Source: Sipunculus nudus (Eukaryota > Annelida > Sipuncula > Golfingiida > Sipunculidae). Taken from it: DNA of 64,000 nucleotides. Positions within the stretch are counted from its first letter, which is position 1, and each line of letters starts with the position of its first letter. Made by a program: the position numbers and the translations under genes. This document shows, one piece after another, positions 1 to 64,000 of the stretch. The notes under the pieces are model-generated. The model saw only the letters and a program-made list of their open reading frames with translations, did no database searches and had not been told where the DNA came from. The stretch lies in the NCBI GenBank assembly GCA_026874595.1, contig CM049314.1, positions 2,567,318 through 2,631,317 on the forward strand, given 5' to 3'.

Positions 1-116
1 ATGAAGCCTCTCAAATGTTTCATCAAACTTGTGAAAATGAAAAAAAAGGTTTTTCGTCTTAAATACGACACGGTATTTAGACGAATACTTGGTAATGTGA
101 CGCTACTCTGGAGAGT
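1..116. other. unique flank of satellite with border hairpin
   Basis: The first 116 bases do not carry the 46-bp satellite monomer, so the left border of the array lies inside the window. They hold a hairpin at 54-84: a 13-nt arm (54-66) pairs with a 12-nt arm (73-84) with one bulged base and the 6-nt loop GACACG. It stands about 33 bases from the first monomer. No coding potential is visible. The hairpin could be a leftover transposon end or a breakage hotspot that seeded the array; this is inference. Confidence 0.6.
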
Positions 117-1030
117 GGTACATGACTTACAGATAGCAGCACCTATGTCACAGGAACACATAAGAAACTAACGTTCCGAAGGAAGCACCAATATCCCAGG
201 TAATCAGAAGTACATGACGTACAGATAGCAGCATGTATGTCACAGGTACTCTACAGTTCATGACTCACAGATAGCAGCACCTACGTCACAGGAACACATT
301 AGTAACTAACGTTCCGAAGGAAGCACAAATATCCCAGGTAATCAGAAGTACATGACGTACAGATGGCAGCATGTATGTCACAGGTACACTACAGTTCATG
401 ACTCACAGATAGCAGCACCTACGTCACAGGAACACATTAGTAACTAACATTCCGAAGGAAGCAACAATATCCCAGGTAATCAGAAGTACATGACGTACAG
501 ATAGCAGCATGTATGTCACAGGTACACTACAGTTCATGACTCACAGATAGCAGCACCTACGTCACAGGTACACAAAAGTTATTGACTCACAGATAACAGC
601 ACCTACGTCACAGGAACACATTAGTAACTAACGTTCCGAAGGAAGCACCAATACCACAGTTAATCAGAAGTACATGACGTACAGATAGCAGCATGTATGT
701 CACAGGTACACTACAGTTCATGACTCACAGATAGCAGCACCTACGTCACAGGTACACAAAAGTTCATGACTCACAGATAGCAGCACCTACGTCACAGGAA
801 CACATTAGTAACTAACGTTCCGAAGGAAGCACCAATATCCCAGGTAATCAGAAGTACATGACGTACAGATAGCAGCATGTATGTCACAGGTACACTACAG
901 TTCATGACTCACAGATAGCAGCACCTATATCACAGGAACACATAAGTAACTAACGTTCCAAAGGAAGCACCAATATCCAAGGTAATCAGAAGTGCATGAC
1001 GTACAGATAGCAGCATGTATGTCACAGGTA

Positions 1031-4000
1031 AACTACAGTTCATGACTCACAGATAGCAGCACCTACGTCACAGGAACACATATGTAACTAACGTTCCGAA
1101 GGAAGCTACAATATCCCAGGTAATCAGAAGTACATGACGTACAAAACAGCATGTATGCCACAAGTACACTACAGTTCATAACTCACAGATAGCAGCACCT
1201 ACGTCACAGGTACACAAAAGTTCATGACTCACAGATAGCAGCACCTACGTCACAGGAACACATTAGTAACTAACGTTCCGAAGGAAGCACCAATATCCCA
1301 GGTAATCAGAAGAACATGAAGTACAGATAGCAGCATGTATGTCACAGGTACACTACAGTTCATGACTCACAGATAGCAGCACCTACGTCACAGGAACACA
1401 TTAGTAACTAACGTCCCAAAGGAAGCACCTTATCCCCGGTAATCAGAAGTACATGACGTACTGATAGCAGCATGTATGTTACAGGTACACAAAAGTTCAT
1501 GACTCACAGATAGCAGCACCTACGTCACAGGTACACAAAAATTCATGACTCACAGATAGCAGCACCTACGTCACAGGAACATAAAAGTAACTAACGTTCC
1601 GAAGGAAGCACCAATATCCCAGGTAATCAGAAGTACATGACGTACAGAGAGCAGCATGTATGTCACAGGTACACACAAATTCATGACTCACAGAGAGCAG
1701 CACCTACGTCACAGGAACACATTAGTAACTAACGTTCCAAAGGAAGCACCAATATCCAAGGTAATCAGAAGTACATGACGTACAGATAGCAGCATGTATG
1801 TCACAGGTACACATAAGTTCATGACTCACAGATAGAAGCACCTATGTCACCGGAACACATTAGTAACTAACGATCCGAAGGAAGCACCAATATCCCAGGT
1901 AATCAGAAGTAGATGACGTACAGATAGCAGCATGTATGTCACAGGTACACAAAAGTTCATGACTCACAGATAGCAGCACCTACGTCACAGGAACACACAA
2001 GTAACTAACGTTCCGAAGGAAGCATCAATATCCCAGGTAATCAGATGTACATGTCGTATAGATAACAGCATGTATGTCACAAACACTACAGTTCATGACA
2101 CCCAGATAGCAGCACCTACGTCACAGGTACACAAAAGTTCATGACTCACAGATAGCAGCACCTATATCACAGGAACACATAAGTAACTAACGTTCCAAAG
2201 GAAGCACCTGATCCCAGGTAATCAGAAGTACATGACGGACAGATAGCAGCATGTATGTCACAGGTACACAAAAGTTCATGACTCACAGATAGCAGCACCT
2301 ACGTCACAGGTACACAAAAGTTCATGACTCACAGATAGCAGCACCTACGTCACAGGAACACATTAGTAACTAACGTTCCGAAGGAAGCACCAATATCCCA
2401 GGTAATCAGAAGTACATGACGTACAGATAGCAGCATGTATGTTACAGGTACACAAAAGTTCATGACTCACAGATAGCAGCACCTACGTCACAGGTACACA
2501 AAAATTCATGACTCACAGATAGCAGCACCTACGTCACAGGAACACAAAAGTAACTAACGTTCCGAAGGAAGCACCAAATCCCAGGTAATAAGTAGTACGT
2601 GTCGTACAGATAGCAGCATGTATGTCACAGGTACACTACAGTTCATGACTCACAGATAGCAGCACCTACGTCACAGGAACACAAAAGTAACAAACGTTCC
2701 AAAGGAAGCACCAATATCCCAGGTAATCAGAAGTACATGACGTACAGATAGCAGCATGTATGTCACAGGTACACCCAAATTCATGACTCACAGAGAACAG
2801 CACCTATATCACAGGAACACATTAGTTACTAACGTTCCGAAGGAAGCACCAATATCCCAGGTAATCAGAAGTACATGACGTACAGATAGCAGCATGTAAG
2901 TCACAGGTACACAAAAGTTCATGACTCACAGATAGCAGCACCTATGTTACCGGAACACATTAGTAACTAAAGATCCGAAGGAAGCACCAATATCCCAGGT
3001 AATCAGAAGTAGATGACGTACAGATAGCAGCATGTATGTCACAGGTACACAAAAGTTCATGACCCATAGATAGCAGCACCTATGTCACCGGAACACACAA
3101 GTAACAAACGTTCCGAAGGAAGCACCAATATCCCAGGTAATCAGATGTACATGACGTACAGATAAGAGCATGTATGTTACAGGTACACAAAAGTTCATGA
3201 CTCACAGATAGCAGCAAATACGTCACAGGTACACAAAAATTCATGACTCACAGATAGCAGCACCTACGTCACAGGAACACAAAAGTAACTAACGTTCCGA
3301 AGGAAGCACCATATCCCAGGTAATAAGTAGTACGTGACGTACAGATAGCAGCATGTATGTCACAGGTACACTACAGTTCATGACTCACAGATAGCAGCAC
3401 CTACGTCACAGGAACACATAAGTAACCAACGTTCCGAAGGAAGCACCATATCCCAGGTAATAAGTAGTACGTGATGTACAGATAGCAGCATGTATGTCAC
3501 AGGTACACAAAAATTCATGACCAACATATAGCATCACCTATGTCACAGGAACACACAAGTAACTAACGTTCCGAAGGAAGCACCAATATCCCAGATAATC
3601 AGATGTACATGACGTATAGATAACAGCATGTATGTTACAGGTACACAACAGTTCATGACTCACAGATAGCAGCACCTACGTCACAGGTACACAAAAGTTC
3701 ATGACTCACAGATAGCAGCACCTATATCACAGGAACACATAAGTAACTAACGTTCCAAAGGAAGCACCTTATCCCAGGTAATCAGAAGTACATGACGTAC
3801 AGATAGCAGCATCTATGTCACAGGTACACAAAAGTTCATTACTCACAGATAGCAGCACCTACGTCACAGGAACACATAAGTAACTAACATCCCAAAGGAA
3901 GCACCTTATCCCAGGTAATCAGAAGTACATGACGTACAGATAGCAGCATGTATGTGACAGGTACACAAAAGTTCATGACTCACAGATAGCAGCACCTACG

Positions 4001-7000
4001 TCACAGGTACACAAAAGTTCATGACTCACAGATAGCAGCACCTACGTCACAGGAACACATTAGTAACTAACGTTCCGAAGGAAGCACCAATATCCCAGGT
4101 AATCAGAAGTACATGACGTACATTTAGCAGCATGTATGTTACAGGTACACAAAAGTTCATGACTCACAGATAGCAGCACCTACGTCACAGGTACACAAAA
4201 ATTCATGACTCACAGATAGCAGCACCTACGTCACAGGAACAAAAAAGTAACTAACGTTCCGAAGGAAGCACCATATCCCAGGTAATAAGTAGTACGTGAC
4301 GTACAGATAGCAGCATGTATGTCACAGGTACACTACAGTTCATGACTCACAGATAGCAGCACCTACGTCACAGGAACACATAAGTTACAAACGTTCCGAA
4401 GGAAGCACCAATATCCCAGGTAATCAGAAGTACATGACGTACAGATAGCAGCATGTATGTCACAGGTACACACAAATTCATGACTCACAGAGAGCAGCAC
4501 CTATATCACAGGAACACATTAGTAACTAACGTTCCCAAGGAAGCACCAATATCCCAGGTAAACAGAAGTACATGACGTACAGATAGCAGCATGTAAGTCA
4601 CAGGTACACAAAAGTTCATGACTCACAGATAGCAGCACCTATGTAACCGGAACACATTAGTAACTAACGATCCGAAGGAAGCACCAATATCCCAGGTAAT
4701 CAGAAGTAGATGACGTACAGATAGCAGCATGTATGTCACAGGTACACAAAAGTACATGACCCATAGATAGCAGCACCTATGTCACCGGAACACACAAGTA
4801 ACTAACGTTCCGAAGGAAGCACCAATATCCCAGGTAATCAGATGTACATGACGTACAGATAACAGCATGTATGTCACAGGTACACTACAGTCCATGACTC
4901 ACAGATAGCAGCACCTACGTCACAGGTACACAAAAGTTCATGACTCACAGATAGCAGCACCTATATCACAGGAACACATAAGTAACTAACGTTCCAAAGG
5001 AAGTACCAATATCCCAGGTAATCAGAAGTACATGACGTACAGATAGCAGCATGTATGTCACAGGTACACTACAGTTCATGACTTACAGATAGCAGCACAT
5101 ACGTCACAGGTACACAAAAGTTCATGACTCACAGATAGCAGCACCTACGTCACAGGAACACATTAGTAACTAACGTTCCGAAGGAAGCACCAATATCCTA
5201 GGTAATCAGAAGTACATGACGTACAGATAGCAGCATGTATGTCACAGGTACACTACAGTTCATGACGTACACATAGCAACATGTATGTCACAGGTACACA
5301 AAAGTTCATGACTCACAGATGGCAGCACCTATGTCACAGGAACACATTAGTAACTAACGTTCCGAAGGAAGGACCAATATCCCAGGTAATCAGAAGTACA
5401 TGACGTACAGATAGCAGCATGTATGTCACAGGTACACTACAGTTCATGACTCACAGATAGCAGCACCTACGTCACTGGTTCACAAAAGTTCATGACTCAC
5501 AGATAGCAGCACCTATATCACAGGAACACATAACTAACTAACGTTCCGGCGGAAGCACCAATATCCCAGGTAATCAGAAGTACATGACGTACATATAGCA
5601 GCATGTATGTCACAGGTACACTACAGTTCATGACTCACAGATAGCAGCACCTACGTCACAGGTTCACAAAAGTTCATGACTCACAGATAGCAGCACCTAC
5701 GTCACAGGAACACATTAGCAACTAACATTCCGAAGGAAGCATCAATATCCCAGGTAATCAGAAGTACAAGACGTACAGATAGCAGCATGTATGTAACAGG
5801 TACACTACAGTACATGACTCATAGATAGCAGCACCTGCGTCAAAAGTACACAAATGTTCATGACTCACAGATAGCAGCACCTAGTTCACAGGAACACATA
5901 AGTAACTATCGTTCCGGAGGAAGCACCAATATCCCAGGTAATCAGAAGTACATGACGTACAGATGGCAGCATGTATGTCACAGGTACACTACAGTTCATG
6001 ACTCACAGATAGCAGCACCTACTTCACAGGTACACAACAGTTCATGTCTTACAGATAGCAGTAGCTATGTCACAGGTACACACACGTACATGACGTACAG
6101 GTATCAGCATATATGTCACAGGTAAACAGAAGTACATGACGTTCAAAAAGATTCGCCTTTAACCAGGTACAAATGAATACCTAATGTTCAAGTAGCAGCA
6201 CCTATAATACAGGTACGCATAAATAACTGACGTTCATATAACAGCACCTATGTCACAGGTAAACTTAAGTAACTAACATTCTGATAGCGGCACCTATGTC
6301 ATAAGTACACATAAGTACCTAACGTACTGATAGCAGCAGATATGTCACAGGTTCATATGAGTACCTAACTTACAGATTGTAGCACCTATGTCCCAGGTAA
6401 ACTTAAGCATCTAACATTCCGATAGCGGCACCTATGTCCCAGGTAAACATGAGTTCATGAGGTACAGATGGCAGTGCCTATGTCACAGGGGCACACAAGT
6501 ACCTAAAGTTCAGATGGCAGCACCTATGTCACAGGTATACATAAGTAGATGACGATCATATCATATACCAGCTAGTATGTCACAGGTACACATTAGTACC
6601 TAGCCTTCAAATCGCAGCACTTATATCACTTTTACACAAAAATTCATGACGTACAGATAGCAGCACCTATGTCACAGGTACACATAAGTAAATTATGTTT
6701 ATATAGCAGCACCTGTGTCACAGGTACACTGGAGTATCTAACGTTAAGATAACAGCACCTATGCTCAGGTTCACATTAGTACCTAACGTTTACATAGCAA
6801 CACCCATGTCACAGGAACACATAAGTACCTGACGTACTGACAGCAGCACTTATGTCACAGGTATATATATATATATATATAAGTACATAACGTTCAGATA
6901 GCAGCACCTATGTCACAGGTATATATAAGTACCTAACGTTCAGATTGCAGCACCTATGTCCCAGGTAAACACGAGTTCATGAGGTACAGATGGCAGTGCC

Positions 7001-7524
7001 TATGTCACAGGGGCACACAAGTACCTAAAGTTCAGATGGCAGCACCTATGTCACAGGTATACATAAGTAGATGATGATCATATCATATACCAGCTAGTAT
7101 GTCACACGTACACATTAGTACCTAGCCTTCAAATCGCAGCACTTATATCACTTTTACACAAAAATTCATGACGTACAGATAGCAGCACCTATGTCACAGG
7201 TTCACAAAAGTTCATGACTCACAGATAGCAGCACCTACGTCACAGGAACACATTAGCAACTAACATTCCGAAGGAAGCACCAATATCCCAGGTAATCAGA
7301 AGTACATGACGTACAGATAGCAGCATGTATGTAACAGGTACACTACAGTACATGACTCATAGATAGCAGCACCTACGTCAAAAGTACACAAATGTTCATG
7401 ACTCACAGATAGCAGCACCTAGTTCACAGGAACACATAAGTAACTATCGTTCCGGAGGAAGCACCAATATCCCAGGTAATCAGAAGTACATGACGTACAG
7501 ATAGCAGCATGTATGTCACAGGTA
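1031..7524. repeat. 6,494-bp satellite super-unit, copy 1
   Basis: Distinctive private variants in this copy recur exactly 6,494 bases later: AACTACAG at 1031 and 7525, AGAACATGAA at 1311 and 7805, and AAGTACATAA after the TA tract at 6881 and 13375. The upstream breakpoint is near 990-1031, where copy similarity stops. Only about five single-site differences between the copies were noticed by eye (near 1177, 1648, 1705, 5172 and 5830). Confidence 0.9.
5661..7198. repeat. 1,538-bp intermediate satellite unit, copy 1
   Basis: The unit starts at GGTTCACAAAAGTTCATGAC (5661), which recurs at 7199, an offset of 1,538. About 310 bases of a second copy follow (7199 to about 7510) before the next 6.5-kb unit begins. 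The unit carries one short A-B-C stretch and then diverged monomers, a (TA)n tract and two copies of a roughly 240-bp block around 6437-6690 and 6965-7200. Confidence 0.85.
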
Positions 7525-10500
7525 AACTACAGTTCATGACTCACAGATAGCAGCACCTACGTCACAGGAACACATATGTAACTAACGTTCCGAAGGAAGC
7601 TACAATATCCCAGGTAATCAGAAGTACATGACGTACAAAACAGCATGTATGCCACAAGTACACTACAGTTCCTAACTCACAGATAGCAGCACCTACGTCA
7701 CAGGTACACAAAAGTTCATGACTCACAGATAGCAGCACCTACGTCACAGGAACACATTAGTAACTAACGTTCCGAAGGAAGCACCAATATCCCAGGTAAT
7801 CAGAAGAACATGAAGTACAGATAGCAGCATGTATGTCACAGGTACACTACAGTTCATGACTCACAGATAGCAGCACCTACGTCACAGGAACACATTAGTA
7901 ACTAACGTCCCAAAGGAAGCACCTTATCCCCGGTAATCAGAAGTACATGACGTACTGATAGCAGCATGTATGTTACAGGTACACAAAAGTTCATGACTCA
8001 CAGATAGCAGCACCTACGTCACAGGTACACAAAAATTCATGACTCACAGATAGCAGCACCTACGTCACAGGAACATAAAAGTAACTAACGTTCCGAAGGA
8101 AGCACCAATATCCCAGGTAATCAGAAGTACATGACGTACAGATAGCAGCATGTATGTCACAGGTACACACAAATTCATGACTCACAGAGAGCAGCACCTA
8201 TATCACAGGAACACATTAGTAACTAACGTTCCAAAGGAAGCACCAATATCCAAGGTAATCAGAAGTACATGACGTACAGATAGCAGCATGTATGTCACAG
8301 GTACACATAAGTTCATGACTCACAGATAGAAGCACCTATGTCACCGGAACACATTAGTAACTAACGATCCGAAGGAAGCACCAATATCCCAGGTAATCAG
8401 AAGTAGATGACGTACAGATAGCAGCATGTATGTCACAGGTACACAAAAGTTCATGACTCACAGATAGCAGCACCTACGTCACAGGAACACACAAGTAACT
8501 AACGTTCCGAAGGAAGCATCAATATCCCAGGTAATCAGATGTACATGTCGTATAGATAACAGCATGTATGTCACAAACACTACAGTTCATGACACCCAGA
8601 TAGCAGCACCTACGTCACAGGTACACAAAAGTTCATGACTCACAGATAGCAGCACCTATATCACAGGAACACATAAGTAACTAACGTTCCAAAGGAAGCA
8701 CCTGATCCCAGGTAATCAGAAGTACATGACGGACAGATAGCAGCATGTATGTCACAGGTACACAAAAGTTCATGACTCACAGATAGCAGCACCTACGTCA
8801 CAGGTACACAAAAGTTCATGACTCACAGATAGCAGCACCTACGTCACAGGAACACATTAGTAACTAACGTTCCGAAGGAAGCACCAATATCCCAGGTAAT
8901 CAGAAGTACATGACGTACAGATAGCAGCATGTATGTTACAGGTACACAAAAGTTCATGACTCACAGATAGCAGCACCTACGTCACAGGTACACAAAAATT
9001 CATGACTCACAGATAGCAGCACCTACGTCACAGGAACACAAAAGTAACTAACGTTCCGAAGGAAGCACCAAATCCCAGGTAATAAGTAGTACGTGTCGTA
9101 CAGATAGCAGCATGTATGTCACAGGTACACTACAGTTCATGACTCACAGATAGCAGCACCTACGTCACAGGAACACAAAAGTAACAAACGTTCCAAAGGA
9201 AGCACCAATATCCCAGGTAATCAGAAGTACATGACGTACAGATAGCAGCATGTATGTCACAGGTACACCCAAATTCATGACTCACAGAGAACAGCACCTA
9301 TATCACAGGAACACATTAGTTACTAACGTTCCGAAGGAAGCACCAATATCCCAGGTAATCAGAAGTACATGACGTACAGATAGCAGCATGTAAGTCACAG
9401 GTACACAAAAGTTCATGACTCACAGATAGCAGCACCTATGTTACCGGAACACATTAGTAACTAAAGATCCGAAGGAAGCACCAATATCCCAGGTAATCAG
9501 AAGTAGATGACGTACAGATAGCAGCATGTATGTCACAGGTACACAAAAGTTCATGACCCATAGATAGCAGCACCTATGTCACCGGAACACACAAGTAACA
9601 AACGTTCCGAAGGAAGCACCAATATCCCAGGTAATCAGATGTACATGACGTACAGATAAGAGCATGTATGTTACAGGTACACAAAAGTTCATGACTCACA
9701 GATAGCAGCAAATACGTCACAGGTACACAAAAATTCATGACTCACAGATAGCAGCACCTACGTCACAGGAACACAAAAGTAACTAACGTTCCGAAGGAAG
9801 CACCATATCCCAGGTAATAAGTAGTACGTGACGTACAGATAGCAGCATGTATGTCACAGGTACACTACAGTTCATGACTCACAGATAGCAGCACCTACGT
9901 CACAGGAACACATAAGTAACCAACGTTCCGAAGGAAGCACCATATCCCAGGTAATAAGTAGTACGTGATGTACAGATAGCAGCATGTATGTCACAGGTAC
10001 ACAAAAATTCATGACCAACATATAGCATCACCTATGTCACAGGAACACACAAGTAACTAACGTTCCGAAGGAAGCACCAATATCCCAGATAATCAGATGT
10101 ACATGACGTATAGATAACAGCATGTATGTTACAGGTACACAACAGTTCATGACTCACAGATAGCAGCACCTACGTCACAGGTACACAAAAGTTCATGACT
10201 CACAGATAGCAGCACCTATATCACAGGAACACATAAGTAACTAACGTTCCAAAGGAAGCACCTTATCCCAGGTAATCAGAAGTACATGACGTACAGATAG
10301 CAGCATCTATGTCACAGGTACACAAAAGTTCATTACTCACAGATAGCAGCACCTACGTCACAGGAACACATAAGTAACTAACATCCCAAAGGAAGCACCT
10401 TATCCCAGGTAATCAGAAGTACATGACGTACAGATAGCAGCATGTATGTGACAGGTACACAAAAGTTCATGACTCACAGATAGCAGCACCTACGTCACAG

Positions 10501-13500
10501 GTACACAAAAGTTCATGACTCACAGATAGCAGCACCTACGTCACAGGAACACATTAGTAACTAACGTTCCGAAGGAAGCACCAATATCCCAGGTAATCAG
10601 AAGTACATGACGTACATTTAGCAGCATGTATGTTACAGGTACACAAAAGTTCATGACTCACAGATAGCAGCACCTACGTCACAGGTACACAAAAATTCAT
10701 GACTCACAGATAGCAGCACCTACGTCACAGGAACAAAAAAGTAACTAACGTTCCGAAGGAAGCACCATATCCCAGGTAATAAGTAGTACGTGACGTACAG
10801 ATAGCAGCATGTATGTCACAGGTACACTACAGTTCATGACTCACAGATAGCAGCACCTACGTCACAGGAACACATAAGTTACAAACGTTCCGAAGGAAGC
10901 ACCAATATCCCAGGTAATCAGAAGTACATGACGTACAGATAGCAGCATGTATGTCACAGGTACACACAAATTCATGACTCACAGAGAGCAGCACCTATAT
11001 CACAGGAACACATTAGTAACTAACGTTCCCAAGGAAGCACCAATATCCCAGGTAAACAGAAGTACATGACGTACAGATAGCAGCATGTAAGTCACAGGTA
11101 CACAAAAGTTCATGACTCACAGATAGCAGCACCTATGTAACCGGAACACATTAGTAACTAACGATCCGAAGGAAGCACCAATATCCCAGGTAATCAGAAG
11201 TAGATGACGTACAGATAGCAGCATGTATGTCACAGGTACACAAAAGTACATGACCCATAGATAGCAGCACCTATGTCACCGGAACACACAAGTAACTAAC
11301 GTTCCGAAGGAAGCACCAATATCCCAGGTAATCAGATGTACATGACGTACAGATAACAGCATGTATGTCACAGGTACACTACAGTCCATGACTCACAGAT
11401 AGCAGCACCTACGTCACAGGTACACAAAAGTTCATGACTCACAGATAGCAGCACCTATATCACAGGAACACATAAGTAACTAACGTTCCAAAGGAAGTAC
11501 CAATATCCCAGGTAATCAGAAGTACATGACGTACAGATAGCAGCATGTATGTCACAGGTACACTACAGTTCATGACTTACAGATAGCAGCACATACGTCA
11601 CAGGTACACAAAAGTTCATGACTCACAGATAGCAGCACCTACGTCACAGGAACACATTAGTAACTAAAGTTCCGAAGGAAGCACCAATATCCTAGGTAAT
11701 CAGAAGTACATGACGTACAGATAGCAGCATGTATGTCACAGGTACACTACAGTTCATGACGTACACATAGCAACATGTATGTCACAGGTACACAAAAGTT
11801 CATGACTCACAGATGGCAGCACCTATGTCACAGGAACACATTAGTAACTAACGTTCCGAAGGAAGGACCAATATCCCAGGTAATCAGAAGTACATGACGT
11901 ACAGATAGCAGCATGTATGTCACAGGTACACTACAGTTCATGACTCACAGATAGCAGCACCTACGTCACTGGTTCACAAAAGTTCATGACTCACAGATAG
12001 CAGCACCTATATCACAGGAACACATAACTAACTAACGTTCCGGCGGAAGCACCAATATCCCAGGTAATCAGAAGTACATGACGTACATATAGCAGCATGT
12101 ATGTCACAGGTACACTACAGTTCATGACTCACAGATAGCAGCACCTACGTCACAGGTTCACAAAAGTTCATGACTCACAGATAGCAGCACCTACGTCACA
12201 GGAACACATTAGCAACTAACATTCCGAAGGAAGCATCAATATCCCAGGTAATCAGAAGTACAAGACGTACAGATAGCAGCATGTATGTAACAGGTACACT
12301 ACAGTACATGACTCATAGATAGCAGCACCTACGTCAAAAGTACACAAATGTTCATGACTCACAGATAGCAGCACCTAGTTCACAGGAACACATAAGTAAC
12401 TATCGTTCCGGAGGAAGCACCAATATCCCAGGTAATCAGAAGTACATGACGTACAGATGGCAGCATGTATGTCACAGGTACACTACAGTTCATGACTCAC
12501 AGATAGCAGCACCTACTTCACAGGTACACAACAGTTCATGTCTTACAGATAGCAGTAGCTATGTCACAGGTACACACACGTACATGACGTACAGGTATCA
12601 GCATATATGTCACAGGTAAACAGAAGTACATGACGTTCAAAAAGATTCGCCTTTAACCAGGTACAAATGAATACCTAATGTTCAAGTAGCAGCACCTATA
12701 ATACAGGTACGCATAAATAACTGACGTTCATATAACAGCACCTATGTCACAGGTAAACTTAAGTAACTAACATTCTGATAGCGGCACCTATGTCATAAGT
12801 ACACATAAGTACCTAACGTACTGATAGCAGCAGATATGTCACAGGTTCATATGAGTACCTAACTTACAGATTGTAGCACCTATGTCCCAGGTAAACTTAA
12901 GCATCTAACATTCCGATAGCGGCACCTATGTCCCAGGTAAACATGAGTTCATGAGGTACAGATGGCAGTGCCTATGTCACAGGGGCACACAAGTACCTAA
13001 AGTTCAGATGGCAGCACCTATGTCACAGGTATACATAAGTAGATGACGATCATATCATATACCAGCTAGTATGTCACAGGTACACATTAGTACCTAGCCT
13101 TCAAATCGCAGCACTTATATCACTTTTACACAAAAATTCATGACGTACAGATAGCAGCACCTATGTCACAGGTACACATAAGTAAATTATGTTTATATAG
13201 CAGCACCTGTGTCACAGGTACACTGGAGTATCTAACGTTAAGATAACAGCACCTATGCTCAGGTTCACATTAGTACCTAACGTTTACATAGCAACACCCA
13301 TGTCACAGGAACACATAAGTACCTGACGTACTGACAGCAGCACTTATGTCACAGGTATATATATATATATATATAAGTACATAACGTTCAGATAGCAGCA
13401 CCTATGTCACAGGTATATATAAGTACCTAACGTTCAGATTGCAGCACCTATGTCCCAGGTAAACACGAGTTCATGAGGTACAGATGGCAGTGCCTATGTC

Positions 13501-14018
13501 ACAGGGGCACACAAGTACCTAAAGTTCAGATGGCAGCACCTATGTCACAGGTATACATAAGTAGATGATGATCATATCATATACCAGCTAGTATGTCACA
13601 CGTACACATTAGTACCTAGCCTTCAAATCGCAGCACTTATATCACTTTTACACAAAAATTCATGACGTACAGATAGCAGCACCTATGTCACAGGTTCACA
13701 AAAGTTCATGACTCACAGATAGCAGCACCTACGTCACAGGAACACATTAGCAACTAACATTCCGAAGGAAGCACCAATATCCCAGGTAATCAGAAGTACA
13801 TGACGTACAGATTGCAGCATGTATGTAACAGGTACACTACAGTACATGACTCATAGATAGCAGCACCTACGTCAAAAGTACACAAATGTTCATGACTCAC
13901 AGATAGCAGCACCTAGTTCACAGGAACACATAAGTAACTATCGTTCCGGAGGAAGCACCAATATCCCAGGTAATCAGAAGTACATGACGTACAGATGGCA
14001 GCATGTATGTCACAGGTA
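7525..14018. repeat. 6,494-bp satellite super-unit, copy 2
   Basis: This is the direct tandem duplicate of 1031-7524 at constant offset 6,494. Even the TA microsatellite has the same 19-nt length in both copies (6862-6880 and 13356-13374). Similarity to copy 1 fades near 13997, where the sequence switches to the next 1,538-bp unit. Such identity implies either a very recent unequal crossover or a duplicated path in the assembly. Confidence 0.88.
12155..13692. repeat. 1,538-bp satellite unit, copy 2
   Basis: This is the counterpart of 5661-7198 inside the second 6.5-kb super-unit (offset 6,494). It is followed directly by another copy, as shown by the CAGATGG variant at 12454 and 13992 (offset 1,538). 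Confidence 0.85.
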
Positions 14019-14890
14019 CACTACAGTTCATGACTCACAGATAGCAGCACCTACTTCACAGGTACACAACAGTTCATGACTTACAGATAGCAGTAGCTAT
14101 GTCACAGGTACACACACGTACATGACGTACAGGTATCAGCATATATGTCACAGGTAAACAGAAGTACATGACGTTCAAAAAGATTCGCCTTTAACCAGGT
14201 ACAAATGAATACCTAATGTTCAAGTAGCAGCACCTATAATACAGGTACGCATAAATAACTGACGTTCATATAACAGCACCTATGTCACAGGTAAACTTAA
14301 GTAACTAACATTCTGATAGCGGCACCTATGTCATAAGTACACATAAGTACCTAACGTACTGATAGCAGCAGATATGTCACAGGTTCATATGAGTACCTAA
14401 CTTAAAGATTGTAGCACCTATGTCCCAGGTAAACTTAAGCATCTAACATTCCGATAGCGGCACCTATGTCCCAGGTAAACATGAGTTCATGAGGTACAGA
14501 TGGCAGTGCCTATGTCACAGGGGCACACAAGTACCTAAAGTTCAGATGGCAGCACCTATGTCACAGGTATACATAAGTAGATGACGATCATATCATATAC
14601 CAGCTAGTATGTCACAGGTACACATTAGTACCTAGCCTTCAAATCGCAGCACTTATATCACTTTTACACAAAAATTCATGACGTACAGATAGCAGCACCT
14701 ATGTCATAGGTACACATAAGTAAATTATGTTTATATAGCAGCACCTGTGTCACAGGTACACTGGAGTATCTAACGTTAAGATAACAGCACCTATGCTCAG
14801 GTTCACATTAGTACCTAACGTTTACATAGCAACACCCATGTCACAGGAACACATAAGTACCTGACGTACTGACAGCAGCACTTATGTCAC

Positions 14891-14927
<37 letters not shown>

Positions 14928-15242
14928 TACATAACGTTCAGATAGCAGCACCTATGTCACAGGTATATATAAGTACCTAACGTTCAGATTGCAGCACCTA
15001 TGTCCCAGGTAAACACGAGTTCATGAGGTACAGATGGCAGTGCCTATGTCACAGGGGCACACAAGTACCTAAAGTTCAGATGGCAGCACCTATGTCACAG
15101 GTATACATAAGTAGATGATGATCATATCATATACCAGCTAGTATGTCACACGTACACATTAGTACCTAGCCTTCAAATCGCAGCACTTATATCACTTTTA
15201 CACAAAAATTCATGACGTACAGATAGCAGCACCTATGTCACA
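13693..15242. repeat. 1,538-bp satellite unit, copy 3, TA tract expanded by 12
   Basis: It continues copy 2 at offset 1,538 up to the TA tract (GCAGCACTT at 13337 and 14875) and at offset 1,550 after it (AAGTAC at 13375 and 14925). The difference is a 12-nt longer TA run at 14894-14924. After about 15242 the order breaks: a partial unit, a short A-B-C block (15421-15720) and a diverged unit (15720-17340) follow. Confidence 0.82.
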
Positions 15243-17355
15243 GGTACACATAAGTACATGATGTTTAAATAGCAGCACCTGTGTCACAGGTACACTGGAG
15301 TATCTAACGTTAAGATAACACCACCTATGCTCAGGTTCACATTAGTACCTATCGTTTACATACCAACACCCATGTCACAGGAACACATAAGTACCTGACG
15401 TACTGACAGCAGCACCTATGTCACAGGTACACATAAGTAACTAACGTTCCGAAGGAAGCCCCAATATCCCAGGTAATCAGAAGTACATGACGTACAGATA
15501 GCAGCATGTATGTCACGGGTACACTACAGTTCATGACTCACAGATAGCAGCACATACGTCACAGGTACACAAAAATTCATGACACACAGATAGCAGCACC
15601 TACGTCACAAGAACACATTAGTAACTAACGTTCCGAAGGAAGCACCAATATCCCAGGTAATCAGAAGTACATGACGTACAGATGGCAGCATGTATGTCAC
15701 AGGTACACTACAGTACATGACTCATAGATAGCAGCACCTACGTCACAGGTACACAACAGTTCATGACTTACAGATAGCAGTAGCTATGTCACAGGTACAC
15801 ACAATTACATGACGTACAGGTATCAGCATATATGTCACAGGTAAACAAAAGTACATGACGTTCAAAAAGAAGCGCCTTTAACCAGGTACAAATGAATACC
15901 TAATGTTCAAGTAGCAGCACCTAAAATACAGGTACGCATAAATAACTGATGTTCATATAACAGCACCTATGTCACAGGTAAACTTAAGTAACTAACATTC
16001 CGATAGCGGCACCTATGTCATAGGTACACATAAGTACCTAACGTACTGATTGCAGCAGATATGTCACAGGTTCATATGAGTACCTAACTTACAGAGTGTA
16101 GCACCTATGTTACAGGTAAACTTAAGTAACTAACATTCCGATAGCGGCACCTATGTCCCAGGTAAACATGAGTTCATGAGGTACAGATGGCAGTCCCTAT
16201 GTCATAGGGGCACATAAGTACCTAAAGTTCAGATGGAAGCACCTATGTCACAGGTATACATAAGTAGATGACGATCATATCATATACCAGCTAGTATGTC
16301 ACAGGTACACATTAGTACCTAGCCTTCAAATCGCAGCACTTATATCACTTTTACACAAAAATTCATGACGTACAGATAGCAGCACCTATGTCACAGGTAC
16401 ACATAAGTACATGATGTTTATATAGCAGCACCTGTGTCACAGGTACACTGGAGTATCTAACGTTAAAATAACAGCACCTATGCTCAGGTTCACATTAGTA
16501 CCTAACGTTTACATAGCAACACCCATGTCACAGGAACACATAAGTACCTGACGTACTGACAGCAGCACCTATGTCACAGGTACACATGTCACCTAACGTT
16601 TATAAAGCAGCACTTATGTCACAGGTATATATATATATATATATATATAAGTACATAACGTTCAGATAGCAGCACCTATGTCACAGGTATATATAAGTAC
16701 CTAACGTTCAGATTGCAGCACCTATGTCCCAGGTAAACACGAGTTCATGAGGTACAGATGGCAGTGCCTATGTCACAGGGGCACATAAGTACCTAAAGTT
16801 CAGATGGCAGCACCTATGTCACAGGTATACATAAGTAGATGAAGATCATATCATATACCAGCTAGTATGTCACAGGTACACATTAGTACCTAGCCTTCAA
16901 ATCGCAGCACTTATATCACTTTTACACAAAAATTCATGACGTACAGATGGCAGCACCTATGTCACAGGTACACATAAGTACATAATATTTATATAGCAGC
17001 ACCTGTGTCACAGGTACACTGGAGTATCTAACGTTCAGATAACAGCACCTATGCTGAGGTTCACATTAGTACCTAACGTTTACATAGCAGCACCCATGTC
17101 ACAGGAACACATAAGTACCTGACGTACTGACAGCAGCACCTATGTCACAGGTACACATGTCACCTAACGTTTAGGAAGCAGCACTTATGTCATAGAGATA
17201 TATAAGTACTTAACGTTCAGATAGCAGCACCTATGTCACAGGTATATATAAGTACCTAGCGTTCAGATTGCAGCACCTATGTCCCAGGTAAACATGAGTT
17301 CCTAACGTTCAGATTGTAGCACCTATGTCACAGGTACACAGGAGTATGTAACGTT

Positions 17356-19323
17356 GTTAAACACGAGCTAAGCCCGCAGAAAATTCTAAATATTTGATCC
17401 CCCCCCCCTCTAAATGACTTCGCGTTTGAACATGCGAGTTTAGTTTAGTTGTGTTAGTAAACGAAAGGTGTCAGCATTCTTCCGCTTGGTTACATCGTTT
17501 CCGCAAAATACACTTAGTAAATGCGGCATTGATTCGGGTAAAGTCCACTGTGTATTCGTTTGTTTAGGGAGTGTGTTACATTACCTGTTGATCACTGACT
17601 ACACGGTTCATGGTACTCATGAATGTCTGAAATGTCGTGTTGTACCCCTGTTTGGTAAGAACATAATATTTTCTCTTGGTCTGCACCACAGGTACTTCCG
17701 CTAGTACCGACATACGCATAATACTCAACAGTTTTTACATTTCGATTTAAGATTACGCTGTCGTCTCAAAGCTTATGAGGTTTTGCGAAATCACATGCGT
17801 GACAAAACACGCAGTCATTGAAGGGGCGGATTCAAAACGTTTAGAGGTAATGTGAGACTTGTAAAAGTTTATCGTTATCATTATATATTCAGGAACAGAA
17901 AGCCCAGGGGGGGCAACATGCTTTTGATAACATACAATTAGGATGGAATAACCGTAGCTATATCCCATATTAAGTGTGGTTGAAACAATGAAGAATGATG
18001 TATTAAAAAAAGGGTCACCGACGGGTAGCGCAGGGTTTTATAGACAAGCTCTAAAAGTTGTTCAGTGTATCAAGACAGGCTCTAAAACCAATGGTCTGCT
18101 TCTTATAAAAATACGACACTTGTCAGACATGCTTTCTCAGAGCTTGAAGGATTGTACACATATACATTTTTTCTATAATATGACAACGATTGATGGGGGC
18201 CTGGGTCCCTCCTTCAGAAAATTGGTAAATTAGAAGGCCGTAAACGCCACCTTCCGGCTCCACAGAAACAAACTGAAGAATTTTTCATTCGTTATCGTAA
18301 CTTTATTGAGTAAATTTAGATATATGAGTAGATTTTATAAGACATCGAATGTGCAATCTGGCTTTTATTTAAATCTCGCTACTTTACAAAGCCAAAAATG
18401 TGTTAACTTATTATAAATATACTTATATATAATTATAAATACCTAATTTACAAATAGTACCAAATGGGATTGTTCATGGTGTATTTGAAGATATTTTAAG
18501 CACATTATGTAGCATTATTCACAAGTCGGCTAAAAAAGTTATCGGTGAATCAGGGGCGCGACCCCCAACACCTATGCCCAACCAACCCCCGATCCCCCCC
18601 CCCCCTTAGACTGACCCAAACCCCTTATGATTAGTAAGAATCTGAATGTCAAACCCATCATCCCAACACACACATGCACATACACACATTTTATGAGCAA
18701 AAAACGAAAAGTTGGCTTCAAAGACATAAATTAATGGAAGGCGTCAGTTTGACTTGGTGGTTTTGACCTCAACATTTGGTTGTTATGGCCTACCTCTGTA
18801 CAATTTCGTTTCGTAACCTAACAGCAGGTGGCACCATAACTGTGAGCAAAATGTACTACACGAAGACGTCGGTCGCGCCCGTTGAAAATATGAAAGTTAT
18901 TGTACCCTTGTTAAACCTGATGACGAAAGCTTATCTTGGCCTCCTTTAAAAAAACATAAATCATCATATCCGCTGTTTTTATCTAGCGGACAAAAATGCA
19001 AACCCCTGATGTTTTAGTTTTGAAACTGCCACATTGTATAATGATTTCCACACTAGTGAGTCACCTCTTCTCAGCCTATACTTCAATGATATACTTATAT
19101 TTTCATATGGAACCTCTTTTTCTACATTTCACTGCAATATTTTTTGTTTTTGTTTCATAGCTTACCTGCTCATGTTTCAGCAGTAATTTATGCCATTTTA
19201 CTTTGTTTTCATGAAAATATATCCGAAAGAAAAAAAATCATCCAAGTTACAATGTTCCGAACGATTATATGTTTTCGTTTATACTACCCGTCAATTATAA
19301 TTGTAACCTTTTTCAGATTACCA
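17356..19323. other. non-coding stretch between satellite and TRIM-like gene
   Basis: There is no convincing gene. Short open frames at 17468-17704 and 17976-18233 begin at non-ATG codons and show no domain. Poly-C runs occur at 17400-17408 and near 18592-18605. The end of the stretch (about 19240-19320) is AT-rich with a pyrimidine tract and CAG just before 19319. That is a plausible 3' splice site, so the TRIM-like coding exon may follow a 5' UTR intron. Confidence 0.6.
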
Positions 19324-21249
19324 ATGGCTACTGGGCCGGAAGTTGATCTCCTTCATTGCTCGATTTGCTTCGAGCGAAAAGAGAAGAGAAATCCCCGCGT
19401 CCTCGGCTGCCAGCATACCTTCTGTCAACGATGCTTAGAAACATGGCATTTAGAAAATATTCCTGGTCGCAGGGGATATATTCAATGTCCTATGTGTAGA
19501 AAGGAAACCAAGATCCCTTCTGGAGGAATCAAGTCTCTGCCGCTGGACTTCAGACTGGAAGAGGTTGCTTCAATTGTGCAGAATAGTAATAAGAAAACAT
19601 ACTGTCAGCCGTGCTCCTACAAGTCCAGAAATCGTTTAGTGACCGCTGTCTGCAAAACATGCTCTGGGCGTTTCTGTGAAGCCTGTTCTAAACAACATAT
19701 TCAGAACAAGATCTTTACAACACATGTTCTTGAGAGAGATTTATGTGACGAACACAAATCAGCTTTGGAGTATTTCTGTATAACATGCATGAAGGGTATT
19801 TGTGTAGAATGCATTTGGTCTGACGCACACATTGACCATCGGAATGAAGATAAGATTACCGGGGCCGCTGAAGTAAGGTCGAAATGTTCACAAAAGGTAG
19901 AAGAAATAAAACAACTAATTGCCGGAACAGCAAATTAAACAAGAACAAAATATCAAATGTATGAGGATCACCAAAAGCAGGTAGAAAGACAGCTCAGAGC
20001 GACGTGTGAACAGTTGAAACAGAGAATTGATAAACTGTGTGATGAGTGTATCTGTAAACATAACAAGACACACACAGCTAATTTGAAGGACATCTTTAAG
20101 GAACCTACTGAGGATTGTGTCAAGGGAATGGAAGTGGTTAACGCCACAGAGGACGTTCTGAGGGACGCTAGTCACGGGAATATAAAAGAACTGGGCCATG
20201 TTTGGACACTGCTTGAAGGCGCTTGTGGTCCTTTATATGCAGCATCTGATGCTGTTCGGAGACATCATCCCGATTTACTGTCGACCGAGTGCTGCTCCTG
20301 GAGTGGTCTTGATAATATCATTACGAAGCTTGAGAGATGTGAAGTCAACTGTGGTTTGAATAAATCTGTTTTTCAGTGGGAAGCTGAGCCACGTTTCGAG
20401 GAAATATTTCATGCAAAAAGCTACGATGACAACTCCCTTGATATTTATTTCATACACGGATTAGCTGTACTCCAGGATGGAACTGCGGTTGTTAATACAG
20501 ACAGGACGGTCATGAAAATTTACAAAGATAAAAAAACCGAGTTGGTTTATAAGAATGATGATGTCAACATTGGAGCACACTTTGTACATGGAGACGACAT
20601 ATACTTTGCTCCACTTGATGGAAAGTCTCTGGTGAAAAGTTCTCCCGGAAAAGACGCTGAAATTTTGAAATGGGAGCCTGCAATGCCTGTCCCGAAAGGT
20701 ATATGTATTGATGGAAACAAGGTGTATATTTTACATCAGGAGGGACTAATTAGTGCGTCATTGTCAGGTGAGAACAAAAAAGAAATAGTGCGTGGGAAGT
20801 CATTTTTATCAAACTTGCGTGTTAAAATTGATGGCACTTCCCACAACATAATTACTAAAGCGGACCCCGACAGTGGTTACTACCTCGACGATGATGACGA
20901 TGATAAATATGAAAGATGTGGCTTGCAACTTCGTCACACTTGCGTTATCTATGATGACAACGGTACTGAACTGATGACGTTTGACCGCAGTGACGAAGAT
21001 GAATCCGTTTGCGATAGACCTAACCCAATAGCCCTGCTGCCCAATGGTAATATACTGCTGGTTAATTTTGTGGGAGATAAACTAGAGGAGCGCCAACTTG
21101 ACGGCAAACTCGTCAGGGATATTCAACCAGAGGGACTGGCAAGACCAGTTGAAATAGCCTATATGTGTCCATATTTATGGGTCTATAGTGAGTTTTACGG
21201 GCATGATACCACATCCACCATCAGATGTTTAAAGTTACAGAACCATTAA
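19324..21249 (+). CDS. TRIM-type RING/B-box protein with propeller-like tail, split by an in-frame stop
   Basis: This is a probable E3 ubiquitin ligase of the TRIM family. The ATG at 19324 follows a likely acceptor and precedes a C3HC4 RING: Cys12-x2-Cys15, Cys29-x-His31, Cys34-x2-Cys37 and Cys55-x2-Cys58. A B-box-1-like zinc motif and a B-box 2 (CDEH..C..C..C..C..H..H) follow within the first 204 residues. Codon 205 (19936-19938) is TAA. The same frame then stays open for about 437 codons to 21249: a coiled coil rich in Glu, Lys and Gln, then repeated beta-strand segments with Asp-Gly turns resembling an NHL-like propeller, including an acidic run of six Asp. Known TRIMs use the RING for E2 binding and the C-terminal domain for targets. 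The domain order is that of TRIM2/3/56-like genes, which are expanded in molluscs. The single stop means a recent pseudogene, readthrough or a sequence error. No splice sites bracket it. Confidence 0.85.
19936..19938 (+). other. in-frame TAA between B-box and coiled coil
   Basis: This TAA lies in the frame of both the 204-codon RING/B-box part and the 430-codon coiled-coil/propeller part that restarts at the ATG at 19957. The 18 bases between stop and ATG are open in that frame and look coding. No GT or AG boundary exists that could splice the stop out. No other disruption was seen in the gene. Confidence 0.9.
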
Positions 21250-21330
21250 CTAATGAAGGATCCCCTAACACTAATATGAGTTTCTCAAGAGCAGTTAATA
21301 AGTTTATATTATATATACTATATTATGAGA

Positions 21331-21382
<52 letters not shown>

Positions 21383-22302
21383 CGAACTCACATTGACTTA
21401 AATAAGAAGTAATGTTCATATAAGGAAACAATTATCAATTTGGCCTTAAACTTAGTCGTAAGAAAGGGCCAGATATTAGAGGGTTCTCACTTTCGGCGGA
21501 TACACGTCTCTTGCCGTCTCCCGATACTCTATAATAAGAGATTTTATGTTGAAACATGGGAAGCACTCTTCATAACCAGATTATTTTAACCCTGGAAATG
21601 ATTTTCCCATGGTTCATCCGCAGCATCGCGTCACAAAATCCTAGGCTGGACAAGTACCCTGACATAATAGTGAAAAACTGAAAACATAGTGGTGGAGTGT
21701 ATAAATCCAGAAATAATTTACATAGGTACATAAATCGGAATGTGAAAGCTTTTTGCAAATATTTCGCTGTTAGTATGTTGGTCCATCATTATATTTAATG
21801 CACATTCACAGACCTAGATTATGGTCTCGAAAACCTCTTATGAGTATACATCAGTAATGCAGTCTACGTCGCCCCATTATGGAGAGACTTATGCAGTTTT
21901 GTTAACTTCTTCAAATATGAATAATTTTAAATTGTATGCGGTTTTCTGGTGTGTAGACTTCTGTTATCACCCGTTTGTAGCTGATGCCCTAACTGATGAA
22001 TACTAATGAACGGAGTAATAAAAACTTAAATATTTGATTTAAAATGAAAAAAAATTGCAATGTCCTGTGTCAGAGCTGTTGAGACTGGTTTTCTTAAAAA
22101 AAACATATGCATTTTTCAGTTGAAGCGGCGATATTTTTTATCCAGATGGATCACTATATCGTATGTTCAAACTATTTAATATTATTATTTGTGTATTCAC
22201 TGTTGAGTCCTATCCGATGCTGATTAACAATGGACCAAGTATCGCCTTGTAATTACATTTTCATTACATTAGGGGTCGCTATATGATCACTATATGGATA
22301 TA
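21250..22302. other. non-coding, 3' of TRIM-like gene
   Basis: The stretch holds a pure (TA)n tract at 21334-21381 and otherwise AT-rich sequence. The short frames at 21570-21758 and 21821-22006 lack any recognisable domain. No clear polyadenylation signal was seen close to the TRIM-like stop. Confidence 0.5.
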
Positions 22303-22355
22303 CATTCTCTCTCTTTTTCTCTGTCTCTCTGTCTCTCTGTCTCTCTCTCTCTCTC

Positions 22356-22423
<68 letters not shown>
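22303..22423. repeat. compound (CT)n / (GTCT)n / (TA)n microsatellite
   Basis: A CT-rich part with interspersed GTCT runs is followed by about 60 bases of pure TA. It creates low-complexity open frames on both strands (Tyr-Ile runs), which are not genes. Confidence 0.95.
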
Positions 22424-22425
<2 letters not shown>

Positions 22426-22588
22426 TTGCCTGTAACGTCAAGACTCGCACCCCAAATATGGCCATATCGTCAACTGCGTATAAAAGTATTCTATGGACCC
22501 CAGTTAAATCACTAGAACTCATTACGCAGTTATTGGATCGTCCCAAAAAGTTAATCGTTTCTGGTATCACTGTCAAGCTCACAGGGGC

Positions 22589-22724
22589 TTGTCACAGAAG
22601 ACTGAAAAAAATAATATCCCGGAATATTGAGACACTTAACCCCAAAAATAAGCGAAACAACCCATTGTGACATATATGGATTGTATCGCTTATTCTTGGT
22701 TTTTTTTTCAGTCTTCTGTGACAA
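22589..22724. repeat. 136-bp foldback with perfect 23-bp terminal arms
   Basis: Positions 22589-22611 are the exact reverse complement of 22702-22724. Inner arms also pair imperfectly: about 22641-22660 with 22681-22699, around the shared AATAAGCGA. The left arm has an unpaired block of about 29 bases (22612-22640) that contains its own small palindrome (AATAT-CCCGGA-ATATT). The loop is about 20 bases. It is probably a MITE-like foldback element; a transcript would form a long hairpin. Two overlapping short frames here are by-products. Confidence 0.85.
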
Positions 22725-22841
22725 TCTATTTGTGGTCAAGCTATCGTAAAAATTTCATTTGACTCCTTTGAGGACTTCTTGTTTTATCATGCTTCAGATA
22801 AACTGATAAACAGACAAACATACGCCTAAAACATAACCCCC

Positions 22842-22847
<6 letters not shown>

Positions 22848-22889
<42 letters not shown>

Positions 22890-22952
22890 TATATATTAAA
22901 TATTATGACACAGGTTTTATTATAACCCTAACCCCCCCCCCCCCCCCACCCC
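22848..22952. repeat. (TA)n tract and poly-C run
   Basis: About 40 bases of TA (22848-22887) are followed 40 bases later by a run of about 17 C and a further C-rich patch (from 22931). No gene is seen. Confidence 0.85.
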
Positions 22953-23003
22953 CGGTTCTCAAATTTTTTGGTCCGCCATCCATCGCGGCCCCCTCCCCTC
23001 CGT

Positions 23004-23023
23004 CAATCCTGGCTACGCCCCTG
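23004..23023. mobile_element. hAT-like terminal inverted repeat remnant
   Basis: CAATCCTGGCTACGCCCCTG is the reverse complement of a CAGGGGCGTAGCCAGG-type terminus that I recognise as common at ends of hAT-like non-autonomous elements in animals. No matching left end was found within a few hundred bases upstream, so this looks like a truncated end. Confidence 0.4.
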
Positions 23024-24200
23024 CGCTGGCATATTAAAACGTTATTTTTACTAATCCATTAAGAAGAATTTAGCAAAAAAATGTACTTCTCTCCGAGGAG
23101 TCCGTCATAAATATGGATAAATTCGTCCCATGTCAGCTGTTACAGCTCCAAACAGCTAAATTTTATTGTAATTTCACAACGTTAAACTTCCAATAATTTA
23201 TCTAAAAATCACCAAAGTGGTCTCATTGAAGGTAAAAAGAAGATGAATTATTTTGGACGTCATTCTCCGGGTTTATAAATCAATATGGGCCTTTAGCTTT
23301 TTAGTGCAAAACAATTTTCCAGACAGAAGACTGTTATTGGTTAACAAAGTGATAATGACAAAAGTACCGAAACGTGACTATTCAAACCAACTTAGCTTGA
23401 CGTTTTCGGAGAAGAAGATACCGGTAGCAATTTGGCTGAAATCGGCTTTAATGGCAAATAACTGAGTACAAAAGTATCTAATTAGGTAAAAATCATTAAA
23501 GCAGAACAGTTTGAGCAAGAACTACAAAAAAGTATACTTGTGTAATACAAAAGACATCGGGGTTTTGCAGAAGATGATTATTGTATTGTGTCTGATGCAG
23601 AGTTACTTGATGCTAAGGTCACAACTTCCACAAATAACAACCAGAATTAGTCCACACATTTGAGGGAGTACTTCTACATATGACCATTTTATATTTTCTT
23701 TATTAAAAACTGACTTGAAAAGAAGATTTTTAAAGGTTAAAAGTACTAGTTTTTAACCAGTCGAATATGCGAGTAATGAGATTAATATTTGAACAAATTT
23801 TGGCGATGCTACCTCCTGCCGTTCTTGATAATGTATGGTAATGTACAGCCGACGGCGACGACACCGAACGATTTTATAATGTCACCGATTTGATAACAAT
23901 TACTGCCCCTCACGCCTGCTTTAACTGCCACCTCACGTTAAGGTTTAAGTAATATAGTAATAGTACAGGAATTACAGCATTCACTATTAATAGAACTCAG
24001 TAAATGAAGAGTAAACGCCTGATTTCAGTAATTGCCTTTTTGTTCGCTTGGGCCATTTTGATTACTAAGAAGACAACATTTAAGGTGTTGATGTGAATGA
24101 ATGTCTGTAAAATACCGTAATACGTATGTTAAAGCAAATCTATTTGAAAACGAACATGTGTTTATTTTTAAATTAGCATGTACTTTCACATTGTTCAATG

Positions 24201-24203
<3 letters not shown>
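23024..24203. other. non-coding stretch, nothing recognised
   Basis: This is AT-rich sequence with only short frames (for example 23253-23465). No domain, splice pattern or repeat was recognised. Confidence 0.5.

Positions 24204-24264
<61 letters not shown>
24204..24264. repeat. (TA)n(GA)n microsatellite
   Basis: About 30 bases of TA are followed by about 31 bases of GA. The tract directly abuts one end of the dispersed repeat at 24264-24565. Confidence 0.95.
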
Positions 24265-24266
<2 letters not shown>

Positions 24267-24565
24267 CATGGGCTAGGAGGGGTCACCGTGCACCCCCTCT
24301 GGGATTTTATGACATAGGTATTTTTAGATCACCAAGTATGTCCAATTAATGAATTAAGATGTTAACATTGAATATTTTGGGATACACTATCCTTTTAAGC
24401 CATTTACAGACAACCGCGTCATTACGCACGGCACCCGCGGACAGGTAGCCTTGATAAGGGGGTAGGGGTATGTAAAAGCTAATAGCTCGCTTAATATTTG
24501 ACATATTCACTTCAAATAAACTGCATTGTATCTGCAAATACTTGGGAAATTCACTGATAAAAATA
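24264..24565 (-). repeat. dispersed ~300-bp repeat, copy 1
   Basis: The reverse complement matches 35845-36150 and 36600-36906 over nearly the full length. Shared blocks include CATAAAATCCCAGAGGGGGT, GCACGGTGAC, GTGCCGTGCGTAA.GACGCGGTT, CATTTACATACCCCTACCCC, and a beginning like ATCAGTGA(C)TTTCCC. The end carrying CCTCCTAGCC..TGGAC touches a TA/GA microsatellite. It is probably a non-autonomous element of unknown class; no long terminal inverted repeats or open frame are shared. Confidence 0.85.
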
Positions 24566-24578
24566 ATGTGATCAGTGT

Positions 24579-24619
<41 letters not shown>
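24579..24619. repeat. (TA)n(TG)n microsatellite
   Basis: About 22 bases of TA are followed by about 19 bases of TG, just outside the other end of dispersed repeat copy 1. Confidence 0.9.
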
Positions 24620-25371
24620 TAATTAAGCAATAAATCACGATATTAATAAAATATCTTGAACGGATATTGAATTTAACAGTGTTTTTTTCCCAACAATGGT
24701 TTTGTTTGAGATGATGTTGAAATTTCTAAAAATTCTAATGCATAAATACATTAGTTCTTGACACTTTAACATATACTTTAGTTAAAATCATGCCCAATTG
24801 GCCATTTACACATGCACTTAATGACCCTTTATATATAAGATAAGTGTGGTTTTCCATTTTCCTGTCGCATACGCCGTACTGAATGGACGAGCACTGCATC
24901 GGTCTCTCCAAATTGCAGTTTTTTTACCAGTTCTTGACAGAATTTCTGTACAATTGAAGCCATGGATATGTTCATAAGGACCTTGTTGACTCTGCTACAG
25001 TAAGTTAGGACATTTTTGTGTGCTACAAAGATATTTCCGATTTATGTTTATCGACACAGAACAGGAGCTCCGTTGTCATTAGCAGCGTACCACCTGCCTT
25101 TGTTTTGTGCGCGAAAACACACGGCAGGTACGGCAGTGGACTCATTATTAACCTGAGCCGGCTAATCCTTGAAAGCTTTCACTGGGCTATTACCCAACGG
25201 TCTGTGCCAGTGAGTATTTCTGTGTAAATGGAGGGGACAGAAAAAGGCAATAACAACGGGTCCTTTTGCTGAAATGAAATGGACTTCACTGAGAAAGTTG
25301 AGTTTTTTTTTAAATTGGTTGATCTTTAGATAACTTTCACACTTCCAGTGCTCATTACTTTTGATATATAA
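24620..25371. other. non-coding, possible 5' region of the LINE
   Basis: No gene was recognised. The sequence TTCCATTTTCCTGTCG near 24852-24867 recurs at 32603-32618 downstream of the LINE tail, so a repeat boundary may lie here. From about 24860 to 25371 the sequence may be the 5' UTR of the interrupted LINE; this is inference. Confidence 0.35.
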
Positions 25372-25855
25372 ATGTCATCAAGTGATGAATCGGTGTTTGT
25401 TACACAAACTGAGAGCAAAATATTTGATAATATAAAGGCGCAATATGGACACTTGAGTGGGATTGAGTTCTGCTCGTCGCTTTTGTTGGATGAAGGGCAT
25501 GATATAAGTCATCTGCAGCATATCCGAAATGCGCTTTATGATTTAGCTTTGGACAAATTCCCAGGTACACCTCAAGGTAAACTTGTCAATCATAAAAATA
25601 CACAAGGTGGGAAAGCCACCACGAAAACTGCTGATGACATTTATAGAGTTTTCTTGTACTTAGAAGGGGACAATACTATTAACATAACAAAAATACAATG
25701 AAAAATCCAGAAAATCTATCCTTGTGCAGTCCTCTCAAGAAAATAAAGCTTACAGCCCTGAATATTTGGTAACACATTATAATATGGCTGAGGTTAACAC
25801 AGAAAACAATATGAATAGGCCCAGTAGCAGCTCGGTATCTGCTGACGAGCAGCAG
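25372..25855 (+). pseudogene. LINE ORF1, 5' half
   Basis: The ATG at 25372 opens a 109-codon frame ending in TGA at 25699-25701. The +1-shifted frame is open from 25688 into the DIRS left end at 25856, so a frameshift lies near 25690. The product has no named domain. It resembles N-terminal parts of ORF1 proteins of mollusc LINEs, judged by family feel and position only. The reading continues in the sequence after the DIRS element, which supports a single split ORF1. Confidence 0.5.
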
Positions 25856-25925
25856 TTCTGTCTCACCTCTCGTCTTGCGAGAGATCACGTGAGAGAGCGC
25901 AAGTCTACTGTTCCGATGAGGCAAT
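25856..25925. repeat. DIRS left inverted terminal repeat
   Basis: It begins TTCTGTCTCACCTCTCG. Its first about 40 bases are complementary to 30324-30362 inside the internal complementary region. Positions 25880-25925 are complementary, with two mismatches, to 30504-30551 near the right end (GAGATCACGTGAGAGAGCGC). Confidence 0.88.
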
Positions 25926-26184
25926 GCATTTCCGGTTCCCATGATGGTAAGTTTTAGGGAGATCATTCGGTGATATTTATCCGAGAAGTATACACGTTTT
26001 CTATGACAATCGACCTTCTTATTAATCAGTATCGCTTATTTGGACGGCCAGGTTTCTTACAGTAAGCATATTTATTCCGTTCATTGGAAATTTGGCCAGA
26101 AAACGGCTTTGTTTCTTAGCTGATCCTACATCAGAGCCATTTTGGTTCACGGGTCATTGAGATTGACTGGTACCCAACTTCAAT

Positions 26185-27363
26185 GTGGAACCAAAACAAG
26201 ACGCCAGCTCTCAGAGCGGCGTAAATGATCAAGATGCTAGCTCTATGTGCGGCGTAATTACACAGAATGAAACAGAACAAGCCCCAACAATGGCGCATAG
26301 ATCGGAAAACGATTCGCGACGCCATGTTGGAAATGCCAGGTTTGATCCAGGTACGGAAGCCATCATCGCAGCCTTCCAATCTTTTAAAGATTCCACAGAG
26401 GCTAAACACAATTAAAGGAATGCAAGTAGAAATGTCGTTGCTAAAACGCCAAACGTCTCACTATAATTCTGGAACAGTCGCTGAGGCCGATAAAGAGTCA
26501 CAAGAGGGCACTTCCGGGACAAACGAGGACCAAAACAACATGGGACTTTCAAATAGAAACGGTGACCGTCAAGCGGATATCGATGATCTTCTGCACTTGA
26601 ACGACGATGACAGTGATGTAGATAATGATGAAATGGACTTTCTTGACCAGATCGAATCGCAACTTCAAAAACAAGAATCGGTAGGACCTGATGTCACTCC
26701 TAAACTAGCGGACTTGTTGAACAAAATATGTCGGCCGACTACAACGGACACCGTCGCGAAAGAGAAGCTTGAAAGCACGCTTATTCCAGGGAATGTAAGT
26801 AACCTCACAGTGCCAAGGGTTAATATAGAGAGATTTGGACAAAGCTTAGGAATGATACAAAACTATGTGACAACAGGATGCAAAGAGCACAAACAGGAAT
26901 AGTGAAAGGTATGTGCCCTTTGATATCGGTGACAGATACTTTGCTGAAAGCTAGACAAGAGCATAGACCACTTAATGAGAAAGACTGTGCCTTAATGATA
27001 ACACAACTTTTTGACGGGATGACAATGTTTGCTCACGCAAATCAGGAGCTGAGTCTTAGACGAAGGGAACTTATCAGGGGAGACTTGCATGGACAGTACA
27101 AGGATTTATGTAAGCCAGACGTGCCTGTGACAGGACTGCTATTTTGGGACAATCTCTCACAAACCATGCAACAAATTCAAGACACTCGTAATGTCAGCAG
27201 ACGACTTGTGGGACACACACAGTTCAGGACAAGCTCTGACAGAGACCCCAGTAAGAAAGGGAAGACACCAGTGAACAGGCCTTTTTTAGGGTTCAAGGCT
27301 CGCCAGAACCAGCCACAGAGAGGCGGCAAGGCGAGCCATCGTCACAAACCATACTGGAAGTGA
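26185..27363 (+). pseudogene. DIRS gag-like region, frameshifted
   Basis: The coding track moves from frame 1 (to about 26412) to frame 2 (to 26902) and back to frame 1 (26878-27363), so at least two frameshifts exist (near 26410 and 26890). The product is acidic in the middle (Asp runs at about 26600-26640). It ends in a basic tail rich in Arg, Gln and Lys just before the RT frame. The position upstream of RT and the basic C-terminus fit a DIRS gag. The overlap with the RT frame at 27360-27363 suggests the original ORFs overlapped. Confidence 0.7.
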
Positions 27364-29528
27364 ACTCAAATTTGACAACAACTAAGGCAAGTGCACTATC
27401 AAATGTTACAAATGAGACTAGTCAAGATGTACCTCAAACACAGTTTAACAATGATAAAGCATTCTTGAACCCCAATCCTTCATATGTCAAATGTGATAAA
27501 GTTGGTGGCAGGCTAAAGATTTTCACAGAGAATTGGGAAAATTTAACATCTGATAAATTCATTTTAAAGATAGTGAAAGGCATGGAGTAGGAGTTTGTAA
27601 ATCATACCATGCCAGAACAGCATTTCATTCCAAGACCCATTAAGTTCAATGATTTAGAGACAGAGATCATCAATAAGGAAATTGCCTTACTGTTAGAAAA
27701 AGGGGTAATCAAAAATGCTGTACCTGCTCCAGACACTGTTTTTTTTCAAATATCTTCATTAGAGAGAAGAGAGATGGGTCACATAGGGTCATACTTAACC
27801 TGAAATCTCTTAATGAATCAATTGAGTACCATCACTTTAAAATGGAATCCTTCCAAAATGCGGTAGACTTAGTTTCCCCAGGATGTTTTATGGCCTCAGT
27901 TGATCTCAAGGACGCTTATTATAGCGTACCTATTCATCAGGACCACCAAAGGTTTCTCACTTTTTTGTGGCAAGATCAAGCCTACCAGTTTACTTGCTTG
28001 CCCAATGGACTCGCATCCGGGCCTAGGATGTTCACAAAATTGATGAAACCTGTTTACTCTTTTCTCAGAAAACAGAGCCATATTAATGGAGCTTACATTG
28101 ATGATTCCTTTCTGATTGGGGAAAGTTTTTCGGATTGCAAAAGAAATGTGAATGAAACACTAAACTTTTTAAGGATTTAGGTTTCATAATTCATACAGAC
28201 AAATCAGTATTAGAAGCATGCACAGAAATCAAATTTCTTGGGTTCATACTCAACTCGAACACTATGACAATTTCGCTGACCAAAGATAAGGCAGATAATT
28301 TGGCCAAACAGTGTAAAATACTGATAAACAAGCCAGAAACTACTATTAGACATGTGGCAGAAATACTTGGGTATTTAGTGTCATGTTGTGCTGCTGCTAG
28401 CACCGGACCACTCAGGTGCAAGTGCTTAGAATTGGAGAAAACAAACGCCCTTAAATCTAATAAAGGGAATTTTGATGCCATTATGACAGTGTCTGAGGCA
28501 GCCAAACAGGACTTACATTGGTGGGTTGAACATGCACATTCAATTCATAAACCAATGAGACCTACCGAACCAGACTTACTCCTTAGAACAGATGCCAGCA
28601 ATTCAGGCTTGGGGGAGTCTTAGGGGATCATGATACCCATGGAACATGGAATAGCTGGGAGAGGGATCCACACATAAATTACCTTGAACTTCTGGCGGTG
28701 TTCCTAGCCTTACAGTCTTTATGTAAACCTTTAAAAGGGGTACACATAAGAGTCCAGATAGATAACACCACCGCTGTTGCTTATATTAACAAACAAGGAG
28801 GAAATAAACCAAACCTTTTCAAGCTGACCAGAAAGATCTTGGATTGGTGCCTTGCAAGAAATATCTGGATTTCAGCAACACACATCCCTGGGGTGGCTAA
28901 CCTCGAGGCTGACACATTGTCACGTCAACACAATTCAGATGCGGAATGGCAATTAGACACAGATATTTTTACAAAACTTTTAGACATCTGGGGTAGGTTA
29001 GACATAGATTTGTTTGCATCAAGAATAAATTATCAAATCAAACCTTACATCTCATGGAAGCCAGACCCAGAAGCTTTAGCAGTAGATGCTTTTTCTGTAA
29101 AATGGTCCTCATATATGTTTTATGCCTTCCCAACATTTAGCATACTGACCCAAGTGCTCAAGAAAATCAAACAGGAGCATGCAACCGGACTGGTCATGTT
29201 ACCATGGTGGACAACTCAGCCCTGGTTCCCCAGAGCAATGCGCATGTTGATAGACAACCCGAGAATCCTCCCTCCCAGTCGAATAGCACTAAGGCTCCCA
29301 CAGGACAAAGGGAGAACATACAGAATGACAAAGATGAGACTGTTAGCATGCCACTTATCAGGAAATCCCTTGAGAAACACAAATTTTCTGAAAGAACACC
29401 AGAAATTATACTCCAGTCCTGGCGAAAAACCACAAACAAGCAGTAACAAACATACTTACAGAGATGGGAACGGTACTGTCGTGAAAGGGACTTGGATCCA
29501 ATTTGTCCAGCTATTGGGAAGGCAGTAG
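27360..29528 (+). pseudogene. DIRS reverse transcriptase / RNase H with C-terminal extension, broken
   Basis: RT motifs are readable in order: RDGSHRVILNLKSLN (about 27772-27816), SVDLKDAYYSVP (27897 on), the FTCLPNGLASGP block, and the catalytic YIDD at 28094-28105. The RNase H region shows a TDASNSGLG core (about 28590) and IDNTTAVAYINKQGG (28760 on). An extension follows with DLFASR and SWKPDPEALAVDAFS, typical of DIRS after RNase H. Damage: in-frame TAG at 27588, frameshift at the T-run near 27740, frameshift near 28168, and another near 28613 within a G-run. The last part overlaps the recombinase frame, as in other DIRS elements. Confidence 0.9.
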
Positions 29529-30304
29529 ATTTTTTTACTTTACTTTATGACCAGAAATTGGGCTACAGTGCAACTAACACAGCGAGGTCTGCACTATCAG
29601 CTGTACTGCAACTGCCTGAGGGAGTGTCTTTCGGAAGTCACCCCATGGTTACCAGATTTATTAAGGGGGTAATTCAATTACGGCCTGCTCTTCCGAAAAC
29701 TTTGGTCACATCGGATACAGAAGTTGTGTTAAATCACATGAGAAAAATGGGTCGAGTAAAATCACTCACACTTAAACAACTGTCATAAAAATTGCTGACA
29801 CCCCTAGCATTACTGACGGGACAGAGAGGCCAGTTCTTACACCTTATTTTTCTGGACAATCTAACTGTCTCCTCATCACATGTCAAAATTCGCATGGGGG
29901 ACCTGGTAAAACAGTCTTCACCAAGAAATCACCAGTCTGAAATTACATTAAAAGCATATGCACCAGACAAAAGACTGTGTATAGTGACAGTGATAAAAGA
30001 ATACATAGAAAGGACTAAAACCCTGAGAGGAAGTGAGAAAAAACTGTTCATTAAACTTAATGGACAACATAGTGGTGTTTCTAGAGACACTATTTCTAGA
30101 TGGCTCAAAGATGCACTCAGTGAAGCTGGCATAGACATGACCATCTTTACACCACACAGCACAAGAGCTGCGGCTACTACATCAGCAGCAAACCAAAATC
30201 ACGTGCCTCTTGATACTATACTTAAAACAGCTGGCTGGTCGTCTCAATCAACGTTTACAAAATATTATAATAAACCTGTGACTGCTACTAGTAACCTAAA
30301 TTGA
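29204..30304 (+). pseudogene. DIRS tyrosine recombinase with two in-frame stops
   Basis: Frame 2 carries the recombinase, probably from the ATG at 29348. The catalytic signature is visible: Arg in TGQRGQ (about 29820), HSTR (about 30155-30166), Trp in AGWSSQ, and the Tyr nucleophile in FTKYYNK (about 30260). The N-terminal core-binding part is at about 29350-29700. Stops TAA at 29444-29446 and 29786-29788 break an otherwise continuous frame. The enzyme would integrate the circular DNA copy by strand exchange without target duplication. The 3' end of the gene abuts the internal complementary region. Confidence 0.9.
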
Positions 30305-30323
30305 TACACATGCACTCTAAAAC

Positions 30324-30440
30324 TCTCACATGATCTCTCCCAAAACGAGAGGTGAGACAGAATTCCAAAATTAAACGAGACTTACCAGTTGAAGTTTGAT
30401 GAGAATTCTGTCGATCCTTGAGTCTGCAGAGATCACGTGC
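30324..30440. repeat. DIRS internal complementary region (circular-junction template)
   Basis: 30324-30362 is the reverse complement of the left terminus. Immediately after it, 30363-30439 is the perfect reverse complement of the right terminus (30539-30615). The region is therefore a complement of right end joined to left end, which is the defining DIRS device thought to template the circle junction. Confidence 0.9.
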
Positions 30441-30503
30441 CCTCCCTGCATGATCACAGCAGGACAGTTCTCCCAACCCGAAATTAGCATGTGTATCTCT
30501 GAA

Positions 30504-30614
30504 GATTGCCTCATGGGAACAGTGGACTTGCGCTCTCTCACGTGATCTCTGCAGACTCAAGGATCGACAGAATTCTCATCAAACTTCAACTGGTAAGTCT
30601 CGTTTAATTTTGGA
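30504..30614. repeat. DIRS right terminus
   Basis: 30504-30551 is complementary to 25880-25925. 30539-30615 forms a 77-bp perfect inverted repeat with 30363-30439, separated by about 99 bases. The element ends near 30614; LINE ORF1 sequence resumes directly. Confidence 0.85.
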
Positions 30615-31690
30615 AGCAAACGATATATCAGGTGATGAGCATGATGAGATGAATGATGTAAATGATAGAGTCAGTGTCGTTCCGGCCGAGAGCCACCGTG
30701 ACATACGTAAATTATGTGAAAATGTGTTACGTCAAATGAGAGAAGACCGTGACATGCTTCTTGATGAGACGCGTAAGCTCACAGAAGAGAATATCAAGTT
30801 ATGTCAAATGGTGACAGACATGAAGGCGGACAGAGAAACGTCTGTTCATAGACGGCTGCAGGGTATGACAAAACGTATTGATGGACTGAACACAGACTGT
30901 TCCTCACATGTCGGGTCTTATAAATCGTTGGAGGGACGATGCACATATATTGAGTCACGCATGTTAATTCTTGATAACCGTGTCTCTTCATTAGAAAGAG
31001 AATTCTCTTTGCGACAGCCAATAGGGGGCGCCCCAGTCACTTATAAAGACCTCGCTTTCCGTCCTGTCTCTCAAGACTTGTCTGGTTCTTTTAGAATTTC
31101 CGTAGAGTGTCCTTCACAATCAACAAATCCCAATGCAAACTTTGAATTTCCTCCTTTGCCAAAACGAAATAAAGATCGAGAAAGTAAAAAGAGAGATAGA
31201 AATACAGAATCTTTTAGTAACACAAAACAAAAAGATCCGAAACATCTTAAGAAAATGCCATCAGAAAAGTCTATAGAGACAGGAAATGAGGTGCGTGGTA
31301 GGGTATCTAGTGTTGGTGAGCCTATTGAGATAAACTCCAATAGTTCATAGGCTGAGGAAGATAATAATCTGGAGAGGGCAAAGAAAGTGTAAATGACAAA
31401 GAATCTTGGAGGGCTATGTTGTGGTTAAAAACAGAAAACCGAAAAGCTCATATTATGTTGGCAACATAAAAATTAAACGGTCTGCTTCTTTTACTAGAGA
31501 ACTGATCATCAAACATGTTAAAGCAAAAGATATAGATGTTGATCAGTGTAGAGTGTTGAAAATCATTGATTTGTCCATGTCTGTAAAACTATGTGTCACC
31601 GGAGATCACAGGTTCTCCGTACTAGATGAAGGCTTTGGGCCTGAGGGCATGTTTTGTCGAAAATGGACCACTCAAAATAGTTCTGTCATA
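30615..31690 (+). pseudogene. LINE ORF1, 3' half (coiled coil plus RRM-like end)
   Basis: The frame open to 31350 encodes a charged coiled coil (about 30680-31010) and a basic Lys/Arg/Glu stretch (about 31140-31260). A frameshift/stop near 31348-31390 leads into the frame from 31406, with a YYVGNI start, hydrophobic strands and an EGMFCRKW end near 31665. That segment resembles the nucleic-acid-binding C-terminal module of LINE ORF1 proteins. ORF1 proteins coat LINE RNA. The 5' half lies beyond the DIRS insertion at 25372-25855. Confidence 0.55.
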
Positions 31691-31793
31691 GCAGAAAGAA
31701 ATCGCTTAACCTTATCTGAAAGTAAGATTATTTCATGTTTGCTTCATTTACTGTTTTTGTTGCATACTTTGTCTCACATTATTTTGTATTTTT

Positions 31794-32279
31794 ATGAATG
31801 ATAATTTTCATAATTATCAAACTATCTGGCATGATGCTATGATAACTAAGTGTTCTGGTAGTAGGTTTTTACGAATTCATTCTGGATTTGGTAAAAAAAA
31901 ACATATTTTGATTGAAGGAATTAGGTCCTGTGCACATTATAGGAAAAAGATTTGTGATATGGTACGGTTATTGTCCCTAGTTAATAATGGTGTGAGTCTT
32001 TTATGCAATTTTTGCAATACTTTTCAGAATATTTTATGTCACCTTTTGAATAATTGTCCATATCTTTATAATTAATGCAATCAGTTATTGGAAAATTTAT
32101 TTGATCGCTATAATTGGTCTACAGCTATGGCATTGCACAATATGAACGGCTCTGATTTAGTTGATGTGTGTTTTGGATATCAGTGTAGTCTTTTTGAAGA
32201 CCACAATGCATATATTGATTTTATATTGATAATTGCTGACTCTGTGCAACATTTAATAAGAGCTACTATTTCGTTATGA
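31794..32279 (+). pseudogene. LINE ORF2 C-terminal remnant
   Basis: Two open stretches in one frame, 31794-32072 and 32076-32279, are separated by TAA at 32073-32075. The first contains a Cys-x2-Cys ... His-x4/5-Cys arrangement (LCNFCN..CHLLNNC), like the zinc-binding tail after the reverse transcriptase in many LINEs. Endonuclease and RT motifs are absent between this and ORF1, so the bulk of ORF2 has been deleted. It could alternatively be a separate 5'-truncated LINE. Confidence 0.5.
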
Positions 32280-32489
32280 CATAATGTGGTATTATATTGC
32301 CTCTCTATATGAAGCCATTGGGCTAGGTTGTCTCTGGCTAATCTTATGAGTAATATTGCAACGATATACGTGATTTCACCGCATAAACTATTTATGCAGC
32401 TTATTATTACCTTTTTTGTATTATTTAGTTATTAATAGTTATATGTTATATTTGATTAATTTCCGTAATGATTGTACTCTTTTAGTAAA

Positions 32490-32523
32490 AAAGGAGGAAA
32501 TAAAGATTCAATCAATCAATCAA
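32490..32523 (+). repeat. LINE 3' tail, AATAAA plus (ATCA)n
   Basis: GGAGGAAATAAAGATTC is followed by four ATCA-type repeats. This is the kind of 3' terminus found in CR1/L2-like LINEs. A similar tail occurs at 52405-52432. Confidence 0.75.
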
Positions 32524-32528
32524 TGTTC

Positions 32529-32705
32529 ATTGTGATGCTTCCCTAATACTATAAATAGTTATTTTCCTGAACTTGAATGTGTGTATTGCCTTTAATGTGG
32601 TGTTCCATTTTCCTGTCGAGATGTACCTGATTTTTATTGTGATGCTTCCCTAATACTATAAATAGTTATTTTCCTGAACCTGAATGTGTTTATTGGCTTT
32701 AATGA
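32529..32705 (+). repeat. tandem pair of a ~70-bp repeat, 107-bp period
   Basis: ATTGTGATGCTTCCCTAATA begins at 32529 and again at 32636. Each copy ends near a CTTTAATG block. The same sequence, with its TTCCATTTTCC spacer, occurs inverted at 36221-36316, so it is a dispersed element locally tandem here. Confidence 0.85.
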
Positions 32706-32709
32706 TAAT

Positions 32710-35700
32710 CAGAGCCCTCTCTGAACAATATTTAAAAACAGTATTAATCATAAATAATAATTATGTGAATTTTCTAATAGACAGAAAATCAATCCGTTAT
32801 GCCTATCAATCTGAAACATTGTGATGAAGTTGTCCACAAAATGGAAGACCAAGTATTAACAGTATACGTACTGTGAAGCTTAGTTCATTGAAGCTGTATA
32901 CAGGTAAGTAGCGTCTTGTACCACAATATCAACACAAGGTTTCAAGTCATGTCAAAAGGAGAAAGAACAGGAAGGCATGTGCCACTGTTTCAATTATTAT
33001 ACAAAATAAATAATTACGGCATATACAGCTTAATAACATTATTTGGTGTTGCTTGTTTTTTATGTATGTATTGATTTGATTTTTCATATTTTTGATACGA
33101 TTATATTATGACGGAGGCATTAGTTACTTTGTTATATTGTAATGCCTTACCATGTCGCTTTCAGATTTTCTTGCAAGGAAATGTACTTAAAGGTTTAAAT
33201 TGTAAACAAATCACAGACCCATATACCGGACACAGTCTAAGGTCACTGATACCATTGAGAAGACTACTTAATCTACAATCTCTGACGTCTGCATCCAAGT
33301 GTAGTATATATTTTTGTCCTATATATTTAATTTATTTCGGTTCAACTCAGCTTCTGTAAAATGGTGCTGTAGACATATAAAACAGGCATTTGATTTCCCC
33401 TGTTCATGGCACCTTTTCAAAAGAAATGGGTTGTATATATATCATCCATGACAATTCGAGAGGACTCATCCTCTAGCTTCTATGCTTTTCAGTCTTCCAG
33501 TATTCGTTATTTATGATGAGGCATTCTGCAATTTCAGTGCCTACTTCTGATATTATAAAACGAAAGACCATGGATATCATACTGCCTTTAGAAGATAGAG
33601 TAAAACAAATCAGTCATTCGCGTTTATACTCTTTATTAAGAGAGAGACTTTAAGGCCTATAACCGCTGAACGATTCAACATGAATGGCGGAGTTGTCATT
33701 TGAATCATGTCTACAGCGAGATTAAAATGCCTGCTAACAATTTGGTAAAATATCCCTACCCTTTAAAGTACAAATAAGCGTGAGCATGACACAAATTCAT
33801 TTCGTTCAATTAATTATGTACACCCGCCTTCCTATGCCAGTTCTCAAAATACGTGTTTTTATGTTAGATCAATCATATTTCAGTCATTACTTCTGGAATT
33901 ATAAATTTCAACGACCATGCATTTTTTCGTCAAGTTAATGAAAAATGAAAATCTACCGGAGAGGTCGAGGTTATGGAACCCCCTATCTAAATACAATGCT
34001 CAATCATTCAAGGCTATGTATACAAGCAGGAAGTTAAAGCCTGACATTTTTAAAGCATTCGAATCGACTGTCAGGAAACATAGTTCAGAATCCGTTTCCT
34101 AGTTTATGGTGTAGTTTAATATTATTTAACATATAGGTGATATAAAAAATGCCAGTGTTTCTTCACAGTCCCTACACAAACATCGGCTAATATGCACACA
34201 ATGGCTTCTGGGGAGTACTCAATCTGACATATTTTGATCCTATCGTGAAGTATCATTACATTTTTTTATTCAAAATAATATTCAATTCTAATAAAATTAC
34301 TTAAATCAAATAATATATATGGTCACTGCCGGAATTTCATCTTTGTCTAATCAGTAAAATGTTACAAACAGGTCAGTCAATGGTCTTGTCAATGCCAACA
34401 CGTTTAAACATTCAGTTAGGTTTATTTTTTTTAATGGGAACTGAAATTTTCCTGAATATTTAGAGAAACTTTCTACTTTATAATACTGGCAGCGTTAATG
34501 CTGCATTAGGTCTCAGCTCGATCCATGTACCAGAATCGAGGTGTCACTGTGGTCTATGTCTTCAATAATATTAAATGTATTTATCAAAAGTGAATCACCA
34601 TTTTTTACTTGAACGACGTTCAACGTGATCAACATAATAAGGTTCTTTATTAAGAAATATTCGGTGTTAAGAGATAATATTTTTGTTCTAGGAGGGAAAA
34701 GACCATCGTCAGTCATAGGTACTAAGAGAAAAGTGCAAATTTCTGAATATGATGAAAGTTTGTCCAACTTGCATGCACAATTGTGACTTATTTTAGCCGC
34801 TTATGTTCTGGTTATCTGAGCTCAAATATAATGCAGGCATCCAGTTGGTGAAAGCTGGATCATTAACTCTCAGCAAAAATGAATAAAGTTCCTTGGTTCA
34901 CGGACAACACATCAAATGTTTACCAGGATCCATCACTGCTGATCCTTGTTAGTGGTAGAGGTTTGCGTGTTATTTTCAATTCTTTTTATATACACTTTAT
35001 ACGAATTGATACTTTAAAATAGTAAACGAATAGATAATGTGCAATAAAGACAGACGCTTCAATATAAGGTATTACACAAGGTACATTACCCCGTTTTGAA
35101 ATTGGCCAAAGGATGACACAATATGACAGACAGGATTAACAAGGTATTAAACTATATAATAAAGGTATAAAATATAACAATAAAGCAGTATAAGCTAGAT
35201 TAATAATTATCCATGATAATTTAGACTTGCCTAGAAATGGCGGTGGATACTTTTCCTTATTACTTATTTTACAGGCCTGGTGCACTGGGCAAGGACTTTT
35301 CAGGAATCCCAAAGTAATTGAATTATCTGGTTATAAAGGACAAATCAGGTCATGAGGACAAAAACCTCAAAAAATTTCAGGGGGGGGGGGGGGGTTAACA
35401 AAACACGGGTTAGTGCTTAAACTTGGAGAAAGTTTAATATCTTTATACACTTTTATAATCAAACTGATCTGGATTGAAAGTTTACTGGTGTTTGTATCCT
35501 TAGTTTCATAACAAAAACTATTTATGGTATATGGGAAGCATAACGGTGCGGTACATCGTTATAGGAACACACAACACCTCGTATACATGTTATAGAAAGG
35601 GTGATAAAAAAGAATAACTATTTATCATTAATTGATGTCTGCATAATTTTATTTTTTAAATGTTTTCAGGAATGACAAGTGCTGATATATTAATCAACTA

Positions 35701-35844
35701 GAACTTCAAAAATGTCAAAATGTCTTGTTAAATCAGCAACAGCGAAAAGTTTGAATAAAAATCTGTGAAATCTCTTCAGGATGCTTTATTAATATCATAA
35801 TTTCTTCATCTCCAAAAATCATGTAAAAATATATATGATTATAT
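32710..35844. other. non-coding stretch, nothing recognised
   Basis: This is AT-rich with scattered short frames (33108-33359, 33917-34102, 34513-34767) that show no domain and no splice-supported structure. A 15-base G run lies at 35380-35394. Confidence 0.5.
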
Positions 35845-36150
35845 CTATGAGTGACTTTTTTCCCGACTGTTTCAAATACAAATGAGTTTATTTGAATTAA
35901 ATATGTCAAATATTAAGCGAGCTGTAAGCATTTACATACCCCTACCCCCCTTATCAATGGTACTTGTCCGCGAGTGCCGTGCGTAATGACGCGGTTGTCT
36001 TTAATTGGCTTAAAAGGGTAATGTATCCCACAATAATCAGTGTTAACATATTAATTCATTAACATTACATATTTGGGGGTCTAAAAATATCTATGTCATA
36101 AAATCCCAGAGGGGGTGCACGGTGACCCTTCTTATGTTATGGATTAAATA
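35845..36150 (+). repeat. dispersed ~300-bp repeat, copy 2
   Basis: It matches copies at 24264-24565 (inverted) and 36600-36906. It is the most diverged copy at its far end, where CTTCTTATGTTATGGATTAA replaces the CTCCTCCTAGCCAATGGACT of the third copy. Confidence 0.82.
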
Positions 36151-36220
36151 TGATCATTTTTGTATAATTATTATATATTAAAAATGGCTCAAGAAAGGGT
36201 TTCCATTATTTTCAAAACCA

Positions 36221-36316
36221 ATAAACAACTTCAGGTTCAGACAAATAACAATTCATAATATTAAAGAAGCATCACAGTGGAAATCAATGCATCTGGAGAG
36301 GAAAATGGAACACCAC
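36221..36316 (-). repeat. inverted copy of the 107-bp-period repeat
   Basis: Its reverse complement reads through the GGTGTTCCATTTTCCT..., TGTGATGCTTC.., and CTGAACCTGAA blocks found at 32598-32690. It lies between copies 2 and 3 of the 300-bp repeat. Confidence 0.8.
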
Positions 36317-36599
36317 ATCCTTCTGATAAACAAGGGATATCATAAAATAGAATTAATAATTGGTCATTCATTGCAGGTGTATATGGTCAAATATTCAAAA
36401 TTTTATCAACAGAATTTGTAAGAATGTCAGGAACTAATCTATTAATGCAATAGAAATTCAGAAATACAAAATCTTCTCGATAATAAACAGTTTTGAGAAA
36501 AATGAAAGAAAAGGCTGTTAAGTTCAATTTTCTTTTAAGATATTTAAAATGTATAGTAATTAATTGCTTTATCAACAAAAATACATAATACAATCATAT

Positions 36600-36904
36600 G
36601 ATAATCCTTGTCAGTGACTTTTCCCTACTATTTGCAAACACAATGCAGTTTATCTAAACTGAATATGTCAAATATTAAGCGAGTTATAAGCATTTACATA
36701 CCCCTACCCCCTTATCAAGGCTACCTGTCCGCGGGTGCCGTGCGTAAAGACGCGGTTGCCTTAAAATGGCCTAAACGGGTAGTGTATCCCAAAATAATCA
36801 ATGTTTACATCTTGATTCATGAATTGGACATACTTAGCGATCTAAAATTACCAATGCCATAAAATCCCAGAGGGGGTGCACGGTGACTCCTCCTAGCCAA
36901 TGGA

Positions 36905-36906
<2 letters not shown>
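36600..36906 (+). repeat. dispersed ~300-bp repeat, copy 3
   Basis: It is highly similar to copy 1 and 755 bases after copy 2 in the same orientation. It ends in GCCAATGGACTA directly at a (TA)n tract, just as copy 1 abuts TA/GA. The short open frame 36608-36862 lies within it and is not a gene. Confidence 0.85.

Positions 36907-36907
<1 letters not shown>

Positions 36908-36979
<72 letters not shown>
36908..36979. repeat. (TA)n microsatellite
   Basis: About 72 bases of uninterrupted TA adjoin dispersed repeat copy 3. Confidence 0.97.
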
Positions 36980-36981
<2 letters not shown>

Positions 36982-37435
36982 GAAAATTAACCTTTTCAGA
37001 AACAGGTGTAAAAAGCAATAATTGTCTTTAAATTATCCATTCATTTGTTATTCATGTCCATGAAAAAGCATATCACAGTCGTACGTGGCTTATTTTTTAT
37101 TTAGTTATATTACTTAGTTGATATATAACATTAATCATATTATAATTTATATATAACAGATAATATAATATTAATAATAATTTAATTTATGGGCAAAGGC
37201 AGCGATTAATCAGCTCTCTCAACAGTATTTAACAGTTCACCACTGTAACAGTAAGTGTTTAATAAAATAACAAATGTAATTTGTTCAAGAGATAATAATA
37301 TTCATGAATCGATGATACTTTATTCATATTTATAACATTATAAATAAAAATTTACATGTCTATGGGTATCGATTTGCGTGTGATATCACAGTATTCACAC
37401 TTGTTTTACCAAAGCTGGTGTGCAAAAACCATTGC

Positions 37436-37600
37436 CACCGCAACCCCTAATGTAATAAACGTTATAACAATAGGGGTTGCAAGTACAACTGTAATAATTA
37501 TAGCAATAGTGCACGTTATTACAATAGGGGTTATGAGAAACAGCTCGTTTGTAACCCCTAATGTTATAATTATTACAATAGGGGACGTGGTTACAATAGG
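37436..37600. repeat. cluster of quasi-palindromes with CCCCTA / TAGGGG arms
   Basis: CAACCCCTA and TAGGGGTTG (about 37439-37480) form perfect 9-nt arms. A second pair (about 37553-37583) is CCCCTA ... TAGGGG around TTATAATTATTA, and an intermediate block with GTAATAATTATAGCAATAG lies between. Motifs of the type TTATAACAATAGGGG recur in both orientations. Short frames on both strands are by-products. Confidence 0.7.
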
Positions 37601-37619
37601 TGACGTAACTACCTCGTGT

Positions 37620-38815
37620 ATATTGCAGTCTGTTTAAGTCACAGTATCGCGGCACTGGGCAGTATTTATTGATCGGTATATGCTGACTATTATGGCTGCT
37701 AGAGCATGGAGACCGATCGTAAACACAGCCAAACCTTCAGTATGTGCACGTTTATTGTCGGATTGTTGACATGCGCCAAATAGCAGACACATTTATACAG
37801 ATGTTACAGTAAGCATGATAGTATGACTTTAAACTGATCTCTGATTGGTCCACCGCGGGATAGGGTAATGTCTACCTCGCTGATCGCGTTCAAGCAGGTC
37901 CTGCCTCTGAGCTTCTCATGGTTCTGGTTGAATGCCTGGCTGAACTGGATCACGATGGTGACACGTGGTGGTATCCATGATCAAGGTGAACGCTGGAATA
38001 GTTGTAATTAAGGACAAACACCTGTGCCGGGACCGTGCTATCTTGCTGGTTGCTGCATGGTGGCATGTTTTGATAAGGCATGTGACACATGGCTGACTCT
38101 CCTTGCAAATACCGCGTGGTGTGCATGGATCGACTGATCTTACCGAGGATAAAAACAACATAATTGTCTTATGAATCAGGTGAGTGTATATTACAAACCT
38201 CGCGTGTATAGGCCTGGATTATATCATCGTGTGCGATTCCTTCAATGTATCTTGTCAGGTGGTTAACGTGTGGTCTTCAGACGGCCTCCAAACCTTACCA
38301 CTGTGCCTTCATTTGGGGCGTAACTATATATGTTTCCTGATAAAAATGAATCTTGTTCTCTGAGTTTTAAGTGGAGGTTCACACAGGTCGTCCCTTCCTT
38401 GCTGAACAGTGGTATGTATATATCCCCCAAGCGCTCAACCACCATTGTTATGTTTATATTTGTGAATTGTCTCATAAAAATTTGCCCTGACTGTCCTAAA
38501 TGATATCATCTACTATAAACTTAAATGACCAACTGCATGTTCTCATGCCTGGCTCACCTATAATTGTCATCTTTAAATGTTCTTGTTATCAAATGATAAT
38601 GTCTTACGGGAAAACGATTGGATAATATTGACAATGTTGATTAAAGGATGGAGAGATCAAAGTTCAAATCATCAACATTAAAGATCATCAGTTTGCTGCT
38701 GAAAAGCTAGGAAATGTAGCGTCTTCTACTTAATAGATTAAATATAATTTCAGGGAGGACCAGCATATAAAATTTGCCTAAAACATCCTATGGTTCTGTT
38801 GCCACCCGTTGGAAT
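37620..38815. other. non-coding stretch, nothing recognised
   Basis: It is of moderate GC content, with short frames (37916-38161, 38263-38475) lacking domains. No repeat or exon structure was seen. Confidence 0.45.
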
Positions 38816-38819
38816 TTGT

Positions 38820-39650
38820 GGTCCCTGTTGATAAACATTAGGGCCTACAGCTCTGTTTGCTTCTGGTCAATTTTGATAAACATTAGGGCCTACAGCTCTG
38901 TTTGCTTCTGGTCCCTGTTGATAAACATTAGGACCTACAGCTCTGTTTGCTTCTGGTTCCTGTTGATAAAAATTAGGGCCTACAGCTCTGTTTGCTTCTG
39001 GTCAATGTTGATAAACATTAGGGCCTACAGCTCTGTTTGCTTCTGGTCCCTGTTGATAAACATTATGGCCTACAGCTCTGTTTGCTTCTGGTCCCTGTTG
39101 ATAAACATTAGGGCCTACAGCTCTGTTTGCTTCTGGTCCCAGTTGATAGGCATTAGGACCTACAGCTCTGTTTGCTTCTGGTCCCTGTTGATAAACATTA
39201 GGGCCTACAGCTCTGCTTCTGGTCAATGTTGATAAACATGAGGGCCTACAGCTCTGTTTGCTTCTGGTCAATGTTGATAAACATTAGGACCTCCAGCTCT
39301 GTTTGCTTCTGGTCCCCGTTGATAAACATTAGGGCCTACAGCTCTGTTTGCTTCTGGTCCCTGTTGATAAACATTAGGGCCTACAGCTCTGTTTGCTTCT
39401 GGTCCCTGTTGATAAACATTAGGGCCTACAGCTCTGTTTGCTTCTGGTCCCTGTTGATAAACATTAGGGCCTACAGCTCTGTTTGCTTCTGGTCCCTGTT
39501 GATAAACATTAGGGCCTACAGCTCTGTTTGCTTCTGGTCCATGTGGATAAACATTAGGGCCTACAGCTCTGTTTGCTTCTGGTCAATGTAGATAAACATT
39601 AGAGCCTACTGCTCTGTTTGCTTCTGGTCCCTGTTGATAAATATGATGGC
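38820..39650. repeat. 45-bp minisatellite, ~18 copies, open in both directions
   Basis: The unit is GGGCCTACAG-CTCTGTTTGC-TTCTGGTCCC-TGTTGATAAACATTA (45 bp), tandem about 18 times with point variants. At least two more degenerate units follow up to about 39770. Because 45 is a multiple of three, 15-residue repeats appear on both strands (plus: INIRAYSSVCFWS; minus: NRAVGPNVYQQGPEA). A 4-base deletion near 39214 splits the plus-strand frame. There is no start context or flanking exon evidence, so coding is unlikely. Confidence 0.93.
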
Positions 39651-40763
39651 TAACCAGCTTACATCTTTCTCGTGTCCCGCATTGATTAAAACTGAGATCT
39701 ACAGTTCTGTTTGTAGCCCCTGTTGACAAACCGTGAAGCCTATAGCGATATTTTATTGTGTGGCCCCTGGTGAGTAACATTACTTGTACGCTTTTGGCGA
39801 TAGAGAGTACGGCAGATATACCATAAAAAATGTGAACTCTGGCCCAACCAAAATAATAAAAAATCGGCCGCTTTTGTCACACTTATTGACTCGCTACACG
39901 ATTTCGCTAATCGCCCGATAAAATCGGCCGATTTTCTTTGACAGCGCCAGACTCTTGATGACGCCGATTTTTCACGCCGACGGCGAAAAGAACGCGTCAC
40001 TTGGGGTGTCACACTACACGACATTGTAACCCCGTCGGTACATAGTCGGCCGATCCTATTAATCGTTCGATAAAATTGGTAAGTGAGCGGATGGCTTTAT
40101 GCAACCCCAACGTGCCTGTGATATGGACTTGGGAACTTAGTCAAGGTCAAAAATATATTTCAGGTACAAATCTGTCTCGTATAACTATCAATTTGCATAA
40201 CTTCGGTCATATTTGAAATTTAGCTCAAAAATGGACCGGACAGAAGAAAGAAAAATGAACAAAAAAGAACAAAAATGCAATCGATCGTTTTGCACTCTGG
40301 GGGATATAGAACCAACCATAAAAAAATGACACAAATATAAAAGTAGTAATAAACTTAGCAACTCCTGTAAGCGTCCCCTCCAAGGTTAATTCTTTGCAAA
40401 CGGAGAGTGCTTGCACTCTTGATTTTCATTAATCTTAAAAAGAGATAAATCTCTGCTCAAGTCGACAGGCATGGGCATGTGCAGGCACATTGGTGTTGCA
40501 TTAGAGTGCATCATTCCAAGTCAGAGGTAAACAGATGCAAGGGGAATGTAGCCACTTTTTGAATGTAAATAACCAGGCGTGTGTACAATGTACCGAAAGC
40601 TATAAAAAAGGTAGCAATATCATATCACCCATAGTTCACACAGGCAGATACCAAAGTAAAACCCTGTAAGTAAGTCCCCTGCTCTCAACCAACGACAATT
40701 TATCTACAAATCTAATGCATAACTCGCGTTGACCCCTCCCTGCAAAAAAAAATCAAAAATAAC

Positions 40764-40785
40764 AAAAATCCTGGATCCGCGCCTG
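40764..40785. mobile_element. terminal repeat remnant of a small TIR element
   Basis: AAAATCCTGGATCCGCGCCTG resembles the reverse complement of the CAGGGGCGGATCC-type end seen at 50702-50917. No left end was identified, and a CT microsatellite follows directly. Confidence 0.35.
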
Positions 40786-40854
40786 CTCTCTCTCTCTCTC
40801 TCCCTCTCTCTCTCTCTCTTTAGATATATTAAATGTGATGTATATATATATATA

Positions 40855-40893
<39 letters not shown>
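40785..40893. repeat. (CT)n followed by (TA)n
   Basis: A CT-rich tract (40785-40820) and a near-pure TA tract (about 40840-40893) follow each other. Confidence 0.9.
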
Positions 40894-40898
<5 letters not shown>

Positions 40899-42190
40899 AA
40901 TATATATGTCTATATATTGCTTACTACCAGTTATTCATCACGTTAGTTTTCCGTTATTTGCGTGGGAAAAAGGTAAACTGATTTACTGATTCAAAAGAAA
41001 GAAGACAGTACTTTATATTCTCAAAGACTGTAAGCTATGGCAGGTATATGTATATAGGGCCACATAAAAATGTTATTAGGAATCTAAGAAAAAAATACCG
41101 AGTAAATTAAAAAAAAAATACATCGGTCAAGAAAATGTGGCATTTTGCCACCTTACCAAAAAATAGTAAAAGTCGCTTCAGTATGTTCTCGGGTTCATAA
41201 CTATAAATCGAGACAAAATTAGTCCATTTTCCATGATTAAAAAATCCTTTTTAGAAACCTAGCCAGAGAACAAATTGGCAACACCACCGATGGTTTAGCC
41301 CTAATTAAAAATAGATACGAAAACCGGAACGGCGAATCCGTGAAATAATTGTTATATGGCCAAATTGGGATACATCGCGATATTTCCAGGGTTGGGTATA
41401 CTGAGGAGTGTTATATATGGTACACCGCAAGCGGTTAGGTCAAGGCCATGACGCAATGCAGACGACACGCGAAGACAACAATCTTGTCCTTGTTTAAAGG
41501 TCTAGGGTCCGATATCAATATCTAAGCGAAGTTATAAACAACACAGTAAGGATCCGGGCTTACTTTAGTGTGGTGGTGATTATTTATCTGACATCATGGG
41601 GTAAGCATTAAATTTCATATTTTTTTAATGTCCAGAGTGAGGTGATTATAAACTTCATATCACATATTTTGATTTTTGGTTTAAGTTAAAATTATTGATT
41701 CTAATACTATTTTTAAACATAAACATTTACAGGCAAATGACTGACATGCTTCATATTGTCATGCCTCGTCAATGGAATATTCAGCAAATGCATACACATG
41801 TCTATTTCCGAGCCAGGAATATAACGCAATTCATGCTTTTGCTGTCTGAAATATCAATTATCATTGTGACGTAGGTCTAGACTCTATATGCTATATAGCC
41901 CAGGATACATTGCTAGGATTTCTGCCCTGCAGTCTTGAGTGCGCACAAAGACCGTGTGTAGTTCATGATAGCTATTTCTTCTTATCAGATACATGCGTGA
42001 CTATAGTGGTTGTGGTAGGCTGTCCCGCTAATAAATACCGGTACTGCAATTTGTACTTTATCGGATTACTGGTAATTTGTTTCTTTGTTGTACCGTAGTT
42101 GTAAAACCTGTAGTTATCAGATCACATTTGACCAAAGTAGGTCTACACAGGATGACTATGTTGAGACGAGTTTAGAAAGACTGATACGAG

Positions 42191-42192
<2 letters not shown>

Positions 42193-42256
<64 letters not shown>
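42193..42256. repeat. (TA)n microsatellite
   Basis: About 64 bases are uninterrupted TA. A 16-base G run follows at 42403-42418. The overlapping short frames are low-complexity artefacts. Confidence 0.96.
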
Positions 42257-42257
<1 letters not shown>

Positions 42258-42799
42258 TTTAATGTATCAACCGAGGGCTGTCGAAGAGAGGGTGCTGATG
42301 ACAGGGTTGAAGTGCTCCGATCAAGCTGCAGAGAGCACCGATTATGTAACTACAAGTCACTATCCAAGGGCAGATCCGAGATAGTTTAAAATGGGGAGGT
42401 GGAGGGGGGGGGGGGGGGCACGAAGACTTATGAGGAAACAAGGGTTTATAACGCATATATTGGTCTGAAATCCTGGGGAAAAATCTTTTGGCGGCTGAAA
42501 AAAATTAGCAGTGTTGACCTGCTTGACCAGGATCTGCTTTTTCTGCCGGTACATGTGTGTTTGGTGTGTGTTTGTATGTGTGGGTTGGTGGGTGGTTTGG
42601 TCTTGATGGGTTGGGGAGTCAACTGGAGAATAGGGAATATATTATCAAACGTCTTAATACAAGGGTAATGTGAGGCGTGCACCTTTGTAATCCAAAAGTG
42701 AAGTTCTGATAGTGATCCCAAAGGCAAAATGAAGACTGAATAAAATCCGTTACAAATTCGAAGAAAAGCTATAAATGTCGCAGTTATTGGAAAAAGGTC

Positions 42800-43207
42800 C
42801 ACAAACTGACTTACACTCTTTTGTGTCCGCTGGAATATATCTCCTCTCTCCTGGCTTTAAAACACAGCCCCTTATTTATTACTTTTCACCTCAAGCCGAG
42901 AAATTTCCATTTCTCGAACAATCCAAAGAACCCAATAGTACACACGTTACATGAAACGTCTAGAACAACGAATGCTGTGTTTCTACATATCAGGGTTCAC
43001 ACATGGGCCGGCCCGGCTCGGCCAGGCGAGAAAGCCCCAGACTAGCATGACCGCTATGTTTACACGTGGGCCTTACCCGGCCATCTAGAACAAGGAACGC
43101 TGTAGCATAGCAACGTCCAGGGCTTGAGCCAAACACGAATCAGATTGTCAACAGCGCACAATAAAAGAGACATGTCAACAGCTCACAATAAAAAGACATC
43201 TGTAACA
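42800..43207 (-). repeat. probable 3' LTR of the Gypsy-like element
   Basis: On the minus strand it begins TGTTACAGATGTC at 43207, right after a purine-rich tract (AGGAGGGGGAG), the normal polypurine tract and LTR start. The same start occurs at 45947. Inside are partial duplications: TCTAGAACAA(C/G)GAA near 42959 and 43084, and TTCACACATGGGCC-type blocks near 43000 and 43060. The far end was not determined; 42800 is a guess. Confidence 0.5.
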
Positions 43208-44400
43208 CTCCCCCTCCTGTAAGAAAAAAGAAAGTTTTCTCAACAATCTTTGATTTTTACACTTCAACTTGTTCATGCACGTGAGGGGATTGTGATCACT
43301 GAAGACAATGATAGGCTTGACTGATGAAGTAACATAAACTTCAAAATGTCGCAATGCCAAAATCAAAGCCAAACATTCTTTTTCAACAGTGGAGTAGTTT
43401 TTCTGGTTTGCATTAAACTTTTTGCATTAAAATAACAAATTGGATCATCGAAGCCATCATTGCCTTCTTGTAACAACACAGCACCAGCAGCAGTATCACT
43501 AGCATCTACAGCTAACTAAAAGGTACAGAAAAGTCTGGAGCTACCAAAACCGGTGAGCTTTGCAGAATTGCTTTCAAATTCTGAAATGCATTTTCACACT
43601 GAACATTCCATACCAACTTTTGTTTCTTCTTTAACAAATAAGCCAAAGGCTTAGCTACAGCAGAAAAATTTGACAAAACTTCCTGTAAAATTCAACCATG
43701 CCAAGAAAACGCATTATTTGCTTTTTTTTCTGGGCTAGGAAATGCAGAAATAGCACTTATTTTAGCATCAACAGGTTTTACTTGAACCTGCCCTACAATA
43801 TGACCAAAAAATGTTACTTGTGCATGACAAAACTCAGATTTGACTGAGTTCATGGTCAGACGTGCTTCACTGAGTATTTCGACGAGGTCGCGAAGAATTT
43901 GCAGATGTTTCTCCTAGGTGTCGCTGTACACGATGAGGTCATCAATATATGTGTCGCAGCCCGGAATGTCCTTGACAACCATATGGATGAGGCGTTGGAA
44001 CGTGGCTAGAGAGTTCTTCATGCCAAACGTTACAACTTTATACTGGTACAGTCCTTGCGGCGACACATAAGCGGACACTTCTTTCGCTTGTTCTGTCAGC
44101 GGATCTTGCCAGAATCCTTTTAGCAAGTCAAACTTAGAGAGACGTATCTGGAGCTACCGAATCTATCAATACAATCATCGATCCTTGGAATCGGGAACGT
44201 GTCAGTCTTGGTGACAGAGTTCAGTTTTCGAAAATCTGTGCACAAAGGGTAACTTCCATCAAGTTTTGGCACAAGAATACATGGTTAACTCCAGTTACTG
44301 TTACTAGGATCAATAAAATCATTGTCCAGCAAATACTGAATCACATACTGTAGATAGTTTTACTTTTCTTGATTCATTCTATAAGGATGCTGCTTGACTG
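43172..44400 (-). pseudogene. Gypsy-like reverse transcriptase and RNase H, broken
   Basis: The minus strand shows an RT entry (HPYRMNQEK near 44370), a KLDGSYPLCTDFRKLNSV block (about 44265-44215), a FDLLKGFWQ-type catalytic strand (about 44130), FGMKNSLATFQR, and the YIDD box near 43950. RNase H is recognisable by LALRHFEVYV and FSDHNPL (about 43360-43270). Damage includes TAG after the YIDD strand near 43917, frame breaks near 44340, 44285 and 44140, and stops in the connection domain. The polypurine tract follows at about 43208-43220. Confidence 0.85.
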
Positions 44401-44716
44401 CGCTTGCCTCTCTAACATCGACGTGATGGCACAATATGTTAGTTCGCGTTGGAATGTCACTAAACAAATGTTCATAATTCTGCAGCAGGTTCTTGAGGTC
44501 TAGTTGTTGTTGTGCGGTAAGCTGGGAAAGTTTGGCATCCAGGTTGTTAAGCACGTCTGAGTATTTTAGTGTTACTGTTCTACACTGAATGTCTACATCA
44601 CACTTACTATCAGTATCTACTTTAACTGGGTCAGGGTCAGTTTTCACACAATTAACAGCAGTAACATTATCTACAACATCTGATGTGCTATTTCTGTCAT
44701 AATATGGTTTCAACAT
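44360..44716 (-). pseudogene. linker between GPY domain and RT
   Basis: The open frame starts at the LKPYYDR motif that normally follows the integrase C-terminus and runs into the RT entry (VKQHPYRMN). The middle is Asp/Val-rich with an LSQLTAQQQLDLKNLLQNYEHLF segment, like the region preceding RT in other Gypsy-type elements. This frame physically joins integrase and RT and is the direct evidence for the INT-before-RT order. Confidence 0.75.
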
Positions 44717-45748
44717 GTTAACATGGCACAGTTGTTTTTCTTACGCCTATCTGGTGTCAACATTATGTAATTTAAATCACTGACTTTCTTGTCAACAATG
44801 TAAGGACCAAAATACCGAGCTTGCAGAGGTCTGCCAGGGTTGGGAAGTAAGGCAAGGACCTTTTCACCAGACTCAAACGTACTCATTACAGTGTGCTTGT
44901 CATATTTTGTTTTCATTTTACTTTGTGCAGATTTTAGATTTGACTTTGTAAACACACAAGCATTGTGTAGTTTAGTGCGGAAGTCCGAGACATAAATAAA
45001 CTATGAGAATCAGGAAAAAAAAATGGTTCAAAGGGACTGAAACCCAAGGACTCTTGAAAGGATTCTCTGACAGCACACAGCAATAGGAATTCCTTCATCC
45101 AAGTCTTTCTGTGTGTCATAGCAATAAGTTCTAATCATGTTTTTTAATGTGTGGTGAAAACGCTCGAGGGCGCCCTGACTTTCAGGATGGTATGGCGAGG
45201 AGCTGTACTGTTTTATACCCAGCTCAAGCATAACTTGCTGGAATAAGCCAGGCATAAAATTAGACCCTTGGTCAGACTGGACGGATTTTGGTAATCCAAA
45301 AGTTGTAAAAAACTTGGTCAGAGCTTTGACAACACTTTTGGCATTAAGGTTGCGCAATGGTATTGCCTCAGGGAACCTGGAAGATGCGCACATAATTGTC
45401 AGCAGGTATTCATGTCCATATTTTTTTTGGGCAGTAGTCAACAATAATCCTTATAAATGGTTCCTCGAAAGCAGGAATAGGCCTGAGTGAGGCCTTAGTA
45501 GGATTCTGATTGGTCTTGCCTACCATCTGGCATGTATGGCAATCTTGTACAACATCAGTCCTGAGGTTAGGCCAATAGAAGTGTGTACTAACTTTCTGAT
45601 AAGTTTTATTTATACCAAAATGGCCAAACAAAGGAGCCTCATGTGCCATGCTTAGAATTTTATTGCGAAAGCTTTTGGGCATTACTATTTGATATTTGAT
45701 GATCCACTCATCATCAGCGCATACATCAGGTGGTCGCCATTTACGCAT
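44710..45748 (-). pseudogene. Gypsy-like integrase: zinc finger, DDE core and GPY domain
   Basis: 45748-45410 holds the H2C2 finger (HEAPLFGHFGINKTY..., C-x2-C in CHTCQM) and the start of the core with IIVDYC. A frameshift at an A-run near 45425 follows. 45444-45028 holds the remaining core with QSDQGSNF (second Asp) and HPESQGALERFHH (Glu), giving the D-D-E triad. 44955-44710 holds the GPY-type domain (FGPYIVDKKV). Integrase inserts the DNA copy into the genome. Breaks near 45425 and 45060-44950 inactivate it. Confidence 0.88.
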
Positions 45749-45910
45749 AAGGAATCCATATTTAACATCTATAGAAGCAAACTAGGTTCTGTGACAGTTC
45801 ATCTTTAGAAACTGCCCTGGGAAACAAACATAAATATCAGGGTCCTTATGCTGTTCTGCGATAAGTTCTGACCTTGAAAATGCTGCATCCTGTACGGCCG
45901 AGTCGTTAGA

Positions 45911-45947
45911 CGAATCAACAGCGCACAATAAAGGGACATCTGTAACA
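45911..45947 (-). repeat. 5' LTR remnant joined to integrase coding sequence
   Basis: The minus strand begins TGTTACAGATGTC and shares GTGCGCTGTTGA..GATTCGT with the 3' LTR. It then switches at about 45910 to pre-integrase coding sequence (SRSELIAEQHKDPDIYV readable near 45875-45830). Most of the LTR, gag and protease were therefore lost in one deletion. Confidence 0.65.
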
Positions 45948-46337
45948 ATAAAAATCTGATAAATTACACGAGATTACAAACCACGTTGTGGTAGTCACGG
46001 TCAATGGTAAGATGCGACCAACACCACTGAGACAACTCTTGCCATGAATTGAAGTATTCATTCATGCAGTTGTTGCTTTCCAATGTCAGAGAGTTACCAG
46101 AAAACAGTTACACAACTGCATGGTTGATGTATGAATAAAGTTAACTTAAGGTCTGCTGGTATATATATTTTATATAACATCATGATAATTTATTGATAAA
46201 TCATTTTTAAAACCTTTCAAGAAAATAATTGACACCCAGACCAAATGGAAACTTGATTATGACTCCTACATTTTTCTAGGTGATGTCATAGGGACTGTAG
46301 TAAAAGCAACAAGAATTCAACCAAATATACAACCAAA
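45948..46337. other. upstream region of the transporter gene
   Basis: This is about 390 AT-rich bases between the LTR remnant and the transporter ATG. The first exon's context is CCAAAATGGCG. No TATA box could be assigned with confidence. Promoter elements probably lie here, or partly in transposon sequence. Confidence 0.4.
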
Positions 46338-49300
46338 ATGGCGGCTGTGAGGAGGAAGCGAGGCTTCGAAAATGACGTCGACAAGGGTTGGGCGTGGGTT
46401 GTATTGGCAGCGTCCTTCATGCTCCAGTTTTCTATCTGTGGAATGTCTTACACTATCGGGGTGTACAATCTTCTGTTCCTCGATGTGTTTTCTTCAGACA
46501 AGGCCACCACGGCCTGGCCGGGCGCCATAATGAATGGCGTTTACCCATTGGTTGGTAAGTTTGATAAACAAAACTTATGCGGATCGCATAAATGTATGAC
46601 TAAAGTTTAAGCAAACCCGGAACCCCCTTAAGTATCTATTTCGTAAATTATATATACTTGTATATATATATATATATATATATAACATTTACGAAATATA
46701 TACGTGTTGCTTTGAGGGGACTTTGGGTTCGTTTAAATTTTACGAATTATGCATTCCTGCGATAGCCACAAGTTTTGTTTATCAATGTTTTGTATTGCAT
46801 CAAACACCTTAAAACAAATATTTTAGCCTTGGCACGTACATGACACAAAAGTTTAATTTATAACGATGCATGATATAGCACAATTTTTAAACGAAGTAAC
46901 GTGTATGTGTACTCTTAATCACTCTAATCATTGTCATTTTTATCATGATAAATTTGGCAATACCGGCATCCCTGAATACGATGTTATGAAAATATATTGA
47001 AGTGTATATTTCTCTCTACTTACCAGGGCCACTGTCCAGTGCCGCTGTCCGTAGGTTCGGCTGGCGACTAACGGTGATGGTAGGAGGGATTCTCTTTACG
47101 CTCGGGTTATACACGAGTGCCTGGGCCACGAATATCCACCATCTGATCATGTCATACGGTGTTATTTCAGGTGTGTTTACGTATATTTAGTACTCAAATT
47201 TAACATTGCAGTATTCAATATATCAAAACAGTGTGACATTATATGATACACCCACATGCACGCACTCTCACATGGATAACACGGTAGTTCTTACTGCACA
47301 CGCCACATATAAACCAGTTTATATGACCTCACACTTAACAGATACCGTAGCCTATAAATTAGAAGAAAGTTCTGAGACCAAATGCATCAGAGGCCATTTC
47401 TTGCCAGAACAAAATACTGGTTAATAACATTCACCTCCCCCGGGATAAAAAAAATAGCTTTATCTCACATTTGCAAAGAATAATGTGAACATAAATATAT
47501 TATTATCGGGAAAAAAGGTGAGGTAACCTGTAGACCCGAGCTAAGAAATGCAGGTCTCTCTGCTTGTAGTTTACTGGAGAAAGCGGATTCTAGCGTTACA
47601 GCACCTGAGGATTTAGGCCTATATCTCGATTTATATTCACATTTACAACCACCATGAAATTCCTATTTTGTCCCTGAGAAATAGAGAATTGGAGAATTAT
47701 ATTCTCGAAGTTTGATTTTTAAGTACATGCGTGCACTAATGATTGAGTATTATTGAATTCAATTGTTGCATGGTTTCATCTACTTTTCACAAAGACGTAA
47801 TTGACTGATATTGTATGTGTTTTATTGCAGGTCTCGGTATGGGAATAGCCTACACACCTGCTTTAACAGTGATCGGATATTATTTCCACAAGAGACGGAC
47901 AATGGCGGCCGGTCTAGCGTGTATGGGGGCCGCAATATCAATTATTATTTATCCAATTCTTGTCAATGTGCTAAACGACACGTTCTCATGGAGGGGGTCG
48001 CTTATGATCATGAGTGGTTTATCACTGCACACGTGCGTGTTTGGTATGCTGTTACGCCCTCTAGACATAGAAGAAGAAACAGAACCGCCGAAAATCCACC
48101 AAAGTGCAGACGACTTTGACCATACCAAACAAAGATTTTGGCATCTGCTTACCCACAAAGGGTTCCTGCTGTTTTGCATGAGCCAGTTTTTCCTGTGTAT
48201 AGGCATATCAGCAATCTATTTACATTTGTCAGCCTACGCCGTCCAGCACGGGGCCTCCATGTTGGAATCCTCCTATTTGATCTCAATCACTGGGTTCGTC
48301 AGCATCTTTAGTCGTTTTATGACTGGAATGGCAGGCAACCATGACACGATAGAAAATTTATTACTTTATATCGGATCCAATGGAGTTACGGGATTTCTGA
48401 CTTTATTCTGTCCTTTGTTGATTAAAACAACGGCAGGTAGATTCGCCTACGCGTCCATCCTGGGGTTTTACGGTAGCTGCTTCAATTCTTTGCTGGCCCC
48501 TATAACGGTAGAACTGGTTGGAGTGTACAATCTTAACTTAGCTTTCGGAATTGAAATGTTGGCTGATGGAATCGGCTTTCTTGTTGGACCGCCGTTGGCT
48601 GGTTGGCTGTATGACGTCACTGGAGACTACGCTCTTGGATTTGTTGTTGCGGGTAAGATTAATATTTATTCAAACATAATGAAGGAATAACACCGTTTTT
48701 CATGACCTAGTTTAAAATTATTTTCACCAGTTTTTGACAACGTGAAAGAATTTGATTAAATATCCCGTAAATTTCAAATATCCTTTATATTCTGATGACA
48801 TAATGTAACTATCGACTAACTCTTCGTCAGCTGAACGGCGTTTTAAATTTGTTGAAATGTTCATGAAACTGTACCTGGCATTTGACCCTAACAATTCTGT
48901 ACCCTTTTGTTCAGTTTCATCAATTTAAGTTAGGTTAATAATGATTATTGTATCACCTTCAGTAATACATTTGTGAACAGATCGTTTATCTCCTTGTAAT
49001 TTATTCACTTGTCGACAGGTGTCTCTCTGATGCTAAGCGCATCCATCATGCTCTTTGTCCCGCTGGTACATCGTGGACATCGACTCAAGCGCAATTTTGT
49101 TACCGGGGAGGTTCTGTAAGTATCAGTGTATGTATTAATATCTCCACCTATGGGTGGTGGTGGAGATTCGTGACTCGGAGAGCGGGGGGGGGGGGGGGGC
49201 GGGGGGGATGTACATACACACCCTGCTTCTCTTTAACCTAGAGCATCATTGATTCTTGAAAGTCGAAGTTGAATGGACAATACATGTACTGCATTTATTT

Positions 49301-49947
49301 TAACACACAGGGTCAGAATAACCTGGACAGAAAAGAACTAGTCACGTGACTTTATCCCGACTGAAGTACCTGTATTTATTTTAAAGGACTTACTTGAAAT
49401 TTAACTTAGATTTAAATAATGCTAAATTTGTAGTTTTTAAAGGGAGATCAACCTTTAACTTTCAAATAATAAATGCAAGATTAAAAAAAAATTAAATGAT
49501 GATGGAGTCTTACGCATCCAACAAGTTTAGGCCTAGGGTGGTTTCTCAAGCACCATGCGCATACATTTTGAACCCCGTTTCATATTGATATCGAGTAAAA
49601 ATTAACTAATTGTGCGCTCCAGCCGGACATTTCTTCAAAGAAAAAAAAATGATTAAATTTCGATAAAATTTCCCTTTTAATGTTTTATTTTTACTTGTGT
49701 ACCTGCTGTTGCCTGATCATATAGAATCTTAATCGAAAAAAACGCACGCACTGATTAAAAAAAAAGTGCCCGAGAAACGTACTTAATTATTTGTTTTTTG
49801 CCTTTTAGTTTACGTCTTATTCTATTATCTTATTGTACTGCAGGTAATAAGATAAAATGTCAAGTACATGTATTAAATCTATTGAATGTATAAAAACTTC
49901 TAATTCAAGAAATATATTTCAGGGACAACATGGTGACAAGCATATAA
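46338..49947 (+). CDS. SLC16/monocarboxylate-transporter-like protein, five exons
   Basis: Coding exons are 46338-46554, 47027-47170, 47831-48652, 49019-49115 and 49923-49947, all with GT..AG borders and consistent phases. They give 1,305 nt, 434 residues plus stop. The start ATG has a good context (AAAATGGCG). The N-terminus carries DKGWAWVVLAASF at residues 15-27, a variant of the SLC16 first-helix signature (usually DGGWGW). YYFHKRRTMAAGLA at residues 137-150 matches the conserved loop/helix-5 motif. About 12 hydrophobic helices are expected, with a short acidic loop in the middle (LDIEEETEPP...). Family members carry lactate, pyruvate, aromatic amino acids or other solutes with protons at the plasma membrane; the substrate here is not predictable. 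AATAAA follows at 50125. No defects were found. Confidence 0.9.
46561..46785. repeat. 225-bp foldback directly behind the first splice donor
   Basis: TTGATAAACAAAACTT at 46561-46576 is perfectly complementary to 46770-46785. ATTTCGTAAAT at 46638-46648 is complementary to 46687-46697. The stretches between pair imperfectly (AAACCCGGAACCCCCTT with AAGGGG..TTTGGGTT-like sequence). The apex is a (TA)n tract (about 46662-46684). The left arm starts 6 bases after the exon 1 donor (46555). It is probably a MITE/foldback insertion in intron 1; the pre-mRNA would form a long hairpin. Confidence 0.85.
49116..49121 (+). promoter_or_regulatory. splice donor that also encodes a stop
   Basis: GTAAGT follows GTTCT in exon 4. 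If spliced to the acceptor at 49921-49922 (ATATTTCAG), the protein continues for eight residues, ending in VTSI. If the intron is retained, CTG-TAA ends the protein at once with 427 residues. Confidence 0.7.
49184..49207. repeat. poly-G run
   Basis: About 16 G, one C and 7 G lie inside intron 4 of the transporter gene. Confidence 0.9.
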
Positions 49948-50124
49948 GAGCTGTAGCAGTGTTCTTCCAGACTCACGGCGAATCATACTGTCATCCAAGC
50001 AACTGGAAGAGATATCAGAAAACAATCATCTTATAACGATATCAAGCATTATTGTCTCAGAATATGTCAAATGAATCATTAATAATTTGCACATTCAGTG
50101 GTGCCGTTTCTCCTGTAAATCTTT

Positions 50125-50130
50125 AATAAA
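50125..50130 (+). terminator. polyadenylation signal of the transporter gene
   Basis: An AATAAA stands 178 bases after the stop codon in the last exon, in AT-rich sequence. It is the first canonical signal downstream. Confidence 0.6.
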
Positions 50131-50701
50131 TTCTACATTTTACACACATGCGTACACATTCACACTTATTTGTAAATCTAAGATTGCGACCCTACTTTTT
50201 AGGAACTGTAGGTAAAGACATTATTTTCAACAGTTCCTTCGGGGTTCTAAATTCACCCATGGCGGAGGTATATATGGAGAGATACGAGTAGATAAAGGCC
50301 AATAAATATGGCAGGACGACAATATGCTTATGAATGTGTTATTGGTGAGGATTTCATGTCTGTTACATCCCAGTTTATTTGTGTATATTGTTATTTGTAC
50401 AATTTATGCTTGTACTTGTTTGTTAGTAGGCATGTCATGATGATTAAAAAATCAAAACACGTTTGAGTGAATATGTCACTTTCACAATAAATATGTGTTC
50501 ATGCTAACATTTTGCCGGTGATAAAAGTATACATTTATTGTAAGGATAATTAATTTATTTTTTTTATTGCAAATATCTTACCCCTACAAATGCATGCGCA
50601 GTATGTAGATACAAAACATTTGTATATATATATTTTTGTTGCAATAATACAGTAGTAGTGTTTAACATATGGTAGCGCTTATGGGGAAATAGACCCCTCT
50701 A
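50131..50701. other. intergenic, nothing recognised
   Basis: This is AT-rich with short TA runs. No frame or repeat of note. Confidence 0.5.
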
Positions 50702-50917
50702 CAAGAAGCGGATCCAGAAGAATGGTGCGGGGTATCCGCCCCGCCCCCCCCCCCCCCCCCCCTTATTCCCCTTATCCATTGCAATCCTTTTTAATGGATT
50801 TCAGACAAAATTTGCCACCTCGACCCCCGTTTTCTAGACTTGGGGACCTTTACAAGGTTTGTCATTAGTCCTCCTGGGTTGGACCCTTCCTTTTCCTAAA
50901 ACCCGGATCCGCCCCTG
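50702..50917. mobile_element. small TIR element (MITE-like, 216 bp)
   Basis: The left end CAAGAAGCGGATCCAGA and the right end CCGGATCCGCCCCTG form imperfect inverted termini of the CAGGGGCGGATCC kind. A long C run (50742-50762) lies inside. No open frame exists, so it is non-autonomous. Target duplications could not be fixed because the left end has diverged. Confidence 0.55.
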
Positions 50918-51045
50918 CCTGCATATTTAATTATTATAACCTATTTGTTATTTGTTATTTGTTATTTGATATTCACTATTTAATGAAAGATTACACTATA
51001 TTTTATAGAAATGATGCGGCTTTATGTAATACAGTTATTGATGGT

Positions 51046-51945
51046 ATACAGCTACACACTCCCTCACACACGATCTCAAACACCCACACTCGCCTACACA
51101 CTCCCTCACACACGCACACCCGTCCACACCTAAACACTCCCTCGCACACGCACACAAACACCCACACTCACCTACACACTCCCTCACACGCACATCCGTC
51201 CACACCTAGACACTCCCTCGCACACGCACACCCATCCACACTTACACACTCCCTCACACACGTACACCCGTCCACACCCCCTCACACACGCACACCCGTC
51301 CACACCTACACACTCCCTCACACAAACACACCCACCTACAAACTCCCTTACACACGCATACAAACACACACACCTACACCCTCCCTCACACCCGCACGCA
51401 ACACCCGCCCACACCTACACACTCCCTTATACGCACACAAACACACCCACCTACACACTCACACGCATACAAACACACACACACCTACACACTCCCTCAC
51501 ACCCGCACACAAGCACCCACACACACACTTGCATATCCGCACACAAGCACACACATCTACACACTCCCTCACTTACGCACACAAACACACACACCTACAC
51601 ACTCCCTCACACACACACAGACACACCCACATACACACTCCCTCACACACGCACACAAACGGACCCACACACTCCCTCACACACGCACACAAACACACTT
51701 ACACACACTCCCTCACACACGCACAAAAAAACACACCTACACACTCCCTCACACACGCACTCAAACACACCCACGTACACACTCCCTCACACACGCACAC
51801 AAACACACACACACACACACACCTACACACTCCCTGACACGCGCACACAAACGCACCCACACACACTCCACACACGCACCGTAATACCCACACTCCCTCA
51901 CGCACACAAACACACCCACACTTACCTACACACTCACGTTTAGCT
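51046..51945. repeat. CA-rich minisatellite
   Basis: About 900 bases consist of variable tandem units built from CTACACACTCCCTCACACA and CGCACACAAACACAC(C). Extreme C/A bias on one strand gives a His/Thr/Pro/Ser-rich frame of 292 codons on the plus strand and Val/Cys/Gly-rich frames on the minus strand; none is a gene. Confidence 0.95.
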
Positions 51946-52153
51946 TTATTTGTACTTACCCAGCATAAGAAAACGTTCCTTTGTTGGGAAGATACAGGAT
52001 CCTTGAACTTTAACAGTATGTGGGACATTTTGCAATGCAATGATGACTTTTATTATGTAATTTTTCAGAATATTTTTCTACAAATTATGTATTATATGTA
52101 TATGATATCTTTGTTTTGTAATGTGGAATTGTAACAAAGTTTTCTGAATAATA

Positions 52154-52174
52154 TATATATCACATATATTATAT

Positions 52175-52246
<72 letters not shown>
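52154..52246. repeat. (TA)n microsatellite
   Basis: A long, nearly pure TA tract follows ATATATCACATATATTATATA-type sequence. Confidence 0.95.
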
Positions 52247-52250
<4 letters not shown>

Positions 52251-52359
52251 ATTTTGGTATCGTGTTTCATACCTTAATTTAAAGATCAGTCATTTCCAGT
52301 TCATTTAAACATTTGTTTTTTATTTAACTTCATGTTATTATATTAGAAAGTTTATTTCT

Positions 52360-52432
52360 TATCTTGTATTTTTATTCTTTGTTTGTCGCTCTTCAATTCA
52401 TTGGAGGCAATAAAAAATCAATCGATCAATTT
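52360..52432 (+). mobile_element. LINE 3' end fragment
   Basis: TTGTTTGTCGCTCTTCAATT leads into GGAGGCAATAAAAAATCAATCGATCAATT. This AATAAA plus ATCA-type tail parallels the tail at 32490-32523, but the upstream sequence differs, so it is another family or a 5'-truncated copy. TTTATTCTTTGTTTGTCGC repeats just after at about 52445-52465. Confidence 0.55.
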
Positions 52433-55400
52433 CTTCTCTAGTATGTTTATTCTTTGTTTGTCGCCTGCACACTCATACACATACATAGGCCTACGTACAC
52501 ACATACACTATTATGACTATATGTCAGACACCGGTGTCCCGATTTACTGGAATCATTTGTCTGCTCGGCCAGCATGATGCTTTTAGAGTTGAATTTTTTC
52601 AGTCAGTACCGAACTCCCCCTGGAATTCTGCTATACCATACCCTCCGTGTGCACGGAATATGGCAGCCACATGGTACTACATTTTGACACATTCAGTGGT
52701 AAGACACATCTGGAATACTTTAAAAAATATTCTATAATAATTCATATTAATGATATATTGGTTTTATCTCTATGTATTTTACCATACGGGTGCAAACGAT
52801 CGGTTACCTTCTCTGAAATATATAAATGTTAAAATTGATAAAATGGTTGTACTGTTCGCGGTTGCGTAGTTCATTGTAACAGTTAAGGTGCATATTAACA
52901 TCGGTATTATGAGCCATACTTAATTTCTGGACCTGAAACGTTCATGACTGCCACTTTGATTAAGTAAATTTGATGTATAAATGTAGGTGTGATAACTGTT
53001 CAAGTATAATGAAAAATTAAAGAACGGTATAATGTGCATTTAAACATAGTGCATCATATAAAAAATAACATGTTTTGAACAAAACGTTTTGGTTATCACC
53101 TGACCGCCGTGAAAAGTGCAGTAAAAAGTCATGGTTAAATATTCTATATGAACCATCATTGTTGTATATACTTTGTTTTGGAAGGACTCTGAATCAAAAT
53201 GCCAGTCAGGTTGTATTCATAAATGCATACAACTATGAACTGAAAAAAATAACCAGCCAGATTTGTTTCACAGTTGTTTTATTATAGAACCATATATAAG
53301 TGTGTGTGTGTGTGTGTCGCCCAATTTATTTTCCGCGCAGAAACGCGATCGTGGGACGGTATACATGGTTTACACTGGAGGGATTTTTACGCGATCGTGG
53401 AAAAGGGGCCTAAGGTGTCCAATTATATAAACCCAAATCACGGGCCAAATGTCATCCACTGATATGCTACTAGATATCGTATCCCAACAAAAAAAATATT
53501 GGGCCCTCTATAAGAAATGGGTGTTATATTTACATCAAATCAACATAATATTCAAGCTAGTAGCAACAACACTACCTCACCTGATAAGGACAGAAAGATG
53601 AAACAGAAAGCAAATAAAATACTTATGTTTTTATGGCGCATGTTGTATATAGAATATCTGCCAGGTCTCGAAATACCGGTCAATAGTCCATTTAAAAATA
53701 GACCATTAAAAAAAAACATCAATTAGGTCACTGAAGGGCTGTAATCGATGTGCGAGGGAAGGTAAGTCAAAAAGTGAAAAAGCCAAGGCCTCCCTTGGAA
53801 ATGATAGAAAGTTCAGAAGTAACGGTATGGCAAAAGTATGTATGTATAACATATACTAAAGACTATATACAAGGCTATGCCACTGGTACTTCCTGTGGTT
53901 ACCACACACATGAATCAAAAGTATGGTTAACTGACCGATGACTGTATGGTTCAACTCAACTTATAAGAATTACATAACATATCTATACTATAAAAGCTAC
54001 AAAGTACGATAAACCATAATACTAGCGTATAATCACTATAACATACCTTTATTGAGTGCTTTTAATTTAAAAGGATAGTAGGATGCTCTAATTTTTGAAA
54101 ATAAACTGATGAAGTGCCAGCGTTAGTTTAGAAAAAGGGCCCACGTTACATATAATGTCGATTTGCCTTTGCCCATATTATAGATTACCTTATCAAGTAT
54201 AATGGTTTTTGTGATCCGCGCGGGGACACACATGCGGATTGTCCGATTCTATATTCGCGGATCACACACGAGGATAATCAGTCCTAGGGAGCCTTCCGGC
54301 AAACGCATGCACCAATAATAGCACTAATTATTAATTTTAGTCCTTTTTAGTTAATGCAATGCATTCAAAAACATTTATAATTGGAATATAAGAGTCGAGA
54401 CGGAGAGGAATTAATACCGTATGTCGTAAGTCAGATTCACACGCGGTTGTTATCGTCTGCCAAGGCTTCTTACCCTATAAGGTTTATTCTCTTTATCTCA
54501 GGTGAGACTGAATATTTCTTCATGCTAATTTACAAGACCTGTCAATTCTTTTGCTTTTTTAAGACGGGAGCACAAATAATGAACCGCCCCCTGATAAAAT
54601 CTAACACTGCTTGACAAAAAAATCCGCATGCGTAACCTTGGGTTCCGTATGGACAATGGCAAAGCACAAGTTTACTTTTCCCGCACGGTTAAGTCACACA
54701 TACGAGAGTAGATGGATGAATGCGAGTCTATAAAACTGGCCACCATAAAGACATGCCTGCTTTATGAAGAGGATAACTATAAGAGGCTCCGCTGTATTTA
54801 GTTTTAAATAATTACAATATGTAAATATCTTTAACAGCAGGATTGTAAAGCAAACACTGTCAATAACAGAAACAAACATTGGCAGGTAATAATGGTTAAA
54901 AATAAAACTATGTAGCAAGAATATGCTTCCCTTAGCCCAATAAAGATGTAGACAAAATATTTTGTTAGAATGTAGAGGTGATAAGGTGACCTTATAGAGG
55001 GCTAGTTATACTGGAACTAAATCCCGAGAAATACAGAAGAGCCACGTTTCTTTTGCACCAACAAACTGGAGGACTGAGTGCCCTCTCCTTCCTGTTAAAC
55101 CTTCTTAGACTGAGCCTATCTGTCAGATTTTTCCTAAATTGATGCATGATAAGTGCGGAAGGTTACCGACACATAAGCAGACGAGTGACAAGGGATGGGG
55201 ACAACCTTTTTGCTTATACTCACTGCATACAAGATAATATAGGGATCCATTAATTCAGTCTTTTACAAAGATATCTATTTGCTCTATATACATACATGTC
55301 ATCTTCATTCTTGCGCAAATTTTGGAATTGACATGAAGATCGTTATTTTTAAAGTAAAACGAGTGGAGGGTGTGAAACACAGATTTAAACGCCATTATCG

Positions 55401-55862
55401 TCAAAAGATGGCGCTATATTTCCTTTGGAAAAAGGTAAAAGGTCTGCCGTGCAGCTGTTGTTATTCACTGGTTAAGGACTATAATTCAAGGAAGGTCTTA
55501 TATTTCATATTTACAAATAGCGCTTTGGCGCCGAACGTATGAATGTGACTGAGATTGGAGAACCATTGCCAAGAGCGCCACATTGATTGTAAGCAGAGAT
55601 TTTGCAGGCATGCAACAAGAAACAAACGTAAGTTGTATCGCAACGAGCTAATGCAGCTCTTCTGTTTGACTTAGGCAATTCAATAGGGCTCGGTACACAC
55701 CGCGGGTGTTGCAACAAGAGGGAATGCCGAAGGTTTGATAATTCTTAGTCATGGCATAGGAGGCCGAGCATCGCTGACTGGGCTGGATCAATAACGCAGC
55801 CCCAACACAAGAGAGGGGCTGGAAGGATCCCACAGCTAGGCTTGCTCAACACTGCCACAGCC
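52433..55862. other. non-coding stretch with a hairpin
   Basis: No gene was recognised; short frames (for example 52513-52737, 53075-53287, 53517-53726, 54381-54614, 55279-55542) lack domains. A short TG repeat lies at 53300-53317. ACGCGATCGTGG occurs twice near 53350 and 53391. A GC-rich hairpin lies at 54210-54266. Confidence 0.5.
54210..54266. repeat. 11-bp inverted repeat, GC-rich
   Basis: TGTGATCCGCG at 54210-54220 is perfectly complementary to CGCGGATCACA at 54256-54266, around a 35-base loop. The loop contains ATGCGGATTGTCCG, itself partly self-complementary. Confidence 0.8.
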
Positions 55863-56218
55863 ATGGAGGAGGGAGAAGGGCAGTCACTACATGCCCGCGA
55901 CCACCCCAGGACTCATATGGGGTTGCCCCATCCTCCCAGCCCCACCCCCGGGACCACTAACGTCAGCATTGACTGGGGTCCTACTATGTATGACCCTTAC
56001 CATGGAGTGTGTTTCTCTATACAGGGCCTGGGGCAGCAGGAGACATCAGTATCCAGCACGAGCGGTGAAGTCATTTCGGAAATCCCCCTCCAACCACAAC
56101 TGGATGGTACAAATCCCTACCACCTGGAGCCCCCCAAATGGAAATTGGACTATCTGGATTTTGCGCCGGATTCTTTTAACAGTCCTGGATACCTAGCCGG
56201 AAAATGCACCGCTTTCAG
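55863..56218 (+). CDS. probable first coding exon of an unrecognised gene
   Basis: The ATG at 55863 stands in a strong context (CAGCCATGG) and opens a frame of 118 complete codons that reaches CAG|GTAAGG, a strong splice donor at 56219, in phase 2. The composition is protein-like and unlike the AT-rich surroundings: an acidic start (MEEGEG), a Pro/Ser/Thr-rich segment (residues about 23-37), then aromatic- and acid-rich segments (WGPTMYDPYHG; KWKLDYLDFAPDSF). There is no zinc finger, homeodomain or other fold in this exon. Such a start would fit the N-terminal activation region of a developmental transcription factor, but that is a guess. No following exon could be recognised before the window ends. 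Confidence 0.6.
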
Positions 56219-59200
56219 GTAAGGCACACATGTTTCAAAACACCAAAGAATTATTCTATATTTTATGTACGCCACAAAGAGGTTATTGGGCAAAACACGC
56301 TTCCACGAAAATATGGCTGATATCCTATGCCAGAAGAAGCGTGAAACCAATAATGGGTGCTCTAAACATGTGTGGGACCTGTTAGGGTGATTTATGTTAA
56401 AGAATAATAAAAAAAATCCTTGGTGAGAGTTATCATTAGCGATGTTAGTTGATTTGCGGCCACGTTATGTAACGGGCGTTACGCTACAAACACTGTACCA
56501 TGCCGTCAGAGGGCGAACTTCAAAAATATCCCCGTCTTGCCGCAAAGCGTATTGATTAAGGAGCTGCCGGGAGTGGGGACTTCCATCACGTTCGGCAATT
56601 TATACAACTCGTTAAAACGTAATGGATACTTCGCGGTGAATGTGTCGACAGGCGGCAACACAAAAGACGTCTAATAAACAAATAGTAGGTTTGTCTAGGG
56701 AAAGCTCTGTATTTATACAAGACCAGTCAACTTGCTGCTGTTATATGCAGTAAGGATTTTTTGACTGATTTATCGGCGGACAGTGTTGCCTGTTTGTCTT
56801 ATGTCAACACTTCGCCAACATTTTGGTTACGTGTTCGAAGCGGCAAGGTCACTGTCTTCGATTTTTATAAAATCATTTGGGCGCCTGTCACGGCAGAGCT
56901 TTCTACGGTTGTCCTGCTCAGGTTTCAACATTGACTGTTTAAGGCAGCGCCAGGAGCTCGGATAAGAATTCAATGTGTTTTGATGTTTCTGAAATAGAAT
57001 CCGAAGGCCATCGAAAGTGCATTGAGTAAACATTGAAGTACATCTCATGCGTCAACCAAGTATATATTGAATAAAATTTAAGTACACCTTAAGCCAGTGT
57101 TAAAAGCAAATGCAATGGAAAAAAGATGTTCTTTCCACAGAATAACTATGGTTGTGCAAAGTCCAATATAGCTGTATAGTACGATATTCAGTTGTAGACA
57201 TCAGATAAGGCTACAGATTCACTAGGTATTTTTTATTGCGCACAGAGAAGAATCCTTAATAAATTGCAAATTCATTGTAACATTTATGGGTTTTGGTAAA
57301 CACACATACAGATAGATAATAATACATGAAACAAACGAAAATAAACGACAGACTGAATATACCCTCGAACAATTCACTTATGAATCAGACTAACCATAAA
57401 ACCATACGATTAACGGCACATACCAAGTATAATTTACCTGTTCCCCATTTGTATATTTTACTTCAATTCGGTTCATTTTTATTTCCACAAGAATATATAC
57501 ATTAAATATGAAACTTTTCATTCATATTACTGCACCATTGACAAAAAGGACCCGTACAGTATATGTCCTCTCAAAATTAACAATAAATAGAGAAGGTTAT
57601 ATATGTTGCAGACACCATGCAATAAAAAAAACTAAACGTTTAACAAAATAGAGAAAACGAAATAATTAACATATATGATTATAAAAATGAAGTTTAATGT
57701 AATTTATAAGATTTATAAGTAAAGGAAAAATATTCTTTCGTTTAAATTTTGATATTGCACAATAAGGATCAATTTCTTTAATGATATTTTTCAAATTCCA
57801 AAACCTTTAAATTGTACAATTTTACATACTGGCATATGGGAATACAATTATACAGATACAATCAGATACAATTATAGGTAACATTTCATAATATCCTTCT
57901 ACATGAATAAAGCAACACTTTTTTGTAATATTTACTAGAGTTAATTACCTTTAAAATAAAAATTACCAGTCACTAAACCGAATGGTATAATACTGCATGT
58001 GCCACTAATCGTCCAATAGTTCACCGATATATGCGGATGGACTTTTAAAAACATTCTCCGTTTAATTCTTCTCACATTTGGATACACATGCATCCCTTCT
58101 TTTAATTATAATTAAAAGAAATATGTAGATAGTGCTTAAATAATTTCTCACTCCAGCACTCAGAAATAGAAACATTAATATTTATCAATTATTGAGTTTA
58201 TTCAAATCTAACTTAGCATATGTCAATGTCTACATTGTTCTTGTCCCGCAAACTGTAACAACAAATTTTAGTCCAAACTTCAGTGTTCGTGCAAATTTGA
58301 ATCGCCATGAAAACACAACGATCTAATACCATATAAAGCCGTAGCATAGTGTATCACGGCACCCAATGAATTCTACCTCACCTTATAGATAAATACACTG
58401 ACTCCTACAGGTTTATATGAACTCCATTTTTAAATATATGTTACTTTTGTTTTGTAAAAGAAAGTTATTTCGATTACACAATTATCATTATAACTTAGTG
58501 TAAAATGTAATAGCTCTCTATAAAAACTTTTGTATAAAAACTATATATGAAAACAAATAGGAAAAAAAACATGATAATGTATTTGATTTAGCAGATTGTT
58601 AGTTGTGAAAGAAAAATACTGTTTAGGCTTAGCTTTACATTTAGACTGGGCCCTTTCACGTGTTTAATTGCGACAGTCATATCTTTGTGATCATACAAAC
58701 TGCATAGTCTGCATTTCTAACTTGAGAGATTTATTAAATAATTTTAAATAATGAATATGGCGGTTTCGTTTGGGTTTGTAAATAAAGGATTTTTCTCAGG
58801 CAATATTTTTGGGATATTGTTTTTTTTATAATTTGACCCATTATTACATTATTTTTTCCGTGAGAGGATCATCTTGTAAATGTCAACATAAAAAAAGAGA
58901 TGATGTTAAATCAGGCTTTTCTTAAATCGATCCATGCTTACCCGAACTAGTTTTCACATTTGCAGTCACGTTCTAACAGCCTATTTGTCATATATTATGC
59001 AAATACATCTTATATTATGTATGTCGTTTAGTACGTTAACAGATATATTGCAGGTTTATGGAAATAAGAGGTCCCCGGTGGCTTATTTATATAAAAAAAT
59101 GTAGAGATTACATATCTTATCTCTAATACTTTCATGCGATATTCTGTTTTTCTCATTAAAGGCCGAGATTCTCAATTATCGCAAAATACCCTGTTCAGTC

Positions 59201-59639
59201 TACTCCTGGACATGTAAATTTAACATATTATCTGAATGAGCTGGGTTATTTAACAAAAGGTTTAACCCAGTTTACCAGTGTTAACGATAACAAATGATTA
59301 ATTATCTTTAAAAGAATATAACTAATTCTTTATAATAGTTACATAAAATCAAAATATTAGTGTGGTAGTAACTAAAACATATACACAGTTGATCTAAACT
59401 AAAAACAAATATTCAACTTATGTTTTGTGCATGCAATATGAAAAAGTTTAAAGATTGATATACATCTTTGCATGCAGATTAATATTTTATATGAAAGCAC
59501 TATTGTATTTAGTTAAACTGTATTCTGACAATAGCTTTATAACCTGGGATAACTGGGACGAAGAAAAAACTTACATATACATATACATATGATTTACTCA
59601 TTCCTATTAAAATTACCAAATGGCGCTTTTGTTCTTGAG

Positions 59640-60060
59640 GAGTCCCATATCAAGTTGTCGGGGACTCAGCCAGCGATCATGAAAGATCGCTGGCTCACGT
59701 GTCATGAGAAGGCGCACATCACAACGACACTTAGTTCAGCAAATCAATAGCCACCCTGATCGACCCAAACTCGGGTCGGGCACGGGGGCAGGCAATCTAG
59801 TGACTTCAGAAAACGCTACTTGAAAGTCACAAATACTGCTACATCACAGGGATTTCATGAATAATAAATCGACCTAAGACCCCCGTCCACTTTGCTTTCT
59901 TATCACTTCTCATTGAGACTTTAGAGATCCGCGCTCAGCGGCAGGATTTGTTTGTGAGGCGCCGCGTGGGTCCCCTCTCTCTCCTACGGACTATCCCTCC
60001 CGCTATATCACACACAGAGCATATCGTTTTGATTTTTTTGTCACGTGATCCATAAAATAC
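59640..60060. promoter_or_regulatory. GC-richer island with two hairpins, candidate enhancer
   Basis: AGCCAGCGATC (59668-59678) and GATCGCTGGCT (59685-59695) form a perfect 11-bp stem with a 6-nt loop. CGACCC (59761-59766) and GGGTCG (59773-59778) form another with a 6-nt loop. Nearby are CTTATCACT (GATA-like), TTTGTTTGTGA (FOX-like) and two CACGTG/TCACGTGA E-box-type motifs. The island is flanked by AT-rich DNA. Regulatory function is inferred only. Confidence 0.35.
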
Positions 60061-60649
60061 TGATAGAAAATATGTCACCGCAACATGCATGATCCGGGTA
60101 ATATGGTATGCCTAATACTTTGGTTGGCTCTAACTGTGAAGGGCATATTATCACAGTTTTGTTTATTTTCTGTTATTAGTATATATTACCAGTTAAATAA
60201 GTATATATAAAAAATTTTTTTTATAACATAAAATAACTTATCTTCAATACCAATGTGTTTTCCTTAAAGTTAGTATAACATCATATTGATTATCCTGGAT
60301 CTTGGTATCTTTAAATTCAAACATACAAAATTAATTAATAGCATTGATTAATATTTTCTTTTATGTACCATATGTTGTATGTGAGCTCAAAGTAAAGTAT
60401 ATTTCCTCATTTTACAAACATTTTATATAAATGACAAACGCATTTGACCTTACATACTGACGATGTCACACTGGTTAATTATCACATATATCAGTCCGAT
60501 TTTCATTTTCTTGACAGCTTTAAGCTGTTTTTATTAGACAAAATGCCTTAGATTGATAACTTGATTTCAGTATATAATCATATCATTTCAATTAATTAAA
60601 AATCACACGTATGAGAATGTAGAAAAATATTTATTAATAAGTCCTTTTG

Positions 60650-60708
60650 CTACTGTTACTGCTATTGCTGCAACTACTAATACTACTATTACTACTACTA
60701 ATAATAGT
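60650..60708. repeat. degenerate (ACT)n trinucleotide repeat
   Basis: Runs of ACT/ACTATT-type triplets (CTACTACTAATACTACTATT) are present. Confidence 0.8.
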
Positions 60709-60859
60709 TTAAAAAATTATTGATATAATGAAACTTCTTTTATTTATCTAAATGAACATAAGGAAACATAAAATGAACAGATATGCTACAGACCTTTGGC
60801 ATACCCGCACACCTCACATGGTAATGGTTCATGTTTAATTTAATTTAATTATAAATATT

Positions 60860-60950
60860 AAAACCCTATGTTCAGGCAATATCTAAATCAATCATTAAAC
60901 CCTATGTTCAGTCAATATTTAAATCAATCATAAAACCCTATGTTCAATTT
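60860..60950. repeat. three tandem ~37-bp repeats
   Basis: AAACCCTATGTTCAG..CAATAT.TAAATCAATCAT occurs twice in full and a third time as a partial copy. Confidence 0.88.
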
Positions 60951-61797
60951 ATAATTTTGGAGTTCTTATCAAATATCACTTTTTTATTTATGAAATATAT
61001 AAAATTTGTTCCTGGAAAGGCGACAGACTTTACGGATAATAACAAGGAAGGCTACTATTAACCTAGCACACAAGTAAAACATGAGGCAAAACGTACCGTA
61101 CAGCATGTTAGGCGTTTAAGTGTTCTCAGTGTTTAAGTTATTTGCAGATGACCTGTGTTGTGGATTATTTATTACCTAAATATTGCATGTTTTTTTCCTA
61201 TTAGGAGACGAATGCTCTTTAACTCTTATTATTTTTCGCAACATAGTAATGGACCAATATTCACGAAGATTTGTAGAGATTTAACTACACGTACTTGTTT
61301 CTGTATAAACCAACAAGATCTCTGAAGTAGTTTTGGTGTAAGTTTCCCTCTCCTAGTTTGCTGGTAGAACATTCACTATAAAGCTAATGCAAGGAAAACT
61401 CAAAATGAATTGATAAAAATGTGTATATAGACTGATAAAATATGATAACTGTCGTTTTCCTTTGTCGAAATCATCAATACGTTAGTTTAAAAACATACAA
61501 AGCGTTTACCTTAATGATGGTCAGGAAGTTTTCACTTTTCATTTCCTCCATCGAACATATGGATTAACCTTCAGTAGGTTTTTCATCTGAAAGAAAAATG
61601 TCCTGGACGCCCAGGGTCACGTGGAGTGGACCTGTGTCAAATGTTAAAGGAAATGTAAAATGTAAAACTGAATAATTTTTTTATTAGATTTTATTAAATG
61701 TAAGTGTCAGCTCTCAGTTGTCACCAAAATGTTTGCACGATTGAGTTGGTCGGCTGTGGACAGTGGAAAGAGCCAGTTTTGATTCCCCAGCTCCAAC

Positions 61798-61818
61798 GCC
61801 CCCCCCCCCCAAAAAAAA
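61798..61818. repeat. C-run followed by A-run
   Basis: About 12 C are followed by 8 A; a replication-slippage type homopolymer. Confidence 0.85.
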
Positions 61819-62479
61819 CGAGCTTGCGAAAGGCATTTCGAGCGTCATTAATGCTACGCTTATATGTCTAATTGACTAGTTATGGCCTATGAATTATGCG
61901 GAACCACATACATAAACACTCTTATATCGAGAGGGCTTTGGTGAAAATCATACTTATCATATTTCTTTTAGGCCATAATCATACCCAAACTAAAAGTATC
62001 ACTACATGGCTTTCGTTTACATTATTTAAGAAAATACCTATTTCATCTATTTCATTCTGGATCTTTTTAATTCCCTGCTGCGGCTACCCGTGAATTTCTG
62101 ATGTTTGAAATAAACACAGACAAATCCTTATAAGGAATGCACAAAGAAAATATAAAAAAAACATAAAATATCTATCAATTTTATGAAATTATAAAAAATT
62201 TTCTAAGGCTTTTATCTATAAATCCGTCCTCCCTTACTGCATTGTTAAAAATAAGTAAATCACCCGCAATGGACAGCTAGACAGAACACAAGCAAGTAAA
62301 ACAATTTAATAAGTGTATCAATTTGACTAATTTAATGCAGAAATATGTGTACGAAAATTATTGGAAACCATAATGTCGCATGAATATCTTATTTTGCAAT
62401 GGTGTAAATATATTATGCGTTCAAATTTCCCGCGATGTGAAAAGTACATGTGTTAATGCCAGAATGATGCTCGAAAATT

Positions 62480-63920
62480 TAAAGGTAGAAATTGAAGAAC
62501 GCGTCTGTTAAAAAAACGCGAACTTTCTCGCTTCGATCGTGTCTCTCATATTACGTGCTCTGCCGTTCCTAAGTAGCTCGGGCCATACTAGGCCATGTTT
62601 TCTATTTAATGGGCGCGGCTTGCATTGCCATGGCACGAACGACACTTTCGCTTCAGTCTGGTAATTTAATTACTCCTGTTAATTCTGCGGAAAGCCGAGA
62701 GGCATGTTACTGTGGCTGAAGAACGGGTTGGCCGTGATGATGAGGTGTTATTGCGTTGCTTTTTTACAGGGTGTTTTGTGGACGAGTGATGACGTGCAGG
62801 AAGGCCGCGTGGTCTGACAGAGTATGTTGCGAGCTCTTTTTCTCATGTCTACCCATACACGGTATATTGAATCATGGATTTCATTTCCAAATGCAATCAT
62901 ACTCTTAACATTAGGGCTTTTATTGTGTTCACTTGCTGAAAGTCTTAATGTTATGAGGGTAAATGTGATATGTCCTTCTTCTTAAGCCGCCATAAATCAT
63001 TGATGTACAACACCGTTGTTCCGCTCTTTCGGAGAAAATACGAAAGCGACACGTTTCAATTATTCCCTCTCTCAAAGAAGCGCTCTCCACTCACCATTCT
63101 TCCCAGCAGTTAATATTACAGTCCACGTGAATGCTGACCATCGGTTTCAGCAGCAGCTCAGCCTTCCTTCATCTGGCAGCGATAAATAATTACTGTTGTG
63201 CGACAAAACATATTTTCTTTCAATTATAATTTCTCACCATTGGCATAGACAGATCTTGGTTGTCGATGTGACGACGTGAGACAACAATAAAAAGAGACAC
63301 TCGGCTCTCGTCTCGGGGTTATGTATGAGAACGAGGCCATAAATGTCTGCAAGAAACATTATTCTTGAAGAAGACTGTGAACAGCGCTGGCAAGAAAAAC
63401 CTTTTACACATCCTGTTAATATCGATTCACAATAAATAAGAGACCATCAAAACTTATTTATCCGTGGGCTTAATGTATTAAGCACAGCGTTATTCTTGCA
63501 ATAAAATCATGAAACTTGGTTCATACCAACCGTAAGTCTTAATTGCACTAATCATTGAGCAAACAAGAGAATCTTCAGTAAAGAAAAGCAAATATTACTC
63601 GGAATCATTTGGATTTAATAACATCAGTTTAACAAATATTTTATGGTAAATCAAATACAAAGAAATCAAAATCATGTATGATGAACAAAAATGTTTCCAT
63701 AGCAACAACATTTATATTGGTAAATCTTATACTTGTTCTTCGATGTTTCAATATTGGAGACATTAAAGCCGTATCGTCATTAAAAAGGTCCCGGATGGGC
63801 CTCTTTGTTTGCCAAGCAGTGGTAAAGCTGTGGATACCGATGGTGACTTGAGCAGCGCCGGGACATTTCTGCGCCCTGGCGCGACCATTAATATTTCAGG
63901 CTCGCCATAGCATAATTAAC
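62480..63920. promoter_or_regulatory. GC-richer island, candidate conserved non-coding region
   Basis: Unlike the AT-rich neighbourhood, this stretch has balanced composition and no open frame. It contains homeodomain-type cores (GGTAATTTAATTACTCC near 62660; GATAAATAATTACTG near 63182; CATAAATCATTGA near 62990), and a CpG-containing block near 63850-63900. It resembles clustered enhancer sequence near a developmental gene, by impression only. Confidence 0.25.
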
Positions 63921-64000
63921 TAGACCTGTTTCTGTCTGTCCCAGTTTGCAGGATAATTTACTATTAGACGCGTGGTCCAGACTTGTTAGAAAAAAGCTCC

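Follow-up and report, generated by a model that had tools for sequence, protein, structure and literature searches.

The Locus and Its Tandem Array

The window analyzed here (the whole stretch of 64,000 nucleotides from Sipunculus nudus) includes a TLR/TRIM gene cluster. Approximately 377 copies of a 46-bp monomer fill positions 118–17355 (~17 kb), adjoining innate-immunity genes (Table 1). The window also carries RT plus tyrosine-recombinase genes and integrase-core genes, which we take to be of the DIRS and Gypsy types. An earlier, sequence-only reading had considered a euchromatic satellite near a TRIM-like gene, a description that fits.

Table 1. Coordinates of the array, its blocks, and neighboring features in the window
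Feature	Position	Strand	Basis or remark
46-bp tandem array, 377 monomer segments and a 12-bp end piece	118..17355	+	Tandem Repeats Finder, wrap-around alignment
Left junction AGAGTG and first monomer	112..163	+	112-160 matches 44/49 bases of single-copy paralog L024:407-455
Higher-order block 1, abc/abdc units, 37 a-monomers	118..6085	+	
Core of 6494-bp tandem duplication	995..7502, second copy 7489-13996	+	7 mismatches in 6508 bp
Diverged monomers, copy 1	6086..7117	+	
Higher-order block 2, 33 a-monomers	7118..12579	+	largely the 6494-bp duplicate of block 1
Diverged monomers, copy 2	12580..13611	+	
Short higher-order block 3, 2 a-monomers	13612..14117	+	
Diverged monomers, copy 3	14118..15299	+	(TA)16 run at 14894-14925
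Short higher-order block 4, 2 a-monomers	15300..15804	+	
Diverged monomers, copy 4	15805..17355	+	reaches right border
Right flank, diverged second copy of upstream module, without 46-mer	17429..17887	+	alignments against shuffles
TRIM-like gene region (RING, B-box)	19090..21249	+	in-frame stop at 19936

Tandem Repeats Finder gives a period of 46 over 118–14895 and 14923–17355, with the (TA)16 run in between, and the self-identity of the array is 0.64 at a shift of 46 versus 0.22 at 45 and 0.18 at 47; no competing period emerged from either measure. By its unit length the array falls in the size range of minisatellites. Wrap-around alignment divides 118–17343 into 377 segments, followed by the end piece. 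As 328 of them (87%) measure exactly 46 bp and 27 measure 45 bp, the earlier description of the monomers as strict is nearly right. The open reading frame listing holds no stop-to-stop frame of at least 120 aa inside the array, and an Rfam scan of the whole window yielded 0 matches at the gathering score. Folded as DNA, one 138-bp unit reached a z of 0.50, with 131 of 200 shuffles folding equally well or better.

Monomer Types and Nested Duplications

Typing against four seed types, with up to 8 differences allowed, assigned 74 monomers to a, 84 to b, 63 to c, and 59 to d, leaving 97 of the 377 without a type. The pattern caught 71 of the 73 a-to-a intervals (33 abc, 23 abdc, 8 abdd, and 7 others), so that the four types in 138-bp (abc) and 184-bp (abdc) higher-order units, as first proposed, are borne out. 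Their order is far from random: the mutual information between neighbors is 1.39 bits, compared with a maximum of 0.10 in 2000 shuffles (1.40 versus 0.24 for the first 122 monomers alone). Two other parts of the sequence-only reading need correction. When every monomer at most 3 places from an a monomer is counted in, there are four higher-order blocks, two large and two short, rather than two, and the diverged monomers are not a near-homogeneous filler but recur at offsets of 34, 37, 25, 13, and 12 monomers (0.5–1.7 kb at the base level).

The two large blocks are duplicates of one another at an offset of 6494, the wider extent of this duplication being 888–7586 at 99.6% identity, and copies at offsets of 1538 and 1697 share 97–98% identity. 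Tandem duplication has thus left its record at scales of 46 bp, 138/184 bp, ~0.5–0.6, 1.2, 1.5, and 1.7 kb, and 6.5 kb. The 6.5-kb duplication is the youngest by identity and also the largest; the 1.5-kb offset, on the other hand, has kept its likeness better than those of 1.7 kb and 0.5 kb, and age does not simply track size. Among the 37 ab units of block 1, likeness does not fall with distance (Mantel r −0.08), and a simple local homogenization is therefore unsupported.

Critically speaking, the 6494-bp duplication might be an assembly artefact within a real array, whose true length would then be ~10.7 kb or variable among alleles. An array of this kind is hard to assemble, and the copies differ at just 7 positions. 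We nevertheless consider this unlikely: the two 6.5-kb copies are not identical, the duplications at 97–98% identity show that such events occur here, and the rest of the structure is independent of this one.

Genome-Wide Distribution

We searched the window's own 1.43-Gb genome assembly; the search skips very common words, and its repeat counts are lower bounds. Allowing no more than 3 mismatches, a 23-bp core of the monomer matches 245 times on the forward and 2 times on the reverse strand, and its backward control gives 0 on both; by local recount, 243 of these 247 matches fall in the array. Of the four outside, one is the lone monomer of a paralogous unit, for two (C1) no similarity beyond the match itself appears at E 1e-4, and the fourth is not among the matches listed. 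A 33-bp pattern at the same tolerance (61 matches) and a 47-bp a–b junction pattern (13 matches) are found exclusively in the array. At the sensitivity of these searches, the monomer family is confined to one locus of the assembly, with neither many nor megabase-scale arrays in the 1.43 Gb. The share of core matches lying in the array disfavors a centromeric or dispersed satellite and the interior of a multi-copy transposon alike. Four 12–15-base pieces of the monomer turn up in 9 papers, none of which, judged by title, deals with this repeat, and a word search of PMC11136912 found neither a higher-order nor a 46-bp repeat.

A Single Monomer in the Sister Unit

The lone monomer lies 30 kb upstream of the array (at about L024:413–457) in a paralogous TLR/TRIM unit, where TLR and TRIM relatives are present in the same order as in the unit holding the array. 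It is preceded by the same AGAGTG junction as the array, and a 520-bp query containing it (L024:1–520) has two genome matches, namely itself and window 112–160; for these reasons we regard the sister unit as holding the unexpanded state. Of all 377 monomers, the first one in the array ties as nearest to the lone copy, together with one other monomer and its 6494-bp duplicate. The polarity suggested by these sequences runs from single copy to array, and the lone monomer could also be a contracted array.

Upstream of the monomer, the part of the module from A to the 65-bp element aligns between the units with a score of 128 (shuffle maximum 53 in 200), 156 of its 203 aligned columns being kept. 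Compared directly from unit to unit, the spacer that separates the 65-bp element from the 46-mer reaches a score of 44, which is not significant (31 of 300 shuffles as good), and the sequence after the monomer shows no significant likeness (equaled by 164 of 1000 shuffles in one comparison and by 286 of 300 in another). A likeness of the monomer-to-TRIM spacers (132 versus a maximum of 130 in 20 shuffles) is not claimed. Upstream of a third TRIM relative (L028), no 46-mer was detected, the best match to its consensus being equaled in 6 of 50 shuffles. GGTA flanks the lone monomer at 44-bp spacing, as a birth by slippage would want; this is a weak sign, as a repeat of this kind is present at 280 of the 9940 positions of L024.

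The Flanks of the Array

To the right of the array, the putative second copy of the module outscores all shuffles when aligned with the sister unit (98, maximum 51 of 200), with the sequence that separates the 65-bp array from the 46-bp one (71, maximum 64 of 100), and with the A part of the module (60, maximum 43 of 100; again 53, maximum 50 of 200). A wider alignment of L001:8701–9320 with the right flank was matched by 57 of 200 shuffles, and that of the A part with the stretch between the arrays by 82 of 100. As only the narrower alignments stand above all shuffles, this copy is the least certain part of our description. A search for the 23-bp core that tolerated 3 mismatches found no 46-mer in it, and the 505-bp right flank has one match in the genome.

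On the left, the 65-bp element is itself amplified, its array ending 390 bp before the 46-bp array. Kinship of the 65-mer with the 46-mer (score 31, equaled in 4 of 200 shuffles) is not claimed, and that of an 84-bp array (L025) with the 46-mer (score 23, equaled in 40 of 500) was rejected. Approximately 80 bp of the left flank, ~290 bp before the border, recur twice more, at ~75%, within the 164 kb examined; this part of the flank is thus a dispersed repeat.

Possible Regulatory and Transposon Origins

The array could have arisen from a conserved cis-regulatory element located between the TLR and TRIM genes, amplified and kept because additional copies change TRIM expression, as in the amplification of enhancers or binding sites. 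In favor of this, 44 of 49 bases are the same between the units in the monomer with its 6 adjoining bp, and the A-to-65-bp part is kept as well, whereas the spacer before the monomer has no significant alignment between the two units. The array also holds 94 TGASTCA sites, 162 TGACGT sites counted on both strands, and 64 TTCCNNNGGAA sites, whereas the other 46.6 kb of the window contain 2, 14, and 1; we presume the factors for these candidate motifs to be AP-1, CREB, and STAT. These high counts, however, follow from tandem copying. In the 235 monomers outside the duplicate, the motifs are no better kept than other positions, ranking 24, 4, 36, and 31 of 46 rotated masks for types a, b, c, and d (1 being best kept), and type b alone is suggestive. 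Of the fuller patterns TGACGTCA and TTCNNNGAA the array has 0 each, against 1 and 13 in the rest of the window, the 46-mer exceeds the module by a modest margin (binomial 0.018, uncorrected), and the right-flank copy is alignable with both spacers yet lacks the 46-mer. We thus consider selection of this kind improbable. The same low probability applies to the broader proposal that a conserved regulatory module of the duplicated TLR/TRIM pair is being amplified piecewise: its short, well-kept 46-bp and 65-bp elements, arrayed in one unit only, would multiply binding sites for an immune TRIM gene or tune it through array length.

A non-autonomous transposon of the Helentron/HINE type, described in oyster, might have brought the array here as its central tandem repeats. 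In oyster, the central repeats of such elements are satellite-like arrays, and some elements carry two consecutive ones (PMC7492417), which the succession of the 65-bp and 46-bp arrays recalls. The Pacific oyster Cg_HINE repeats, from a host probably of a related kind, resemble ours as satellite-like arrays that do not belong to the classical heterochromatic satellites, but they are dispersed and have common flanks, sub-terminal repeats, and a palindrome (PMC7492417), none of which were found here, the left flank being searched within 164 kb. A match to the internal repeat of a known transposon, which would have spoken against the sequence-only reading, could be judged indirectly: its absence is supported by the single-locus monomer and by the one and two genome matches of the right flank and the sister-unit module, of which, at the sensitivity of the search, no dispersed copies exist; the recurring ~80 bp between the two arrays, on the other hand, weaken that support. 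With 1 mismatch allowed, the flanks have a direct and an inverted 11-mer in common, reached by 3 and 6 of 20 shuffles, no excess for sub-terminal inverted repeats; as to a 3′ palindrome, no hairpin of at least 5 bp lies just right of the array. Neither a target-site duplication longer than 3 bp nor a 9-bp word common to the left 117 and right 400 bp was detected. The paralog, with its lone monomer, speaks for growth on the spot, and we consider a transposon origin more doubtful still than a regulatory one.

Higher-order structure is typical of centromeric satellites, and in alpha-satellite arrays ordered monomer types make up the higher-order units, as they do here. Despite this likeness, a centromeric, heterochromatic, or piRNA-producing satellite is the least probable reading of all, as the mammalian, centromeric frame does not fit one short 17-kb locus of 46-bp monomers in 1.43 Gb, located 2.57 Mb into a 79.8-Mb contig, between genes of the TLR/TRIM cluster, in a window with RT, recombinase, and integrase-core genes, and without a CENP-B-box pattern.

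Probable Growth in Place

In our assessment the array is, in all likelihood, a single-locus non-coding minisatellite (of VNTR type by structure, in one assembly) that grew in place. Arrays at a single place are a known kind of thing. Human single-locus VNTR arrays longer than 10 kb with higher-order repeats include a 61-bp unit at Xp22.33 with an array of 18 kb and higher-order repeats of 1.6 and ~2.5 kb (PMC2588610). They share the unit length class, array length, single locus, and irregular kilobase-scale higher-order repeats with ours, whereas sequence and host differ, and the array described here has 138/184-bp units within larger ones and an unexpanded copy in a nearby paralog. An unexpanded counterpart so near is unusual.

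The starting point would have been a single 46-bp sequence of the intergenic module that precedes a TRIM gene, in a tandemly duplicated cluster of TLR (−) and TRIM (+) genes. The first duplication may have come about by replication slippage between short direct repeats, a model of minisatellite origin reportedly put forward by Haber and Louis, and later growth by unequal exchange between misaligned copies, giving nested tandem duplications. Most likely the array has no selected function of its own, and it could influence its neighbors.

Reconstructions of the passage from a unique sequence to a satellite-like higher-order array usually start from arrays that have lost their ancestor. Here, the unexpanded counterpart, the common junction, and the layered duplication record all lie within ~50 kb of one chromosome, and because they lie together, the steps of birth and growth are testable across individuals or related species.

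Organization of the array

The window from 118 to 17355 is occupied by one tandem array with a period of 46 bp. Under wrap-around alignment the array resolves into 377 monomer segments and a terminal piece of 12 bp; the length is exactly 46 bp in 328 of the segments. Four monomer types (a, b, c, and d) are arranged mainly as abc or abdc, and 97 of the 377 segments fall outside all four types (cut-off of 8 differences). Their order is clearly structured, with a mutual information of 1.39 bits versus a shuffle maximum of 0.10 (2000 shuffles).

Tandem arrays and monomer blocks; L001 is the stretch of contig C9 adjoining the window upstream
Feature	Position	Remark
65-bp tandem array	L001:9245-9727 (C9:2566562-2567044)	7.4 copies; ends 390 bp before 46-bp array
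Ordered block	window 118-6085	
Diverged monomers	window 6086-7117	
Ordered block	window 7118-12579	
Diverged monomers	window 12580-13611	
Short ordered block	window 13612-14117	
Diverged monomers	window 14118-15299	
Short ordered block	window 15300-15804	
Diverged monomers	window 15805-17355	

Duplications inside the array

At an offset of 6494, block 1 and its diverged part are duplicated with 7 differences in 6508 bp, and shorter copies lie at offsets of 1538 (spanning ~1.3 kb, 98.0% identity) and 1697 (~1.2 kb, 97.0%). Counted in monomers, the best runs have a mean identity of 98.5% at offset 34 (35 monomers), 94.0% at 37 (26), 94.3% at 25 (11), 94.5% at 13 (11), and 88.9% at 12 (12). By identity, the largest duplication is the youngest, but the ages of the smaller ones do not strictly follow size. 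Among the 37 ab units of block 1, distant pairs are no less similar than close ones (Mantel r -0.08, p 0.86). This favours long-range segment duplication over purely local homogenisation.

Genomic setting

The assembly searched comprises 1.43 Gb in 153 contigs, of which C9 (79.8 Mb) holds the window at C9:2567318-2631317. In this search, which skipped very common words and whose repeat counts are lower bounds, a 23-bp core (up to 3 mismatches) matched 247 times, 243 of them inside the array, and all 61 matches of a 33-bp pattern fall there too. The 505-bp right flank matched only itself. An 80-bp left-flank piece, ~290 bp before the array border, recurs twice at ~75% within the 164 kb examined; the copies of this short repeat (L001:9747-9829) are on both strands, upstream and inside the window. 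No telomere repeat was found in the first 600 bases of C9.

The region contains a TIR and LRR receptor, a RING and B-box gene, a reverse transcriptase with a tyrosine recombinase, and an integrase core, a gene content that suggests an invertebrate. The reverse transcriptase and tyrosine recombinase (Pfam; window 27677-30304, separate frames) belong to what we take to be a DIRS-like element, and frames on the minus strand of L024, an upstream stretch, resemble them by eye (L024:6850-9472). Further minisatellites are a 45-bp array of 18 copies with 92% matches (window 38819-39641), which carries open frames of 153 and 129 codons that overlap each other, and a 28-bp array of ~67 copies (L030, upstream; C9:2504683-2506551). 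Judged from the arrays seen here, the neighbourhood thus looks minisatellite-rich.

A single copy in the sister unit

One of the matches outside the array, at C9:2537747, is a single 46-mer (about L024:413-457), preceded, like the array, by AGAGTG. A degraded TRIM relative (L024:2129-2482) follows it after 1.7 kb, much as the window's TRIM gene comes ~2 kb after the array's end. Both units have TLR relatives upstream on the minus strand: one at L002:6625-9120, the other 28 kb earlier and spanning L028/L025. The Toll-like receptor genes and TRIM relatives form a tandem cluster. The nearer receptor gene (L002:6622-9120, minus strand) encodes LRR and TIR parts in an open frame of 832 aa, and its relative 28 kb upstream (L028:8331 to L025:824) matches in several frames. 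In the window's TRIM-like gene, an in-frame stop at 19936 separates the RING/B-box part from the remainder; in L028, a TRIM relative has matches to both in a single frame. The sister unit also holds an 84-bp tandem array of 9 copies (L025:7073-7828), without significant relation to the 46-mer.

A 520-bp query with the single monomer had two genome matches, namely itself and the array's first monomer including the junction (49 bp at 90%); that first monomer ranks among the top three of the 377 in likeness to the single 46-mer. A 230-bp part comprising segment A and the 65-bp element can be aligned between the units with a score of 128 (shuffle maximum 53, 200 shuffles) and 156 of 203 aligned columns identical. 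The 65-bp element has one match of 32 bp in the sister unit (L024:81-112). Directly after the single 46-mer, the sequence shows no likeness to further monomers or to the array's right flank. The array's right flank is, by its sequence, a putative diverged copy of the same upstream module lacking the 46-mer.

Function

The tests made indicate no clear function for the array. The many binding-site-like motifs are explained by the copying of the units; in three of the four monomer types they are conserved no more than other positions, and the fuller patterns TGACGTCA and TTCNNNGAA do not occur in the array. Neither an RNA family nor a long open frame was found in it, nor any special folding in the one unit examined.

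A possible history

In the simplest history, the TLR/TRIM unit would have been duplicated, after which one of the copies would have amplified two short elements from its upstream module. The 46-mer array would then have diverged, the ordered units would have arisen by amplification of one trimer, and longer segments would have been copied after that, the 6.5-kb one very recently (or through an assembly error). The array may have been born by slippage and may have grown by unequal exchange; a GGTA at each end of the single monomer, with 44-bp spacing, is weakly consistent with slippage. Alternatively, the single monomer may be the contraction of an older array in the sister unit.

Arrays of this kind are already known, as one study describes human single-locus VNTRs of more than 10 kb with irregular higher-order units (PMC2588610). 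A single locus, a length above 10 kb, and irregular higher-order units are shared with the array here. What seems uncommon here is that the single-copy state has been kept in a neighbouring paralogous unit.
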